A stretch of 64,000 nucleotides of DNA from Candidatus Altimarinota bacterium (GTDB taxonomy: Bacteria; Patescibacteriota; Gracilibacteria; BD1-5; UBA2023). Shown here piece after piece: positions 1-64,000 of the stretch. The notes under the pieces are model-generated. The model saw nothing but the letters and a program-made list of their open reading frames with translations, had not been told where the DNA came from and did not search any database. Numbering within the stretch: the first letter of the stretch is position 1; every line of letters starts with the position of its first letter. The stretch covers positions 124,001 to 188,000 of the forward strand of contig JAQTWX010000001.1 in assembly GCA_028689065.1 (NCBI GenBank). The letters are read 5' to 3'. A program made the position numbers and the translations under genes.

Positions 1-11
1 CGATCGAACAT
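1..11 (-). CDS. possible start of a minus-strand gene running off the left edge
   Basis: An ATG on the minus strand at 11-9 opens a frame (Met-Phe-Asp) that leaves the window. It lies 34 nt downstream of the structured element at 45-138 read on the minus strand. The serS start lies 37 nt downstream of the second copy, and that parallel is the only reason to propose this start. The product cannot be identified from three codons. Confidence 0.25.
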
Positions 12-44
12 GGTTTAGAAATTACGAGGTATGAGGAAATGCAA

Positions 45-138
45 GCAAGTAGGATTTTCATTTCGATATTCATATGACCTTGGGAAATTTTCGCACATCA
101 CTGGCTTCATATGGACGAGAAATAAAAACCCTACTTGC
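45..138 (-). ncRNA. structured RNA leader candidate, copy 1
   Basis: Positions 45-53 and 130-138 form a perfect 9-bp stem. Inside are blocks shared with the copy at 10928-11026, read on the plus strand: ATTTCG near the left arm, CCTTGGGAA in the middle, CTGGCTTCAT, and GACGAGAAATAA near the right arm. Five of the nine stem positions differ between copies and all five are compensated, which points to an RNA structure. Minus-strand orientation is inferred because both copies then sit about 35 nt upstream of a start codon. I could not match it to a known riboswitch, T-box or Rfam family from memory. Confidence 0.6.
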
Positions 139-232
139 GAACTAGTAATAATTGATGATTTTGTATTTGCGAATTGTATGAAATTATATACAATACGCAA
201 GCAAAAATTTTATTCTATTTTAATAAAAAATT

Positions 233-466
233 ATGACTCAAATCGACCCAACAAAAGTTGCAGAAGTTGCTGCAACACTCAAGAGAAAACCAGTTGTATC
301 CAGTGCATGTATCGGTTGCGGTGCGTGTGTTGCTATATCGGGAGATGTATTCGAGCTCAATGACGACGGGTACTCTATCGTCAAAGAACTTCCTGACTAC
401 GAAGGGAAAGATGTGGACGATAGTATCGCTGCATGTCCTGTGAGCGCCATTAGTTGGTCTAAATAA
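233..466 (+). CDS. [4Fe-4S] ferredoxin
   Basis: Small electron carrier of 77 residues. Cys26, Cys29 and Cys32 form CxxCxxC, followed by a lone Cys68-Pro near the C-terminus, the pattern of a single-cluster ferredoxin. There is no signal peptide, so it is cytoplasmic. It ends with TAA and contains no UGA. It could serve the FNR-like flavoprotein (8882-9556) or the rubredoxin fusion (5037-7145), but nothing in the sequence proves a partner. Confidence 0.88.
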   Translation: MTQIDPTKVAEVAATLKRKPVVSSACIGCGACVAISGDVFELNDDGYSIVKELPDYEGKDVDDSIAACPVSAISWSK

Positions 467-488
467 TTACTTCACTATCATAAAATCT

Positions 489-857
489 ATGAATACAATA
501 GCTAAAATACCAGAAGTTCTTCAAATCGAATTGGAAAATCCAGGTCTTTACAATCAAGCAGAAAGTGCATTCTCTGAAATTGTTCGTCTCTTAGAGAGAG
601 ATAATATCCGTGTTCAAGATTATTTGAATAATGGGACCAATTTTTTAGAAGAAATGATACGTGTTGTACAAAGTTTTTTTCCAGTAAATGCCAATATTTT
701 TCATACAGCATATTCTGGACTTTCCAAAAAAGACAAGGAAACTTTCCGTATTGCAAATATTCAACCTCTTCTTTCTATGCCTTTTAGTAAAAACCTACGA
801 GCAAAAGAAGAACATTTCCTCCAAAGGTTTGAGTCAATTCTTGAAAAAAAAGGATAG
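489..857 (+). CDS. hypothetical protein, 122 aa
   Basis: Unrecognised soluble protein that starts 22 nt after the ferredoxin stop and probably shares its transcript. It is predicted to be mostly helical and has no cysteine motif, signal peptide or membrane segment. It ends with TAG immediately before a bidirectional hairpin terminator at 861-894. If the minus-strand beta-CASP gene is read strictly with UGA=Gly, the two genes overlap tail to tail by 63 bp. Confidence 0.7.
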   Translation: MNTIAKIPEVLQIELENPGLYNQAESAFSEIVRLLERDNIRVQDYLNNGTNFLEEMIRVVQSFFPVNANIFHTAYSGLSKKDKETFRIANIQPLLSMPFSKNLRAKEEHFLQRFESILEKKG

Positions 858-2606
858 TTTAAATCCCCGCCACACGATATGTGAGCGGGGATTTATTTTC
901 CCTCCTTTTAGGGATTTATTGGTTCAAGAAACAGAATATATTTGATTCACATCTGGTACGAGGATCTTATCTGCTTCGGGAATCGCAATCTTCTGTAAAC
1001 TTGAATCGATTTTTCGACGACCAAGGAAATGTTTAAATGCCAAGGTTGACGAATCACGTTCCCCATGAACCAGAACAACCAGAGCTCCAGGACGGAGGTG
1101 CAATTTCTTGTACCAGCTCCAGAGATCCTTCTGATCCATATGACCCGAGAGGAAATTAAAACGCTTCACCCGAGCCAAAACTTCAATAGGGCAATCGATA
1201 TCTGGAAGTCGGACAAGCTTTTTCGGCTTGACTTCATCCGTCAGATCACGACCGAGTGTTCCTTCGGCCATATACCCCATAAAGAAGAACGTAGTACGGA
1301 TATCTGCCAAGTATTTCAAAAGATAGGTCATAATCGGCCCACCCGTTGCCATACCCGACGAGGTTACGATGATTTTGAAACCTTCTTCAGCGAGAATCTC
1401 TTCCCGGTTTTTTGCATCGATGACAGAAAAAGTTCCTGATTCCGATTTGAGTTCGTCCATCCCGCTTCCTACTACACCATATTTCTGATACAGCTCGGTG
1501 TACTCAGTTGCGAGCGGAGAATCCAAAAAGATTTTTCCAGTAAATTTCCCTTCTTTTCGCATTTTGATGAGCAAAGACAGAATCATCTGTGCCCGATCGA
1601 GTGCAAACGACGGAATAATGAGACAATCTCGTGAATTTGAAGCCTTAACAACACTCTCCTCGAATTCACGATACCCGACATCAAACTCTTCACGAACTTT
1701 GTCGCCGTACGTTGTTTCCATAACCACCAGATCAAGCGGGAAATTAGGAACTTCCGCGAGACCAAATGGATGAAGAGGCGTACGAGCTGGACCGAGATCA
1801 CCAGAGAAGAAAAAATACTTCACTTTGGCTTTCCTGGTTGCAACACGAAAGAGAACAGAAACAGAACCAGCAACATGCCCGGCGTTCCAAAAAGAAAAAG
1901 ATACCTCCGGGCAGATTTCCTGCCAGTGAGCTTTTTTCCCTTCAGAAACTTCCATTTCTGTCGTTCCTTGTATGGCAGTTTCTGCATCATCTGATGTGAA
2001 AATCGGAAGCAGGGGTTTCTGAATCTTGGTGTAGATATCTGCTTCCTTTTCAATCTTCCGATCACGCAACAATTTCTTGGCAACATCATAGACTTCTTTG
2101 TTCGGACGAGCATCGTGAGTTTCGTTACGATTTCCACCGGAATCACGCTGGACACCGGTAGCTTCATAACTTGCTACCGTACGACGCGCCTCCTTACATT
2201 CTTCGATGAACTTGTCATACTTGCGCTTTTCCTTCTCGTACTCAGTAGCAAATATCTTTGCGCTATCGAGCAGAGCCGTATGAGCAACAAGTTTCGTGAG
2301 TTCCGAAGCGTAGATATCACCTTGAAATGATTCTTTCTGATTAAACAACATAGGAAGTCGTCCACAATGATCGATGTGTCCATGGGTTATGATAACCGCA
2401 TCAACACTATCAACCTTGAACGGAAGGTCCGAGTTTAAATCCTGACCCAATCCCTGAAATGCACCCATATCGATAATGACACTTATTTCTGTACCATCAT
2501 CGAACTCGACAATGAGATTATGACAAGAACCTGTCAGGCTCTGATCATCATTCCCAATGCCTCCAAAATGCTGGAGAAGTACGTTTTCCACGATACGTTT
2601 TGACAT
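795..2606 (-). CDS. beta-CASP metallo-beta-lactamase RNA-processing nuclease
   Basis: RNase J/CPSF-like nuclease, probably in RNA processing or decay. The metallo-beta-lactamase signature HGHIDH is at residues 75-80, with SGDLG further on and the beta-CASP segment in the second half (SSGMATGGP, then LVHGERDSS). A GGGAGA ribosome-binding site precedes the ATG at 2606. Oddity: the conserved protein ends at codon 560 and the next codon (926-924) is UGA. All other complete genes here end in UAA or UAG. Read as Gly, the frame runs 42 further codons through the terminator hairpin to a TAG at 795-797, and that tail (rich in Phe and Lys) looks non-native. A one-base indel, genuine UGA termination or a real extension are all possible. 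The core product spans 924-2606. Confidence 0.85.
861..894. terminator. bidirectional intrinsic terminator
   Basis: A 10-bp perfect stem (861-870 with 885-894) built on CCCCGC/GCGGGG and flanked by A and T runs. It lies between convergent genes and can serve both. Confidence 0.8.
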
Positions 2607-2717
2607 AATAGTATCTCCCTTGTCAGATGTGAATATAAATAGATTTTGTTAAAGAACTGAATTTGTTATACACACTTTTTATAAATATGCAAGTCTTTTT
2701 AAAAGAACCGTAAAAAA

Positions 2718-2742
2718 AGAGCATATTACGAAGATATGCTCT
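2718..2742 (-). terminator. intrinsic terminator
   Basis: A 9-bp stem (2718-2726 with 2734-2742), with a T-rich tail on the minus strand, just downstream of the 139-aa gene. Confidence 0.65.
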
Positions 2743-2758
2743 CAAAAGAAATTCCAAA

Positions 2759-3178
2759 TTAGATTGTTGTTTTCTCTATAAGTTTAGTAATATGTGGTGG
2801 ATTGGATATAGTTGGCTTTATGGTATGAATACTCTTAGTATTTACAGTTCCATCCGCTATATTTTCCTCGGTATGAACTATTTCACCGATAACTTGTTGA
2901 GAAATTGCTATTAATTCACTTTGTAAAGGTTTATTATATTTCAACAATAGCCCTTCTACATCATGGGAAGTTTGTGAAATTTTTTTTAAAACAATATCAC
3001 TAAAAGAAACATCAAAATCTTTCAATTTAAACCTTTTCATTATAGTTGTTTTTGTATATCCGATAACAAAGCTTACTTTTTCTCTATCATGATATTTTTT
3101 CCTAGCACGACCTGTAAGGTCTGGAAAATCTGAAATATTCATATCTATCAATTTAAAACTAATATTCTCTATATACAC
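2759..3178 (-). CDS. hypothetical protein, 139 aa
   Basis: Unrecognised protein 20 nt downstream of proS on the same strand, probably co-transcribed with it. The basic N-terminal half contains an RARKKYHDREK segment; the C-terminal tail is rich in Thr, Ile and Pro. There are no membrane spans or cysteines. It ends with TAA ahead of the hairpin at 2718-2742. A/T-rich codon use suggests weak expression. Confidence 0.6.
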   Translation of the reverse strand: MYIENISFKLIDMNISDFPDLTGRARKKYHDREKVSFVIGYTKTTIMKRFKLKDFDVSFSDIVLKKISQTSHDVEGLLLKYNKPLQSELIAISQQVIGEIVHTEENIADGTVNTKSIHTIKPTISNPPHITKLIEKTTI

Positions 3179-3198
3179 TTCTTAGAGGTAAATAAAAT

Positions 3199-4416
3199 CT
3201 ATTGTAATGTAACTATTCTACTCTCGCTCTCTTTTCGTCCTTTGAGTTCGTACCCACCCTGTGCAAGAGTCTTGTCAGAAAGAACAATTCGATTCGGGAT
3301 TCCGAGAAGATCAGCATCTCCGGCCTTAGCTCCAAATCCAGTATTTCGGTCATCGATAAGCACGGTTGCTCCTTCGGATTCAAGTTTCTCAGCCAGCTTC
3401 TTCGCCTCTTCCAGATGGTCTCCGATAATAATCATATAATGACTAAATGGTGCAACATTTTCTGGCCAGACAAGCCCTTTTTCATCCATGAACTTCTCAG
3501 CAATAACCCCCATAAGTCGACTTACTCCGATTCCATAACATCCCATCACCACTTCCTGTTTCTTTCCTTCTGCATCAGTATATCCGAGTCAAAAAGCATT
3601 GGAGAAGCGGGTTCCAAGCTTGAAGATATTTCCGACTTCCGATGCTTGCACAACGAAGTGTTCCTTGGAAGCACATTCCACACATACAAACCCTGCTGGA
3701 TCGATAATCTCTTCGTTATGTGCTTGTCCGCACTTCGAACAAACATATACATCATCCTCTCCGATACCAAGGTCCGTCTGAAATTCATAGCTATATTTGG
3801 AAAAAGCTCCACCAGAAGCGAATACATATCGAGTCGATTCCCCGAGTCCGAGTCGCTCGTAGATACGAACATACGCTTTTCGGACTTCCTCGAAAAATAT
3901 ATCAAGGTCTTCGCTGTTTCGATGGAAAGAATAGAGATCCTTCATAAGAAACTCTCGTCCACGGAGGATTCCAGATTTCGCACGAGCTTCGTTTCGAAAC
4001 TTTGTCTGGAACTGATATACCGCACAAGTATCGAGATCTTTATAAGACTGAATAAATTCCTGCATAAGTGGAGTCACAATCTCTTCGTGCGTTGGATTGA
4101 GAGCATAATATTTTCCAGAAGCCCCTTCCACTTTGAAAAGATTGTCCATAGTATCCCATCGACCAGTTGTCTCCCAGTGTTCTCGTGTCCCAAAGGAAGT
4201 CATAAGAATCTCAGAACATCCAATCGCATCGAGCTCTTCTCGGACAATCCGCTTGATATTTTCTAGGACTCGAAGTCCGAGATGAAGGTACATATATGCT
4301 CCTGCCATCTCCTGACGAACAAACCCCGCCTGAAGGAGAAGTCCAGTAGAACGATTATCGGAAGTCTGTGGAACAGTTTTAAGTGTATGAAATGGATAAC
4401 GAGAAAGTTGAAGCAT
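3199..4416 (-). CDS. proS: prolyl-tRNA synthetase, short form
   Basis: Class II synthetase that charges tRNA-Pro. The N-terminal part has the family start (SRYPFHTLKTVP), motif 1/2 residues (TFHEE-like NPTHEEIVTPL; RNEARAKSGILRGREFLMKD) and the late motif CYGIGVSRLMG. The C-terminal anticodon-binding region follows. The gene is continuous only if the UGA at 3591-3589, just after SNAF, is Gly. At 405 residues it matches the short ProRS group without the large inserted editing domain. It contains a CSKC...CVEC zinc-like pair around residue 230. It ends with TAG. Confidence 0.93.
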
Positions 4417-4617
4417 AAAATATAGTATTTATTTGGTAATAGAGGGGATTATATGAAAAACTCTTCTTTAAGCAAAGGGATTTTGATAAGTTTTTTGTTT
4501 GATTATTTTTAAAATTTAATAAATTTTTAATAAATCAAATTGACAATTATATATTTTTATATACAAATACTAGGTTGTTTTTCCAAATTAGAAATTCAAT
4601 CAATCAAGGAGATTAAT

Positions 4618-4980
4618 ATGCTACACAAAAAACATCCTGGTACTCATGTTCCTTCCGATTTCAAAATCAAAAAGGGACGAGTGATGTTTGGACTGAAGGA
4701 CCATCCTTCACGTGGTGTCGAAGCGGTTATCTTGCCGACCTTCGATATTCGAAACTATTCTCTCACGGGTATCGCACAAGTGGTAGAGAGAATCAATGCT
4801 ATGGACAAAAAATTCCAGGACAGTTACTGTGAAGAATTGGTCAAGCAGAATTACAACGGTCTGGATTCTCGATTCACTCTCGAAAACGGTAATCTTGTAG
4901 CACTCGATGAAGATGCCGCTACGCAATTGTTTCAATTGCGTTTTCCATTATCGAATTTCAGATTCTGTGTTCCCATTTAA
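4618..4980 (+). CDS. hypothetical protein, 120 aa
   Basis: Unrecognised soluble protein. The ATG at 4618 is chosen because AAGGAG lies 7 nt upstream; a longer in-frame start at 4540 has no ribosome-binding site. There are no UGA codons and no signal peptide or membrane segment. A strong terminator follows at 4995-5024, so this is probably a monocistronic gene. Confidence 0.7.
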   Translation: MLHKKHPGTHVPSDFKIKKGRVMFGLKDHPSRGVEAVILPTFDIRNYSLTGIAQVVERINAMDKKFQDSYCEELVKQNYNGLDSRFTLENGNLVALDEDAATQLFQLRFPLSNFRFCVPI

Positions 4981-4994
4981 AAGGGGTGGGATAC

Positions 4995-5024
4995 AAAAAA
5001 CGGCTCAAATAATGAGCCGTTTTT
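4995..5024. terminator. bidirectional intrinsic terminator
   Basis: A 12-bp stem around ACGGCTCA/TGAGCCGT with A and T runs, between convergent genes (4980 and 5037). Confidence 0.85.
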
Positions 5025-5036
5025 CTTTGTCTATTC

Positions 5037-7145
5037 TTACGCATGTTTCACATCTGTATGTTCTGATATCTCAAAAGAGAGTGCTACAAGATCAGTAGAA
5101 TCAAGTTCACGAACATCTTTCTTTCCAAGAATACGGATGAAATCTTCCATTTCTCTCTTATACACATTAAAGAGTCTGGTAAGCATCTCGGCAGATTTAT
5201 ACATATCGAACCGAGCTCGGAGATCAGGATTCTGAGTTGCGATACCAACAGGACAAGTTCCTTTATGACACACACGGTACTGCTGACATCCGATACCAAT
5301 CATAGCAAGAGTGGAAACTCCGACCCCATCGGCTCCGAGAGCGATCGCTTTGGTGATATCTGCACTTGTTCGGAATCCTCCAGTTACAAGGAGTGTTATA
5401 TTTCGACCAACCCCCTTAGTATCAAGAAACTTACGAGCACGATAGATAGCATACGGCGCTGGAATACATACATTGTCTTTTATATGATTTGGTGCTGCAC
5501 CAGTAGCTCCACCTCGACAATCGATAGTGATAAAATCTGGCTCACAGAACACTGCAACTTCAAGATCATCTTCAATATGTGAAGCAACGATCTTGATACC
5601 GATTGGTTTTCCACCAGAAAGTTCTCGGAGATATGCTACTCGTTCTTTGAGATCTTCTTTTGTTTTGATATCTGGATGATTTGCTGGAGAGATGATATCT
5701 TTTCCTTGTTCTACACCTCGAACTTGAGCAATCTCTGCCGTTACTTTTTCTCCGAGAAGATGCCCTCCAAGTCCCGCTTTTGCTGCTTGTCCGATTTTAA
5801 TTTCGATTCCGTGAGCCTTTTTCATATTTTCTTCTGTTACACCAAAACGTCCAGTGGAATATTCAAATATATAAGTGCTCGAATTATCAAATTCTTCTTG
5901 AAGTAATCCTCATTCTCCTCCACACATCATAGTTCCAACAGCTTTTGATCCTTTTGCAAGAGCTATCTTTGCCTCTCGAGACATGGAACCAAAAGACATA
6001 TGAGAAACATAGAATGGAAGTTTGAGACTTATTGGATGTTTTGCCTTCGGTCCGATAACAATATCAAGACTCGGAGTAAGTTCATGTTCATCATATACAC
6101 GACGCGCAAGTTGTGCAGGAAGAAATACAATATCCTCAAAGAGATTTCGCCAATTCTTTTTCGTCCCCATAGCAGAAATTTCTTCTTTTCCACTCACAGC
6201 TTTTTCAAAAATAGAACGGAAGTCTCCTTCAAGCTCATCGGAAGTCTTTTCCCATTTTCCAAGATAAGAGATACCACTTGTTGGAGCGGAAGAATCCGCT
6301 TTTCGAATAACACGAACACATCCATCTTTTCCAACTCCACATACCGGACATCTCCAAGTATCTGGGATATCTTCCCATTTCGTTCCTGGTGCTATTCCTC
6401 CATCAGGATCCCCTTTTGATTCGTCGTAAATCCACTTACATAAACCACATACATATTGTTCACCAGTTGAGTCTGATGAAGAAGATTCAGATACTCTAGA
6501 ACTAGAAGGATGAGTTTTTCTCCAAGCGAAGAGCCGAAGAATAAATACTCCTGCTCCGATGGCAAGTGGAACATAATCAATACCTGTATGTACAACTAGA
6601 GCAACATGAACACAAGTCATATAAAATACTACAAGAACTGTTCTATGGAGCCATTTCCATTTTCTTCCAAGGAGTCGAACTGAGATATTATTGGAAGTCA
6701 CAAGAAGGAGTGTTGAAAAAACTGTAGCGATAATTCCATAAAGAAAAAGCTGATTTGTTGCCCAAAGAGAACTTTTTCCAAAAAAGGACGGATAGACATA
6801 GAAAAATCCAAGTCCATGAGTAAGCGCTGCCATTCCCATCATTATCCCCATTCCTCGTCTCGTCATCATAAGTTTTGAAAAGAGAAGTGCATCTGGAAAA
6901 AGGTCAGAGAGAGGGCGAACAATCATTATAAGAATAAGAAAGAACCAGGCAATTCCTCCGAAATCACCATATTCTACTTTTAGTCCTAAATCATAGGCAT
7001 TTGTCACATAAAAAACTACTGGAAGTAGGAAACTTCCATAAATCATAGCAAAATTTCCCCACTTTAAAAGGCGATTCATATACGACATCTTCATTATCAT
7101 ATTCGTCCAATTTATAATTTTTGAAATCATGAGTGTAAAATACAT
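5037..7145 (-). CDS. fusion: haem-type membrane domain + rubredoxin + glutamate-synthase-like FMN domain
   Basis: A 702-residue three-part protein. Residues 30-210 hold about six membrane segments resembling the MsrQ/ferric-reductase haem b domain, with His110, His167 and His180 as candidate ligands. Residues 231-280 are a rubredoxin (Cys233, Cys236, Cys266, Cys269). Residues about 380-702 are the FMN domain of glutamate synthase, with the 3Fe-4S cysteines in [20 protein letters not shown]. No glutaminase domain is present, so classic GOGAT activity is doubtful; electron flow membrane to rubredoxin to flavin is an inference. The halves join through a UGA (5912-5910) inside a Gly-rich stretch. 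The start is uncertain because five ATGs occur in the first 23 codons. It ends with TAA. Confidence 0.85.
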
Positions 7146-7423
7146 ATGAATAAAAATAATTCTCTTTTTGAGGCAAATATTTTACCTATTTATCCAGAAA
7201 AGCAAGAGAAATGTGAAACTATAATAATAAACCTTAAACAGACCTTAAGTCTTAATACAGAATATAATTTAAATATTTAATACATATTTAATATTTAAAA
7301 ATATCATATTCATATCTATTACTTTTTACAAAAATATATAATTCTGTAAAAGTATGAAAAAAGATTTGCAATCAAAAAAAATATCCATATACTCCCTCTC
7401 GAATATTTCTTTACAAAATTCCT

Positions 7424-8407
7424 ATGGTAGATAATAAAAAAGAGGCACTTAACTCAGCACTCGCGATGATTGAGAAACAATTTGGGGCTGGTTCTGTTAT
7501 GAAACTCGGAGATCAACAAGCAATTAAAGTAGAGATGATAGGGTCTGGTTCCATCGCTCTCGATGCAGCACTCGGTGGAGGATATGCAAAAGGACGTATC
7601 GTCGAGATTTATGGACCTGAATCTTCTGGTAAAACAACTCTCACACTCCATGCTATTGCAGAAGTACAAAGAATGGGTGGAACGGCTGCATTTATCGATG
7701 CAGAACACGCCCTCGACCCTGAATATGCCAAAAGAATCGGGGTAAAAGTGGATGAACTTATTATTTCTCAACCAGATTATGGAGAACAAGCACTCGAGAT
7801 TGTTGATGCTCTTGTTCGATCCAATGCGGTAGATCTCATCGTCGTTGACTCTGTTGCTGCTCTTGTTCCAAAAGCAGAAATTGAGGGAAATATGGGAGAT
7901 TCCTTTATGGGACTTCAGGCACGACTTATGAGTCAAGCACTTCGTAAAATCACCGGGGTTATTTCCAAATCAAACTGTACTGTTATTTTTATCAATCAGA
8001 TTCGTATGAAAATCTGAGTAATGTTCGGAAATCCAGAAACTACTACCGGGGGAAATGCTCTCAAATTCTATGCATCTCAACGTCTCGATATCCGCCGAAA
8101 AGAGAAACTTGAAAGCGGAACATGAGACGATAAAGAAACTACGGGAAATAAAGTAAAAGTGAAGGTGGTAAAGAATAAAATTGCTCCTCCTTTCAAGGAA
8201 GTGGAAATTGATGTTCTTTTCAATGAAGGAATCTCACTCGAAGGAGAAATTCTCGATATCGGTTCCGAAAAGGGTATCGTCAAAAAATCTGGAGCATTCT
8301 ATTCTTATGGAGATATAAAACTTGGACAAGGACGAGAAAATGCACGACTTTTTCTCAAAGAGAATGGTAAAATTGCCGAAGAAATTGAAAAGAAAATTCG
8401 AGCATAA
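7424..8407 (+). CDS. recA: recombinase RecA
   Basis: DNA strand-exchange ATPase of recombination and SOS response, 327 residues. It has Walker [10 protein letters not shown], the EHALDPEYA segment, the L1/L2 region ([22 protein letters not shown] is 22 residues long in the gene) and INQIRMKI followed by [16 protein letters not shown]. The Gly after RMKI is encoded by UGA and is invariant in RecA; a second UGA lies in the loop before VKVKVVKNK. The C-terminal tail is short. It ends with TAA, divergent from the fusion gene across 278 bp of A/T-rich DNA. Confidence 0.97.
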
Positions 8408-8465
8408 TTTGCTTTTTGGAACGTTCGTGGTATAATCCTTCTGTTATTTTAAATATCAAAGCAAT

Positions 8466-8765
8466 ATGCCAAAGAATTCCTCACTTCCCCTCGCTGAAAC
8501 AGCCATATCTGAAAACACGGTTGTTTCTCCTGCAGTTGCAGCGATTGTAGAAAAGGCTCATTCATGAGCAACCGAGATACTTGAACGCTTTGCTGCCAAT
8601 GAAACAAATCCTTTTCGTTATTATCTTCGAGAGGCTAATGCAACTATTGCCTACATTCTTGGTAAACAAACAAATCCAGCAGACTTTTCGCAAGTTATTG
8701 CTCTCAAAAAACAATTTCGAGAGCAAGAAACAGCCAATGATGCACAAATACATATCGCTGCATAA
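8466..8765 (+). CDS. hypothetical protein, 99 aa
   Basis: Begins MPKNSSLPLAETAISENT and ends DAQIHIAA before TAA; one UGA (Gly) lies at codon 34. It is visible only with UGA=Gly. It follows recA by 58 bp on the same strand. The second half looks helical, with an RYYLREANATIAYILGK segment. There is no signal peptide or cysteine. Function unknown. Confidence 0.7.
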
Positions 8766-8881
8766 TTCTGTTCTATTTCATCATTCATTACTAAAATACT
8801 CTCTATTTTTTTATTTTCCTTTGCAAAGAATGGAAAATTTACAATAATAGGTGGGTATTTTATTTCGCACTCTCTTAATTT

Positions 8882-9556
8882 ATGCAACAACTTTCATTTA
8901 AACTCTTCCAAAAAAAGTATCTGACTCATGATGTGTACGAACTTACTTTCACGACTCCCGAAAAGATAAATGTGGAACCAGGACAGTATGTTCTCTTTAT
9001 ACTTCCAAAATCAAAACTCCGTCGTGCCTACTCTATCGGATATACCGACGGTCAGACTTTTACCTTTATCATCAAGCAGATTGAATGAGGCGCTGGAAGT
9101 ACTGAGATCTGCTCAACAGAAGTCGGGGAAGAACTTGTAGGAATGGTACCTCTCGGACACTTTGTTCTGAAAGAAAATACAACCCCTAAACTATTTATCG
9201 GGACCGGAACCGGATTTGCTCCACTCTACTTCCAAATTCGAGCCATGATGGATTCTGGTATCGAAACGCCTCTTATGTATATCTTCGGAGTGCGGACAAC
9301 CTCCGATATTTTCTATATCGATGAGCTCAATCGTATGAAGGAGGTATATCCATCATTCGACTACCGGATATATCTGAGTCAAGAAGACTCAGAGAATACT
9401 ACCCGAGGACGAGTGACCGATTTTCTCACAAAAGAGAATGTGAGTGCTTACGGAGAATTCTATATATGCGGAAGTCCCGCGATGGTAAAAGATGCGAGAG
9501 AAAGACTCGAAGCAAGTGGAATTGAGAAAGAAAAGGTGTTTTTTGAGCAGTACTAA
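8882..9556 (+). CDS. FNR-like FAD/NAD(P) oxidoreductase
   Basis: A 224-residue flavoprotein of the ferredoxin-NADP reductase fold. The FAD-binding motif RRAYSIG is near residue 50, and the nucleotide-binding site GTGTGFAPL is near residue 110. The C-terminal CGSPAMVKDA motif and terminal aromatic residue (FEQY) are typical of the family. A UGA-GGC pair (Gly-Gly) bridges the two halves at 9086-9091. No iron-sulphur domain is fused, so it may pair with the ferredoxin at 233-466. It ends just before a terminator. Confidence 0.88.
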
Positions 9557-9560
9557 AAGA

Positions 9561-9589
9561 AAAATCCTCTCCGATTTGGAGAGGATTTT
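9561..9589. terminator. bidirectional intrinsic terminator
   Basis: A 12-bp perfect stem (9561-9572 with 9578-9589) flanked by A and T runs, between the convergent FNR-like gene and serS. Confidence 0.85.
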
Positions 9590-9592
9590 TCT

Positions 9593-10891
9593 TTAGAGTA
9601 CTTTCTTTCCTCCCATATAATTCTGGAGCACCTTCGGAACCCGAATGGTGCAGTCTTCGTTCTGGTAGTTCTCCATAATAGCAACAAGGGCTCGTCCGCA
9701 GGCAAATGCGGTGGCATCGTTGGTGTGGATGAGTTCTACGTCACCGGTGGAGCGTCGTACGCGAGTCTGGAGCCGTCGAGACTGGTAATCAGTCATGTAA
9801 TCCGCCGTGTGGGTCTCTCGATACTTCTGCTGACCTGGAAGCCATGCTTCGATGTCGGAACCCTTTGCATTCGGTTTTCCTATGTCGAATGTACACTTCT
9901 GGAGTTTCTGGTACGGAATCTCGAGTTGTTGCATAAGGTACTCTTGGATTCCTGAGAAGAGAAGGTGTTCATCGTGGGAAGTCTCGGCAGTCGAGAAGCT
10001 CTCCATCTCCATCTTGTCGAACTGATGCATTCGGATAATCCCTTCCATATCTTTTCCGTAGGTTCCCGCTTCTCCACGGAAACTTGTCGCATACCCGAGG
10101 TATCGAATGGGCATATCCTTTTCGTCGAAAATCTCATTCGCGTGCATGGAACCGAGAACATGTTCTGCAGAACCCTGAAGCCAGAGATCTTCCCCCTCAA
10201 TCTTATATCGATCTTCCCGTGGTTCGAGTCGGTCCATCGCATCGTACGGAACGGTCTTGATCATGTATGGAGGAAGTACCGGAGTGAATGGTTTCGCAGA
10301 AACCTGGAGTCCATGTTCAGCGATAATACCTGCGAGAACCTTCTCGTCACTGAGAGAATCCATTACCCAGTTTACGAGAGCGAACTGGAGTCGTACGAGC
10401 TCCCCTTTGAGGTAGGCAAAACGAGCTCCTGCAACATTTGCTGCACGTTCTTTGTCGATCCATCCTCGTGCTTCCGCGATTTCCGCATGAGTCTTGATAG
10501 GAAATGAAAAAGTTGGGATTGTCCCCCATTGTCGAACGATGACATTGTCATCTTCTGTGAGCCCGACGGGAGTATCCATAGTCGGGATATTGGGAATCTT
10601 CTTGTAGAGAGCAAGAAATTCGGTCTCAATGACTTCAGATTCTGTTTCAAGAACTTGAAGTTGTTCTTTGAGAGCTTTAGATTTCTCGATAAGAGCAGGT
10701 TCTGGCTTTCCTTTTCCCATCATATCGGAAAGCTTGTTTCTTTCGGAGCGGATTTCATCTATCTGCTGCTTGAGAGGAATACGCTTCGTATCGAGTTCAA
10801 TCACACGATCAAGATCTACTTTTGTCACTTTATCATGCAAAGTTTTTCGGACAATTTCAGGATTAGTGCGGAGAATTTTAATATCAATCAT
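9593..10891 (-). CDS. serS: seryl-tRNA synthetase
   Basis: Charges tRNA-Ser; 432 residues, normal length. The N-terminal coiled-coil arm (residues 30-110) is followed by the class II core: motif 2 YATSFRGEAGTYGKDMEG...RMHQFDKME and motif 3 NDATAFACGRALVAIMEN. It has no UGA codon, unlike many neighbours. A structured leader element (10928-11026) ends 37 nt upstream of the ATG, which suggests cis-regulation at the RNA level. Confidence 0.97.
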   Translation of the reverse strand: MIDIKILRTNPEIVRKTLHDKVTKVDLDRVIELDTKRIPLKQQIDEIRSERNKLSDMMGKGKPEPALIEKSKALKEQLQVLETESEVIETEFLALYKKIPNIPTMDTPVGLTEDDNVIVRQWGTIPTFSFPIKTHAEIAEARGWIDKERAANVAGARFAYLKGELVRLQFALVNWVMDSLSDEKVLAGIIAEHGLQVSAKPFTPVLPPYMIKTVPYDAMDRLEPREDRYKIEGEDLWLQGSAEHVLGSMHANEIFDEKDMPIRYLGYATSFRGEAGTYGKDMEGIIRMHQFDKMEMESFSTAETSHDEHLLFSGIQEYLMQQLEIPYQKLQKCTFDIGKPNAKGSDIEAWLPGQQKYRETHTADYMTDYQSRRLQTRVRRSTGDVELIHTNDATAFACGRALVAIMENYQNEDCTIRVPKVLQNYMGGKKVL

Positions 10892-10927
10892 AGGAAAACA
10901 AAAAATAGGTAAAAATACAGAGGGTGA

Positions 10928-11026
10928 ATGGATAGGATTTTTTTATTTCGCCATCGAGACGGCCTTGGGAATCTATAAGATTATGCGCTGGCTTCATTTC
11001 GACGAGAAATAATAAAACCTATCCAT
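10928..11026 (-). ncRNA. structured RNA leader candidate upstream of serS, copy 2
   Basis: A 9-bp perfect outer stem (10928-10936 with 11018-11026) encloses the same conserved blocks as the copy at 45-138. Compensatory stem changes between the copies support base pairing. On the minus strand it forms most of the serS 5' leader. It shows no T-box AGGGTGGNACCGCG-like motif, so it is not an ordinary T-box. Confidence 0.65.
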
Positions 11027-11086
11027 GAAACACGAGAGAGAATACGTATGTTGCGATATTATAGAGAAAAATCTGGGAAAGCAAGG

Positions 11087-11662
11087 CTATTTCGAGAAAA
11101 TAGCGTTTGCAAGAGATTCCACGGTTTCTTCAAGAGTGGTATTGATAATCTTATGATCATAAAAATCCTGCTCTTCCATCTCTACGAGAGCATTCGCGAG
11201 ACGGAGCTCCAGATGGTCGGATTGCTCCGTTCCACGTCCTGAGAGACGATTACGAAGTTCCTCGATAGACGGGGGAAGAAGAAAAAAGGTTTGAACAGTA
11301 TATCATTTATGTTCAAGAAGAGGTTTCAAATGAACCATTCCCTGAGGATCTACGATGTAGAGCGGATACTTCCTAAGTCCGACGATACGTTCGAGCTCTT
11401 TAAAAGTTGAACCATAGTAGTTTCCATGTACAAGTGCATATTCAATCATATCACCCGAATCGATACAGAATTGGAATTCTTCTCGAGAGAGAAAATAATA
11501 ATGTTTTCCTTCAATTTCCCCTTCTCGTTTCGGGCGAGTCGTAGTTGTAATAATCTTCTCTAGGCGGTCAGTATAATTTGTATGGAGAGTTTCCCAAACG
11601 GTAGTTTTCCCAACTCCAGAAGGTCCAGAAAGGATAAGAATATGAGAAGTTATTTGAGACAT
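11087..11662 (-). CDS. gmk: guanylate kinase
   Basis: Phosphorylates GMP to GDP; 191 residues. The P-loop GPSGVGKTT is at residues 13-21, followed by TTTTRPKREGEIEGKHYYFLS and the GMP-binding region EYALVHGNYYGS. UGA codes for Gly after LLEHK (11305-11303), and the C-terminal part continues as the usual LLPPSIEELRNRLSGRGTE. It ends with TAG. It lies upstream of serS with 60 bp between the TAG and the leader element. Confidence 0.95.
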
Positions 11663-11736
11663 AGCATAAAATAGTAAAAGATATTTTTGGAGAGTATAGA
11701 GAAAAAATAAGGAAAGAAAAGATTTTTTTATAAAGG

Positions 11737-11769
11737 AAAAATCCCTATCTCGTACGATAGGGATTTTTT
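11737..11769 (-). terminator. intrinsic terminator
   Basis: A 13-bp stem (11737-11749 with 11757-11769) plus a T run on both strands, downstream of the chemoreceptor gene. Confidence 0.8.
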
Positions 11770-11788
11770 TCCTCCTTTTTTGATGTAT

Positions 11789-13393
11789 TTAGATTTTGAA
11801 TTGTTGCGTAACGCGTTGTAGATTCGAAGCACTTTCCGAAAGATGATTCGCCATTTCTGCAAGTGAATCAGTTGTGGCACTTGTTTCTTCGGATGTTTGT
11901 GCAATCTGCTCCACATGTATCGCAACTTCCTGAGTTGCACTCGATTGCTCTTGAATAGCAGAAGTAATGTCTCTACTTGCACTATCCACTCCACTTGAAG
12001 CACTTGCAATGGCAATGAATGTATCTCTTGTCTTATTCATCCCTGATTGTGCATCTTTCATTTCCGCCTGAATATCATGAATTCCAGCAGTAACAGATTG
12101 CACATAACCTTGGATTTCCGAAACAAGTTTTTCGATATCACCCGTGGAGAGCGAGGTTTTTTCAGCCAACTTCCGCACCTCATCCGCAACAACTGCAAAA
12201 CCACGACCTTGTTCACCAGCACGTGCTGCTTCAATAGCAGCATTGAGCGCAAGGAGATTGGTTTGGGAAGCAATTTCTTGGATTACGTGCACAATGTTTT
12301 CAATCTCTTTAGATTTCTGAGAAAGAAAGACAACTTGCTGAGATGATGTTTCCATCGTTCCACCAAGATTTCCCATAACGCGGGATACAACTTCCACTAA
12401 AGCATTTCCATCTGCCACCAGTTTCAAGCTTTCTTCTGCTTTTTCTGCCAAAGTAGCAGCTTGACATCCGATAGATTCGCCCGAAACTGCAAGTTCTTCA
12501 AAGGATGCAGCGATACTACTTGTCGCTTCTGCTTGTCCATGTACTGCAGACTTCAGTTGAGAAGCAGCAGCAGAGGTATTGTCCGACATATCGTGAAGCT
12601 TATTGGACTCGTCGATGACATTTCCAAAAGAGCTTCTTAGAGATCGAAGCATCTCATTTAGACGGCGGTTTATGAATGATATTTCATCCTTTCCACTTTC
12701 ATCAAAGACTACAGTGAGATCCTTGTTTTTGAGATGGTTCACCTGAGATTCCATTGCTTTTAATGAGGCCTGAATACCCTTTGTAGTTATCCAAAGAAAC
12801 AAGATGCCAATAGTCGATATCACCACCATGACGACTTCAGCTATGCGACTTTTTATTTCAATGTCGCTTTTGCGAACTTCAGATTCTTGTTTTGCCACAG
12901 TAATCATCGACTCTGTGTCTTCTTGAACTTTATGCACAATGGGCTTTACGATATCAGTCATGATTATGTTTGCTTCATTCGCACTCACAAACTTTCCAGT
13001 TATCGCGGACTCCAATATGCTTTGAGCATCAGTTTTATATTTTTCGATTCCTTCCTCAAGTTTTACCACTGTATCAGAGAAGTCCGAATTAGTAGCTTTG
13101 ATTTGGTCGTATACCTCCAGAGTTTTGATGATGGATTTTTTCCATTCTGATAGATACTTCTCTTGTTTTGCAGAAGTTCCTATATTTAACAAAACATCTT
13201 TCTCACTCTTTCGAACCTCAAGAACCAACTTTTCTGCCCTTTCGGAAAGAATCTCAACTTCCAGATCACGAGATATAATGGATTCAAAACCAACGATCAG
13301 ATTGTGCACCGTTCCAAGTGAAATAATGATGATTATTGCAAGTATGACTTGCGCTACAAATAAACGTCTTGCAATAGTGAAATTCCGAAACAT
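11789..13393 (-). CDS. methyl-accepting chemotaxis protein
   Basis: A 534-residue transmembrane chemoreceptor. TM1 is at about 10-32; a periplasmic helical sensor of the four-helix type runs to about 190; TM2 is about 190-212; a HAMP domain follows. The cytoplasmic helical hairpin has the signature [20 protein letters not shown] followed by [20 protein letters not shown]. No UGA codons. No cheA/cheW is in the window. The adjacent pilus-type ATPase suggests control of type IV pili, which is an inference. Confidence 0.95.
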
Positions 13394-13481
13394 GGTAAAA
13401 CTCCTCTATAAAAAATGAATTGAAAGAAATTAAAGAACTAAAGCGAAATGCAATATAGGAAAAATGAAAAGAAAGTCAAAC

Positions 13482-14789
13482 TTAATCAATCACGCTAAAT
13501 AACTCTTCGAGTGTCGTTTTTCCTCGCATAGCTTTCAGAACTCCATCCTCTCGCATAAGCATAAGATCTTGCTCTCGTCACTTCTTGAGAATATCTGCTG
13601 GACTCGCTCCATTACGAATCAGTGCTCGGATTTCATCAGAAAAATTAAGAACCTCATAAATACCAACACGTCCTTTAAATCAGGTATATCCACAATGTTC
13701 ACAGCCATGTCCACGATAGAGAGTAAATCCATTCTTCTTAGCTTTGGAAACTGCTTCAATTCCTATGTCCTGCATCATCCATTTGATAATATCATTTTCC
13801 TCTGGTGTTGCTTCATAAGACTCAGAACAGTGTTTACATATCTTTCGAACCAATCGTTGAGCAATAATAATATCAATAGCAGACGCAAGGATATATGAAG
13901 GAAGACCCATATTCGTTAAACGTTCAATGGTTTCCGATGCACTTTTTGTATGAAGTGTCGAAAGTACTAGATGTCCAGTAAGCGAAGCCTGTGCTGCGAT
14001 ATCAGCAGTTTCGAGATCACGTATTTCCCCGATCATAATAACATCTGGGTCTTGTCGTAAAAGGGCTTTAAGTCCACTTGCATAGGTATAATTATTTTTT
14101 TCATTTACCTCTGATTGCACCACTCCTTCAAGCTCGTACTCAATAGGATCTTCGAGAGTTATAACTTTTTTATCAGAAGTGTTAAGTGTCGAAAGAATAG
14201 AATATAGTGTAGTGGTTTTTCCAGACCCTGTTGGTCCTGTTACAAGAATCATACCACTTTTTTTTCGGGTACTTTTCTCAATCTGACGCTTCGATGTCCA
14301 CATAAATCCGAGATCACTCATAGCGGGAATAGCATTGGTAGAATCGAGTATTCGACAAACCATATTTTCACCGAGCTTTACTGGAAGAGTAGATACACGC
14401 ACATCAATACGTTCCCCATTATCATCGATTCGATATTTCCCATCTTGTGGAACCTGGGTAAGGTTCAGTTTCATATTGGATTTGTATTTAATCCGCTCTA
14501 GGACAAGTTTATATTCTGCAGGTGTAAATTCAAATATAGTAGTCAAATTTCCATCTACTCGAAGTCGCACTGCAACGGAATCTGGTTTTGTATCATAATG
14601 AATATCTGACCCTCCGAGAGAAAGAGATCATTTCGTGATAAGAGTAAGAGCTGTGTCAGAGTCTTGTTTTGAAAGAGATTCTCGCACAAAACGTGCAAGT
14701 TCTTGAAACTTATCGGAATGAAATTCAGAATTCCCTTTTACGAAAACTTCCTTTATTTTTTTGAAATCTTCTTCCGTTTGTATCGGCAT
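13482..14789 (-). CDS. type II/IV secretion ATPase, PilB/GspE family
   Basis: Hexameric ATPase that drives pilus or pseudopilus assembly; 435 residues, shorter than classic PilB because most of the N-terminal MshEN region is missing. It has Walker A GPTGSGKTTT, the Asp box (ITLEDPIEYE), Walker B MIGEIRDLETADIA and the His box STLHT. A four-cysteine zinc motif CKHC...CEHC is near the C-terminus. At least three UGA codons are read as Gly, including GYTG after CEHC. It is separated from the chemoreceptor by 88 bp. PilT-like function is less likely because of the zinc motif. Confidence 0.9.
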
Positions 14790-15023
14790 ATAAGAGACGT
14801 TATAAAAAGAATATACTTAATGGAATAATACCATATATTAATTAGTATTGCAAAAATATTAATATCGTTATAATACATCCGTGTTTAAATGAAATGAAAT
14901 TCTCGATTTTTTATTAGAATTTTTATTTCAAATTTATCTGTCTGCCAGCGAACTTTAAATCTTCTGTTTTAAATATACTATACACAATTTGACATCTTAT
15001 CTCCCTATTTATCTCGAGAAATC

Positions 15024-15260
15024 ATGCCAATATCTCAGTTTCAGATTATTATCATAAGTATATATACGATACTCTTTATCTGTCTTGTTATTTTTTTTGA
15101 AGTTCGTCTCAATTACATACATAAACGTCATGTTGAAAAACTTTGGCCTATCGGAGAAGATGGTCTTAAATTTATTGACCGTAAACTCAAGATTATCATT
15201 CGTTGAATGTTTTTAATATTATTTACACTATCTGTAACGATTATCCTTACTATCTTATAA
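15024..15260 (+). CDS. small membrane protein, 78 aa
   Basis: Two hydrophobic segments (residues 6-28 and 61-77) flank a short basic cytoplasmic loop containing RKLKIIIR. UGA (Gly) is at codon 61. It ends TAA 10 nt before the next gene and is probably translated together with it. No family recognised. Confidence 0.65.
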
Positions 15261-15270
15261 TTCCCTTTTT

Positions 15271-15807
15271 ATGGTTATGCTTGTCGAAGAGAATTACACT
15301 ATCGTCACAAGACACTTTGTTTATTTTCTCTACCTTATAGCCAAGTTTCTATTCCTCATCATCATAGCAGGAATACTTTTTATCTCTCTCTTATTTTATA
15401 AACAAAATTTTGATGGTTCTACTGATATTGATCATTACGTGTTATTTCCTATTATATTCTTATTAGTAAATTACAGTTTTATTCAATTAATACTCTGAAT
15501 AATAAAGTATTATAATCGTCTCGTTATTATTGTCCGTGATAAGTTTATCATCCTCAATAGTTCCCTTATCCTTCAAGAAGATTTTGAAATTATGGATCTT
15601 GGAAAAGTTATGAAAATTGATGTCGAATGTCATGGTCTCCTTGCAAATATCTTTGGATATGGACACCTTATTATGGAACAACAAAAAGACGAAGTACGAA
15701 CCATACACTTTATACCAAAACCATACAAGATATGGCAAATTCTCCGAGAGAATACTACTTATATTAATCAAGGATGACAAGAAGTTCGATTCTTTAAAGG
15801 TCGTTAA
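15271..15807 (+). CDS. membrane protein with a PH-like (YdbT-type) domain
   Basis: A 178-residue protein with two membrane segments (residues 17-45 and 55-76), then a soluble beta-rich domain. The pattern VIIVRDKFIILNSSLI resembles the bacterial PH domains found after membrane anchors. Two UGA codons are read as Gly (after LIL and near the end). It sits in a short operon with the 78-aa membrane protein. Function unknown. Confidence 0.7.
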
Positions 15808-15875
15808 TCTTTCAAAGAAGAGTACTTTCATCCACATACCATCGTCCTATTAATAATAAAATCCAACTAGAAATT

Positions 15876-16190
15876 ATGACTTTTGTGATGTACAATGAAT
15901 CATTCGAATGTGAATATTGTCATAAGCTCGTCACTGTACATCCAGAAGGGTCAGCCAGAAATCATTGTCCGATTTGTCTCTGCTCCAAACATGTAGATGA
16001 TATAAATCCAGGGGATCGAGCATCAAAATGCCATGGACAAATGCAACCCATCGATATAGATTACCGAAAGAATAAAGGATATATGATACAGCATCAATGT
16101 ATCAAATGTAAGAAGACGATACTCAACAAAGTTGCCCCCGATGACTTATTTCTCGACTTTATAAAACGGCTCAATAAAGAGCGAATGTAA
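15876..16190 (+). CDS. RNHCP-domain zinc-ribbon protein
   Basis: Contains the diagnostic RNHCPICLCSKHVD block (residues 28-41) of the RNHCP family, with paired CxxC motifs at Cys12/Cys15, Cys31/Cys34 and Cys76/Cys79. It is probably a small zinc-binding protein; the family's biochemical role is not established. 104 residues, no UGA. A second ATG at 15891 could be the true start. It is 6 nt upstream of tilS and likely in one operon with it. Confidence 0.85.
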   Translation: MTFVMYNESFECEYCHKLVTVHPEGSARNHCPICLCSKHVDDINPGDRASKCHGQMQPIDIDYRKNKGYMIQHQCIKCKKTILNKVAPDDLFLDFIKRLNKERM

Positions 16191-16196
16191 AAAACC

Positions 16197-17120
16197 ATGC
16201 TCGAAAAATTTTTCCAAAAATACGAAATTACTCCCGATAATACTATCGTGGTTGCCTGTTCCTGAGGACCAGACAGCATGTATCTGCTAGGAGAAGTTAT
16301 GAAGATTCATCCGAAAAGATGAATAGTTATTGCCCATTTTAATCACTGTCTCCGAGGAGAAGAAAGCGATGGGGATGAGATATTTCTCCAGGATTTTTGT
16401 ACAAAAAATGGACTTATTTTTATAAGTGCCTGAAAAGATATCACTCAGATTGCTCAGACGATGAAAAAGTGAATCGAGGAAACAGCACGTATTGAACGGT
16501 ATACGTTTCTCGAAGAAGTACGAAAAAAATATACTGCAGAATATATTCTCACAGCCCATCATCTCGATGATAATATAGAAACCCTCATATTCAATCTCAT
16601 TCGTGGAGCAAAAATCCATGGACTCACAGGGATTAAAGAACAGAACGAATATATACTTCGTCCTTTTATTAACATTTCAAAAACAGAGATTTTAAAAAAA
16701 ATTCAGGAAGAAAATATTCCCTATCGACTTGATTCTACCAATACCGATGATACCTATCTCCGCAATCACCTCAGACTCAATGTTATCTCTGAATTTGAAC
16801 GAATCAATCCGGAATATCGAAAGAATCTCTCCTCTTTTGTGCGATACATGAGGGAATTGGAAGAATTTATCAATCAACAAGTCATTATTTTTCTCCGAGG
16901 AGAATCTGATTTCTCAGTTGAGGATTTCCAGATACTCTCACCATTTCTCCAGAGAGAGATTATCCGATACCTCTACGAACAAGCAAATAACTGAACTATC
17001 GGACTCTCTGAAGGATGAATTGCCGAAATTATCCGATTCATCGGAGACAAAGGAAACTATACCAGAAAAGAGCTCGGGAAACTCTCGCTGGAGAAAAAGA
17101 ATGGAAAAGTGTACTTTTAG
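16197..17120 (+). CDS. tilS: tRNA(Ile)-lysidine synthase
   Basis: Modifies C34 of tRNA-Ile(CAU) to lysidine so that it reads AUA. The PP-loop SGGPDS is at residues 22-27, and its first glycine is a UGA codon. HFNHCLRGEESDGDE and TAHHLDDNIETLIFNLIRG are classic TilS motifs. It is 307 residues, lacking the large C-terminal domain of the E. coli enzyme. Six UGA codons in total are all read as Gly, making this one of the best proofs of the code. It ends with TAG. Confidence 0.95.
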
Positions 17121-17232
17121 CAGGAATGCCCCTTAAAAAAAGGGGGGATTTTATAAGATAATGTTTTTTGTCAAAGATTTGGAGAAACGAAACTTTCGTA
17201 TATCATTTATAGAAATCATAATCTCTCAAGAT

Positions 17233-18321
17233 ATGAACCCATTTCTCCCCCTTGTCTTTCTTCATTCTATTTGATTCACTCAAAGAACTCTTATTCGCAT
17301 CTTTGAGAATGAGGAGAATTATGAGAAATTCTATAATAATCTCGGTGCGACAAGTCTCCAGAAAGTCGGATACAGAGATGATAAAATATCATTACTCCTC
17401 GAAAACAAAGCAAAACTCGATACTGTCAAAATCACGAATCTCTTGGAGAAGCTCCAGGTTCAGATTGTGACAATACACCATCCACTCTATCCGACACTTC
17501 TCCGGGAAGCACCAGTACATCCGTACTTTCTCTATATCCGTGGAACCCTCCCGACTCATACAAATCTCCTATCGGTGGTGGGTTCCAGGAAAAGCACCTC
17601 GTATTCACGGACGGTTCTTACAAATATCATACCAGAACTCGTGCAGAGAGGGTATGGAATCATCTCTGGAGGTGCATACGGAGTCGATACGCTCGCTCAC
17701 AAGATAACCATCGAAAATGGAGGGTACGCGCTCGCAGTCTTCGGAACCGGTATCGACCGATGCTATCCGAAAGAAAACAAGGATTTTTTCAATAATATCC
17801 TTAAATCAGGTGGAGCTCTCGTATCACCATTCCCTATCGGGATGGGACCAGAACCATATAATTTTCCAATCCGAAATGAAGTAGTTGCAGGAATCTCCCG
17901 AGGAACACTCGTAACAGAAGCAGCAGAAAAATCTGGAACCATCATCACCGCCGGACTCGCTCTCGACTTTGGACGGGATGTATTTGCTATTCCTGGAGAT
18001 ATTACTAAAGCAACCAGTTCTGGAACCAATATTCTTATACGTGATGGGCAAGCGAAGCTTATCATAAATGCCTCCGATATACTCTCTGAATACGAAACTG
18101 AAACAAGTACACAGGGAAATATAGTAGTAAAAAAGATACCAAAATTCGATGATCCGATAGAGGCGTCTATTTATGAAATTCTTAAAACAGAATCTATGAG
18201 TATATCATCCATGGAAGACATACTTAACGCAGATGTCAGTATTATTGCCTTCAAACTCTCCATGATGGAAGTACGCGGAATTGTGGAAATGGGTATGGAC
18301 GGAAATTATCACGTACACTAA
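17233..18321 (+). CDS. dprA: DNA-processing protein DprA
   Basis: Protects incoming single-stranded DNA and loads RecA during natural transformation. 362 residues with the Rossmann core: VVGSRKSTSYSR, GIISGGAYGVDTLAH, AVFGTGIDRCYPKEN, FPIRNEVVAGIS and EKSGTIITAGLALDFGRDV (19 residues). The C-terminal region (about 290-362) resembles the DprA winged-helix domain. One UGA (Gly14) lies in the N-terminal part. The tilS-dprA order plus the pilus ATPase upstream fits a competence apparatus. Confidence 0.95.
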
Positions 18322-18447
18322 AATTTCCAGATACTCTCAGAAATTATAAGAGAAAATGACACAAAAAGTTATGGATAATTTAAGGTTTAGACATAACATT
18401 ATTGAGTTTTTTAAAATCAATAGAAATATATCATTTACCATTCTTGT

Positions 18448-20520
18448 ATGAAAAAATATTTTCTTTCTTTCTCGCTTCTCTCATTTCTCTTTATTCCATA
18501 CATATATGCCGCTCCAAGTTTCTCTTCTCCGATACTCGGGGAAGCTTACAGACAGGTTAATATCCGAATCGATCAAAAGGCGAGTAAAATCTCACTTAAT
18601 ACGGATGTAAAAAAGAGCATAGAACAAAAAAAAGAACAACTTTCAAATACGCTTGTCGCGATCGACAAAGCATTTCAGAAACGTAATAAAACAGAACTTA
18701 GTAAACAAGCAAGGGTTTTTCGCAATGAATGGAAAGAAATACTTGCTTTTATCGGAAATCTCGAAAAGATACACACTCCCGTTCAAACTGTTCAATCGAA
18801 TGCCCAAAATATTACTAAAGATTCAGGGATTGCAGGAACCCCTACTGAGATTACTTATTATGCAGACTTCTTTGAATGAAGGAAAACTGCAAATGGGAAT
18901 TATTTTTCACAGGCATATTTTTCTGCCGCCGCGTGTGAAATTCCATTCAATACTCTCGCACAAGTAGGAAAATGAAATAATTCTATTATCGTTAAAATAA
19001 ATGATCGTCCGAATTGTTCAAAGTATCCAAATGTTACTGATCTGACTAGCACAGCATTTGCTACTCTTGGAAACCTTTCAACAGGAAGACTTCAATGAAA
19101 TCTCAATCTCCTCTGAACTGTTCCAAAGGACTATATAAAGAAAAATTTAGAAACTAATATCTTCCAGGAACTCGGAATCACCCTTGATACTCATATACCG
19201 AATACATATCTCAAGAATGAAACTATCCATATAACAGGGAGAGAGCTTCTCTGAAAAGATTATACTATTCTCTATCTCAAATCCCCATCTGGAAAAGACA
19301 TTACTCTCGGTTCAAAAAAAGATTGAGACGAACGTTTCGAATATAATTATCCTCTTGAAGAAATCGGAACCTATCAGATGGTAATAGCTTCTGGAATGGG
19401 ATTCAATACCAGTACTTTTGTGGATATCACTGTTCTCGATGATGCTCTTTTTTCTGAAAAAAAACGCATTACCAATACAAATACTCCTGAAAAAATTGAA
19501 AAACTCAATATAGAACGATTGGAACTTCCTGATCTTACCGCTCTATATCTCTTACACTTTACTTCTCCAGACTTTCATACCCTCACGATTACAAATGGAA
19601 ATACCGCTTTCATCTATAGAGGGTTTGGTACCATAGCTCTCAAAAGCAATGATCTTGTCTCTCTTGATCTCAAAACTCCTCTCTCTGTAACGGTCACTTC
19701 CGAAAAAAGCTCCACTTCCTTTTCTCATGATACTTATACAGTTCCTGTATCTATTTTTAATAAAACAATGATTCTCTCCCCTGGATATCGGGAAGAGAAA
19801 AATGAAAATATTATTATAAAGGAAGAAAACGGAAGCCTTATCATCACTGGACTTATTTCCAAAGGGAAAAATGTGAAAAATGAAATTATGCTCACTCTTC
19901 CAAATGGGGATGTGGAGAAATATGTCTTTGGTACTGAAAGTATCGATACCGACAAATATCTCAAACGTGAAAAGGTATTTACAAAAACTATCCCTTTATC
20001 GCAAATTGGAACCTATCTCGTAGAAATGAATTATGATAATGGCTTTGCTGCATATAATGGACCTATCATCTATGGAGATGTACTTCCTCTTGCACCAAAT
20101 AACACTGATGGATTACAGAAAACTATCGGAAATAATGACAGTTCTATCGTTGCAGAAGAATCCCTTTCATTCGTCAATGCTCTGCGTGTAAAATCTGGAA
20201 AATCCACACTCGTGCTCGATGATACTCTTACGCTCCTTGCAAACATCAAGGCAAATGATATGGCCCAACATACTAATCTCTCTCATACCGATTCATATGG
20301 TGATAAGATTAGTGGAACCGCAAAGCGAAATAATATCCCCTTTACCGGAAGTATCGGAGAAAATATAGCCTGAGGAAATATACACTTCAGTATGCTACTC
20401 GTCGGACTCGCCAACAGTGGAGGACATCGAGCAAATATGCTCGATAATTGGACAAAAATGGGAATAGGATATGCTGTAAAAAATGGGCAAGTGTATTACG
20501 CTCAAATATTTGGAGAATAA
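18448..20520 (+). CDS. exported protein with DPBB (RlpA-like) and CAP domains
   Basis: A 690-residue protein. The signal peptide covers residues 1-22 (KKYFLSFSLLSFLFIPYIYA). A helical stretch is followed by a double-psi beta-barrel region at about 140-235 (YFSQAYFSAAACEIPFNTL, then TDLTSTAFATLG and STGRLQGNLNLLG). The middle part is beta-rich. A CAP/SCP domain at about 565-690 contains FVNALRVKSGKSTL, GENIAGGNI and GGHRANMLDN. Seven or more UGA codons are read as Gly. It is probably a cell-wall or surface protein; RlpA-like domains bind or cleave peptidoglycan, but activity here is unproven. It ends TAA. Confidence 0.85.
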
Positions 20521-20621
20521 AAAAATAGAAAGTTCTTTTTCGATTTTAAAAATTGACTTTCTATAGGGATTTGTATAATTGTAAGTCACTCTCGTTATCT
20601 TAATTCTTTTTCTTCTGCTTT

Positions 20622-23192
20622 ATGAAAAATCTTCTCAGTTCTCTTGGGCTTATATGAGTCCTCTTCTTCTCATTTTCTGTGGTTCATGCTGCAGATGATG
20701 CAATCTGTATACAAATGATACAAAATGCTACAAATGCTACAACTGGGGAATGTAAAGCTTTTCCTACTCCTTGTGATGTTCCTGCCGGATGGAATACAGT
20801 CGATAGTTGTTCTATAGATTCTGGAACTGGACTTGTTATAAATGGGGTAAATCTCGGATCTTGTAAGAATTATTCCGATGGATGTAATACTTGTAACATC
20901 GGAGCAAACGGTCTTGCTGCTTGTACTATGAGATATTGTATACAAGCTGGAACACCAAAATGTCTTGATACTGATACCCAACTCACAGATATTGAAAAAA
21001 ATCAACAAGATAGTACCACAAAAACTCTCACAACAGATTTTAAACTCAAAACTTTTAATAGTTGTGCCAATATGGAGAGTGTTATGAAAAATTTCATAAA
21101 AGATTATTACAATGCTCATCCCTATAATATGGGGTACTATGGAGGTCGCGGAGGTGGAATTATGGTACCGATGATGGAAGATACTCTTATGAAAACAACC
21201 TCACCACTACCAGCTATCACTTCTTCCGATACTGGGAAAGGTGCAGGAGCTATAAGTGCTACTGATATTTCCAATACGAATTTACAAGTTGCCGGAGTGG
21301 ATGAATCAGAGATTATCAAGACTGATGGAACTAATCTTTATTTCTACAATAGCAAGGATCATAGTGTCTATATAGCGAAAGCCTTCCCTGCAACTGAACT
21401 CTCAATCGTACGAAAAATCAAAGTTCCAGAAAGTTTTATCGAACCAAAACTCTTTCTCCAAGGAAAAAAACTTATTATTCTTTCAACTAAATACAACAAT
21501 GTCGATTATGGATACCGATACTGGTTCAATAGACAAGTAAAAACAGTAGTTGTAGTCTACGATATAAGTGACTTGAATAATCTTCGAATCGACAGATATT
21601 ATGAAACAGATGGAAATATTGTTGAGTCTCGTATGATTGGAAAATACCTTTATCTCCTTTCCCGATCTGATTTTTCTTTCCCTTACCCTCTTTATTATAA
21701 ATCAGCAGCAGATTGAGGGGTTCCTGTTTTTGATGAATCTAAATTCAATACCGATTTTATAGGTTCTACTATTAAGCCTTTAAAAGTAGAACTTCGAAAA
21801 ACTACAATAGAGAATGAAAAAAACTTTAAATTAAAAGGAAAACTTCTTCCGTACAATCTGAGTCAGAAAGATAATGCTGTATGTGCAGACATAGAATACG
21901 TTCTTCCAGATACAGAAACCATGAAACAATTCGAATTCACTCCGAGTCTTGCTACTCTTTCCATCATAGATACTGAAGATGCAACAAAAGAAACGAAAAC
22001 CAAGGTGCTCTTTGGGGATGTAAGTCAGATTCACATGAGCCTCTCTAGTCTCTATATTACTTCTCATCTTTCCACAAGTTATGATTTCCGATGTACTCCC
22101 GGTATATTCTGTATGATGCCCTATTATAATCGAGGACAAAATACTCTCATTCATAAACTCTCTATAAAAGATGATGCTGTTTCTTATATGGCCTCTATTA
22201 TTATTCCTGGTTCTCCTCTCAATCAATATTCTATGGATGAGGAAGCCACGACCAGAAACTTCCGAATCGTTACAAGTCATAATTATCCAGAACAATCCAC
22301 TGAACTTTTTGTTCTCGATCCTACGCTTCAAATGATTGGAAAGCTCTCAGGTATAGGAACAGGTGAGAATTTTCAAAGCTCTCGATTTATCGGAAATCGA
22401 TTGTATCTCGTGACTTTTAAACAAATTGACCCATTTTTTACAATAGATTTGAGTGATGCTAAGAATCCTAAGATTCTCGGAGAACTCAAGATTCCTGGAT
22501 ATTCTACTTATCTTCATCCATATGATGCAACACATCTTATCGGAATCGGGTACGATACAAAGATAAATCAATGGGGAGGAACACAAAATAATGGAGTCAA
22601 AATTGATCTCTATGATGTAGCAGATGTCACAAACCCTCAACAACTTTCTACGCTCACACTCGGAGATATGGGCTCTAGTTCAGAAGTTCTTCAGAATTCT
22701 CGACTTTTCACTTGGTATGAGAAAAAAAATCTCCTCTTCCTACCAGCAACCCTCATGACAAATGCAAATGACACAATCGATACCTATCGAAATAAGAATG
22801 CCTGGCAAGGAACTGTTGCTCTTAGTATAACAACAAAGAATGGTATACAAGAAAAAGTACGCATTACTCATATAGATACTTCCTGAATGGAACTAAAACG
22901 TGTAGAAGACTGTAAACAGTATTCTCAAGTCAGCAATAAACCTGTTTGTAAAAAAATTATCGGCGGAGGAGAATATTGCACGAGTCCGACACAAACTTAT
23001 GTCCCTCCTTACTGTTATACTGACTCCCCTATAGGAGAATACTTTGCAAATCAACTTTGGAACTTTTCGAATGATTTTATTTCTCGAAACCTCTATCTCG
23101 ATAATACGCTTCTTACTGTAAGTAACAATAAAATACAAGCGAATAATATAGAAACAAGCTATATAAAAATAGGAAGTGTTGAAATGAAATAA
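20622..23192 (+). CDS. secreted beta-propeller domain protein
   Basis: An 856-residue exported protein. The signal peptide (residues 1-23) itself contains a UGA-coded Gly. A Cys-rich N-terminal part follows (about eight cysteines in residues 25-140). The rest matches the bacterial beta-propeller family distantly related to WD40 (TNLQVAGVDESEIIKTDG at the start of the domain). A late Cys cluster is at 760-800. UGA is read as Gly before GVPVFDESK and before MELKRVEDC. It ends with TAA and a terminator. Function unknown; surface adhesion or protease-inhibitor-like roles are guesses. Confidence 0.82.
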
Positions 23193-23209
23193 AATTATGT
23201 CCTTAACTA

Positions 23210-23240
23210 CTAAAAAATCCGCCTTGGGCGGATTTTTTAG
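23210..23240. terminator. bidirectional intrinsic terminator
   Basis: A 14-bp perfect stem (23210-23223 with 23227-23240) on AAAAAATCCGCC, between convergent genes. Confidence 0.88.
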
Positions 23241-23252
23241 TAAAAATATTTT

Positions 23253-24779
23253 TTACATATCACGACGAGTTATAACTCGGTTTCGTCCATTATTTTTTGC
23301 AAAATAAAGACAAGTATCTGCTAACTTAGATATCTTCTCTGGAGTATTATTATGTGTTTCTCCTGCCTTATAGCTAGATACTCATGCACTGATAGTGAAA
23401 CATATACTTTTGTCTTCAACAATGGTCTTTGTTTTTTCAACCTCCTTACGGAACTTCTCTAAAATATTTTTCATAGTACGAGAATCTATATTTTGTCAGA
23501 TCAAAACAAATTCCTCTCATCCATATCGAAATACAGATAATTTTTCGTCTGAAAGAGCATTAAGTAATGATCACATCTTCTCGAGAACAACATCTCCAAT
23601 AGCATGTCCATATGTATCATTGATAGTTTTAAAATTATCAATATCAATCATTGCCAAAGATACTTCTTTTAAATCTCCCTGGTCCAATAGTTCATAACAT
23701 TCTTCAAGTTTATTATCAAAACATCTTCTATTGGATATCCCTGTCAATATATCTTTTTTGGAAGCTTCTACCAAATCAGAAACATCTGCCATGAAAGCAA
23801 TAATGTCTGTTATTTCACCCTTATCATTCCATATAGTTGTCGCCTGAAGTTTAATAGGCAAATTTGTTCCATCTTTTCTCTTTAAATTTACATCATATGT
23901 TCTGTGTTCTTTAATTTTAATCATACTCACTTGCTTCTCCAATATTTTCCTATTTTCTGAATCGAAGAAATCATAAATGGACCGTCCTATGATTTCATCT
24001 CGAGTATAACCAACCATAGTACAGAAAGAATCATTAATATCCTGTATTTCCAATTTTTCATTGATGACCCAAAATCATTGCGATGTGGAATCGAGAATCT
24101 TATGAAGCCTATTTCTTGAATCGACCATAGTTTTCTCCAATTCCTTCAGTGCTGTAACATCAAATTTTACTGCTATAAATGTATCGTATTCACCATTATT
24201 TCCCTTGACTGGAGTGATAGTTGTATGAACATAATAAAAACCATCCATATCCATTCTCGGATTTTTAATAACCCCTTGCCAAACTTGTCCAGATAAAATA
24301 GTATCCCACATATCTTTCCAGAATTCAGGAGGGTGATATTTTCCTCAGCCTAAAGCTTTGATATTTTTCCCATGAAGATTTCGAGTATCTCATGAAACTT
24401 TTTTATATAATTCATTCATGTAAAGAATAATTCCGTTTTTATCGACAGTTTGAACAACCAGAGTATTATTTACTGCTTTTAAAATTTCTAATTCTTTACT
24501 ACAATAAGAGAGTTGTTTTTGTAGCCATGACATAATTTTTACATCTGCTATTTCTGTAGATGTTTCAGTTATATGATCAATCATTTGTTGTAAATCCAGA
24601 ATGTCTTGGATTTGCATAGAATATTTTCTACGAAAAAATCGTATTCCGAGAGCAATCTCACGAATCTCTTTTTGTATCTCTTCCTTTTTGGAATAAAGTG
24701 TTCCATTTTTTACCATATCAAAAGCCTCGAGATATTGCTCTCGAGAATATTTTTCAATATCTCACAATCAAAGGCTCAT
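23253..24779 (-). CDS. diguanylate cyclase with two PAS domains
   Basis: Predicted to make cyclic di-GMP; 508 residues. The N-terminal helical region is followed by PAS-1 (about 85-200, VDKNGIILYMNELYKKVSG), PAS-2 (about 215-335, FCTMVGYTRDEIIGRSIYDF) and GGDEF (about 340-505). The active-site loop RYGGEEF is at residues 418-424, its second Gly coded by UGA (23519-23517). DILTGISNRRCFD and DIDNFKTINDTYGHAIGD are also present. No membrane segment. The chosen start (ATG-AGC-CTT-UGA-TTG-UGA) adds 21 residues to the next ATG and has a weak ribosome-binding site. No EAL or PilZ protein is seen in the window. Confidence 0.9.
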
Positions 24780-24874
24780 ATATGGATATACTACTGATTA
24801 AAACCCTATATTACACTAAAATATATTTTTTTGCAAAAAAGAACAGAAAGATGCTAACTTTTCTCAAAGAATAT

Positions 24875-24900
24875 AAAAATCCCCACAAGTGAGGATTTTT
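24875..24900 (-). terminator. terminator of the split tRNA-Thr gene
   Basis: A hairpin AAAAATCC...GGATTTTT with a CAC/GTG inner stem, 11 nt beyond the 3' end of the tRNA fragment. It probably terminated the original tRNA transcript (minus strand). Confidence 0.6.
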
Positions 24901-24910
24901 AATTTATAAA

Positions 24911-24955
24911 TGGAGCCAACGATGGGACACGAACCCACGACCTCATCCTTACCAA
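24911..24955 (-). pseudogene. 3' half of tRNA-Thr(GGU), separated by integration
   Basis: On the minus strand this is the anticodon loop TTGGTAA, the 3' anticodon stem GGATG, variable loop, T-arm and acceptor end with encoded CCA. From the variable loop to the CCA end it is identical to the intact tRNA-Thr at 47837-47912. Joined to the 31-nt 5' part at 48039-48009 it restores a 76-nt tRNA with a perfect CATCC/GGATG anticodon stem. Alone it cannot make a tRNA. Confidence 0.9.
24945..24955. repeat. attL core (11-bp direct repeat)
   Basis: ATCCTTACCAA, identical to 47998-48008. It covers the anticodon loop and half of the anticodon stem of the split tRNA-Thr gene. Confidence 0.8.
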
Positions 24956-25378
24956 TTATCTAGCCAAGTTTTTTGTTCGGATACGTGGCTTTGTAGAGAT
25001 GAAACCATAGGTGCTTATCACAAAAGGTGTATATATTTTATAGACCACATCCTTGGATATGGATGTAGTATACCGAAAAAATTGGAAAATGACAATTAAA
25101 TTCGTGCTCATATTTTATTGATAACCCAATGAAGCTACTATTACAAAATAGTTTAAGGAGGATAATTGAGGTTTGGGAGGGAGTTATGTCAATAGTTAAT
25201 CGGAAATCGGGAAATATACCTAGTTAATATAGATAACAAATTAAAACCAGGCACCTAGTCGAGGAAGTTAGAACTGCTTTGCAATCGTCAGAATTTATTC
25301 CATACGTTCCAAAATTGAGTGAAATTTTACCCCCCAGGTTAGACTCACTATATGATACCAAAATAATTTACGCTATCA
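24956..25378. other. gene-poor left end of the element
   Basis: About 420 bp without a convincing gene. On the plus strand a GGAGG at 25156-25160 precedes only short frames. A frame running from 25210 to a TAA near 25446 without an obvious start codon encodes protein-like sequence (VRTALQSSEFIPYVPKLSEI) and may be a decayed remnant. No strong repeats or tRNA-like folds besides the attL fragment. Confidence 0.4.
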
Positions 25379-26179
25379 TTAAGGACTTTCCCGAAGATGT
25401 CTTAAAGTGTCCAATCATAAATATTGCAATGTCTTTTTTTCTATAAAATCAAAAGCATTCTTATTAACGATTAAAATTATTGATGACACAAATATTCCAA
25501 TAACAGTAATGTTCATAACCCAGTTTGGTGGAGTTGACTTGGTAATATATATCCACAATCAGAATAATATTCAGAATATGACACTTAGTATTAACGCGGT
25601 CATGATAGTTGCTGTAAATGCTAGTGATGCCGAAGAGACGATAGATAGTGGTTTATTGTCCCAGCATTCTGTCAATTTCCCATCAATCAATCTCGCTGAG
25701 ATGCTATACTCTGGATTCTCACTATTAACAAGTATTTCCACGTTGAATCCATCACCAGGATTTAGATATTCAAAGTCGACTGACACACTATTATTAGATC
25801 AGTTTGTAGTTTTAGCTTTACCAGAAGGATTCTTTTCATAGGTAATACCATAACCCAATAATGAAACTTTGTTTGGAAAAGTTATTTCAATTTTTGATTT
25901 CTTAGGAAAATCAGCATCCTTTCTTATGGCATCATCACCCTTATTAAAGAAGCTGAATTTGTGTATAATAATATGGGGGGTTGCTACGTTCTTATATAGT
26001 AATTGAAGGTCTTTATGAACCTTCTGTGTATTTCATAGATTATAGAGACTATGGAAGTAACTAAGTTGTTTTAATTTTTTTCTAGGGAAAAAATAAAAAA
26101 ATAGTCCAAATATAATTCCTGATATACCAGTAATCCCACCCACAATAGGCTCAGATAGGAATTCTTTAAGGTTATCCAT
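25379..26179 (-). CDS. membrane protein of unknown function, 266 aa
   Basis: TM1 is at residues 13-31 (GGITGISGIIFGLFFYFFP), a soluble beta-rich domain occupies about 55-165, and two further TM segments are at about 175-197 and 207-225. Several UGA codons are read as Gly, including two in the second TM segment (IFGILFGLW). It ends with TAA. It is the first gene at the left end of the element. The layout (anchor, sensor-like domain, C-terminal TM pair) occurs in some phage-defence effectors, but no family is recognised. Confidence 0.65.
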
Positions 26180-26307
26180 ATAATTAAGGTTATAAATATA
26201 AAGTATCTTTATTGAGATTTTCCATAACTATGTCCCGAATGGCTTTTGAAGTGCAGCTCGTTTGGGGGTTTATTAAATATATAAATGTTGAGTAAATTTT
26301 TTTGAGA

Positions 26308-27657
26308 CTATGTAGAGGGTACATCAGGTGATACTAATTTATTTTCCACTCCAATAAGTTCTACTTCCTCCTCCAAATGTTTCCCATCCAGCTGCTTCTC
26401 CGTCTTTGCTCCTAAAACCTTTAATCGCTCTATGGTCGAGGTAATACTACCTTTCCCGGTTTTCAGCTTTCCCATTGCTTGATCATGAGTCTCCAAGGAT
26501 TTTTCAAGATACTTTTTAATTCCTTCCATATCACCAAGAAATCCGATGAACTTCTCATAAAGCTGTCCTCATATTCTTGCTATTTCCAAAACATTTCTCG
26601 TCTGCTTTTCATGGCGCCACAGGGTTGCAACTGTTTTTAGTGACATAAGAAGTGTTGTTGGTGATACAAGAACAATCTTTCGATCCAATGCGTAGGTGAA
26701 CAGTGATCAATCGGTAGTTAGAGCGAGTGTAAGGGATGCTTCAATCGGAACAAACATCATGGTAAAATCGGGGCTACGTAAATCCGCATTGGACGGATAA
26801 TCCTTTTTTGCAAGTTCATCGATATGGTTCTTTATGGATACAAGATGTCCTGAAAGATGTATTTTCTTCTCATCCTCCTCCGAATTCACGAACCGTTCGT
26901 AGTGTGTAAGGGATACCTTCGAATCAACAACTATCGTTTTTCATTCTGGAAGTATGATGAGAACATCTGGTTTTACTGGTGTTCATGTATCACTTTTAAG
27001 TCCAAGTCCTTCTCATTGTAAAACATATTCGGAGCCCTTACGAAGCCCTGATCTTTCGAGGAGATCTTCAAGCACGAGTTCACCCCAGTTTCACTGTGTC
27101 TTTGAATCACCACGCAATGCTTTTGTAAGATTTTTAGCATCATTAGCGAGATCTTGATTCATATGTGTGAGTTGCTTGATTTGTTCAATCAAACTAGCAT
27201 TTGTTTGTATTCAGCTTTCTCGATTCTCCTTTACCTCCTTCTGGAAAGTTTCAAGTTTTTCTTTCAAAGGCTTCAATAAAAGATCCACCTGCTCTCTGTT
27301 ATCCTTAGTAAGACTAACCCGGTTGGATTCCATAATCTTATTTGCGATATTTTCGAATTCTGTCTTGAACTCTTTCTTTGTATCTTCCATTTCTTGTTTT
27401 CTTTTTTCAACTTTTTCAAGGAGATTTTTGTTTTCATTATCCAGTCCGGCTAATTTTCCAGTCAGTTCCACTATCGTCTTTTCGGAAGCATCTCTTTTTA
27501 ATTCAAGATCTTTGATTGTAGATTCCTTTTCGGAAATAGTTTTTTCAAGAGAAATTTTTTCAGCCTCAAAGAATGATTTTTTACTATTCGCAGTCATTGC
27601 GAAATATACTGCTCCGACTAATAGGATTACAAGAAGAATGACTATGGATTCGAGCAT
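26308..27657 (-). CDS. rmuC: RmuC family protein
   Basis: A 449-residue DNA recombination protein thought to limit inversions and act near nuclease-like folds. N-terminal TM (residues 4-21), long coiled coil (25-150), then the RmuC core: GNWGELVLEDLLERSGL, KPDVLIILPEGKTIVVDSKVSL and DFTMMFVPIEASLTLAL. Five UGA codons are read as Gly. It ends with TAG. Divergent from the xre-hsd operon. RmuC on a mobile element is less usual than on the chromosome. Confidence 0.9.
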
Positions 27658-27844
27658 AAAAATGTGATTATGAATATTTTTTAGATAAAAGTTACTACTA
27701 AAAGACAGTCGAGTCTTATACGAAACATTATTAAAAATTTATTAAAATTTCGAAAGAAATTTCAGAATATTTTTTCCCTAAAAATTGATTTCGTTTTTGA
27801 TTATATTCAAATATAATCCTACCGGTAATCATTTTTCAAAAAAC

Positions 27845-28093
27845 ATGCCAGCAAATAAATCGCTTTCCGAAAATTGGATCGGAGAACGCATTAGGGAATT
27901 ACGAAGAATTAAGGGGATTTCACAGGAAGCTCTTGCCATTAAAGCGGGTATTCCAATGGTTTCTTTGGCCAAGGTAGAACAGGGGAAGATCCAAAAACCA
28001 GCATTTCAGATGGTTTGGAAGATTGTCGTAGCATTGGAGATAACCTTGGATGAATTCGTAGAAGGACAGGAATCAGAAAATATTTCTAAATAA
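27845..28093 (+). CDS. Xre-family transcriptional regulator
   Basis: An 82-residue helix-turn-helix protein (IRELRRIKGISQEALAIKAG, then VSLAKVEQGKIQ). It starts 9 nt before hsdR with no promoter between them, so it is likely a controller of the restriction operon, in the manner of C proteins. No UGA codons. It ends with TAA. Confidence 0.88.
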   Translation: MPANKSLSENWIGERIRELRRIKGISQEALAIKAGIPMVSLAKVEQGKIQKPAFQMVWKIVVALEITLDEFVEGQESENISK

Positions 28094-28102
28094 AGCAAAA
28101 TT

Positions 28103-30439
28103 ATGGCAAAAGGACAGTTTTCAGAAACCGATGTATGCTCTAAGTTCATAACACCAGCACTCCATACTGCCTCTTGGTCGGAAACTCAAATCCGTCGCGA
28201 GGTTTCTTTTACAAAAGGGAGAATCAAAGTAAAAGGTAAGACAGTATCTCGTGGCGAAACCAAACGAGCTGATTATATACTATATTACAAAAGTCACCTC
28301 CCCATCGCTATTGTGGAAGCCAAGGATGATTCTCATTCGATTGGTGACGGTATGCAACAAGCACTTGGCTATGCCGAAACTCTTGATATTCCGTTTGTGT
28401 ATTCTTCAAATGGTGACGGATTTTTGGAGCATGATCGTACGAAAACCTCCGGCGCCATTGAACGCGAAATCCGAATGGAAGAATTTCCTTCGCCAGAAGA
28501 GCTCTATAAGCGGTATCGAATAGCAAAAGGCTTGGATGAGGAAATAGAAAAAACTATAATGGAACCCTATTATGAAGATGGTGGCGGCAAAGGACCTCGT
28601 TATTATCAGCAAATAGCCATTAACCGTACTATTGAAGCCGTGGCCAAAGGGCAAGATAGGATTCTGCTTGTTATGGCAACGGGTACGGGGAAAACTTACA
28701 CTGCTTTTCAGATTATCTGGCGTCTTTGGAAAGCGAGAAAAAAGAAACGTATTCTTTTTCTTGCCGATCGAAATATTCTTGTTGACCAGACGATTACAAA
28801 TGATTTCAAGCCGTTCGGTGATAAGATGACAAAAATAGAGAACCGTAAAGTCGATACAGCTTATGAGATTTATCTCGCTCTTTATCAAGGATTGACCGGC
28901 GGCGAGGAAGATAAAAACGTATTCAGGCAATTTTCCCCGAACTTTTTCGATCTCATAGTAATCGACGAGTGTCACCGGGGAAGTGCGAGAGAAAATAGTG
29001 AGTGGCGAGCGATATTGGATTATTTTAAGGGCGCAACTCAAATCGGACTGACCGCAACTCCGAAGGAGACTGAGGATGTATCTACACATACATACTTTGG
29101 TGATCCGATTTATACCTATTCCCTCAAACAGGGTATCGAGGATTGATTCCTTGCACCTTACAAGGTTATTCGTGTCGGGATGGATGTAGATGAATGATGG
29201 AGGCCTTTTAAGGGGCAACTTGACTATAATGGTACTGAAATTCCGGACAAGGTATATGAGCTTGGTGATTTTGATCGTAATATTGTCATTCGGGAACGTA
29301 CTGAGGCTGTTGCTAAGAAGATTAGTGATTATCTAAAATCGACTGATCGTTACTCGAAAACTATCGTATTTTGTGTAGATATCGATCATGCGGAGCGTAT
29401 GCGTCAGGCGCTTGTGAACGAGAATGCTGATGAGGTTGCAAAAAATCCAAAATACGTGATGCGTATCACTGGTGATAACGAAGAAGGGAAAATGGAGCTT
29501 GATAACTTCATCGATCCAAAAGAGCGTTATCCAGTAATTGCCACAACTTCCAAACTCCTCACAACCGGAGTGGATGCTCAAACTTGTCGTGTTATTGCAC
29601 TTGACTCTGTCATCAATTCGATGACAGAATTCAAGCAGATTATAGGGCGAGGTACTCGTATCAATGAGGCTTTTGGGAAATATTACTTCACTATTCTTGA
29701 TTTTCGAAAAGCGACCAACAAGTTTGCGGATCCGGATTTTGATGGGGAGCCAGTTGTTATCTATAAGCCTGGACCAAATGATCCAATTGACGGAGGCGAT
29801 GTTGGGTGAGTCTGAAAAGATGAGTGAACCGGAGAAGGTGGAACAGTTATTACCTGAGGTTGAGAAGGTTGAGGTAACGGACAAAAGAAGATTGTTGTGC
29901 GCGGAGTTCCAGTAAGTGTTTCCCAAGAACGAATTCAATATATCGGACCAGATGGAAAGCTTATTACTGAAAGCTTGAAGGATTATTCTAAGAAAAATAT
30001 CCTCTCGTCATATGCGAGTCTTGATGATTTTTTGAACGAATGGAACCACGTTGATCGCAAACTTGCGGTAGTGTCTGCTCTTGAAGAAAAAGGCGTGTTC
30101 TTTGAGGATCTTCAAAAAGAAGTCGGTCAAGATTATGATCCCTTTGATATGATCTGTCATCTGGCATATGATCGTCCGCCAATGACTCGAAAACAGCGTG
30201 CAGAAAAAGCTAAAAAAGGTGACTATTTTGAGCAATACGGAGAGCAAGCTCGTGAAATTCTCAACATGCTTCTGGAAAAGTATGCCGATGAAGGTATCGA
30301 TGCAATTGAAGATATGAATGTATTAAAAATTAGTCCCCTTTCTCGCTTAGGTAGTCCGATTGAGATTGTCTCGATTTTCGGATGAAAAGAGAAATATCAA
30401 GCCGCAGTTCGAGCACTTGAAACGGCACTCTATCAATAA
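28103..30439 (+). CDS. hsdR: type I restriction enzyme, R subunit
   Basis: DNA translocase and endonuclease subunit, 778 residues. Nuclease motif at residues 52-74 ([10 protein letters not shown]...IAIVEAKD). SF2 helicase motifs: Walker A ATGTGKT at about 193, motif II DECH at about 292 and TATPKE at about 323. The second RecA domain has the TTGVDAQTC and IGRGTR motifs. A glycine-rich linker (about 570-596) contains six UGA codons. Further UGA at 29144-29146 and 30383-30385. It ends with TAA 18 nt before hsdM. Confidence 0.95.
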
Positions 30440-30457
30440 TTTAACCAAAAAGAATTC

Positions 30458-31885
30458 ATGTCGAATATATCAGCTATTGTAAAATCTATTCAGGATATAA
30501 TGCGAAAAGATGCCGGAGTAGACGGTGATGCTCAGCGTATTGGGCAAGTTTCCTGGATGCTCTTTTTGAAAATCCTTGATGATCAGGAGAAAAATCTGGA
30601 AATTCTCCGGGACGGCTACGTTTCGCCAATGCCGAAAGAGTGTAAATGGCGGAATTGGGCAGCCGATAACGAAGGAATGACGGGTGATGAACTTGTTGAA
30701 TTCGTAAACGAAAATCTCTTCAAACGCCTTCGTAGTCTTCCATTCGACCGCGAGAACCCGATGACTGGAATTATTCGCGGGGTTTTTGAGGACTCGTTCA
30801 ATTATATGAAGTCCGGAGTGCTTCTACGACAGGTAACGAATAAGATCAATGAGATTGACTTCACTAAGAAGGCGGAACTTCATCTTTTTAATGAGATTTA
30901 CGAAAAAATCCTGAATGACCTCCAATCTGCCGGTAATGCCGGTGAATACTACACTCCGCGTGCGCTTACCCAGTTTGTCGTGGATATGGTAGCGCCGAAG
31001 CTTGGAGAAAGTGTTCTCGATCCCTCTTGTGGAACCGGATGATTCCTGACGTGTACTATCGAACACATTCGTTCAAATTACGTAAAATCTCCGCATGATG
31101 AGCTGATTCTTCAAGATTCGATTCGTGGAATCGAGCTGAAACAACTCCCTCATTTGCTTGCGACCACCAATCTTATCCTTCACGGGATCGAGTGTCCTAC
31201 TAGACTTCGGCACGACGATTCTCTTTCTCGTCCGATAAAGGATTATGGTCCGGAAGATTCCGTAGATACCGTGGTTACCAATCCTCCGTTTGGAGGGCAG
31301 GTTAAACCTGGGATTGTACATAATTTTCCGAGTCAGTTCCAAACAGCAGAAACGTCATTTCTTTTTCTCGTACTCATCATGACCGTCTTGAAGTCGGGAG
31401 GACGAGCAGGAGTGGTACTTCCGGACGGATTCCTTTTCGGAGAAGGGGTTGCTACACGCATCAAAGAAAAGCTCCTTACTGATTGCAATCTTCATACTAT
31501 CGTTCGATTGCCAAACGGAGTATTTAGTCCTTATACAGGGATTACAACCAATCTTCTTTTCTTTACCAAGGGTGAACCAACGAAGGAGGTTTGGTACTTT
31601 GAACATCCGCTTCCACCTGGGATCAAGAATTACAGCCGATCGAATCCTCTTAAAATCGATGAATTCAATGAGGAGAAAGCTTGGTGGAATAATAGAAAAG
31701 AAACGGAAAATGCTTGGCGCGTCGGAATCGATGAAATCAAGGCACGGAATTTCAATCTCGATATCAAGAATCCGAATCGGAAAGACACCAAGGAAATTCT
31801 CGACACCAATGAGCTCATAAGTGCGATAGAAGCAAACTTCAAGGAAGCGACTGAGATTTTAGAAAAGATTAAATCCAACATTTAA
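30458..31885 (+). CDS. hsdM: type I restriction enzyme, methyltransferase subunit
   Basis: A 475-residue N6-adenine methyltransferase. HsdM N-terminal helical domain (residues 1-150), SAM motif I DPSCGTGGFL (UGA codes for the second Gly of the GG pair, 31040-31042) and catalytic motif TNPPFGG. It starts 18 nt after hsdR and is followed 4 nt later by the MazF-like gene. It ends with TAA. Confidence 0.96.
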
Positions 31886-31889
31886 CACT

Positions 31890-32333
31890 ATGGAAGAAAA
31901 ACAATTCGATACTTGGAATGATGAAAAGAAAGCCATCGAGCTTGTTGATACGGAGAAAATCGTCTGCAAACGACGACAGTTCTGGCTTTGTAAAATCGGA
32001 GAAAATATCGGATCCGAGATATCGAAAAACGACCCATTTGTCAGACCGGTACTCATACTCAATGAGCGCCTTCGATGAGGCTTGGTAGTAGCCGTTCCGC
32101 TTACAACGAAATTCAAAGAGCACTCCAAGTGGGCATACTATCCCATCATAGATGGTGCGAAGTTTGGTCTCAATGCGGAATCGTACTGTATTCTCGATCA
32201 GATGAAAATCATCAGCAGAAAACGACTTATACGGAAACTCAATGACATGGAGTGACCGGATGGAGAAGAAATTCCTTTATTTGACAAGGAACAATTCATG
32301 AAAGTCGTGAAAGGAGTGCATGGATTTATATAA
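31890..32333 (+). CDS. PemK/MazF-like toxin-family protein
   Basis: A 147-residue protein with the MazF fold signature: an N-terminal basic QFWLCKIG strand where MazF has GDIVWVDLG, followed by RPVLILNE, VVAVPLTTK and the late ILDQMKIISRKRLIRKL. MazF proteins are sequence-specific endoribonucleases. Two UGA codons are read as Gly. It is embedded between hsdM (4 nt upstream) and hsdS (133 nt downstream), with no recognisable antitoxin gene. The extra 20-residue N-terminus might substitute. It could also be a non-toxic nucleic-acid-binding relative. Confidence 0.8.
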
Positions 32334-32465
32334 CAAAATCGATCCGGAGTTTTAGCTCCGGATCTCAGGTGATCGCGTCTAATCGACCGATCGAATGTAC
32401 AGGTATTATATCCGGATCCGGATAAAAAGCAAACAAAAAGTATAGTCGTAACCATTTTGGGCATC

Positions 32466-33782
32466 ATGGGTTGGAAAACTGTAAAAATAGGAAAGTTCCT
32501 TATCGAACGAAAAGAGAAATACTCTCCGGAACAAGCGAATTCTCTGAATATGCCTCGGCTTGAAAAGATAGATTTTTCTGGACGGTTTCATATTGCTGAA
32601 TCCAAGAAGACCTGAACTGGCATGATTTGTATCAAGCCCTCAGATCTTGTTATCTCATGAATCAATGTTGAGAAGGGTGCTCTTGGTATTTATGAAGGAG
32701 AATCAGATATTCTTGCCACAATTCACTATTCATCGTATGAGTACGATAAAAATCAAATCGATATAGACTATCTTCGTTGGTTTGCAAGGAGTTCTGAATT
32801 CAAGAGAATTCTCCGAGAACAAGTCGGTGGAGGAATTAAGACTGAAATCAAGCCAAAGAAATTTCTATCCCTTGAAATATCGTTGCCGGATATAGAAGAA
32901 CAGCGAAGTATTGTTCAGTCGATATTATCCGTTCAGGAGGATATAAACAAGGTTAATAGTCTGAATAATAAAAATACTGGATTTGTAGCAAATCTACGTT
33001 CTTCCATTCTCCAAGATGCAATACAAGGTAAACTTGTACCACAAGATTCATCTGATGAACCTGCAAATGTACTCTTGGATCGGATACAGAAAGAAAAGGA
33101 GGAGCTTGTGAAATCTGGGAAAATCAAGAAACAAAAGGAATTGTCTCCGATTAAGTCAGAGGAGATCCCTTTTGAATTGCCGAAGGGGTGGGAGTGGGTA
33201 AGACTCGGAGAATTGTTGTTATTGTCTGAATATTGATCGGCAGAAAAAGCGAATACTGATGAGTCAGGGGTGCCTATGTTTAGGATGGGGAATGTACAAA
33301 AATGAAGCCTTACCTACGACGACTTCAAGTATCTAAACAGAAAGGCAAAAGACCTACCGAAGCTGTACCTAAAAAAGAATGATCTCCTTTTTAATAGGAC
33401 GAACAGTTGGGAACTAGTTGGGAAAACGGGTATTTTTTTATGAGATGACGATTCATATACTTTCGCAGGCTACTTAATCCGTCTGAGATCATCTTTTCTC
33501 ATATCTCCCATTTTCATAAATTACTATTTGAATTCAGATTTTTTTAGAAAAACACAAATCGAGCCACAAATCATTCAACAATGTGGGCAAGCAAATTTTA
33601 GTGGTGGGAAATTGGTTGAAACTCTATGTCCACTCCCACCAGCATCGGAACAACTTCATATCGTAGAAAAAGTGAGCGAACTTTTCACTTACTGTGATGT
33701 ATTGGAATCATCTACAAAAGATGCTTCTGAGGCAAGTGAAAAGTTATTGGAAAGCGTATTGGCAAAAGTCTTTAACCCGTAA
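32466..33782 (+). CDS. hsdS: type I restriction enzyme, specificity subunit
   Basis: A 438-residue DNA-recognition subunit with two target-recognition halves. Each half ends in a conserved helical spacer (LPDIEEQRSIVQSILSVQE at 139-157; LPPASEQLHIVEKVSELF at about 393-410). The phrase LPKGWEWVRLGE begins the second half. Five UGA codons are read as Gly. Its ATG lies 133 nt after the MazF-like gene; the gap contains a small hairpin on CCGGAG. It ends TAA, 3 nt before the next ATG. Confidence 0.92.
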
Positions 33783-33785
33783 TGT

Positions 33786-35969
33786 ATGATTACAAAAATC
33801 ACCCTCAAACGGGTTGCGAGCTACGGGGAAACACCCGCAATATTATCCACAGATAAACGGATCAATCTTGTATATTGACTGAATGGAACCGGTAAAACCA
33901 CTATTTCAAAGTATCTAAGGAATACAGGTGACGCCGAATTTTCCGAATGTTCTTTGGAATGACTTTCTGATGAGAAAGTATTGGTTTATAACGAAGATTT
34001 CGTTTCCGATAATTTCTACACGAAAGATGAATTGAAGGGAATTTTTACGTTGTCGAAGGAAAACAGGGAGGCAAGTGAGAAGATCGAAAACGCCAAAAAA
34101 GAAATTGCGAGACTGGATAAGGAACTGGAAGATGCTGAAAAGGGTTGCGGACTAAAAGTGGATCTGAATACAAAGAAGGAGCAGATAGACGAGCTCGAAA
34201 AATGAACACACGACGCGATTTGGAAAATCAAGGAAGAATATTCCTGAGGCGATCGTGTGCTCGAATTCTGTCTGACCGGAAAAAAGGGCAGTAAAAGTTC
34301 GCTATTTGAACACCTCAGGAGCATACAAAAACCAGTTACAACCCCATCAAAATCGACCGATATTCTCAAAAAAGAGGCAGAATCTATCAAGGAAGATGCC
34401 GAGTTGCTCGATGAGGATATTTCTGGAATCGATGATGTTTTTTCCCATATAGAGGCAAATTTATTGTTCCAGGATGCTATCGTTTGAAATTCCGATTCAC
34501 AGATTGCCGAGCTGATTCAGCGCCTCGGCAATGCTGACTGGGTTAGGAAGGGGCTCGAATACCTGCCTAAATCTCCCGAAGGACTATCAGATAACGTGTG
34601 TCCTTTCTGTCAAAGTGAAACGATTACTGACGATCTTCGTGATGAGATACGTGCATACTTTGATGAAACCTATGCACAAAACATAGATTCATTGAAGGGC
34701 TTGCAAATTTCATATGAAAAGTGATACCAACTCGTCGTCGATGCCTTTTCGGCGTATCTGTTGCATCCGATGGTCAAAGAACAGGAAAGTGAGTTCAAAT
34801 TAAAACACGGAGCTTTATTAAAAGTTCTCGATGAAAATCGAGGAAAGATTACCGCGAAGATATCCAACCCGAGTCAAAAAGTAACTCTTCTTGATTCAGC
34901 CTCATTTATATCGGATTTTAATGCATTCCTAAAAACCATTACGAATCATACCAAGGTTTTCAATGAAAAGATACGCGATCGTGAGAAAACCAAAAAAAGT
35001 ATTGAGCGGGAATTCTGGGAAATTATGAGATGGGGGTACGATCGGGATATGGAAGATTATGAGGATAAATCGAAACGATATCTTGCAGATCTTAAATCAA
35101 TCGAGACAAAGATTGCGGAAACTAGGGGGTTTATAGAAGCCCAGAAGGACGTTATCAAGGAGGCTCAGAAAGAAATCGTTAATATCGATGAGGCGATCGG
35201 GAGGATAAATTCCCAATTACTCCTCATGTGAATCGAAGGGTTCTCCATAGCCAAAGCGACCAATAACTCGTACAAACTGAGTAGAAAATGATTCGAGAGT
35301 GCGAAATTCAAGTCTTTGAGTGAGGGTGAGAAGACAGTTATAAGCTTCCTCTATTTCCTCTACCTGTGCGAATGACGCGAATCGGAAAGCGAGGTCTCTA
35401 TGAAGAAGATAGCTGTCATAGATGACCCAATTTCCAGCTTGTCCCATATTTACGTTTTCAATATTGCCCAACTGATACGGGATCGTTTTTTTGACGGAAG
35501 CTACGAGCAAGTATTTGTCCTGACTCATAATCTGTATTTTTTTCATGAGCTTTTGCACAAAAAGAAAGATTCAGAGGCAAAGCTATTTAGACTACATAAA
35601 GCCGACGTTACGACGATTTTTGAAATGGACCGTCAGGAAATACAGAATGAATATCAATCGTATTGGCAGATTATAAAAGACTACAAAGCAAGTCGGGCCT
35701 CCGAGGTACTGTTGGCAAATGCCATGAGAAACATTTTGGAACGCTTTTTTGGGTTCATCAATAAACACAATTTCAATGAACTCACCGCAGAATTGTGAAA
35801 AGATGAGTGATACAGGTTTTTCATACGTTATATGAACAAGGAATCCCATTTTGACGCTATAAATATTTCCGACTCGAAAGAAATAGACTGAACTATTTTC
35901 TTAAATGCTTTTGAAAAAGTCTTTACTGATGCGGATTTCAAAGATCACTACGATACCATGATGGGATAA
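33786..35969 (+). CDS. RloC/PrrC-like anticodon nuclease
   Basis: A 727-residue ABC-type ATPase with a C-terminal nuclease. Walker A GLNGTGKTT at 31-39 (first Gly UGA), long coiled coil interrupted by a zinc-hook CPFC at about 274, LSEGEK signature, Walker B AVIDDPISS and FVLTHN H-loop. Near the C-terminus Arg648, Glu652 and His688 match the R-x3-E...H catalytic triad of PrrC/RloC. RloC cleaves and excises the wobble base of tRNA on phage attack. Placement right after hsdS, 3 nt apart, is typical. At least nine UGA codons are read as Gly. It ends TAA. Confidence 0.9.
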
Positions 35970-36004
35970 TCCCCATTCTTAGTCTACCCGAGAATATAAT
36001 CATT

Positions 36005-36973
36005 CTATCCACCGGTTGGTTTCGTGATTTTATCCACGAGCTCAAATAATTCCTTCTCGAAATCCAACGGATCCACCATCAATGTCTTATCTTTCAAATT
36101 CTGTTTGTTCCCAGGGATAAACTTGTCTTTTAAGATATCTATTCCCTTGACGAGAGCCCTGTATTGATTGGAGCTCATCACTCCAACTCCGTATTCCGGA
36201 AGGTAGTTAACTGGATTATATATGAAATCAGCATACTTGACGTACTCCTTTATTGCATCGAAGCACCGCTTTTTTCATACAGCTCGTATGCGTTTCGAAA
36301 ATGAGTTGAATACGACCTGAAATTTTTGGTAACCCATCGATTGGAGAGTCTTTTCGTCGAAAAGTTTCCGGTACATCTGAGCCTTCTTCTCCAATTGTGC
36401 CATTGTCTCGGTTCATAAGTCAGTCTCTACGAAAGTTATCAAATCTCATTTCACAAGGGTACAATCAGGACGCAACGTCTCTATTGGATCATAAATAGAT
36501 TGTGGATGTAAGTCAATGTTGAGTTCACCGTCAAAAAGTATATCGGCCGGCGTGATTTTTAATCATCGCATCACATAGATAGCGAAATTGATATTAGTAT
36601 AACTATGAAGGATAGAGTGCTCTCCTGGGGATTCTCAGTAGAGTACGGTTGCTCCACCAGATAGTCTTCGCATATTTGGGAGATCCTGCTTGTATCATAC
36701 ACCCTTCATATCCAATGATGGATCCATTCCGGATCGAATTCCTTCGACAACATAGACTCCGGTCCGTATTCCGTACGCTGGTGCCTCTCACCAGAGTCTT
36801 TTATACTGGGAAACGGTTATTGGTCATGTGCGTTCTATCCTTTGTCGCATCGTAATATTCTCATCACTCACCACTGGATTGTCTGGTAGATGCCGGAGGA
36901 TGAATCGTGATTGTTTCGTGGGTGAATATGATTTCGGTGGAGTACTTCTCGGGTAATTGAAACTGTCGCTCAT
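36005..36973 (-). CDS. replication-relaxation-like protein
   Basis: A 322-residue protein. Residues 40-110 look like a winged-helix start (ENITMRQRIERTGPITVSQY, VYVVEGIR). Residues 150-205 carry the pattern LRPDCTLVKGDLITFVETDLGTETMAQLEKKAQMY, which is typical of the replication-relaxation family found on plasmids and conjugative elements. About eight UGA codons are read as Gly. It ends with TAG. Convergent with rloC (36 bp apart). It suggests plasmid ancestry of the element. Confidence 0.65.
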
Positions 36974-37083
36974 GGTAGTAAAATAAGGAGTAATGGGCTC
37001 ATCTTCGATTATAAGGAATTAACGCTTTCTCACGAAAATCGGGGGTATTTGGATCCCGATTTTCCAAAGGTGTCCAAATCTAT

Positions 37084-37962
37084 CTAAAAACGATTCCTTA
37101 AAATCCGGATGGATATTCCCGCCATCGTTCAGGGCTTTGTTTTGAATCAGTCCGGTAAAAATCCGTCATTTTCGAAACCATATCTTCTGGATGATGCAAT
37201 AAGTAAATGTATCTGATATCGTAAGGATATATGAATCGGGAATAGGTTTTCTTTTTGATCCGATTTTTCGAAACCGATTCAGAATCCCCATCATTTTTCG
37301 AAGATATCGTTCGATGATTGCGGGCATCAAAATACCTTAGATTTTTCCATAGTTAGGGAAACGGAACTATTATTTCTCAATAAGGCGCTCCTATCGATTC
37401 GTTCGTTAATTGCTTTTGATCCTTCTATTTTTTTGAAAAACCCTCCGAAATCGTGACACGGTAGAAATACGGACTTTTCTTTCGCGTAAGAGACAAGTCC
37501 GTCTCCGAGAGATGTATACATTTGTGCTGGGACGTGAATTCTCATTCGAAAACGTCCCCCTTCGATTTTGTAATGTCCAAGGATTTTCCGAGGAGACATA
37601 TGTGCCCGACCGTCGATCTCAAAGCTGTAAACCACTCGCTCCTTCTCGTAACGAATTTGAATAGGATTTTGTAATTCCATTCTTTTTCTGGTCCGACTAA
37701 GGCGTTGGCCCCTCAATCCATTCCTGAAAACTTTGAACCTTTTTGCAATAGATCTTCAATGTTTCGAAACCGCACCGATTTTTTCGATCCGGTTCTTTTT
37801 GGTTCGTGCGTAGAATTCGTTATTTTTCTCTAACTTTACCAAAATCCGTTCTTTTTCTCTGTTCCCGATTCGCAAAACCGCCGGACGCGAGAATGAATGA
37901 GAATTTCTCGCACGGACGATTTCCACTCTCGTTACAAATGCGATTATTCCCTTATAATCCAA
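37084..37962 (-). CDS. hypothetical basic protein
   Basis: An open frame of about 292 codons with UGA=Gly, very rich in Arg and Lys (for example RKRMELQNPIQIRYEKERV). The upstream limit is a TAG at 37971-37969, and the only early start is TTG at 37962, without a ribosome-binding site; ATG at 37680 is a possible shorter start. It ends with TAG. The last third (after a UGA at 37329-37327) has several UGA codons and may be less reliable. No family recognised. Confidence 0.45.
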
Positions 37963-37992
37963 TCGAGTCTATTTAATTATTTTCTGATAAAA

Positions 37993-38994
37993 ATGAGTGA
38001 GAAAAAAATCATAACCAACATAGGTGATGTCCATTTCGGTCCGGAAGGTATGGATCCGACGTGTCCGTACATGCGCGAAAAGATACAGGTCGAAATCCAT
38101 CCTTTTTCATGAAAAGGCCTCGAAACGACGGTCCGGATGTTTTTCAAAACTCCGATTCCGGAAACCGCTTATGAGATGCAGATTTTCGCAAAAAGCCTGG
38201 GACGACCGCTCGAATACGAAGAGCTGTATCTTTTTTCGAAGATCGCACCAGGATTCGATGGGAGCGACTTTGACATTACAGCCTTCTCCCAAGGATGATT
38301 TCGAAGGTTTAGGCTCAATCCGGTCGTCGACTGATTGTGGGAATATGCATCACTTGTATGAATAGATAGGAACGTTGAGAAGGCCGTTTCTGATGCATAT
38401 CGAAGTTGATGTCCGTTCGAAGCTCCCGAGACGAGTATTTCAATGTACCAACTCATTACGAACATTGTTTCTTATCGGAACAAACATGCCAAGTGAGCGA
38501 AAATGAAATCAGAAACGGAATTCGTGAAATTTGTAGCCGATATGATACGACTAGAAGCCTTTGCTCCATTGACTATTTATGTGACGGACTGGAAATACTG
38601 AGAGCTGCACTTTTCCGTATCAGAGATTATGGAAAAAGTCCGAGTGTTCCAGCCCGTACGGATTCCCGACGAAATCCCCAAGATATTTCCCATCATGGAT
38701 TCAAGCTTCACCATGCTCCAAGTGTTGCGTCTTTTGCAACAAGACAAATATGATTGAATCGCATATATTTCGAACGATCAGTCATCCCAGAAATTCGCGG
38801 GAACATTGAAAGATTATTCTAGAACGAGCGGGCTCATTTTCAAACATATCAGACTTCCCGAAGAAATGCTCGATCTTGATCTAAATAAAAAGATGATCTA
38901 CTTCATTGCTGAGAAAATCGCACCAAAACTAACCAAGGTTTGCTGTTTCCCAAATTCCTGTGTTTTTCCAATCACGGTGCGGGACGATGATTAG
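37993..38994 (+). CDS. hypothetical protein, 333 aa
   Basis: A soluble protein beginning SEKKIITNIGDVHFGPEGMD. Ten or more UGA codons are read as Gly, so the gene is invisible under the standard code. A TATAAT -10 box at 37953-37958 lies 35 nt upstream of the ATG. There are no membrane segments or recognised motifs. It ends with TAG. The next gene has a similar promoter box, so each is probably transcribed on its own. Confidence 0.65.
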
Positions 38995-39069
38995 CAGATG
39001 GGACTAAAATCGTCCAAAAAGTTGTTTTTTCCTTATAATGGAATAGTCTTATTACTTATGTACTTTATT

Positions 39070-39876
39070 ATGGCAAATTTTACAAAGAGAGAAGTTGAGC
39101 GATTTATCAAAAGCCTACCAATTGAAGAAAGGATTGATCTTGTACTTCCCGATTCAAGCAAGGGGTTATTTCCGTTTATAGATGCCTTGGGAAGTGTGGC
39201 AAGTTGAAAATATGGAGCTGAAAATTTGGACTTCTTACGGGCTATCCGTTCAATTTCCATATTTAACAATGAGCCTGCCCGCAAGGTTCTCAAATACTTC
39301 TCTCGACGCAAGACAGAAAGCTCAACCGAATCATTCATAGATCTCTGACATTTCGTTGGCTATCTTGCAGCGATCTTCCACACGATCGTGCTGGCCCTCA
39401 GTCGGAGTGGTGAAATCTCCGATACAATCCGCTGAGTATTAGTTGATCATATGGGGATGCTGATGGTATACCTCACGGCCGAAGAACGAGAGAGTATCAT
39501 GGGAGATATGTATCAAAGGAAACTGAAAAATGAGGCGAAAGCACGACGTACTGACAAACACAAGGTAAACACAACCAAATATGAGCATGAAATCGATGAA
39601 GAACCCTTGCCACAAGATCAAACTCAGGATGATCAGGAAGCACTTTGGGAGGCTGCTAATGACACAGTAATGAGTCAAGAGGAATTACAAAAGGAAGTGG
39701 CTGAAATAATGAAAGACCAAGAGCAAGAACTGTCTATCCAAGAAGAAGAGGTGATGAAATTGGTTCGAGAATACGATAGGGATTTCGAACCCACTGAGAA
39801 AGAGATGAATGAACTATCCGAATCCATTAAATCCGATACTTGAAATATATATGCAGTAGAAGATCAACCCTCTTAG
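39070..39876 (+). CDS. hypothetical acidic protein, 268 aa
   Basis: The basic N-terminus (MANFTKREVERFIKSLPIEER) passes into a helical region and a strongly acidic, Gln/Glu-rich coiled coil (residues 165-255). Four UGA codons are read as Gly. A TATAAT box at 39032-39037 precedes it; ATG at 39058 is an alternative start. It ends with TAG. The charge pattern suggests a partner-binding protein; function unknown. Confidence 0.65.
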
Positions 39877-40247
39877 GAATCCTCTTTTCCGTCCCCGATC
39901 AAAATAATCCTGGGAGGTTGTCACTAAGTGGCTCCTGGCGTAATCCTGGTCCGACTCTGAGTTACTTCATTCGAGCTCCGGCAGATACGAGTGTGGAGTA
40001 AAGATATGGTGATTACCATGAACGAATGTGGCGTAAATGGAATATTCTCGATGCGGAGCGATCCTTATTTCAAAAATTGAATAATTTAGTTCATCTTTCT
40101 AAACTGATTTTGAATTTCTGAATGCTGATTTTTTGCAAGATTCGGACATTCTGGTAAACTGATTTTAAGTATAGATTTTTGGATTCTATTTTGTCCAAAA
40201 AACGTAAAAGCTCCTTATCGGAGCGATATTATTAACGTGCTCAGAAT
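39877..40247. other. intergenic region with short direct repeats
   Basis: About 370 bp with no plausible gene. AAACTGATTTT occurs at 40101-40111 and 40156-40166, with a degenerate copy (TGCTGATTTTTT) between them. A hairpin GCTCC...GGAGC is at 40210-40224, just upstream of the AAA+ gene. The repeats could be regulator or replication-protein sites, but they are few. Confidence 0.4.
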
Positions 40248-41459
40248 ATGGAACCGAGAATGCTGCCATTATGGCGTCCAGAAATAGAAATGATCGAGAG
40301 GATGCGTGACTATCTTTTCCAGAACCTATTAGGACAGCAGGAGGCAATCAATGAAGTCTGCGATTTGTTCATTGCTCGATCGGTTAGATCCAATAGCGAT
40401 CGGAGACCTTTTATGACTGTGTTTTTGAACGGTACTTCTGGTGTTGGTAAGACCCTCATGTTTGAGCTCATTGGTAACTTTTTAGCCCAAGAGGAAGAGA
40501 GAAAGGGGTCATGATGTCATATACCAGTAACGAAGTTTTCCCTTAACTGAGTCTTTGCCTTCGAAGTTCCAGAAATGTTGTACAGCCTAAATCCGAGCGC
40601 TCGGAATCCGTGAGATTCGAAGAAATGTAAGTGTGAAGTTCTTTTTGAACAGGCTTGTGAATCTGATCCTTTTTTCGGAAGACAGGTCCAGATATGGGAT
40701 GAATGGGAGAAACTGAATTCTAGCCCCAATCATAACTATATTTCTGCCTTCAATGTAATTAGTGAAATATTCGAGGATGCAATACCGACTCCTAAGCATC
40801 CAGACGCTATTTCTATGGATTTTTCTAATACAATTTTCGTCATCACAAGCAACCTATTTCTAAACTCTGTCCGAGATCCAAAGCGATCGATTGGATTTGC
40901 GACACCAGAAGAAAGCAAACCAGTGATACAAGATGAATCTTTTGGTATAGACAAAGAAGAAATACTCGAAAAGTTGAGAAGACATTTTAGTGTCAGTTCG
41001 TTTAATCGGGTAGATAAATTTGTGCAGTTCCGAGATATTTCTGGATTCTGAGATATGCGACGAGACTTCGCTGAAAAGGAAGTTCGAAAAATGTTTGGTA
41101 TAATCGATGATTTCTATGAGAAAAGATGAAATCCACTACCAGCCATTGAACAATATAAGAGTTTTGATCAATTAGTTCAGGAAGCGCTCGATAATTGCGA
41201 GAAGAGCGGATGATTTCGTGCAATAAAAAGGTATATTGAGAACATTATGATTGGTCGGATATTATCCTTGTTGCATAGAGATTATCCAAATATAAAAAAA
41301 TCTGAAAGAATGAATAGAGAAAATGGCCATCGAACCATTGTACGACCAAGAACCACAGCGAGGGTTACGGATGATACTACTTCCGAAGCTGATTTAGAGC
41401 TCATGAGTATTTTTGAGCAAAGGGAAGCGATTACAGATATGTGTGCGGATAAGGATTAG
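40248..41459 (+). CDS. AAA+ ATPase, ClpB/torsin-like
   Basis: A 403-residue ATPase. It begins with a Clp-like LLGQQEAINEVCDLF, Walker A NGTSGVGKT (about residues 64-72) and a late sensor-2-like GGFRAIKRYIENIM. The Walker B/sensor-1 region is near FSNTIFVITSNL (ITSN). Seven UGA codons are read as Gly. No substrate-binding N domain. It may be a remodelling factor for element replication or defence; the role is not known. It ends with TAG ahead of a terminator. Confidence 0.72.
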
Positions 41460-41494
41460 GAGGGATTCGTTGCTTTTTCCGTTTCCGGTTTTCA

Positions 41495-41528
41495 AAAAAG
41501 ACTACTTCTTTTATGAAGTAGTCTTTTT
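41495..41528. terminator. bidirectional intrinsic terminator
   Basis: A 14-bp perfect stem (41495-41508 with 41515-41528), AAAAAGACTACTTC and its complement, between convergent genes. Confidence 0.85.
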
Positions 41529-41561
41529 ATTTGCAGGCTATTTTATTTCCTAACCAACATT

Positions 41562-42083
41562 TTATTTAACCCTATTACCCTGAGCATCGAAGGTCCCGAG
41601 AAGCCCATCGATCTCGTCGGCCGTGAGGATGGGTTTTTGTTCAGGAGTTGGACGGCGATATTGTTCCGTGAGTTCAAGGTGCTTTCTTGCAAATCCCTCG
41701 AAAAGGTAACGCTCCATTCCAGAAAAGAACCTATCCTGAACATCCTGGTTTTCGAAAACGCTTGCGAGCGGCGCTTCGGAATAGAGTGCCTGATACAATC
41801 TCTGGACATATTCTTGAAGAAAGGCGAAATCCGCATAGTCGGGATAGTCGTCGGATACCGTTTCTTTGTACATTTCCAAATGGCTCATGAGAAGCCGGTA
41901 ATCGGCACGACGCAGCTCGTCTCGATGAGCCAGTTCCTCAGAGCTGTGTCCGAAAACATCTTTTCCGTTCCCGATCACGAGGCTTTTGAAATAGGCGAAC
42001 TCGTGCGGGATCGAATGAATCTTCTTCGGAGTCTCTCTGGTTCCTTGGGTGATTGGTTCCGGTTTTTGTGATAATCCTGACAT
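41562..42083 (-). CDS. hypothetical protein, 173 aa
   Basis: Acidic helical protein whose C-terminus contains ILTADEIDGLLG (residues about 152-163). The gene upstream has a closely similar motif (VLTSDEINGLIG). It begins 4 nt after that gene's stop, so the two are translationally coupled. GC content is visibly higher than in the surroundings and there is no UGA. It ends with TAA. No family recognised. Confidence 0.65.
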   Translation of the reverse strand: MSGLSQKPEPITQGTRETPKKIHSIPHEFAYFKSLVIGNGKDVFGHSSEELAHRDELRRADYRLLMSHLEMYKETVSDDYPDYADFAFLQEYVQRLYQALYSEAPLASVFENQDVQDRFFSGMERYLFEGFARKHLELTEQYRRPTPEQKPILTADEIDGLLGTFDAQGNRVK

Positions 42084-42087
42084 ATGT

Positions 42088-43059
42088 TTAATGGTTAAGG
42101 AGTAAGTAATTCTTCATATCTTCAAGGGTTTTCAGGTTCGTCGTATCGACCTTATGGCTTTCGAGGAGTTCTTTCAATTCCGCAGCGTACTGGTGAAGTT
42201 CATTCGGGTCCTGCTTAACCTTGTGTCGCGTCTCGAAGTTTCGTATTTCGGAAAGGATGTCCTCCCGGACCTCGCCATACCTCGGCTTTCAACGGGCGAA
42301 CAGGCGGTTGAGGTTGGTATCCACGAGCTTGTCCATCGCCTCATACGTGCCTTTTGCTTCCCTTCATTCGATTTTGATGAGCTGGACTTCCTTCTTTACT
42401 TTGGCGAGCTCCGTGGCAACTTGAATCTTTCATGGCTCCTTACTCTTTACCAGTAGACGAATGATCGCTTTGAGTTTCGTTAGGTCTCATTTCTTAGCGA
42501 GTTCCAGGGCGGAATCGATCGCCAGGACTCACTTTTCTCAGAAGTTGCCGAGTTTCTTGACCCTCTCGATTTGAGGGAGCAGTTTTTCAACCGCAAGTCC
42601 CATTCGGGTGAGTCGTTCGGCCACAACCGCTTCTCCGGCAACCGGCAATGCCATGAGAGGAATCTCGTACCATTCCGGAACAAGCACGTCCTTAACGAGC
42701 TCCCAAGCGTCCCCAAGAACCTGTTTGAGCGCGGTTACTTGTTCGACTTCCTCCTGAGTCAGACCTCATTCGGAACCGATTTGGTCACTTAGACTTGCGA
42801 TGAGAGTATAGCGATTTTTCTCGTTATTCCCAATGAGACCATTGATTTCATCGGAAGTTAATACTCCGATGTACTCGCTCATATCCCCGAATTTTTCGGT
42901 GGTATCGGCAAATTCGAGAAGGTCTTTCGCAAATTCCCGTTTTTTCATTTCCCGAGAAGCTTGGAAAAGCTCTTTTTCTAAAAGCTCGGGCTTTTCTTTC
43001 GGTCGTGCAGCCTCCGGGTCCAACAGGGCGAGTCGCTCTCAACCTTCCATTCCCGCCAT
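42088..43059 (-). CDS. hypothetical protein, 323 aa
   Basis: A helical protein with GC-rich codons. Near residue 70 it carries VLTSDEINGLIG, shared with the next gene. A mildly hydrophobic stretch (EIPLMALPVAGEAVVAERL) lies at about 130-148, followed by charged helices to the end. At least six UGA codons are read as Gly. ATG at 43059 or 43050 could be the start. It ends with TAA, 4 nt before the partner gene. Function unknown. Confidence 0.65.
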
Positions 43060-43140
43060 ATGGGATAAATTAAGTTGTATTTTTGTTTTGTTATCTTGGT
43101 ATATTATATCAATTTTTTATGGAAAAAGCAATTTTAACGT

Positions 43141-43302
43141 ATGGCAAGGAATGGATTTTGAATATACATTGTAGGTGTCGGAGACGGAAAGAGAGTCAAT
43201 CTTTCTTCTGTTGTGAGTCAAAAAACATTAGTTGATGATTTTTACGAAGAGAGATATGGCTTTGGTGAATTTTTCCTAAATTGAAATCCTGTACCAAAAT
43301 AA
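43141..43302 (+). CDS. small protein, 53 aa
   Basis: MARNGFGIYIVGVGDGKRV at the N-terminus and GEFFLNGNPVPK at the C-terminus; two UGA codons are read as Gly. It is readable only with code 25. A TATATT-like box lies upstream and the divergent gene starts at 43059. The compact beta-like pattern has a distant feel of ubiquitin-like proteins, but this is an impression, not an assignment. Confidence 0.5.
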
Positions 43303-43352
43303 GCTTGATGTGAGATTTTTTTGCTTTCAGTCTATTTTTCTGTATATTGACC

Positions 43353-43516
43353 TTGCAACCTATACTATTTATTCCGCTATTTCCTGCGTGTTTTTTTTCG
43401 AACCCGCTTTCTTTTAATGGATAAACAAAACATAAAAAAGGGACTCATCAGTTCTATATGTCTTGTTTTCCATAGGAAAGCGGAAGTATAGGTTGCGACT
43501 GGTGAGCCCCTTTTTT
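43353..43516 (+). ncRNA. interleaved inverted repeats (pseudoknot-like RNA candidate)
   Basis: Arm A (43353-43366 plus 43374-43385) pairs with A' (43474-43483 plus 43485-43498): 14 bp including one G-T pair, plus 5+5 bp. Arm B (43434-43451) pairs with B' (43499-43516) over 18 positions with one A-C mismatch and one G-T pair, and ends in a T run. The order A-B-A'-B' means the stems interlock or exclude one another. It lies in the 304-bp gap upstream of the membrane protein at 43607. Confidence 0.55.
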
Positions 43517-43606
43517 GCGACCTGGACGATATGTGCCAGATATATCCGCAGTGTACCGAAAAAGAGGAGGTTTGCAAAAAGCTCCTTATTTTTTTATCTA
43601 TTTTTT

Positions 43607-44629
43607 ATGACAAAATCTGAATCAGAGAACAGTACTGATACTCCTAATCCAGTAGTTACAAAACCCGATACGGTTGGGATTTATACTGGATGGCTCGGTA
43701 TCCTTTTTGGATGCCTTGGAATAATCTTTTTAGGGATAGTATTTTTTCCATTAACAATCCTAATGGCTGGGATTTCACTCCTCAAAAGAAATTGGCTTCT
43801 TGGATCCATTTCTGCGATTCTTGCAGTCTTAGTTTTTGTTACTTCGCCTACACTATGGGGATTAGTGGCATTGAAAGGAATTTATGACAAAGGGGTGCAG
43901 GAACAGACACGTGTCAATCAGACTGCACAAAGAGTGATCAAGACCAAAAAGCAGGAGGATAAGGATGCTGTCATCAATCATAAGGAGATTTCCAATGAAC
44001 AGCAATATATGAGTATCCTAAAACCAGAAGATCGGAGCTATGCGGAATCAACTCAGTTGGCCATTTCGATGGCTCAAAAAGGTGGTACATATTTGAATTC
44101 TTGTACGGTACAGGATTTGAAAAGAATTGTGTTTAATCCCTGGGTTTCTGGGACTATTCCTGAGATTCAGAAACAATTAACAAAAGCGATAAGTACTGAT
44201 CGAAAAGAGATTTCCAAATTTCCAGCAGTTGGTAGTCTGCCGAATATCGAATCGATCAACGGAAAATACGAGTATACACGGAACGGCATTTTGCTGGTTT
44301 TGAAAAGCATCTACCTGGATATTACCGTTTCAAATAATAAAAACATACTTTCTGATACTCCTTCCGATACTGAAAGAGAAACTTTGGAGAAATCACTCTC
44401 TGGTATGGAGTCTGCAATTACATTGTTTTCTTCATGAAACACACTCTCTGAGCCCGTTCCTGTTGCGATGTATTGAAAGGATGACAAACTCGCAACGAAG
44501 ACTATTTCTATCAAATCCTTCCCAAATGGAAATTTTGGAATCTTGGTCAATAGTGATTCCCCGGCATCTACCGGAGGAACAAAGACTCCGAAGACCGTTA
44601 TGGAAGTAGCTAATCAGGAATCATATTAG
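43607..44629 (+). CDS. membrane protein, 340 aa
   Basis: Hydrophilic N-terminus, two TM segments (residues about 28-52 and 58-86) and a large soluble C-terminal domain with a charged coiled region. UGA is read as Gly after LFSS (44435-44437) and once more in MYGKDD. The ATG at 43607 is chosen because upstream frame sequence lies inside the inverted-repeat region. It ends with TAG. Unrecognised. Confidence 0.68.
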
Positions 44630-44663
44630 TAAAGTTCATTTTACCCATTAACTACTTATTCAC

Positions 44664-45221
44664 ATGTCAGAGCCAAGATATGAAACCCGTTCTTTCCAGA
44701 TCTATCATGGGCTTAGCCAGTATCAACAAGCATTGACCCTATTCGGATGGGAAGTAATAAATCAACAAAAAATCAACTACGACTCAATTACAACAACGAG
44801 CGGAAAAAGTCATGCTGGAATCTTTTTCAAAGATCGTGCGACCCATGATATGTCATCATCAACTAAGCATCTTTATTATACGGAGATTACCGCCAAAAGA
44901 CGTATATGATCTGTTCCAAAGGCAGTTCTCGATATCGAGGGTATATTTTTCGACCAACTTCATACATTCGTAACCCCTTGGATAGATATAATCGGGACTA
45001 TCAAACTAGCATTCTTTGTCTGAATCGGCTCATGGATACTACTTGCTTTCTTTGCGACAAGAATCTGAGATCCACTCCTGAATTTCGCAATTATACCACC
45101 TTTGATACTATTTATTTATGGTGCCGTAAAATTCTTAAAATCATATATCTATAAACATGAAACCTATCCAGAACTTTTGGAAGGTCATATGAAGATTATC
45201 CATGAAAATCCGATCGAGTAA
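44664..45221 (+). CDS. membrane protein, 185 aa
   Basis: The soluble N-terminal domain (1-100) begins SEPRYETRSFQIYHGLSQYQ; two TM segments are at about 106-128 and 135-153. Three UGA codons are read as Gly, two of them in or beside the TM helices. It follows the 340-aa membrane protein by 34 nt, so they probably share an operon. It ends with TAA. Function unknown. Confidence 0.65.
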
Positions 45222-45249
45222 TCTCTTAATTCTTTATTTCAATGCACTC

Positions 45250-45657
45250 ATGATCAAAACCACCATAGCCATTCTATTAACCCTCTTTTCCGTACCCGCC
45301 TTCGCTGAACCTTCGGTTATTCCGGAATCCAGCCATATTCTCGAAATTAGAAATATAAACTTAGATGAATTAATCTCGACTCTCAATTCCGAAGTGGATC
45401 GAATCAATGAAAATAATTCCTGGGAGGATGTTGACTGATTGACTAATTCCGGGGTTGAAATAATCCTCTCCGCTATACATCCAATAAATATCTGAGATGC
45501 TTCCGAAGAAGAAATTGGGAAGTACGTTTCAAACTCTTTCGCTCTTATCGATGGTATGAATGCTTATATACAAGTGATTTCAAAAGAGAAAGTAAATCGT
45601 CAAGCATTCTTCAAAGCAGCAACAATGTATATGCAAAATATGATGATTATGGATTAA
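45250..45657 (+). CDS. secreted small protein, 135 aa
   Basis: The start at 45250 gives a clear signal peptide (MIKTTIAILLTLFSVPAFA, cleavage after AFA). An acidic mature part has two UGA-coded glycines. It lies 28 nt after the preceding membrane protein. It ends with TAA before the terminator at 45690-45720. Unrecognised; with its two neighbours it may form an envelope-associated module of the element. Confidence 0.65.
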
Positions 45658-45689
45658 AAATCCTACTGAAAGAGAACTAGTAAAAAGAA

Positions 45690-45720
45690 AAATAAGAGGA
45701 TTCTTAGAATCCTCTTATTT
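45690..45720 (+). terminator. intrinsic terminator
   Basis: A 15-bp perfect stem (45690-45704 with 45706-45720) and a T run. It ends the membrane/secreted gene group. Confidence 0.82.
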
Positions 45721-45864
45721 TTTGTATATTTTTATAAAAAACTGCTCATTATACCAAGATTCTCCCAGAATGTAAAAGAAAATTTACTTTTACGTTTTCG
45801 CCTTTTTAATGGATACTGAGTGTATATCGTCGACGATCTTTATTCACTTTTTCAAATCACAACT

Positions 45865-46857
45865 ATGACCGTAGTTTCCATGAAACGAAAACAAGAAATC
45901 ATTTCTTCGCTTGAATGAACTGGCAAAAGACCACTGTTTCAGTATTGGGAAGAGTATAAAAGTGACTATATTCGAGCAAAAAGAAGTAAGGATACGATAG
46001 AAAACACTCGGCAAACATTGAGTCGTATTCTTATATATTCAGAACTCATATCCATCGAAGATTGGCTCGTTCCATGAAAAGCACAAGATGAATTTTTCAG
46101 ACTTACCGAAGAGCGCAAGTGGTCCGAGTCAACACATAACTCATATCGAAAAAATCTGAGCTCGTATTTTAGACACCTAGTTAAGCGTGGACATATCCAG
46201 AATAATCCTATAAAAGACGGGATTGTAAGAATGCCAGAGCTCGTACAGGATCAACCTGTCGCAAGCAATGAGCAAATTCATACAATATTAAATCTTTTAG
46301 AGAATACTAAGTTTGGTATAAATCTTTTACAACGACTACGAGATAGATTATTTTTTACACTTATGGCTTGAACGGGAGCACGTCCAAAAGAACTACTCAA
46401 TCTAAGACTGGGCTCATTTTCATGAAACAGAGACGAAGTGACTATTCAGACAGCAAAATCCTCCTGAAAGAAAAGAGTTTATCCATTGAATCAAAAGACC
46501 ATAGATCTTGTACGAGCATATATCCGTGAGGTTGTCATCTATGGGCGTGATATGGAACTAAACAAATCTTTCTTTCTTGGTAGAGAAAAAGGGGAAGCTT
46601 GGGGATACGATGGGATACGAAAATTTTTTACAAAAGTCACCAAAGAAACAGGTGCCCCAATCACCGCATATATGCTTCGAAGACATGCTGCAACTGAATT
46701 GTATGACAAAGGAGTGGATATTCATAAAATTCAACATCTCATGTGACATTCAAGTGCTACTACAACAAGCCGCTATATCCAAGCCAAGGCTTCTATGAAT
46801 AAAGAGACGGCAGATATTCTTTTTAGCATTACAGATTCAGTGGGTGTTTCTCAATAG
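45865..46857 (+). CDS. tyrosine recombinase 1
   Basis: A 330-residue site-specific recombinase. N-terminal SAM-like domain (residues 20-125). Catalytic domain with Arg in GTGARPKELL (its first Gly a UGA codon), HxxR as LRRHAATEL, and GHSSATTTSRYIQ with the nucleophilic Tyr. Seven UGA codons are read as Gly. ATG at 45880 is an alternative start. Its 3' end overlaps recombinase 2 tail-to-tail by 29 bp. Confidence 0.92.
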
Positions 46858-47719
46858 AACTCATCATTTGCTTTGCGGAGCATGCAAGATAGATCGTAGT
46901 GGTAGTTATCTTACTATGCCCCATCATCTTCGAAAGTGTATATATGTCACACCCACTTTCCAGCATGAGCGTAGCAAAAGAGTGTCGTAGCGAATGGGCT
47001 GTAAAGTAAATTTTTGTCTTCTTGCGGAGTCTTTCCACGATACGATCGACCGATTCCGTACCCATCGGTTTATCAAATTGTGATTGCAAAAAGAACTTCT
47101 CACATTGTCTATTGAGTCTTTTTCGTTCAATAATATATTCTTTAAGAATGGCTGCCAATTTTGAAGAAATCGGTAAGACACGATCCTTCTTTCCTTTTCA
47201 TTGGATAACATGAATAGTGAGATTCTGCATATTTACATCGTCACAGTAGAGATTGGCAATCTCGCTTTTTCTCATCCCTGTAAAAAGGAGGGTGTTCAAA
47301 ACAGTATAATTCCGTATTTGTTCAAATCTATACTTATAACGCATTCTCCTGCAAGTCTGTATCAATACCTCAGCCTGATCAAACGTAAGCCCCTTTGGAA
47401 TGGTACGTTCCAATCTTGGCAAATCAATTTCTTTCATAAAATTTCCCTCAACTTTCCCTCTCTTCGACAACCAGGTTAAAAACGTACCAAAACGCTTGTG
47501 GTAATCGATGTAGGTTGAAGCCTTCCAATTCCGCGTAAGTCGACCCTCGATAAGCCAATCTTCTATTCTATTCTTCGTCAAATCCCGCAGATCTTTCGCC
47601 TTCGTCATTTTAACGAATAATGTTATCGCGTTCCTCATCGATTTGACAGTCATAGGTGAATAATTCTGTACATGTTCCAACTGAACAAGGCACTGATTCA
47701 AATAATCTATAATTTCCAT
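46829..47719 (-). CDS. tyrosine recombinase 2 (XerD-like)
   Basis: A 296-residue recombinase. N-terminal core-binding domain (MEIIDYLNQCLVQLEHVQNY), then the catalytic domain: Arg in TGMRKSEIANL, Lys in GKGRKDRVLPIS (its first Gly a UGA codon), HSLRHSFATLML, and MMGHSKITTTTIYLA with the Tyr nucleophile. It ends TAA. It starts about 118 bp from the intact tRNA-Thr gene and is the closest recombinase to the attachment site. Confidence 0.93.
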
Positions 47720-47836
47720 AACAAAAAAGGATACTAAATAAAGTATCCAATGAAGTGGTTATATAGACCTTCCATACCATCCTCCTTGCAGGTACCTGCT
47801 ATGGGGGATTTCAAAATGATTGCGAATGAACATAAA

Positions 47837-47912
47837 TGGAGCCAACGATGGGACACGAACCCACGACCTCTCCCTTACCAAGGGAACGCTCTACCAACTG
47901 AGCTACGCCGGC
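47837..47912 (-). tRNA. tRNA-Thr(GGU), element-borne
   Basis: 76 nt including an encoded CCA end. Acceptor stem GCCGGCG/CGTTGGC with two G-U pairs, D-arm AGCTCAGTTGGTAGAGC, anticodon loop TTGGTAA (anticodon GGU) and T-loop GTTCGTGTC. It differs from the split host tRNA only in the anticodon stem (TTCCC/GGGAG in place of CATCC/GGATG), so both would read ACC/ACU. It lies 85 bp downstream of the stranded 5' half and could be transcribed from that gene's promoter. Confidence 0.95.
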
Positions 47913-47997
47913 TTAAATCTATCTCTATCACTACTATTTATGGATAATATTATCTCATAAATAGATGCCTGGTTTATAGGTAATGCGCTACGGCCGT

Positions 47998-48008
47998 ATC
48001 CTTACCAA
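47998..48008. repeat. attR core (11-bp direct repeat)
   Basis: ATCCTTACCAA, identical to 24945-24955. Together they mark the likely crossover in the anticodon arm. Confidence 0.8.
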
Positions 48009-48039
48009 GGATGCGCTCTACCAACTGAGCTACGCCGGC
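47998..48039 (-). pseudogene. 5' half of tRNA-Thr(GGU), separated by integration
   Basis: On the minus strand this covers the acceptor 5' strand GCCGGCG, D-arm, anticodon stem CATCC and loop TTGGTAA. The sequence then diverges from tRNA at the attR core. It matches the intact tRNA from the 5' end to the anticodon stem. The missing 3' half lies 23 kb away at 24911-24955. Confidence 0.9.
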
Positions 48040-48047
48040 CTATAAAC

Positions 48048-49106
48048 TTAAATGAGCTCGCTTATTATATGGTCAATCAAAAAAATTCAAGTCGAAGTAA
48101 GAAAAACCTTCTCTTCCTGTATTTCAAGCAATCATTCTTTCTGAAATCTCTCGACTATATCCTTATTTTCTAACTCATACAAAAACACACCAGAAGTTCG
48201 GAGTCCAAACATAATTCGTTCGATACATAGAGAATCCTCTGTAAGTATTTCCTCTTCTCTTTCGCCACGATAATATCCAGAAAATGAGGAACTATTTGTA
48301 GATCTCTTCCCATTTACAAAACTCGCTGCTGCAAGCCCAAAACCTCGATACTGAGAATGATTCCAATAAGACCTGTTATGTTTCGATTCAAAGCCAGATT
48401 TAGCAAAATTGGAAAGCTCGTATCGACGAAATTCTTTTTCTTGTAACCACTTCGATCCGGAAAGATATTCACTCTGAATAATCTCTTCGCTTGGGAGATG
48501 AGACTTCCAGTCAGGAGGATATAATTCATCCTCTAGCATGTAGATGCTCACGTGTTTTGGGGTGATATGAGAAAATATTTTATTTAAATCTGAAACTATC
48601 TGCCCTTGTATAGTTCCAGGAAGTCCTGCGATAAGGTCAATGGAAATGTTTTCAATCGGACCTTTTGTAATAATATCAAATGCACGAAAAATAGCCTCAT
48701 TTGAATTCGATCGCCCTGTCATCTGAAGTGAAGAACTGTTTAAAGTTTGAACCCCGAGACTCAAACGATTTATTCAGAGTTTTGAAAGATTCTGGATATA
48801 CTCGGAAGTAATATCTTCGGGGTTTGATTCCATGGTAATCTCGGAAATATTTGAAAAACCTCTTTGTTTACGAAAAATCTCAAGAATTTCAGATATCTGC
48901 TCACCTGTCAGAATAGAAGGAGTTCCTCCGCCAAAATAAATAGTTTCGATGGAAATTTCTGAATTTTGATCAAAAAACTCTTCTATTTCCGTTTTTAAAG
49001 CGTCAATATATATACGAACTTTAAGTTCATCAAATTTCGGAGTAAGTGCAAATTTACAATACAAGCATTTTTGTCGACAGAACGGTATGTGAAGATAGAA
49101 AAACAT
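48048..49106 (-). CDS. hemW: HemW-like radical SAM protein
   Basis: A haem chaperone family member often misannotated as coproporphyrinogen oxidase; 352 residues. Radical SAM CxxxCxxC in FCRQKCLYCKF (residues 9-18), FGGGTPS, ESNPEDIT, GVQTL and DLIAGLPG. C-terminal WNHSQYRGFGLAAASF. Three UGA codons are read as Gly. The start at 49106 (MFFYLHIPFC) is chosen because the upstream gene ends at 49117. It ends with TAA at 48050-48048. Confidence 0.9.
48064..48069 (-). promoter_or_regulatory. -10 box of the tRNA-Thr promoter
   Basis: TATAAT on the minus strand, 25 nt upstream of the tRNA 5' end, with a TTGAAT about 15 nt further up. It lies inside the 3' end of hemW. It would now drive the 5' half and the element-borne tRNA. 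Confidence 0.5.
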
Positions 49107-49116
49107 ATATTGATAT

Positions 49117-50055
49117 TTAGGTATCGATAATGGCTCAAAGTATTTTGGCAAAATCATTGGAACGATAGCGCCCCGATGCTGAGAGGTTATTAAGCTCTAC
49201 AACACGATATTTTCCATCTGAACAATGAGCAACATCGAGTACGTACGAAGAGAATATTTCCTGATGCTGTTCGCTGAATTCTTGAGCAAAGGTGAGTATG
49301 TCATGCGGAATATCTATTACATCGTAATCAACACATCGCGAAGCATTAATTGGTTTTTCCTGTATGACATAGATTCGATACTCCTCCTTTCCATACTGAT
49401 CTTCTTTTATGTTCATGACTTCTGAGAACATAAATCCCTTATATGTCATCGTTCCCATACAGAAATCATTGAAATCATTAGCATTTTGGATAATCATAGA
49501 GCGATTTTTTCGTATCGTCTTTATAAAGACAGGATATGGAAATTCTCCTCCATCTGGGAATCGAAATCAAAATGATTCATCAAAAACATCATATATATCG
49601 TCAAAATAAGAGTCAGAGTATGAAATGAGTCTTCTCCCAAGAAAAGAAGGCATAATGTATTTCCCCCAGTTTGCGATGCGAATCTTTTCATCTTGAGCAA
49701 CCAGTTCACTTCCAGGAAAATCCACCATACTACGGGATCCATGAATAAAAGGACCAGATAAAAACTCCCGCTTCATATAGAGCTGTTCTTGTTCTATAGG
49801 TCAGAGATCTGGAAATATGCTCATTTCCTCCGAAGAGAGATTCAGGATACCCCCGATGCTCACACGGGTAAACTCGACAACAGTGGGTACTCACAATGAT
49901 TGAGCAATACGAATTTCATTTCCTCGTTCTCGAAGCAGATAATAGGTCATATTATCACTCTCAACTCTCTTTTCATGGGCATCTCAGTAATCCGAAGCGT
50001 ACTGGAGCGCCTGCTGTAACGAGTCCCTATCGGGAAATGACTCTACAAGATACAT
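49117..50055 (-). CDS. ATP-grasp domain protein (R2K type)
   Basis: A 312-residue protein. The C-terminal half has the R2K-like ATP-grasp ending (YVLDVAHCSDGKYRVVELNNL, then SASGRYRSNDF). Middle motifs are PYPVFIKTIRKNRS (Lys-rich nucleotide lid) and GTMTYKGFMFSEV. Four UGA codons are read as Gly. Ligase for an unknown substrate. It ends with TAA, 11 nt before hemW, so they are coupled. Confidence 0.75.
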
Positions 50056-50085
50056 ACAAAGATATACATTAAATATAACCAATTA

Positions 50086-50415
50086 TTATTTTCGCTTCCA
50101 TTCCACAACAGAAAATGCAGCGATAAGTGTAACTATCAGGAGTGGAGTGAGTTCGGAGGCGGCAAATCCACATATTTCAAACTCCACAAACTGTTCATAA
50201 ATTTCCATAATATAGATTCCGAGAAGTCCTAGTGTGGCAAGATAAGAGATATACTTATTCCGAACAGAAAAACTCACAGTCCCAATAATGGCGAGAATAA
50301 GGAATTCCTGTTGCCAAACATTACAGGTTCCACGAACTACCTCAATAATTTCTACAAGAGCACTGAGTACGACCGCATAAAAAAGCACACTCTGATAACG
50401 AAGTCAATTTTTCAT
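50086..50415 (-). CDS. membrane protein, 109 aa
   Basis: Four hydrophobic segments cover most of the chain. Cysteines occur in RGTCNV and EICGF. One UGA (Gly4) lies at the N-terminus, so the start at 50415 needs code 25. It lies between adk (25 bp) and the ATP-grasp gene. The even spacing of four helices with two Cys faintly resembles thiol-oxidase or VKOR-like proteins, without a CxxC; unassigned. Confidence 0.65.
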
Positions 50416-50439
50416 AGAAAAAGAGTAAAAAAGTAAAAA

Positions 50440-51060
50440 TTAGTATGCGCTGAGTACTACTTTTATCTGTTCATATACCGTCTCAACATCTCGAGAAGCA
50501 TCGATAGTATATACTCGCTTTTCTTCTTGTGCCCAATTTGCTAAAAGCGGAAGAGTATTCTCATAGAAAATTTCAATTCGTTTCGCGACCGCTTCCGGAG
50601 TATCATCTGGACGTTTGATGAGTTTCTGTCCAGTAAAAGGACTGAATGATCCTTCGAAATCCGCCTGAAAACTCTCACCCGTAGTTGGATCGATTTTCCG
50701 TCCCGCAAGTCGCTCAATTGCTTGTTCTCGTTTGAGATCAAGAAATACCACGAAATAATCTGGAAACACCGCATCAAAAAGAGCCTTCTGAGAACTTGAA
50801 CGGGGGATTCCATCGAAGAGAATCTTATCAGAACCATGAGTATCTCGATAATGCTCCAACATAGCAGTGATGAGCTCGTCAGGGACAAGTTTTCCTTGTT
50901 CCATGCAAGCTTTTACTTCCTCTGAACGAGGATGGTCAAGCTCGGAGAAATTTCGAAGTTTCTGTCCCATTTCGAAAAAACTATACCCATAATCGGTAGC
51001 GATTTTCCGTGCTTGAGTTCATTTTCCAGAACCCTGGATTCAGACAAGGAGGATGTTCAT
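50440..51060 (-). CDS. adk: adenylate kinase
   Basis: Converts AMP and ATP to 2 ADP; 206 residues. P-loop at residues 7-15 (GIQGSGKGT), with two of its glycines coded by UGA, DGIPRSSSQ and the LID region RKIDPTTGES. The rest of the gene has no UGA. A GGAGGA ribosome-binding site overlaps the coding start region. It ends with TAA. It is the first gene downstream of rnpB on the same strand. Confidence 0.95.
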
Positions 51061-51084
51061 AGTTTAAATTATTAATTTTTTAAA

Positions 51085-51460
51085 TCTCTTCTTTCGGATA
51101 GTAAGCCGGATTCTGTGTCTCGACATACATCTATCTCGTAGTACGGTCGCCCGTACTCTCTAGCGAGGTATACTTGATTCATCGACCGAGATCGTCATAG
51201 ATGAATCAAGTACCATTCCTCTTGCACCATATGGGGTTTGCCACATAATTCTTTCAAAGAAGAATTATTCCCACGTATGTGGGCTTTTCACCTTTCATCC
51301 ATCGAAATAGATTAGTATCGTCTCTGTGGTACTTTCCGTACTCCGGATTTTAGATATATTCCGAAGCCGCAGACGTTATCTGCCATATTATCTCAGTGGT
51401 GTCCGGACTTTCCTCTAAAGAGCTTTTACTCTTCGGCGTATGTCCCTCCAAAAGAAGAGA
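51085..51460 (-). ncRNA. rnpB: RNase P RNA
   Basis: Ribozyme for tRNA 5' maturation. On the minus strand it has the universal core GAGGAAAGTCCGGACACCAC near the 5' end, GGTGAAAAGCCCAC, a CAGATAACGTC segment and ACAGAATCCGGCTTAC near the 3' end. P1 is formed by CTCTTCTTT and AAAGAAGAG at the ends. A TATAAT -10 box is at 51471-51466. Bacterial type A layout; about 375 nt. Confidence 0.93.
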
Positions 51461-51465
51461 GCGGT

Positions 51466-51471
51466 ATTATA
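51466..51471 (-). promoter_or_regulatory. -10 box of rnpB
   Basis: TATAAT on the minus strand, about 6 nt upstream of the predicted RNase P RNA 5' end. Confidence 0.55.
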
Positions 51472-51590
51472 CGGATGGGTGACGATTTACAAAATATTTA
51501 TTGGAAATAGTGCAAAAAAGTTGCAAAAAAAAGGAACTTGTATATAACTATCCGGCACAAATCCCGTGCATAACCAAAGGTAGTGAAATC

Positions 51591-51656
51591 ATGAAAAAGT
51601 TTCAACAAGCACGTCGTCGTTGCGTAATGTTCCGTAGCACACGTCGTCGTCGCTAA
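51591..51656 (+). CDS. Arg-rich 21-residue peptide
   Basis: MKKFQQARRRCVMFRSTRRRR, seven of the last fourteen residues Arg, several as CGT runs. AAAGG lies about 12 nt upstream, and a TTGCAA...TATAAC promoter-like pair lies at about 51521-51550. An inverted repeat (51659-51693) follows the stop. It may be a leader peptide or an unrecognised small basic protein. Confidence 0.45.
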   Translation: MKKFQQARRRCVMFRSTRRRR

Positions 51657-51658
51657 TT

Positions 51659-51693
51659 TGGCGAGCAACGCGTCAAAAACAATGCGTTGCTCC
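51659..51693 (+). terminator. hairpin after the Arg-rich peptide
   Basis: GGCGAGCAACGCGT and ATGCGTTGCTCC form a stem of about 12 bp around a short A-rich loop. The tail is only weakly T-rich, so attenuator or processing site are both possible. Confidence 0.5.
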
Positions 51694-51728
51694 AATTCTT
51701 TTCAAGAAAACACCAATAAGGGGCCGTT

Positions 51729-51893
51729 ATGTCCGGCAAAAACAGATCTATACCAATACACATAAATAATCATCCATCAGGACGAACAAGTATCTGTCAC
51801 TCGACGGGAATTGGCGATCCTGTAAAGGTTGTTCATGGGAAAGGTGGAAAAATTATCTGCCCAAACACCTGTTCAAAATGTCCTCATCGTTAA
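51729..51893 (+). CDS. small Cys-containing protein, 54 aa
   Basis: Starts MSGKNRSIPIHINNHPSG; ends with CPNTCSKCPHR, a CxxxCxxC followed by His that could bind a metal. No UGA. It ends with TAA before the terminator at 51918. Same strand as, and possibly same transcript as, the Arg-rich peptide. Unrecognised. Confidence 0.55.
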   Translation: MSGKNRSIPIHINNHPSGRTSICHSTGIGDPVKVVHGKGGKIICPNTCSKCPHR

Positions 51894-51917
51894 GTAAATG
51901 GAAGGACTAAAGATTTT

Positions 51918-51942
51918 AAAAGCCGCTCATTGAGCGGCTTTT
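51918..51942. terminator. bidirectional intrinsic terminator
   Basis: AAAAGCCGCTCA and its complement form a 12-bp stem with A and T flanks, between the convergent small gene and rnhA. Confidence 0.85.
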
Positions 51943-51944
51943 TT

Positions 51945-52352
51945 CTACTTTGTCCCTTCATCCATCGCCACATTCGAGAGCCGGTCGGCTTCCTTGTTGA
52001 ACTCACGACGGATATGAATGTACTCTATTTTCCCATTCCAATTCCTGAGGAGATCCTGAATCTCTCCGAAAATCACTTTCAGCTCTGGATTTTTAATCTT
52101 GAAATTCCCGGAAAGTTGTTCGATGACGAGATTGGAGTCCATTCGGAGCTCTATCTCGGTCGCACCGAGCTCGATTCCCCGACGAATGCCGTGGAGTGCC
52201 CCTTGGTACTCCGCCTGATTATTGGTCGCAATCCCCAGGTATTTATGACGCCGCTCCAACGGCTTCCCATTTTCATCCGTGATAAAAACCCCGATTCCCG
52301 CAGGACCTGGATTAAAGCGTGCTCAACCATCAGTGTAGATAAGGAGTTTCAT
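51945..52352 (-). CDS. rnhA: ribonuclease HI
   Basis: Removes RNA from RNA-DNA hybrids; 135 residues. The catalytic carboxylates lie in YTDGGARFNPGP (Asp8, first Gly UGA), NNQAEYQGAL (Glu), MDSNLVIEQLSG (Asp) and KEADRLSN (Asp). It is the plant/bacterial short form without the basic handle region. It ends with TAG. It lies 25 bp downstream of the small zinc protein. Confidence 0.93.
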
Positions 52353-52376
52353 AAAAAAGAGTTTAGATCTTAGACA

Positions 52377-52643
52377 TTAGAGCTTGAAAAAAGACGATTC
52401 CCGCCCCTCCCCAACAATCTTATTCACATCCACAGAAACCTCTTCACAGAGCTCCTTTTCCAACAATGAGCAACCTATACATATGAGTCGTTTTTCATCG
52501 CTCTTATTCGACATATTACCGCCTCATTGAAATACTCAACATACATCGCATACAAAGGGGATTTCCCATTCTTCTGCCTCGCCCAAAGCTATTCGTCTTT
52601 GGAAATTTTCATCTCCAATAAAGGAAAGTTGATATGATGGCAT
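52377..52643 (-). CDS. small zinc-ribbon protein, 88 aa
   Basis: MPSYQLSFIGDENFQRRIAL at the N-terminus. Cys pairs CDVC and CIGC about 25 residues apart form a likely zinc ribbon. Two UGA-coded glycines lie right after CDVC, so the gene is hidden under the standard code. It lies between atpG (32 bp) and rnhA, where atpD is usually expected. Function unknown. Confidence 0.7.
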
Positions 52644-52675
52644 AGTACAAACATATAATAGAGTAGATTTCTCTC

Positions 52676-53590
52676 TTATTCCTTCATGCTTTCCACTCCG
52701 CTCACAATCTCACTCACTTCCTTGGTAATACTTGCCTGACGCGCTTTGTTATACGAGAGAGTAAGAGCAGAAACCTTCTTGGTCGCACTATCTTTCGCAT
52801 TCTTCATAGCTACCATTCGGGATGAGTGCTCGGATGCCTTGGATTCGAGGAGGATCTCGTAGAGGAGCATGGAGAGAATCATTGGGATAACCTCGTTTAC
52901 GATGGTTTCTGTATCTGGCTCCACTGTGTACTTCACCGACTCCTCAGGAGTTTCTACCTTCTGTCCGACAACTTCACTCAAAAATTCGACGATATCTGCA
53001 CGGGAAAGAGGGAGGAATTGCTTCACAATTGCCTTTTGGTTGATAGCAGAGATATAGTAACTATGCACGATTTTTATCACATCGTAGTTAAGTTTCTCGT
53101 GAACTTGTGCAGTAAAAAGCTCGCGGAGTATAGAACTCACCGGTTTTACATCCTGTATTTCGATCGCATCCTTCATGACATCCGAGAAATCCGCTACGAG
53201 ATTTCCACCAGTCCGAAGAACGAATTCTCGAGCTTTTTTTCCGATAGTGATATAATCAATAGTCGTATCTGGATGATCTTTTCGGTACTGTGCTACTTTC
53301 TTGAACGTATTCACATTATATCCTCCACAGAGCCCCTTGTTGGATGAAATGACAACAAGAAGTTCTCGTTTGGTTGTGTGCGCATGGCCTCCTACAGATG
53401 GGATATCTCCAAGAGATTCGCTCACATTTGCAAATATCCGAAGTGCTGCGAGTGCAAAAGGACGACTCCCGAGAACGGACTCTTGAGCCTTTTTCATCTT
53501 CACTGTCGATATAAGTTCCATTGCACGAGTAATCTTCTTCGTGTTAGTGACGGACTTTATACGAGCCTTGATTTCTTTTCCAGAAGTCAT
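52676..53590 (-). CDS. atpG: ATP synthase gamma subunit
   Basis: Central stalk of the F1 motor; 304 residues. N-terminal helix KARIKSVTNTKKITRAMELI, SSNKGLCGGYN in the core, and a C-terminal helix MKNAKDSATKKVSALTLSYNKARQASITKEVSEI (34 residues in the gene). The start is ATG at 53590 because upstream codons are not conserved. No UGA. It ends with TAA. atpD and atpC do not follow. Confidence 0.95.
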   Translation of the reverse strand: MTSGKEIKARIKSVTNTKKITRAMELISTVKMKKAQESVLGSRPFALAALRIFANVSESLGDIPSVGGHAHTTKRELLVVISSNKGLCGGYNVNTFKKVAQYRKDHPDTTIDYITIGKKAREFVLRTGGNLVADFSDVMKDAIEIQDVKPVSSILRELFTAQVHEKLNYDVIKIVHSYYISAINQKAIVKQFLPLSRADIVEFLSEVVGQKVETPEESVKYTVEPDTETIVNEVIPMILSMLLYEILLESKASEHSSRMVAMKNAKDSATKKVSALTLSYNKARQASITKEVSEIVSGVESMKE

Positions 53591-53764
53591 AAATGAGAGC
53601 TTAGTATTTAGATTTTTAGAACTTAGAAAAATGATGATTCCCAAAACCGGGGTTTTCAGGGGGAAAACTGCCCGAGAATGATGATAAACAGTTTATTTGT
53701 CGCTACCCGACGAGTTTTTTTTCCTTGAAAGCTTTTGGTACTTTTGGCTACAAAAGTATAAAAT

Positions 53765-53860
53765 ATGTCATTCTGAGTGAAACGAAGAATCTGCCATTGT
53801 AAAACTTATTCTTGACGAGATTTATAGCGGTAGATCCTTTATGTTCACTCAGGATGACAT
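53765..53860. repeat. palindromic repeat between atpG and atpA
   Basis: ATGTCATTCTGAGTGAA (53765-53781) and its near-complement (53843-53860) form a long imperfect hairpin of about 96 bp. It resembles the widespread GTCATTCTGAGTGAA-type miniature repeats seen in many bacteria. A second small hairpin TACTTTTGG...AAAAGTA lies just before it (53739-53758). Confidence 0.65.
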
Positions 53861-53866
53861 GTATTT

Positions 53867-55369
53867 TTAATACATCTTCTTCACTCCAGCGATTACCTCA
53901 TTGAGCTTCGCTTTACTTTCATCATTCAGGTCTTTCATTTCAACGATTGTCTTGAGAATAGTTCCTTCTTCTTCGAGTGCAGTATAGAGGTCATTTTCAA
54001 ACTTCTTGATATCCTCAACTGCAACGCTATCAAGAAACCCATTGGTTCCTGCATAGATAATACAGGTCTGTTTCTCGAACGAAACTGGAGAATAGACATC
54101 CTGTTTAAGAATTTCTACCATACGTTTTCCGCGTTCAAGAGCAGAACGAGTATCCTCATCGAGGTCGGAAGCAAATTGAGAGAATGCTTCAAGTTCACGG
54201 TACTGAGCAAGAGAGAGCTTGAGAGTTCCGGCAACTCGTTTCATCGCTTTGGTCTGTGCAGATCCTCCGACACGGGAAACGGAAAGTCCTACGTTGATCG
54301 CTGGTTTAATACCCGCGTTGAAGAGATTGGATTCGAGGAATATCTGTCCATCGGTGATGGAGATGACGTTTGTCGGAACGTACGCAGATACATCACCTCC
54401 CTGAGTCTCGATAATCGGAAGTGCTGTCATAGAACCGGCTCCGAGGGAGTCATTGAGCTTCGCAGAACGCTCGAGAAGACGAGAGTGGAGGTAGAATACA
54501 TCTCCAGGATACGCTTCTCGTCCCGGTGGACGTCGAAGGAGGAGTGCCATTTCACGGTACGCATTCGCATGCTTGGTGAGATCATCGTAGATGATGAGCG
54601 CATGCTGACCGTTGAGCATGAAGTACTCACCAACGGCACAACCAGAATATGGAGCGAGCCACTGCATCGCAGCAGGACTAGAAGCACCTGCAGCAACGAT
54701 AGTCGTATATTCCATAGCACCCGCTTTTCGAAGCTCTTCAGCGATTGCAACAACTTTCGAATCCTTCTGTCCGATAGCAACATAGATACATTTCACATCC
54801 TGTCCCTTTTGATTGAGAATAGTATCAATCGCAATCTGCGTCTTTCCAGTTTGTCGATCTCCGATGATAAGTTCTCGCTGTCCACGTCCAACTGGCACAA
54901 GCGCATCAATCGCTTTAATACCCGTTGCCATCGGTTCATGCACTCCCTTTCGGCTCATAACCCCGGTCGCAACACGCTCTGTCGGGTAGAACTCTGTCGC
55001 GACAATCGGCCCGAGTCCATCGAGTGGGTTTCCAAGTGGATCCACGACACGACCAAGAAGACCATTTCCAACCGGAACTTCAAGCGTTCGACCAGTCGTT
55101 TTTGCAATCATCCCTTCTTTGATGGTATCTACCCCAGAAAGTACTACCACTCCGACGAAGTTCTCTTCGAGGTTCATAGCAACCCCTCGAGCTCCCGATT
55201 CGAATTCGACAACTTCATTGTAAGCAACTTCGCGAAGTCCGACGACTTTTGCGATACCATCCCCAAGAGAGATAACTTCTCCAGAATTCACCCGTTCAGG
55301 CGATAAGTCGGTTGAATCGATTTTTGCCTCGATTTCACGTATAAGAGAGTCGATGAGTTGTGTAGACAT
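53867..55369 (-). CDS. atpA: ATP synthase alpha subunit
   Basis: Non-catalytic nucleotide-binding F1 subunit; 500 residues, full length. Walker A GDRQTGKT (residues about 170-177), [20 protein letters not shown] (20), [20 protein letters not shown] and the [10 protein letters not shown] motif. No UGA. It ends with TAA next to the palindromic repeat. Confidence 0.98.
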
Positions 55370-55414
55370 AAAAAAGTTATTAGTTGATAGTTTTTAGTTA
55401 TTAGTATTGAAAAA

Positions 55415-55759
55415 TTATCTCTTCAACCTATTCTTCACTTCCTGGAACGATATATCCACCATATCATCTCCGGAGAATATTCGGATTCCTCCGTGGATGG
55501 CATCGTTTCGTTTCCATTCGATGTTTTTTGTATCGATTGTGTCTCCAAAGTGATGAGTGTAGGCGGAAATGACTATTGGCTCAAGAATAGCTCTATTCTC
55601 TTCTCCAAAATACTCAACTCGATAGAGTTTCATGCCCGACTGTGTTCGAGCGAAAATCGCACGACCGCGCTTCCCGACGAACTTCTCGAGAGCACGGTAG
55701 GACTTCAGACTCTTAAGGAGCGTCTGAAGTTCGGATTTAGAGTGAGTAGAGAAGTCCAT
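55415..55759 (-). CDS. atpH: ATP synthase delta subunit, short form
   Basis: 114 residues; the usual delta subunit is about 180. The C-terminal GGIRIFSGDDMVDISFQEV matches the conserved end of delta, and its position between atpF and atpA supports the call. The N-terminal six-helix domain that binds alpha appears mostly missing. The ATG start at 55759 lies 49 nt after the atpF stop. No UGA. Confidence 0.8.
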   Translation of the reverse strand: MDFSTHSKSELQTLLKSLKSYRALEKFVGKRGRAIFARTQSGMKLYRVEYFGEENRAILEPIVISAYTHHFGDTIDTKNIEWKRNDAIHGGIRIFSGDDMVDISFQEVKNRLKR

Positions 55760-55808
55760 GAGAAAAGTCCGTAAAGTTTATAAAGTCTGTAAAGTCGAAG
55801 GTCCGGAA

Positions 55809-56285
55809 TTATTCCTTCATCGCTTGTTTGATGAAATCAGCGTTAGCTTCATTTTTTCCGAAGAGTTTGGCATTAAGAGAGAGGGCAATGTCGAGGACTC
55901 GATCCTTCATGGCAATCTCGAGTTGTTTTCGCTCATTGGCGAGATCGAGTTCAGCTTTTGCCTTCATCGCGGTAATCTCATCGTTGGCACGGGAAATCAT
56001 GAGAGATGCTTCTTTTTTCGCGAGCGCCTCAGACTGAGTCTTGATAGCATTTGCTTCTCTGCGAGCCTGCTCAAGCGTATCGTGCGCTTGCTTGTCCGCT
56101 TCTGCTTTTTGAGCTTCGATATCACGAGCGAGCGAATCTATCTTAGCTCGTTTCGCTTCCTCGGCATCGAGATGAGCAATAAGAGGTTTGAAAACAAACT
56201 TTGTAAGCACGTAAAATATGATCGCAAAGTTTACGACCTGTACGAGCATTACTTTCCAATCGACGAATTGTACGAGTTGATCCAT
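55809..56285 (-). CDS. atpF: ATP synthase b subunit
   Basis: Peripheral stalk of the Fo part; 158 residues. One N-terminal TM (about 9-30) followed by a long charged coiled coil rich in Ala, Lys and Glu. No UGA. It ends with TAA. Confidence 0.93.
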   Translation of the reverse strand: MDQLVQFVDWKVMLVQVVNFAIIFYVLTKFVFKPLIAHLDAEEAKRAKIDSLARDIEAQKAEADKQAHDTLEQARREANAIKTQSEALAKKEASLMISRANDEITAMKAKAELDLANERKQLEIAMKDRVLDIALSLNAKLFGKNEANADFIKQAMKE

Positions 56286-56297
56286 GAGAATTGAATA

Positions 56298-56510
56298 TTA
56301 TTTAATTACAAAGGCCATAGCAATACCGAAGATTGCAAGTGCTTCAATGACTCCAAGAAAAAGAAACATCTCAATAATAAGAGATTTCTTTGCATTTGGA
56401 TTTCGTCCAATTGCTTCCATAGCCCCCTTTCCAACAAGTCCGAGACCAATACCAGCTCCGATAAGTCCGAGACCGATGACAAGTGCCATAGCGAATGCAT
56501 GTGATTCCAT
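56298..56510 (-). CDS. atpE: ATP synthase c subunit
   Basis: 70-residue proteolipid of the rotor ring. Two TM helices: GLGLIGAGIGLGLVGKGA with the loop RNPNAKK, then LFLGVIEALAIFG, where Glu is the ion-binding carboxylate. The Na+-specific Gln/Ser-Thr pattern near it is absent, so H+ coupling is more likely. No UGA. It ends with TAA, 12 nt before atpF. Confidence 0.95.
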   Translation of the reverse strand: MESHAFAMALVIGLGLIGAGIGLGLVGKGAMEAIGRNPNAKKSLIIEMFLFLGVIEALAIFGIAMAFVIK

Positions 56511-56612
56511 AAGAGAAAAATTTAATTGATAAATAAGTTATATTAAAAGCTTTTTAGCTTCTAATCTCTGGCTTCTTCTTAGGAGAAAAAATCAGAGACC
56601 AGGTACTAATCT

Positions 56613-56735
56613 GGAAATCTCTCAAAAACGAAGTAATTCGAGTGAAAATTGAGAACCGGAGCGAACCGTACGACTTGTACGGAGAGCGAGGAAGCGGAAA
56701 TTTGAACTTGAAGAACGAGTTTTTCAGAGATTTCC
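56613..56735. repeat. long inverted repeat between atpE and atpB
   Basis: GGAAATCTCT...AAAAAC (56613-56630) pairs with 56716-56735. Inside are smaller hairpins, CGTACGACTTGTACG among them, and a GAGCGAGGAAGCGG block. The right arm overlaps the stop codon region of atpB. Looks like a mobile miniature repeat or a strong mRNA processing structure. Confidence 0.55.
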
Positions 56736-57532
56736 TAATGATGGACTTCTTGCGATTCTTTGAAGTATACCAACATGAGTAATGTGAAGATGAACCCCTG
56801 AAACAGGGCAACGAATATTTCATAAAGGAAGAATGGAACCGGTCCGAAAATCGGAAACTTCAAGAACTCAGCACTGAGGAAGGTGATAACCGAGATGAGA
56901 ATAATTCCCGCGAAGATATTTCCAAAAAGTCGGAACGAGAGGGAGAGGATTCGAGAGAGCTCTGAGATGATATGGAGCCATCCGAAGAGCATATTCCCGA
57001 ATTTTGCACCGATGTGCGGTCCGGTAAAATTACAGATATACCCTCGGAAGTGTACCCATGCCCCTTTGGTGCGAGTATGATAGAATTGAGCAAGTCCAAT
57101 GGTGAAGAGTGCAAGCACGAGCGTCGTCGAGAGATCGGAAGTAATCGGGCGAACGTAGTGGATAACCCCTGGGAGAAAAGCTCCGATAATCTCGAGAGTC
57201 AGACCAAAAATATTGGCAAAAATAATAAATACCGCAACGGTCGCGATGATGAAGAAATTTCTTTTAGCGAAATCCTCGTTATCGAGTACGGAATTGAACC
57301 CCTCACGCATAAACCGAACGAGCTCCTGGAAAAAGAGCCGGAACCGCCCGAACCGCCCGAGGCGTATAGACCGGTTCACAAAAAACACCATTGTGAACAA
57401 CACCGCCATAAATATCCACATAGAAAGAAGGGTAGTCGTAACAAACCCAAAAACCGGCTCTCCTTTGAGGGTCGGAATATGTGGACCTGCATGGACCTCT
57501 GAAGTTGTAGTAGATATCTCAGTTTCTGACAT
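56735..57532 (-). CDS. atpB: ATP synthase a subunit
   Basis: Stator channel of Fo; 265 residues. Five to six TM segments. The conserved Arg is in LSFRLFGNIFAGI (helix 5) and GFIFTLLMLVYF is helix 6. ATG at 57532 is the start; a TTG two codons earlier is less likely. No UGA. It ends with TAG. It opens the atpB-E-F-H-A-G cluster. Confidence 0.95.
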   Translation of the reverse strand: MSETEISTTTSEVHAGPHIPTLKGEPVFGFVTTTLLSMWIFMAVLFTMVFFVNRSIRLGRFGRFRLFFQELVRFMREGFNSVLDNEDFAKRNFFIIATVAVFIIFANIFGLTLEIIGAFLPGVIHYVRPITSDLSTTLVLALFTIGLAQFYHTRTKGAWVHFRGYICNFTGPHIGAKFGNMLFGWLHIISELSRILSLSFRLFGNIFAGIILISVITFLSAEFLKFPIFGPVPFFLYEIFVALFQGFIFTLLMLVYFKESQEVHH

Positions 57533-57597
57533 GTTCAAAAAAACGGTTAAAATCGCCGATAGTATAGAGAAGAGGAGAAAAAAAGCAAATGAAAATC

Positions 57598-57828
57598 CTA
57601 TCTTCTTTTGCTATATACCTCTTTTACAGAACTCTCGGTCCCGATGGAAATATGTTTCCCTTTGCAAATAGGACATTCATAGAGATATTTATTTGGATTT
57701 AATCGAATCGCTTCCACATTTTTCTGGCAATCACGACAGTAAAAAGTTACTTGTCCTCGATCCTGAACAAATTCTTCTTTCCTTTTTTCAAAAGTAGGAA
57801 TATTTACGAGGTCGTTATAGGAAGCCAT
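57598..57828 (-). CDS. small zinc-ribbon protein, 76 aa
   Basis: CRDC (residues about 31-34) and CPIC (about 52-55) form a zinc ribbon; the C-terminus is basic. It sits between dnaJ and atpB on the same strand with short gaps, so it likely belongs to one of those transcripts. No UGA. It ends TAG. Function unknown. Confidence 0.75.
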   Translation of the reverse strand: MASYNDLVNIPTFEKRKEEFVQDRGQVTFYCRDCQKNVEAIRLNPNKYLYECPICKGKHISIGTESSVKEVYSKRR

Positions 57829-57853
57829 GGAAGTAGTTGTTAAATATTAGTTT

Positions 57854-58963
57854 CTAAAAGATTTTACTCAAAAACCCCTCATCTGCAACCTCTATTTTCT
57901 TTTCTCGAGCAATCTCGTGATAGAGTTCTCGCTCTTTCTTGCCGAGATGTGTTGGAACTTTGATATTGACAGTGATATAGAGATCTCCTTTCTGATCTTT
58001 GGAAATATGTTTTACTCCATCTCCCTTGAACTTTAATATCTCTCCATGCTGCATTCCTGCTTTAATTTCAAGTGTACGTTCTCCGAGAACCGGGAGTTTC
58101 ACTGTTTTTTTAACACCAAGAACCGCCTCAACTGGATCGATTTCAATAGTATAATAGAGATTCGTATCTTCTCTCGTAAGTCCATCAATACTGTCTGGGA
58201 TATTGAAAGTTATATAGAGATCTCCTGTTTTTGATTCGATTCCATCATTCCCCTCGCCACGAACCTTGATAGTCATCCCATCATCGATTCCCGCAGGGAT
58301 ATCAATCTCTTTTTCAGTTCTGAGAGTTTCTCGTCGCTCTCCGTGACACTTAGTACATTTATCTGCAATGATCTTTCCAGTTCCATGGCACATATCACAA
58401 ATTCCTGTTTGTTCCATAATCCCAAAAATAGTTTGAGTTCGTCTGCGAACCTGTCCAGCCCCGTGACACTGACTACATTCTTTTGGTTCAGTTCCTTTCT
58501 TGGCTCCGGTTCCCGTACACTCAGTACAAACTACTTTTCGACTGTAGGATATAGTTTTCTTAAGCCCGGTCATGGCTTCTGCGAAATCGAGCTTGACTCT
58601 GATTTCTATATCTTCCCCTTCTACTCCGTTCGTTCTCCGTCTCGTTCCGCCACCCTGGAAACCTCCACCAAAAAAAGATTCGAAAATATCAGAAAAGTCC
58701 ATATTGGTATGGAATCCACCTTGTCCGCCACCAAATCCTCCACCCATATCAGCACTTCCGAATCGGTCGTAATGTGCTTTTTTCTGAGCATCAGAGAGAG
58801 TAGAATACGCTTCATTAACCTCTTTAAAAAGCTTTTCTTTTTCTTTATCTCCACCATGCCGATCTGGATGATACTCCATCGCTTTTTTTCGATAAGCTTT
58901 TTTTATCTCATCCGCACTCGCTTCGCGGGAAATTTCGAGTATTTCATAAAATTCGTATGCCAT
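57854..58963 (-). CDS. dnaJ: chaperone DnaJ
   Basis: Hsp40 co-chaperone of DnaK; 369 residues. J domain with HPD (residues about 32-34), Gly/Phe-rich linker (residues about 73-105), zinc region with CTECTGTG, CSQCHGAG, CDMCHGTG and CTKCHGER (the last repeat lacks the final GxG). Two C-terminal beta domains follow. No UGA. It ends TAG. No grpE or dnaK is in the window. Confidence 0.97.
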   Translation of the reverse strand: MAYEFYEILEISREASADEIKKAYRKKAMEYHPDRHGGDKEKEKLFKEVNEAYSTLSDAQKKAHYDRFGSADMGGGFGGGQGGFHTNMDFSDIFESFFGGGFQGGGTRRRTNGVEGEDIEIRVKLDFAEAMTGLKKTISYSRKVVCTECTGTGAKKGTEPKECSQCHGAGQVRRRTQTIFGIMEQTGICDMCHGTGKIIADKCTKCHGERRETLRTEKEIDIPAGIDDGMTIKVRGEGNDGIESKTGDLYITFNIPDSIDGLTREDTNLYYTIEIDPVEAVLGVKKTVKLPVLGERTLEIKAGMQHGEILKFKGDGVKHISKDQKGDLYITVNIKVPTHLGKKERELYHEIAREKKIEVADEGFLSKIF

Positions 58964-58980
58964 GTACTAATTTTTAATTA

Positions 58981-59583
58981 TTAAAAAAGTCTCATTACCT
59001 TCGTTTCTTCGAGCTCGATTGCTCCCCGTTTCACGAGCTCTCCGAATGCTCGAGTTGTTGCCTCCACGTCGACCATCGCATTATGGGCTCCTTCAAACCA
59101 TTCTCCGAAGAGGTGTTTATAGAGTTCCGAAAGTTTCGGTGGCTTGAATGAAAATCCTCGACCCTGAAGTTTACAGTAATCGGTCGATCCTCGCATAGTA
59201 CAGACACTCTTGATAGGCTGATAATCCCCATCTCGCCCGAGTCGCTTAAGCTCACTACGAATCACTTCTTCATCATACTCAATATTGTGCCCGACAATAA
59301 TATCAGTTGTATTCAAAAAACGGAGAAATGTATCCATTACTTCCTCAATATATGGGGCATTTTCAACATCACGATCATAGATACCATGAACTTGGGATGC
59401 AGCAAAAGGAATTGCGATACGTGGCTTTACGAGAACATCGATACGTTCAATTTCTGTAAAACCATTCGTCTTATCCACCTCTCCGAGAATCCCAGCAAAT
59501 TGGACAACATACGGCTGTTCATCCAGATTTCCATTACGAACGGTTAGTCCTGTAGTTTCAGTATCAAATACAAAGGCTTTCAT
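58981..59583 (-). CDS. DnaQ-like 3'-5' exonuclease
   Basis: A 200-residue DEDDh exonuclease. Motif Exo I FDTETTG (residues 6-12), Exo II GHNIEYDEEV and Exo III HNAMVDVEATT. It could be the epsilon proofreading subunit of DNA polymerase III or an RNase T-like enzyme. It contains CTMRG and STDYCKLQGRGF, a segment common in bacterial DnaQ-family proteins. No UGA. It ends TAA. Confidence 0.88.
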   Translation of the reverse strand: MKAFVFDTETTGLTVRNGNLDEQPYVVQFAGILGEVDKTNGFTEIERIDVLVKPRIAIPFAASQVHGIYDRDVENAPYIEEVMDTFLRFLNTTDIIVGHNIEYDEEVIRSELKRLGRDGDYQPIKSVCTMRGSTDYCKLQGRGFSFKPPKLSELYKHLFGEWFEGAHNAMVDVEATTRAFGELVKRGAIELEETKVMRLF

Positions 59584-59610
59584 ATTGATAAATTTATTAA
59601 ATAAAAGAAA

Positions 59611-59637
59611 AATCCGACCTACGGATGAGGCCGGATT
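59611..59637 (-). terminator. intrinsic terminator of secY transcript
   Basis: AATCCG(A)CCT and AGG(C)CGGATT form a stem with small internal mismatch; T-rich on the minus strand after the stem. It lies just downstream of the secY stop. Confidence 0.6.
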
Positions 59638-59651
59638 CTCTCCGTGTCTAA

Positions 59652-60971
59652 TTAGAAGAATTTTTTGTAATCATAACTCTTCAGTTCTGTATCTACTCGA
59701 CGAATAAGTTCAAGAATTACTCCGACAACGATAATAAGTCCAGCTCCCGAGATAAGAAAATCAATCTGTCCTCCAGCTCCCGATGTATCAAGAATCTGAA
59801 CAACTCCATTGAGTTTCGACATAAGGTAAGGAAACACTGCAATGAATGCAAGAAATGATCCTCCGTAGAGATTCAAATGAAGGGAAGTTTTTTCAAGATA
59901 TTCTGCTGTCTCTCGCCCTGGACGAACTCCTGGAATATATCCACCTCGCTTCTGAATACTTTCAGCAACCTCATCTGTATTAAATACTATAGAAACATAG
60001 AAGAAAGAGAATCCAAGTACAAGAAGGAAGTACACTCCAATATAGAGCCAACTTGGATTATTCATAGAGAAATATTCAAGAAGGAACTGTCCAATTTGAG
60101 CAGAAGTACCTGCTCCACGATTTGAGAGAACCTGCCCAATAAGAGCTGGGAAAGTTACAATAGAAACTGCGAAGATGATAGGTATCATTCCGGCTTGATT
60201 AACTCGGATTGGAAAGTAAGACTTTTCATCTCGTCCTGTTCGAGTATAAATAAGAGGAATTTTTCTAAACCCTTCTGTAAATTTAATAATAATATATATT
60301 ACTATAAGGGTCATAACGGTAAGTATCGCAAGAAGTGTATAATTCTGAACAGAAATATATTGCATAATATGAGAAGGAACTCCAGCAAGAACTCCAGCAA
60401 AGATGATCATAGAAGCTCCGTTTCCAATTCCAGATTCATTGATAACTTCTCCGAGCCACATAAGGAACATAGTACCAGCTGTGATGAAAAGCATTGCAGG
60501 AAGCACTACTCCCCAAAAATTACTCACATCCATAATCTTTCCACCTCCACCAATAAGAGTATTAAGAAGGATGATCATTCCGTAACTCTGTGCAAAAGCA
60601 AGAGGAACTGTTACCCAACGGGTATAGTTATTAATCTTTTTTTGTCCTTGTTCTCCTTCTTTTTTCATAGCCTCAAGTTGAGGAACAATAACCGCAAGAA
60701 GTTGCATAATAATGACCGCATTAATATATGGAGCAAGTCCCATAAGAACAATGGAAAAATGTTCAAGTCCTCCACCCATGAGAGAACTAAAGAACGCGAG
60801 TCCTTGATTAGCAGCAAGAAAGTCCTTGATAGAAAGGAGCGCAGTTGTATTTACCCCAGGAACTGGGATAATAGAGAGGAATTTATAAAGAATAATAATA
60901 CCGAGCGTTACGATAATTTTCTTCTTTACGTCAGAGGATTTCCAGATACGAGAAACATTCTTGAGAATCAT
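59652..60971 (-). CDS. secY: preprotein translocase subunit SecY
   Basis: Central pore of the Sec machinery; 439 residues with ten TM segments. N-terminal FLSIIPVPGVNT, plug region, GNGASMIIFAGVLAGVP in TM5 and the C-terminal cytoplasmic loop KRGGYIPGVRPGRETAEYL. No UGA. It ends TAA. In most bacteria secY follows rplO directly; here an 838-residue gene lies between them. Confidence 0.98.
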   Translation of the reverse strand: MILKNVSRIWKSSDVKKKIIVTLGIIILYKFLSIIPVPGVNTTALLSIKDFLAANQGLAFFSSLMGGGLEHFSIVLMGLAPYINAVIIMQLLAVIVPQLEAMKKEGEQGQKKINNYTRWVTVPLAFAQSYGMIILLNTLIGGGGKIMDVSNFWGVVLPAMLFITAGTMFLMWLGEVINESGIGNGASMIIFAGVLAGVPSHIMQYISVQNYTLLAILTVMTLIVIYIIIKFTEGFRKIPLIYTRTGRDEKSYFPIRVNQAGMIPIIFAVSIVTFPALIGQVLSNRGAGTSAQIGQFLLEYFSMNNPSWLYIGVYFLLVLGFSFFYVSIVFNTDEVAESIQKRGGYIPGVRPGRETAEYLEKTSLHLNLYGGSFLAFIAVFPYLMSKLNGVVQILDTSGAGGQIDFLISGAGLIIVVGVILELIRRVDTELKSYDYKKFF

Positions 60972-61057
60972 AGAATATAGTACGATAGAGATAAAATGGT
61001 CTGTTTAACGCTCGGATTGTATGAAAAAGTATGGTTTAGTCAAGTTTATTCACGAAT

Positions 61058-61096
61058 AATAAAAGTACCCCCTTTCATAAAGAGAGTACTTTTATT
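61058..61096. terminator. intrinsic terminator
   Basis: AATAAAAGTAC (61058-61068) and its complement (61086-61096) form an 11-bp stem between secY and the 838-aa gene; it may uncouple the two. Confidence 0.6.
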
Positions 61097-61121
61097 CAAG
61101 AGAAAATAACATATTTCATAA

Positions 61122-63638
61122 CTATTTCTTTTGCTTTGCTTCTTTGATTCTTTTAGTATGTTTTTCATAAATTCTTCTTGCTTCCCCTTCTCCTATAAGT
61201 TGTACAAGTGGCTTATTAAAGAAGTCATCTGGTACTTGATCAAATTGTGCTCTTTGAAACGAAGACTGTGCATCTTGTTTTTCAGTTATATTATTAATGG
61301 CTTTAATAATGTCAATGAGTGTACGTGATCGAGCTATTTCTTTTGAAATAATAGGGATTTCCCGTATGGTATTTTTAATTTTTTCAATAACATATCTTGC
61401 AATCTCTGGAGAAACACCAAGACTATCTTTATAACTATATGTCCAATTTTCTATTGTAAATAATGCCTCTTCTTCTGGATATTTTTCTAATTTCATAACC
61501 GTATCTTTTGGACTTATACAAAGTGCTGTGAAGATTCTTTCCCATTCTTCTCTTTTATCTAAAGCCGCGGCTTCTTTAATAAATTTATGTTGTCCTGATT
61601 CTATTCATTCTTTGTGCATTTCTCGAGCTCGCAGCTCTCAAGCAGTTTCAGAGAATTTTCCAGAAAGGATAATAATGAGGCGTTTGCCTATCAGGGAAAT
61701 CTCTTCAGAAGACAGGGAAATATTATCTCTCTCTTGTCCAAAAGGAATAGAAAGAATAGCATTAAATATACGACTGTTACGCTCTATTGTAGTTGAACGT
61801 ATAGATTTTACATACAAATTTGCTTTATTCTCAAGCAGTTTCCGAATTTCAGCAGATACATATATATAAGGCTTGCGTTCACATTCCTCAAGTGGATAAC
61901 CAGAAATCTGAGCTTCTTCTGCAATAGATCCGGATATTTTTGCCCCATGGAGGGACTTTCCTCAAATTTTGACATTTTTCCCGCAAAATGACCCACCTCC
62001 AATGTAAGCATCTTTAAGGGCTCATTCTCCTATAAATACCGTATCGGAATTAACAGTATAGAACATTCCATCTGTTCCAGTATTTCCTAGTAGATAGAAT
62101 TTTTCTGGTCAGTCTATCATTACCACTTTTTGCATCCCCCCTTGTGCAGTTATTTTTGGAGATATACAATTTTTTCCGACTATAATTGAACCCTGGAAAG
62201 ATGTATTTGTTGTACCATTATGGGTATACATTGGTATTGTAATTCCTTCCCCTTCATTACTGAGATTTTCTGTTTGTGTTATAGAAATAGTATTTCGAAA
62301 TGAGTCCATAAAAGTAGTACCAAAAAACTGAACAGCCCCCATAGAATAATCAAAAGAGCCACCTATAAGTTCTTTTGGAGCAAATTGTGCTCCTGGATGA
62401 AAATAAGAACGTTTACCTATCCCATCACAAATAGATCCATACAAAGACATATCATTTCTATTACTTGACTTGCAAGGAAGCCAATTGGAATCACCAAAAC
62501 AGATGATAAATTCTCCGTGATGAAATGCTCAAGGAGTGATACTACGAGCATTTCGAAATGATCCATGACCAGATGAATATGCAGCAACTCAGAGATATTC
62601 TTCTTTTTCTCCTGGTTCTTTTTCTTTTTGTAACCATTCTTTTGATTTATCGGTGGTTTCTATATATGAACAAGAATCTTCATAATAAGAATATGCTCAA
62701 ACATTATCAGAAAAATCTACACTTATACGATTCTTTTCCATACTATATAAATCATCACTATCAATTGGATTAAGTGCTCGATCAAAAGTTGAGAAAAAGA
62801 GGGTATTCATTCGAAATTCATTTCTCTGATGCACACGATGAGCAGACACTCTTGAAAACCAGAAACGTTTTCCTGTATTCTCTTTTGGAATTTTTGAAAG
62901 ATATTCTTCATTTAGATCTGCACCTAATCCAAACCAACAAGAAGAATCATGAAAATAATTTGGAACTTCCGATACTTCATAGAGAATAGTTCCGAGAAAT
63001 CCATAAACAGGATGATTTGGATGAATCCGTCAATAAGCGTTTTTAAATTGATCTATAAAAAACTTTTTCATTTCTTTTGGAAGCTTTCCTCAAGTTCCTA
63101 TGAGTTCTTCAATAAAGCGTTTTTTTAAAGCATGTAGTATCTTATTTCGTCATATATGCGAATTCGGGGAATGAAGATTATGAACTTCGAAACGAAAATA
63201 TTCAACATTCATAAGAGCGAGAATAAATGGTTCCAATTCCGAAAGAATACTTTCTGAGATATCGGTTTCTTTATTTAACTCAGCAAGTTCAGCAAGAGAA
63301 GTCTTGGCAGTCTTGTCGGATAATACTTGATTTGCACGATTGCGTGTTTGAACAATAAGAAGTTCCTTTATATAAGCTTTTCGAAGTTTTTCCACAATAT
63401 CATTTTCTGATGTAGATGTTACAGAATCTTGAAGATATGAAATAATCCGTTCGTTAGCAGTTTCAGTTTCATTTTTTCTTTTCGGGAGCTTTCTCTCAAT
63501 AATTCTCTTTGCTTGTGGTCACTTTATAAACCCTTGTACAGGAAGATCTATTTTCCCTTCTGGAAAAATCTCCCCCATAAGAACCTTTTTTGAAGGAATT
63601 TCTTGCGCTAGATTAATGGTCGTAACGAAAGAGTTCAT
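61122..63638 (-). CDS. hypothetical protein, 838 aa
   Basis: Large protein with no recognised family. Residues 1-160 are helical and charged. The middle (about 350-640) is Gly-rich and beta-like, with repeated short strands such as FIGEGALKDAYIGGGSFCGKN and KIGGKSLHGAKISGSI that suggest a left-handed beta-helix or similar solenoid. The C-terminal 200 residues are helical and basic. No signal peptide or TM. About fifteen UGA codons are read as Gly. It ends TAG. It sits between rplO and secY, an unusual place. Confidence 0.75.
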
Positions 63639-63740
63639 ACTTTCTGAATAAATAATAGAATTACATTTCCTTTATCCTACCATATAAATACTATTTTTAC
63701 AAATATAGCGATTTTTTCAATACAAAAAGTATATATTTTA

Positions 63741-63770
63741 AAAAAACCTACTCATTTCGAGTAGGTTTTT
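63741..63770. terminator. intrinsic terminator
   Basis: AAAAAACCTACTC and its complement form a 12-bp stem with T run, right after the rplO stop on the minus strand. It would end the ribosomal protein transcript before the 838-aa gene. Confidence 0.8.
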
Positions 63771-63782
63771 TATTGAAAATTC

Positions 63783-64000
63783 TTAAAGAAGTTCTACAGT
63801 TCCACCAGCTTTTGTAATCTTCTCTTGAGCTTGAGCAGAAGCTTTATGAACACGAACAGTTACTTTTGCAGTAATATCTCCATTTCCAAGAAGCTTAATA
63901 AGAGCTCCGATATTTGGGATAAGACCCTTTTCTACAAGTACTTCGCTATCGATAGTTGTAACACCATCCTGAGCAAGTTTCTCTAATGTTGAAACATTAA
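63783..64000 (-). CDS. rplO: ribosomal protein uL15, C-terminal part
   Basis: The last 71 codons of L15, running off the window's right edge. The end reads KLLGNGDITAKVTVRVHKAS and finishes with AGGTVELL before TAA, as in other L15 proteins. It marks the end of a ribosomal protein operon. No UGA in the visible part. Confidence 0.93.
   Translation of the reverse strand, partial: NVSTLEKLAQDGVTTIDSEVLVEKGLIPNIGALIKLLGNGDITAKVTVRVHKASAQAQEKITKAGGTVELL

Follow-up and report, generated by a model that had tools for sequence, protein, structure and literature searches.

Does the open reading frame at 33786..35969 (+ strand) of the 64,000-nucleotide stretch of Candidatus Altimarinota DNA analyzed here, hereafter the window, encode an anticodon nuclease of the RloC type, and if so, what would activate it and which tRNA would it cut in a host with a reassigned stop codon? 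An earlier, sequence-only reading of this DNA had proposed an RloC/PrrC-like nuclease in a mobile element written in genetic code 25, and this proposal is borne out by the family models, the conservation of the motifs, the profile alignment with PrrC, linkage to restriction-modification (R-M) genes and the att sites of the element. We place at roughly 0.85 the probability that the gene product is an RloC-type anticodon nuclease, in which a Rad50-like ABC ATPase and a CPFC-bearing coiled coil are predicted to precede a HEPN ribonuclease domain at the C terminus.

The gene and its motifs

The open reading frame, the coordinates of which are exact, starts with ATG, ends with TAA, and comprises 727 codons under translation table 25, with 12 in-frame TGA; it stays open only when TGA stands for glycine. 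The Pfam model AAA_13 (PF13166) spans residues 11-713 of the product (E=2.9e-116), the top PADLOC model is PDC-S06 (788 bits, full-length match), and the PrrC model of PADLOC aligns to residues 507-719 (E=5e-15). Motif scan and alignment placed the Walker A motif GLNGTGKT at residues 31-38 (33876..33899, +), the ABC signature LSEGE at residues 511-515 (35316..35330, +), and the Walker B/D-loop IDDPISS at residues 545-551 (35418..35438, +). The zinc hook CPFC, residues 272-275 (34599..34610, +), sits in a loop flanked by predicted coiled-coil helices, and no relative with coverage of this part deviates from it. The predicted HEPN RNase core, R648/E652/R681/H688, falls within residues 647-688 (35724..35849, +), as judged by an alignment of 23 sequences and by HHalign comparison with the R/E/(R)/H residues of PrrC.

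Walker A, CPFC, the ABC signature and R648/E652/H688 had all been correctly located in the sequence-only reading, which missed R681. Together with H688, which is directly preceded by S687, this arginine makes up Rx6H, the HEPN RNase motif of PrrC and RloC (HEPN assignment, PMC3710099). The description of the spacing as PrrC-like was loose: R-X3-E is indeed present, but the distance from E to H is X35 here, as opposed to X31 in PrrC and X36-52 in published RloC (PMC2610378).

Conservation of the predicted catalytic residues

When the RloC-like protein sequence was shuffled, R-X3-E-X31-52-H was found in 66% of the shuffles and R-X3-E-X35-H in 5.6%, while a CPxC hook was found in 0.05%. Since the triad pattern is so common in shuffled sequences, its mere occurrence is weak evidence; invariance of the putative triad across 23 aligned sequences, however, is strong evidence for it. 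In this alignment, the members of which come from named genomes and viral contigs and are 28-67% identical to the window protein, all four of R648, E652, R681 and H688 are invariant. The residues of Walker A, the signature, Walker B and the hook did not vary among the 13 long sequences of a first alignment and were at least 90% conserved in the alignment of 23, which includes fragments without hook coverage. In relatives with an E-to-H spacing of X36-39, the triad occupies the same alignment columns as in the window protein. A Streptococcus phage Javan105 protein, named 'translation-disabling ACNase RloC' by annotation only, is 25% identical (E=1e-50). In an uncultured Helicobacter (L043), a frameshift breaks the RloC-like gene near residue 120-140.

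Homology to PrrC and structure models

Strong PrrC matches were obtained in ten Gammaproteobacteria genomes, and none at E<=1e-15 in 287 Patescibacteria genomes. HHalign comparison of the RloC-like family with a profile of nine PrrC sequences gave a probability of 98% (E=8.8e-13), the alignment running continuously through the triad and over the whole C-terminal part of PrrC. It paired MRNILE with LRNLYE, and RYMNKESH with RVMNFYPH, such that R-X6-H lies on R-X6-H; in one of the PrrC sequences (L166) the triad begins at R314 and its E-to-H distance is X31, as published. Restricting the comparison with PrrC to the C-terminal domain gave E=3.3e-4 and a probability of 17%. Since the support drops in this way, the claim of a nuclease domain rests on the continuous alignment in conjunction with the conserved residues.

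The AF2 model of the full-length protein (mean pLDDT 82, pTM 0.45) shows the hook loop between long helices, and is all-helical after residue 617, with a low-confidence loop at residues 685-698 around H688 (pLDDT <50 in the His loop). By Foldseek, the head of the full model matches Rad50 and SMC heads. When residues 585-727 were modeled separately (pLDDT 77), the PDB yielded nothing significant for them, the best E being 0.28. A sequence search of the PDB with the RloC-like protein returned only Rad50/SMC/AriA heads, and no RloC or PrrC structure.

TGA codons read as glycine

TGA is read as glycine in the RloC-like gene. Codons 31, 59, 154, 234, 482 and 530, all TGA, correspond to Gly in each of the five relatives of 51-54% identity (L036-L040), which use the standard code; codon 31 specifies the first Gly of Walker A. 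At the remaining six TGA codons the relatives mostly carry another residue. A tRNA-Gly(UCA) is present in the host genome (RF00005 search). TGA accounts for 22% (87/392) of the Gly codons in genes of the element, compared to 8% (55/686) in flanking chromosomal genes, and differences in expression level may account for part of this gap.

A 45%-identical RloC-like gene with 21 TGA codons was found on CAMKSF010000032.1 (L041), from a MAG labelled Clostridia. Its TGA codons also fall on Gly positions of Walker A and the ABC signature, and the contig has a normal set of open reading frames only under code 25; misbinning from Absconditabacteria/Gracilibacteria is the probable explanation. A tree places the window protein in one group with its close relatives and L041 (99/97 support), in which L041 and the window protein, both of code 25, do not pair up. 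Since the 12 TGA codons of the window gene, one of them in Walker A, are unreadable in standard-code bacteria, the element is confined to code-25 hosts.

The restriction-modification operon

The RloC-like gene is the last in a compact operon that is headed by the gene of a small HTH protein, a likely controller (27785..28093, +; PF01381, weak PADLOC control-protein match). This is followed by hsdR, encoding a restriction subunit of the EcoAI/FtnUII family, i.e., type IB-like (28103..30439, +; NF046051, 1191 bits against a cut-off of 550), and by hsdM, encoding an N6-adenine methyltransferase (30458..31885, +; PF02384, 4e-69). A gene for a MazF/PemK-like endoribonuclease (31890..32333, +; PF02452, 1.8e-9) separates hsdM from hsdS, the specificity subunit gene (32457..33782, +; PF01420, PADLOC Specificity_I), which has a TTG start or, alternatively, an ATG at 32466, and the stop of which lies 3 nt upstream of the RloC-like start. 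No antitoxin is visible for the MazF/PemK-like gene. Within ~1.5 kb on each side, no HsdM/HsdS was found near other PemK loci of relatives in the phylum, and no PemK near the relatives' other HsdM loci. In one standard-code genome of the same phylum (G053, locus L150), hsdR and hsdM are 60-64% identical to those of the window, with no PemK or RloC-like match nearby.

Linkage to R-M genes recurs among the relatives. The RloC-like gene is located directly behind an HsdM-HsdS fusion in L036, between hsdS and hsdR in L038, and behind hsdR and hsdM in L039, and it overlaps the end of the hsdS gene in L151. In L037, it lies behind an EcoRI-type methylase and a GmrSD/HNH nuclease, while in L040 no R-M gene was present among the neighbors examined. 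Considering that only 8 of 72 published RloCs reside in type I or III loci (PMC2610378), the clade of the window protein, with most relatives in R-M loci, appears unusually R-M-bound, albeit in a small sample.

The integrative element

The operon is carried by an integrative element of 22.9 kb, at either end of which stands a 50-nt direct repeat that corresponds to the 3' end of tRNA-Thr(GGU). The left att copy (24906..24955, 50 nt) is 96% identical to the right copy, with 39 nt exact; the right copy (47832..47881) overlaps the 3' part of the tRNA-Thr(GGU) gene (47837..47912, -), the integration site. A tyrosine integrase gene adjoins the tRNA (46829..47719, -; PF00589, 2.8e-38; phrog_1), and a second one lies at 45820..46857 (+; PF00589, 1.1e-25). 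The order of a radical SAM gene followed by tRNA-Thr is kept in most genomes of the family that were examined. In a genome of the same genus (G454), the radical SAM gene and tRNA-Thr are followed by a beta-propeller gene, whose counterpart in the window is found past the far att; this arrangement represents the empty site. The RloC-like gene was found in none of six other genomes of the genus that were searched, and was matched in 8 of 353 genomes of the class (the host's own included), in most of them weakly. Its sporadic distribution and the borders of the element thus identify it as part of a sporadic mobile element.

Next to the radical SAM gene, where relatives keep an intact tRNA, a partial second copy of tRNA-Thr is found at 47990-48042 (5' half, 91% over 43 nt), which suggests an earlier integration that replaced the 3' end of the tRNA. 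The element also contains an rmuC gene (26308-27657), which follows the left att and precedes the R-M operon. Several of its genes within 36005-45221 have no Pfam or PHROGs match; the gene at 36005-36973 resembles Replic_Relax, below cut-off, and that at 40248-41459 resembles a Clp-like AAA ATPase.

Proposed activity, trigger and target

RloC has been characterized from Geobacillus kaustophilus and Acinetobacter baylyi (Davidov and Kaufmann 2008; Klaiman et al. 2013). In this enzyme, silence is imposed on the nuclease by the ATPase and the zinc hook and lifted by DNA ends, whereupon the wobble nucleotide of the tRNA is excised (PMC2610378, PMC3874168); Acinetobacter baylyi RloC (AbaRloC) is activated by DNA breaks in R-M-deficient mutants (PMC3874168). 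By analogy with RloC and PrrC, two copies of the window protein would pair via the zinc hook, with the HEPN domain kept silent. The trigger may be DNA ends, arising from restriction of incoming DNA or from phage breakage, and/or lost contact with an inhibited Hsd complex, and activation would be ATP-dependent. Metal-independent cleavage of the anticodon loop by R648/E652/R681/H688 would follow and bring translation to a stop, such that the infected cell would cease phage production. The sequence-only reading had stated that RloC-type enzymes disable tRNAs when phage inhibits restriction; this is in fact the PrrC model, the published RloC trigger being DNA breaks (PMC3874168), although the operon linkage is reason to consider R-M control for the window protein. 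Regarding the target, Geobacillus kaustophilus RloC (GkaRloC) favored tRNA-Glu on overexpression, and the substrates of AbaRloC are tRNA-Glu and tRNA-Gln, U34 and U35 being the proposed cues (PMC2610378, PMC3874168). The likeliest target of the window protein would be a U35 tRNA, namely tRNA-Glu(UUC) first, then that of Gln or Lys, and not tRNA-Gly(UCA). The RF00005 matches in the host assembly did not include tRNA-Lys(UUU), tRNA-Gln(UUG), tRNA-Asn or tRNA-Trp, but with 24 contigs and 96% completeness their absence carries no weight for the choice of target.

Alternative explanations

The operon invites a serious alternative, in which the protein is a PrrC-like device under strict R-M control, silenced by the Hsd complex and released by a phage anti-restriction factor, with no sensing of DNA ends. 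The location of the gene directly 3' of hsdS agrees with such control, as does the placement of four relatives (L036, L038, L039, L151) inside or directly behind hsd genes, compared to the 8/72 of the published survey (PMC2610378). Nonetheless, the zinc hook and coiled coil, which are the internal switch of RloC, are absent from PrrC; the EcoRI-type methylase and GmrSD/HNH nuclease beside the L037 gene indicate that an Hsd complex is not a constant partner; and AbaRloC responds to DNA breaks in R-M mutants (PMC3874168). Strict R-M control is thus possible, but on balance doubtful. A ribonuclease of the same family could also cut RNA other than anticodon loops, such as mRNA or rRNA, since HEPN domains have varied RNA targets (PMC3710099) and the residues of substrate recognition are unreadable from sequence. 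However, RloC and PrrC, the two proteins of this architecture that have been characterized, are both anticodon nucleases, and the profile alignment spans the whole C-terminal part of PrrC, which makes this reading unlikely. A Rad50/SMC-like ATPase of DNA repair or element maintenance that has no nuclease activity would fit the Foldseek result, in which the full model falls with the heads of Rad50 and SMC. We consider such an ATPase very improbable, as Rad50/SbcC have no equivalent C-terminal region (PMC2610378) and the four core residues are invariant where most alignment columns vary. The sequence-only reading had named clustering with Smc/Rad50 ATPases devoid of a nuclease as the outcome that would count against it; what was found in the sequence is a conserved C-terminal domain that bears the triad.

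The same reading had also offered tRNA-Gly(UCA), on which the recoded genes depend, as a possible target. This tRNA is indeed present in the host genome, and UGA is abundant in the genes of the element (22% of their Gly codons, compared to 8% in the flanking chromosomal genes). However, known RloC targets have U34 and U35, whereas tRNA-Gly(UCA) has C35; the 12 UGA codons of the gene itself need that tRNA; and nothing in the sequence points to it. Moreover, clear alternative coding is lacking in 34 of 38 putative Gracilibacteria phages >20 kb (PMC10746230); most predicted phages of this group barely use UGA and would hardly be hurt. This last argument is weaker for Absconditabacteria phages, which are mostly code 25. 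The proposal has no support, and we regard this target as barely credible. Also highly unlikely is a composite view of an R-M-embedded, code-25-adapted branch of RloC, in which the zinc-hook ATPase would report the state of Hsd, the MazF-like RNase would form a third layer, and the target would be a recoding-specific tRNA, possibly tRNA-Gly(UCA).

An RloC-type anticodon nuclease, the favored reading, would add a bacterium that has reassigned a stop codon to the known hosts of RloC. Since the close clade mostly resides in R-M operons, the question whether the R-M enzyme controls RloC becomes directly testable with one operon, and the code-locked element offers a view of the upkeep of defence islands under a different code.

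Comparison with known systems

The ATPase head, coiled coil and zinc hook are common to the window protein and Rad50/SbcC, which, however, have no C-terminal HEPN domain; no partner of the Mre11/SbcD type was found among the neighboring genes scanned around the RloC-like gene. The PADLOC family PDC-S06, which the protein matches in full length, is only the label of a candidate defence family, and probably denotes the RloC family itself by a different name. The neighborhoods described as three-layered, with R-M, an RloC-like ABC-HEPN protein and a Doc toxin (PMC3710099), have the same R-M/HEPN/toxin layout, in which a MazF/PemK-like protein here replaces Doc. PrrC, encoded with EcoprrI, shares the location of an anticodon-nuclease gene within an hsd locus, and its triad and Rx6H align with those of the window protein. 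PrrC, however, is 341-416 amino acids long with no hook or coiled coil, and EcoprrI is of type IC, whereas the R-M enzyme of the window is EcoAI-like (type IB). The zinc hook, the coiled coil and the 727-residue size thus make the window protein RloC-like and not PrrC-like.

The likeness to RloC of Geobacillus kaustophilus and Acinetobacter baylyi, judged from published features rather than by direct alignment to GkaRloC or AbaRloC, comprises a coiled coil with a CxxC hook that splits the ABC ATPase, and a C-terminal R-X3-E-Xn-(S)H. The residues to set against these in G. kaustophilus RloC are R692/E696/H737 and C291. The window protein is inside the length range of RloC (658-897 amino acids), and its X35 is one under the published X36-52. 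Unlike the characterized RloCs, its gene is located inside a type I R-M operon together with a MazF-like gene, and is written in code 25. Overall, RloC is an already-known defence family; what is unusual here is the recoded host, the R-M-embedded clade and the code-locked element, and not the mechanism.

Follow-up and report, generated by a model that had tools for sequence, protein, structure and literature searches.

A gene without a known family at the rplO-secY junction of a Gracilibacteria genome

Background

In most bacteria, the boundary between rplO and secY lies inside the spc operon. Small insertions between ribosomal operons have been described as the usual first step of operon separation in a survey of Gammaproteobacteria and Bacilli; in the portion of that survey considered here, the worked insertions fall at other boundaries, and one species only is named as having secY outside the spc operon (PMC8046335). 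The locus described in this study resembles those insertions, as far as that portion describes them, in that a small insert parts neighboring ribosomal operons while the operons themselves stay intact. Unlike them, it occurs in Gracilibacteria, at the rplO-secY boundary, and involves the gain of an orphan gene. A search of the open-licence literature, by title and start of abstract, found no paper on the rplO-secY boundary in Gracilibacteria.

At the protein level, the described structures that best match the core of a homologue include the Qnr/MfpA-type proteins QnrB1, MfpA and AlbG, as well as the beta-helices of autotransporters and tailspikes, which are secreted or virion proteins.

Results and discussion

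The DNA analyzed here, a stretch of 64,000 nucleotides referred to as the window, is part of a 209 kb contig in a 1.04 Mb genome assembly of 24 contigs (genome G000). An 838-residue protein had been predicted between rplO and secY, and an intact 838-codon frame is indeed present there at 61122-63638 on the minus strand (product P0001), identified by an ORF scan with TGA read as glycine, with 12 TGA codons and a TAG stop. The frame is open under translation tables 4 and 25 and measures 849 codons from stop to stop, with just 11 extra codons 5' of the start. TGA has the meaning glycine in the Gracilibacteria group. In an alignment of the four family proteins introduced below, 44 of the 102 residues opposite TGA positions are Gly and none are Trp; the tryptophan reading (table 4) was dropped for the glycine reading (table 25), towards which these residues lean in an alignment that was itself built with TGA as G and that contains some TGA-to-TGA pairs. 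The description of the gene as UGA-rich proved too strong: TGA accounts for 12 of its 61 glycine codons (20%) versus 171 of 1261 (13.6%) across 50 window ORFs picked by a simple script, the gene itself among them, and the share is at least 25% in 18 of these 50, placing the gene inside their range. Its GC content is 0.34 versus an ORF mean of 0.40 (sd 0.044), and its GC3 is low, at 0.195 versus a mean of 0.37 (sd 0.095). This composition would fit a gene at home in a TGA-as-glycine genome, perhaps originating in another such lineage.

Upstream of the gene is rplO (L15), of which the C-terminal part (63783-64000, minus strand) supplies 71 residues before the gene runs past the window edge. Read from the contig, rplO is 151 amino acids in full and is the last member of an S10-spc type ribosomal gene run. 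Downstream is secY (59652-60971, minus strand; PF00344, E 4e-93), then an exonuclease-like gene and dnaJ, all of these neighbors except rplO and secY having been named by eye. Terminators had been proposed on both sides of the gene, and folding and inverted-repeat searches do place a strong, terminator-like hairpin on each side, both on the minus strand. The first follows rplO at 63741-63771 (perfect 13-bp stem with a 5-nucleotide loop; -15.9 kcal/mol, z -5.65), the second follows the 838-codon gene at 61058-61096 (arms of 18 nucleotides, 89% complementary; -20.1 kcal/mol, z -5.07), and neither was equalled in any of 200 shuffles. A consensus terminator scan of 60900-64000 returned no sites, though we read this as the scan having missed both hairpins because the T run is itself part of the stem, where it pairs with an A run. 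A promoter scan picked up TTGAAA-16-AAAAAT (9/12; 63693-63720, minus strand), a weak promoter-like site 5' of the gene; such sites numbered 17, versus 11.6 +/- 3.9 in shuffles, which is no clear excess. The gene's own promoter is weak, and this counts against reading the gene as a transcription unit of its own. The secY promoter, TTGACT-16-TACAAT (61016-61043, minus strand), is identical in all seven genus members, whether or not they carry an insert, and their alignment positions it between the 3' hairpin of the gene and secY.

The same signals bear on the suggestion that a ribosomal operon was broken into by the gene, which is not supported. The junction is empty in five congeners (G001, G002, G003, G004 and G006), and in each of them a hairpin already separates rplO from the secY promoter, three of these hairpins being called by script and two by eye (the script missed visible ones in G001 and G003). 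Given that hairpin and promoter are both present where nothing has been inserted, two transcription units appear to predate the new gene, and the earlier state of rplO-secY in the genus, as judged by its signals, would have been a pair of units. The newcomer would then sit between them and interrupt nothing. Judged likewise on signals, the proposed insertion of an independent unit holds up, given the gene's own 3' hairpin and its absence from this place in relatives. Separation of rplO from secY is common but not universal in the taxonomic family (f1), of which 14 empty junctions were viewed: in G009 the two genes almost abut with no hairpin, and in G007 a mere hairpin remnant is seen, while the hairpins of G010 and G015 were misplaced by the script and read by eye. 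No repeats around the insert stand out as a target-site duplication or as element ends, and no mobile-element marks stand out; as such, no mechanism of gain was seen.

To place this junction in a wider setting, we compared 118 genomes with domain matches to L15 and SecY. Both matches are on the same contig and strand in 102; 14 genomes have the genes on different contigs and two lack one of the matches. The gap, taken as the distance between domain matches rather than between gene ends, is 221-481 bp in 94 of the 102, 626 bp in one (G045), and 829-3036 bp in five. In the remaining two (G031 and G019) the pair is far apart on the same contig, and these were left outside the Fisher test below. 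The largest gap, 3036 bp, is that of the window genome. The other four gene-sized gaps are found in a member of the same genus (G005) and in three other genera (G013, G020 and G024), and all five belong to family f1. Gene-sized gaps thus occur in 5 of 21 f1 neighbors and 0 of 79 others (Fisher p 0.0003, or 0.0014 counting G045 as an insert), a comparison that covers the rplO-secY boundary alone and genomes that are related to one another. The gene itself is absent from this place in all six congeners, whose SecY proteins are 93-97% identical within the genus. Fixation of the gene here across the phylum, the pattern opposed to a predicted insertion, was looked for and did not occur, since rplO and secY matches lie within 481 bp of each other in those 94 of 102 genomes.

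In G012, a genome set aside in the survey, other genes precede secY, and a 770-aa Beta_propel protein is encoded near it (L045). The window likewise encodes an 856-aa Beta_propel protein (20622-23192), which adjoins a CAP + DPBB_1 protein (18448-20520).

The proteins inserted in the five genomes show no relationship to one another, the strongest match between any two being at E 0.034 across 59 residues. The G005 insert is 234 aa with no Pfam match; those of G013 (305 aa) and G024 (140 aa) have exported-protein-like starts, as read by eye; and that of G020, 531 aa long, weakly resembles methyltransferases (PADLOC MTase_II, E 0.0004) and precedes a second ORF. In all four, the insert follows the rplO hairpin and precedes a promoter-like sequence of secY, these signals being read by eye except for the aligned promoter of G005. 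Directly downstream of secY, G005 has a second extra gene, encoding a 23S rRNA-intervening-sequence four-helix protein (L042:2215-2565, minus strand; PF05635, E 1.8e-33). The second ORF of the G020 gap is in another frame, and the two together (L047:3685-6085) are perhaps one broken restriction-modification gene. The window has a likely type I restriction-modification region of its own at 28103-35969, including an HsdR-like protein (28103-30439; ResIII, EcoEI_R_C) and an AAA_13 protein (33786-35969) that is perhaps anticodon-nuclease-like.

These comparisons weigh on two other accounts of the gene. It could function within the spc operon, sharing a transcript with rplO or secY and serving ribosome assembly or protein export, as its strand and its location between the two would allow. 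However, no conserved place in the operon was found for it: the other four gene-sized gaps contain unrelated proteins, six congeners with nearly identical SecY have the place empty of the gene, and its homologues are located elsewhere. Together with the hairpins on both sides and the promoter kept by secY, this renders such a role highly improbable. Equally improbable is an assembly error in which a foreign piece was joined between rplO and secY. A single genome carries the gene at this place and its GC3 is low, both in keeping with a misjoin, but the closer contig end is some 21 kb away, neither joint falls within the conserved signals that flank the gene, its TGA usage resembles that of other window ORFs, and four relatives have other genes at the same junction.

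To get an evolutionary perspective on the gene, we searched for its relatives. Searching 99 genomes, among them G000, with the single sequence identified three homologues (E 4e-14, 3e-9 and 9e-8), and a profile of the resulting four proteins (P0001-P0004) recovered the same four from 353 class genomes, placing homologues in 3 of the 352 other genomes (G001, G006 and G023). A core profile applied to 79 genomes at E<=5 added no members to these four, and the full profile found G000 only among 379 genomes drawn from the phylum, both sets overlapping with the 353 class genomes. A species-genome scan yielded three loci, which probably correspond to the same three homologues. In G001 and G006 the homologue is between a peroxiredoxin gene and typA, whereas in G023 it is beside hflX at a contig end (neighbors named by eye).

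The G001 and G006 copies are about 51-52% identical to each other, and each is 44-49% identical to that of G023, which belongs to another genus and whose SecY is about 75% identical. The window copy is only 25-28% identical to the other three, even though G001 and G006 are congeners with SecY in the 93-97% range. For this reason it is probably no plain orthologue, and these values agree better with an old paralogue or with a copy acquired by transfer. At the locus shared by G001 and G006, TypA is 95% identical and three other comparable neighbors 64-88%, versus 51% for the family gene, which therefore appears to evolve fast. The gene upstream of typA agrees in G001 and G006 only, among six genus members compared (none was found for G003), so that much of the rplO-secY pattern may likewise stem from gene-order turnover in general. 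A promoter-like stretch and a small T-run hairpin before typA, a possible attenuator, recur in the genus (L059, L060, L061, L062, L063 and L064, by eye).

The window gene had also been called unknown, and this is borne out: searches of P0001-P0004 against Pfam, NCBIfam, PHROGs, PADLOC and PDB sequences gave nothing over cut-off. P0001 has no Pfam family at E<=10, the four proteins have no PADLOC family at E<=1, a single PDB chain appears at E 0.073, under cut-off, and a Cas6 model matches P0003 at E 0.13, far under its own cut-off. The hexapeptide left-handed beta-helix model PF00132 reaches E 0.037 with a window segment (14.2 bits versus a cut-off of 27).

The gene was called solenoid-like, and this stands for the center of the protein, by way of a homologue, but not on the model of P0001 itself. 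AlphaFold2 run on full-length P0001 with the four sequences gave a mean pLDDT of 32, which is unusable; the two ends were drawn as helices and the middle as strands. The core of P0002, which is 23% identical to the window core, was modeled with three relatives at a mean pLDDT of 53, rising to 70-87 over model residues 211-270 and 291-370, with strands every 9-10 residues in the last third. By this guide, residues 1-222 (62973-63638, all coordinates on the minus strand) are helical in the very low-confidence model; residues 223-370 (62529-62972) hold much of the similarity to homologues, including DN.GAY and DSC motifs; residues 371-592 (61863-62528) are glycine-rich (14.4%) and, by homology to the relative's modeled core, would form a beta-solenoid; and residues 593-838 (61125-61862) are mostly helical in the very low-confidence model and longer than in homologues. 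Hydrophobic residues appear to have a modest preference for spacings 5 and 10: over seven overlapping stretches, z is +0.2 to +3.7 at lag 5 and +0.5 to +3.2 at lag 10, and control stretches reach up to +2.0 at other lags.

Foldseek found no match to the homologue core at E<=0.001 in PDB or BFVD. VIA-align, run on the best 184 Foldseek-ranked chains, gave Z 11-13 with several beta-solenoids: 13.0 with QnrB1, 12.8 with TibA, 12.6 with MfpA, 12.5 with AlbG, 12.3 with Ag43b and 11.9 with the Sf6 tailspike. As modeled, then, the homologue core is a beta-solenoid to which several kinds tie within 1 Z.

The matches to QnrB1, MfpA and AlbG, together with the preferred spacings, could point to a Qnr/MfpA-type pentapeptide-repeat protein, a DNA mimic guarding gyrase. 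We consider this very unlikely, as TibA and Ag43b score within 1 Z of QnrB1, and no pentapeptide repeat model (PF00805, PF13576, PF13599) attains its curated cut-off, the best being PF13576 on a segment of P0003 (E 0.26, 12.0 bits versus 27). As for the quadrilateral beta-helix fold of such proteins, the homologue's model scores Z 13.0 with QnrB1, but other solenoids come within 1 Z of this. A test for tandem pentapeptide patterns was weak, shuffles reaching the best run in 5% of cases for P0001, 25% for P0002, 4% for P0003 and 14% for P0004. The family also differs from these proteins in its extra parts at both ends. The net charge of the solenoid part is -4, +1, -2 and +3 in the four proteins; this is no acidic excess, which tells against DNA mimicry.

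TibA, Ag43b and the Sf6 tailspike share the solenoid arrangement of the homologue core, and raise instead the prospect of a surface or phage-type beta-helix protein such as an adhesin or tailspike. Unlike autotransporters and tailspikes, the family proteins show no export signal: neither a hydrophobic N-terminus nor a membrane helix is seen, no 19-residue stretch in any of the four has a mean hydropathy >=1.3, and the few codons open upstream of the start leave P0001 little room for one. The best PHROG match of P0001 is at E 0.072, and none of 25 candidate stretches from a scan of viral contigs is a relative. With BFVD also lacking a match, a surface or phage role seems unlikely, if less so than gyrase protection.

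The explanation that we favor, and hold to be somewhat better than an even bet as a whole, is that the gap separating the rplO terminator from the secY promoter acquired an accessory gene, coding for a solenoid protein, as an independent transcription unit. Its genomic part, the gain of the gene as its own unit in the rplO-secY gap, is very probably correct. The signals on either side are intact, and the lineage-specific accessory gene would have come by horizontal transfer or be an old paralogue kept here. The product would be soluble and cytosolic, with helical ends around a central beta-solenoid. It is conceivable that it acts as a binding scaffold for a fast-changing partner, in host contact or in conflict with phages or mobile elements; this part of the explanation we put forward tentatively and think rather doubtful.

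Conclusions

As gene gains go, this one is ordinary, but the protein family that it involves is unusual. The rplO-secY order, regarded as deeply conserved, is within this genus already divided by its signals into what would be two transcription units, and in several relatives unrelated genes have settled in the gap between them. The analysis also marks out a small, apparently fast-evolving family with a predicted beta-solenoid core, found in four genomes so far. A more far-reaching reading, which we regard as a long shot, is that unrelated accessory genes arrive at and leave the rplO-secY boundary of this Gracilibacteria family, which would make it a preferred docking site, and that the orphan solenoid family is a fast-evolving, one-gene cassette for conflict or host contact that moves between terminator-promoter gaps. 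If such gaps were indeed preferred docking sites, they would offer a simple place to seek lineage-specific genes in reduced genomes.
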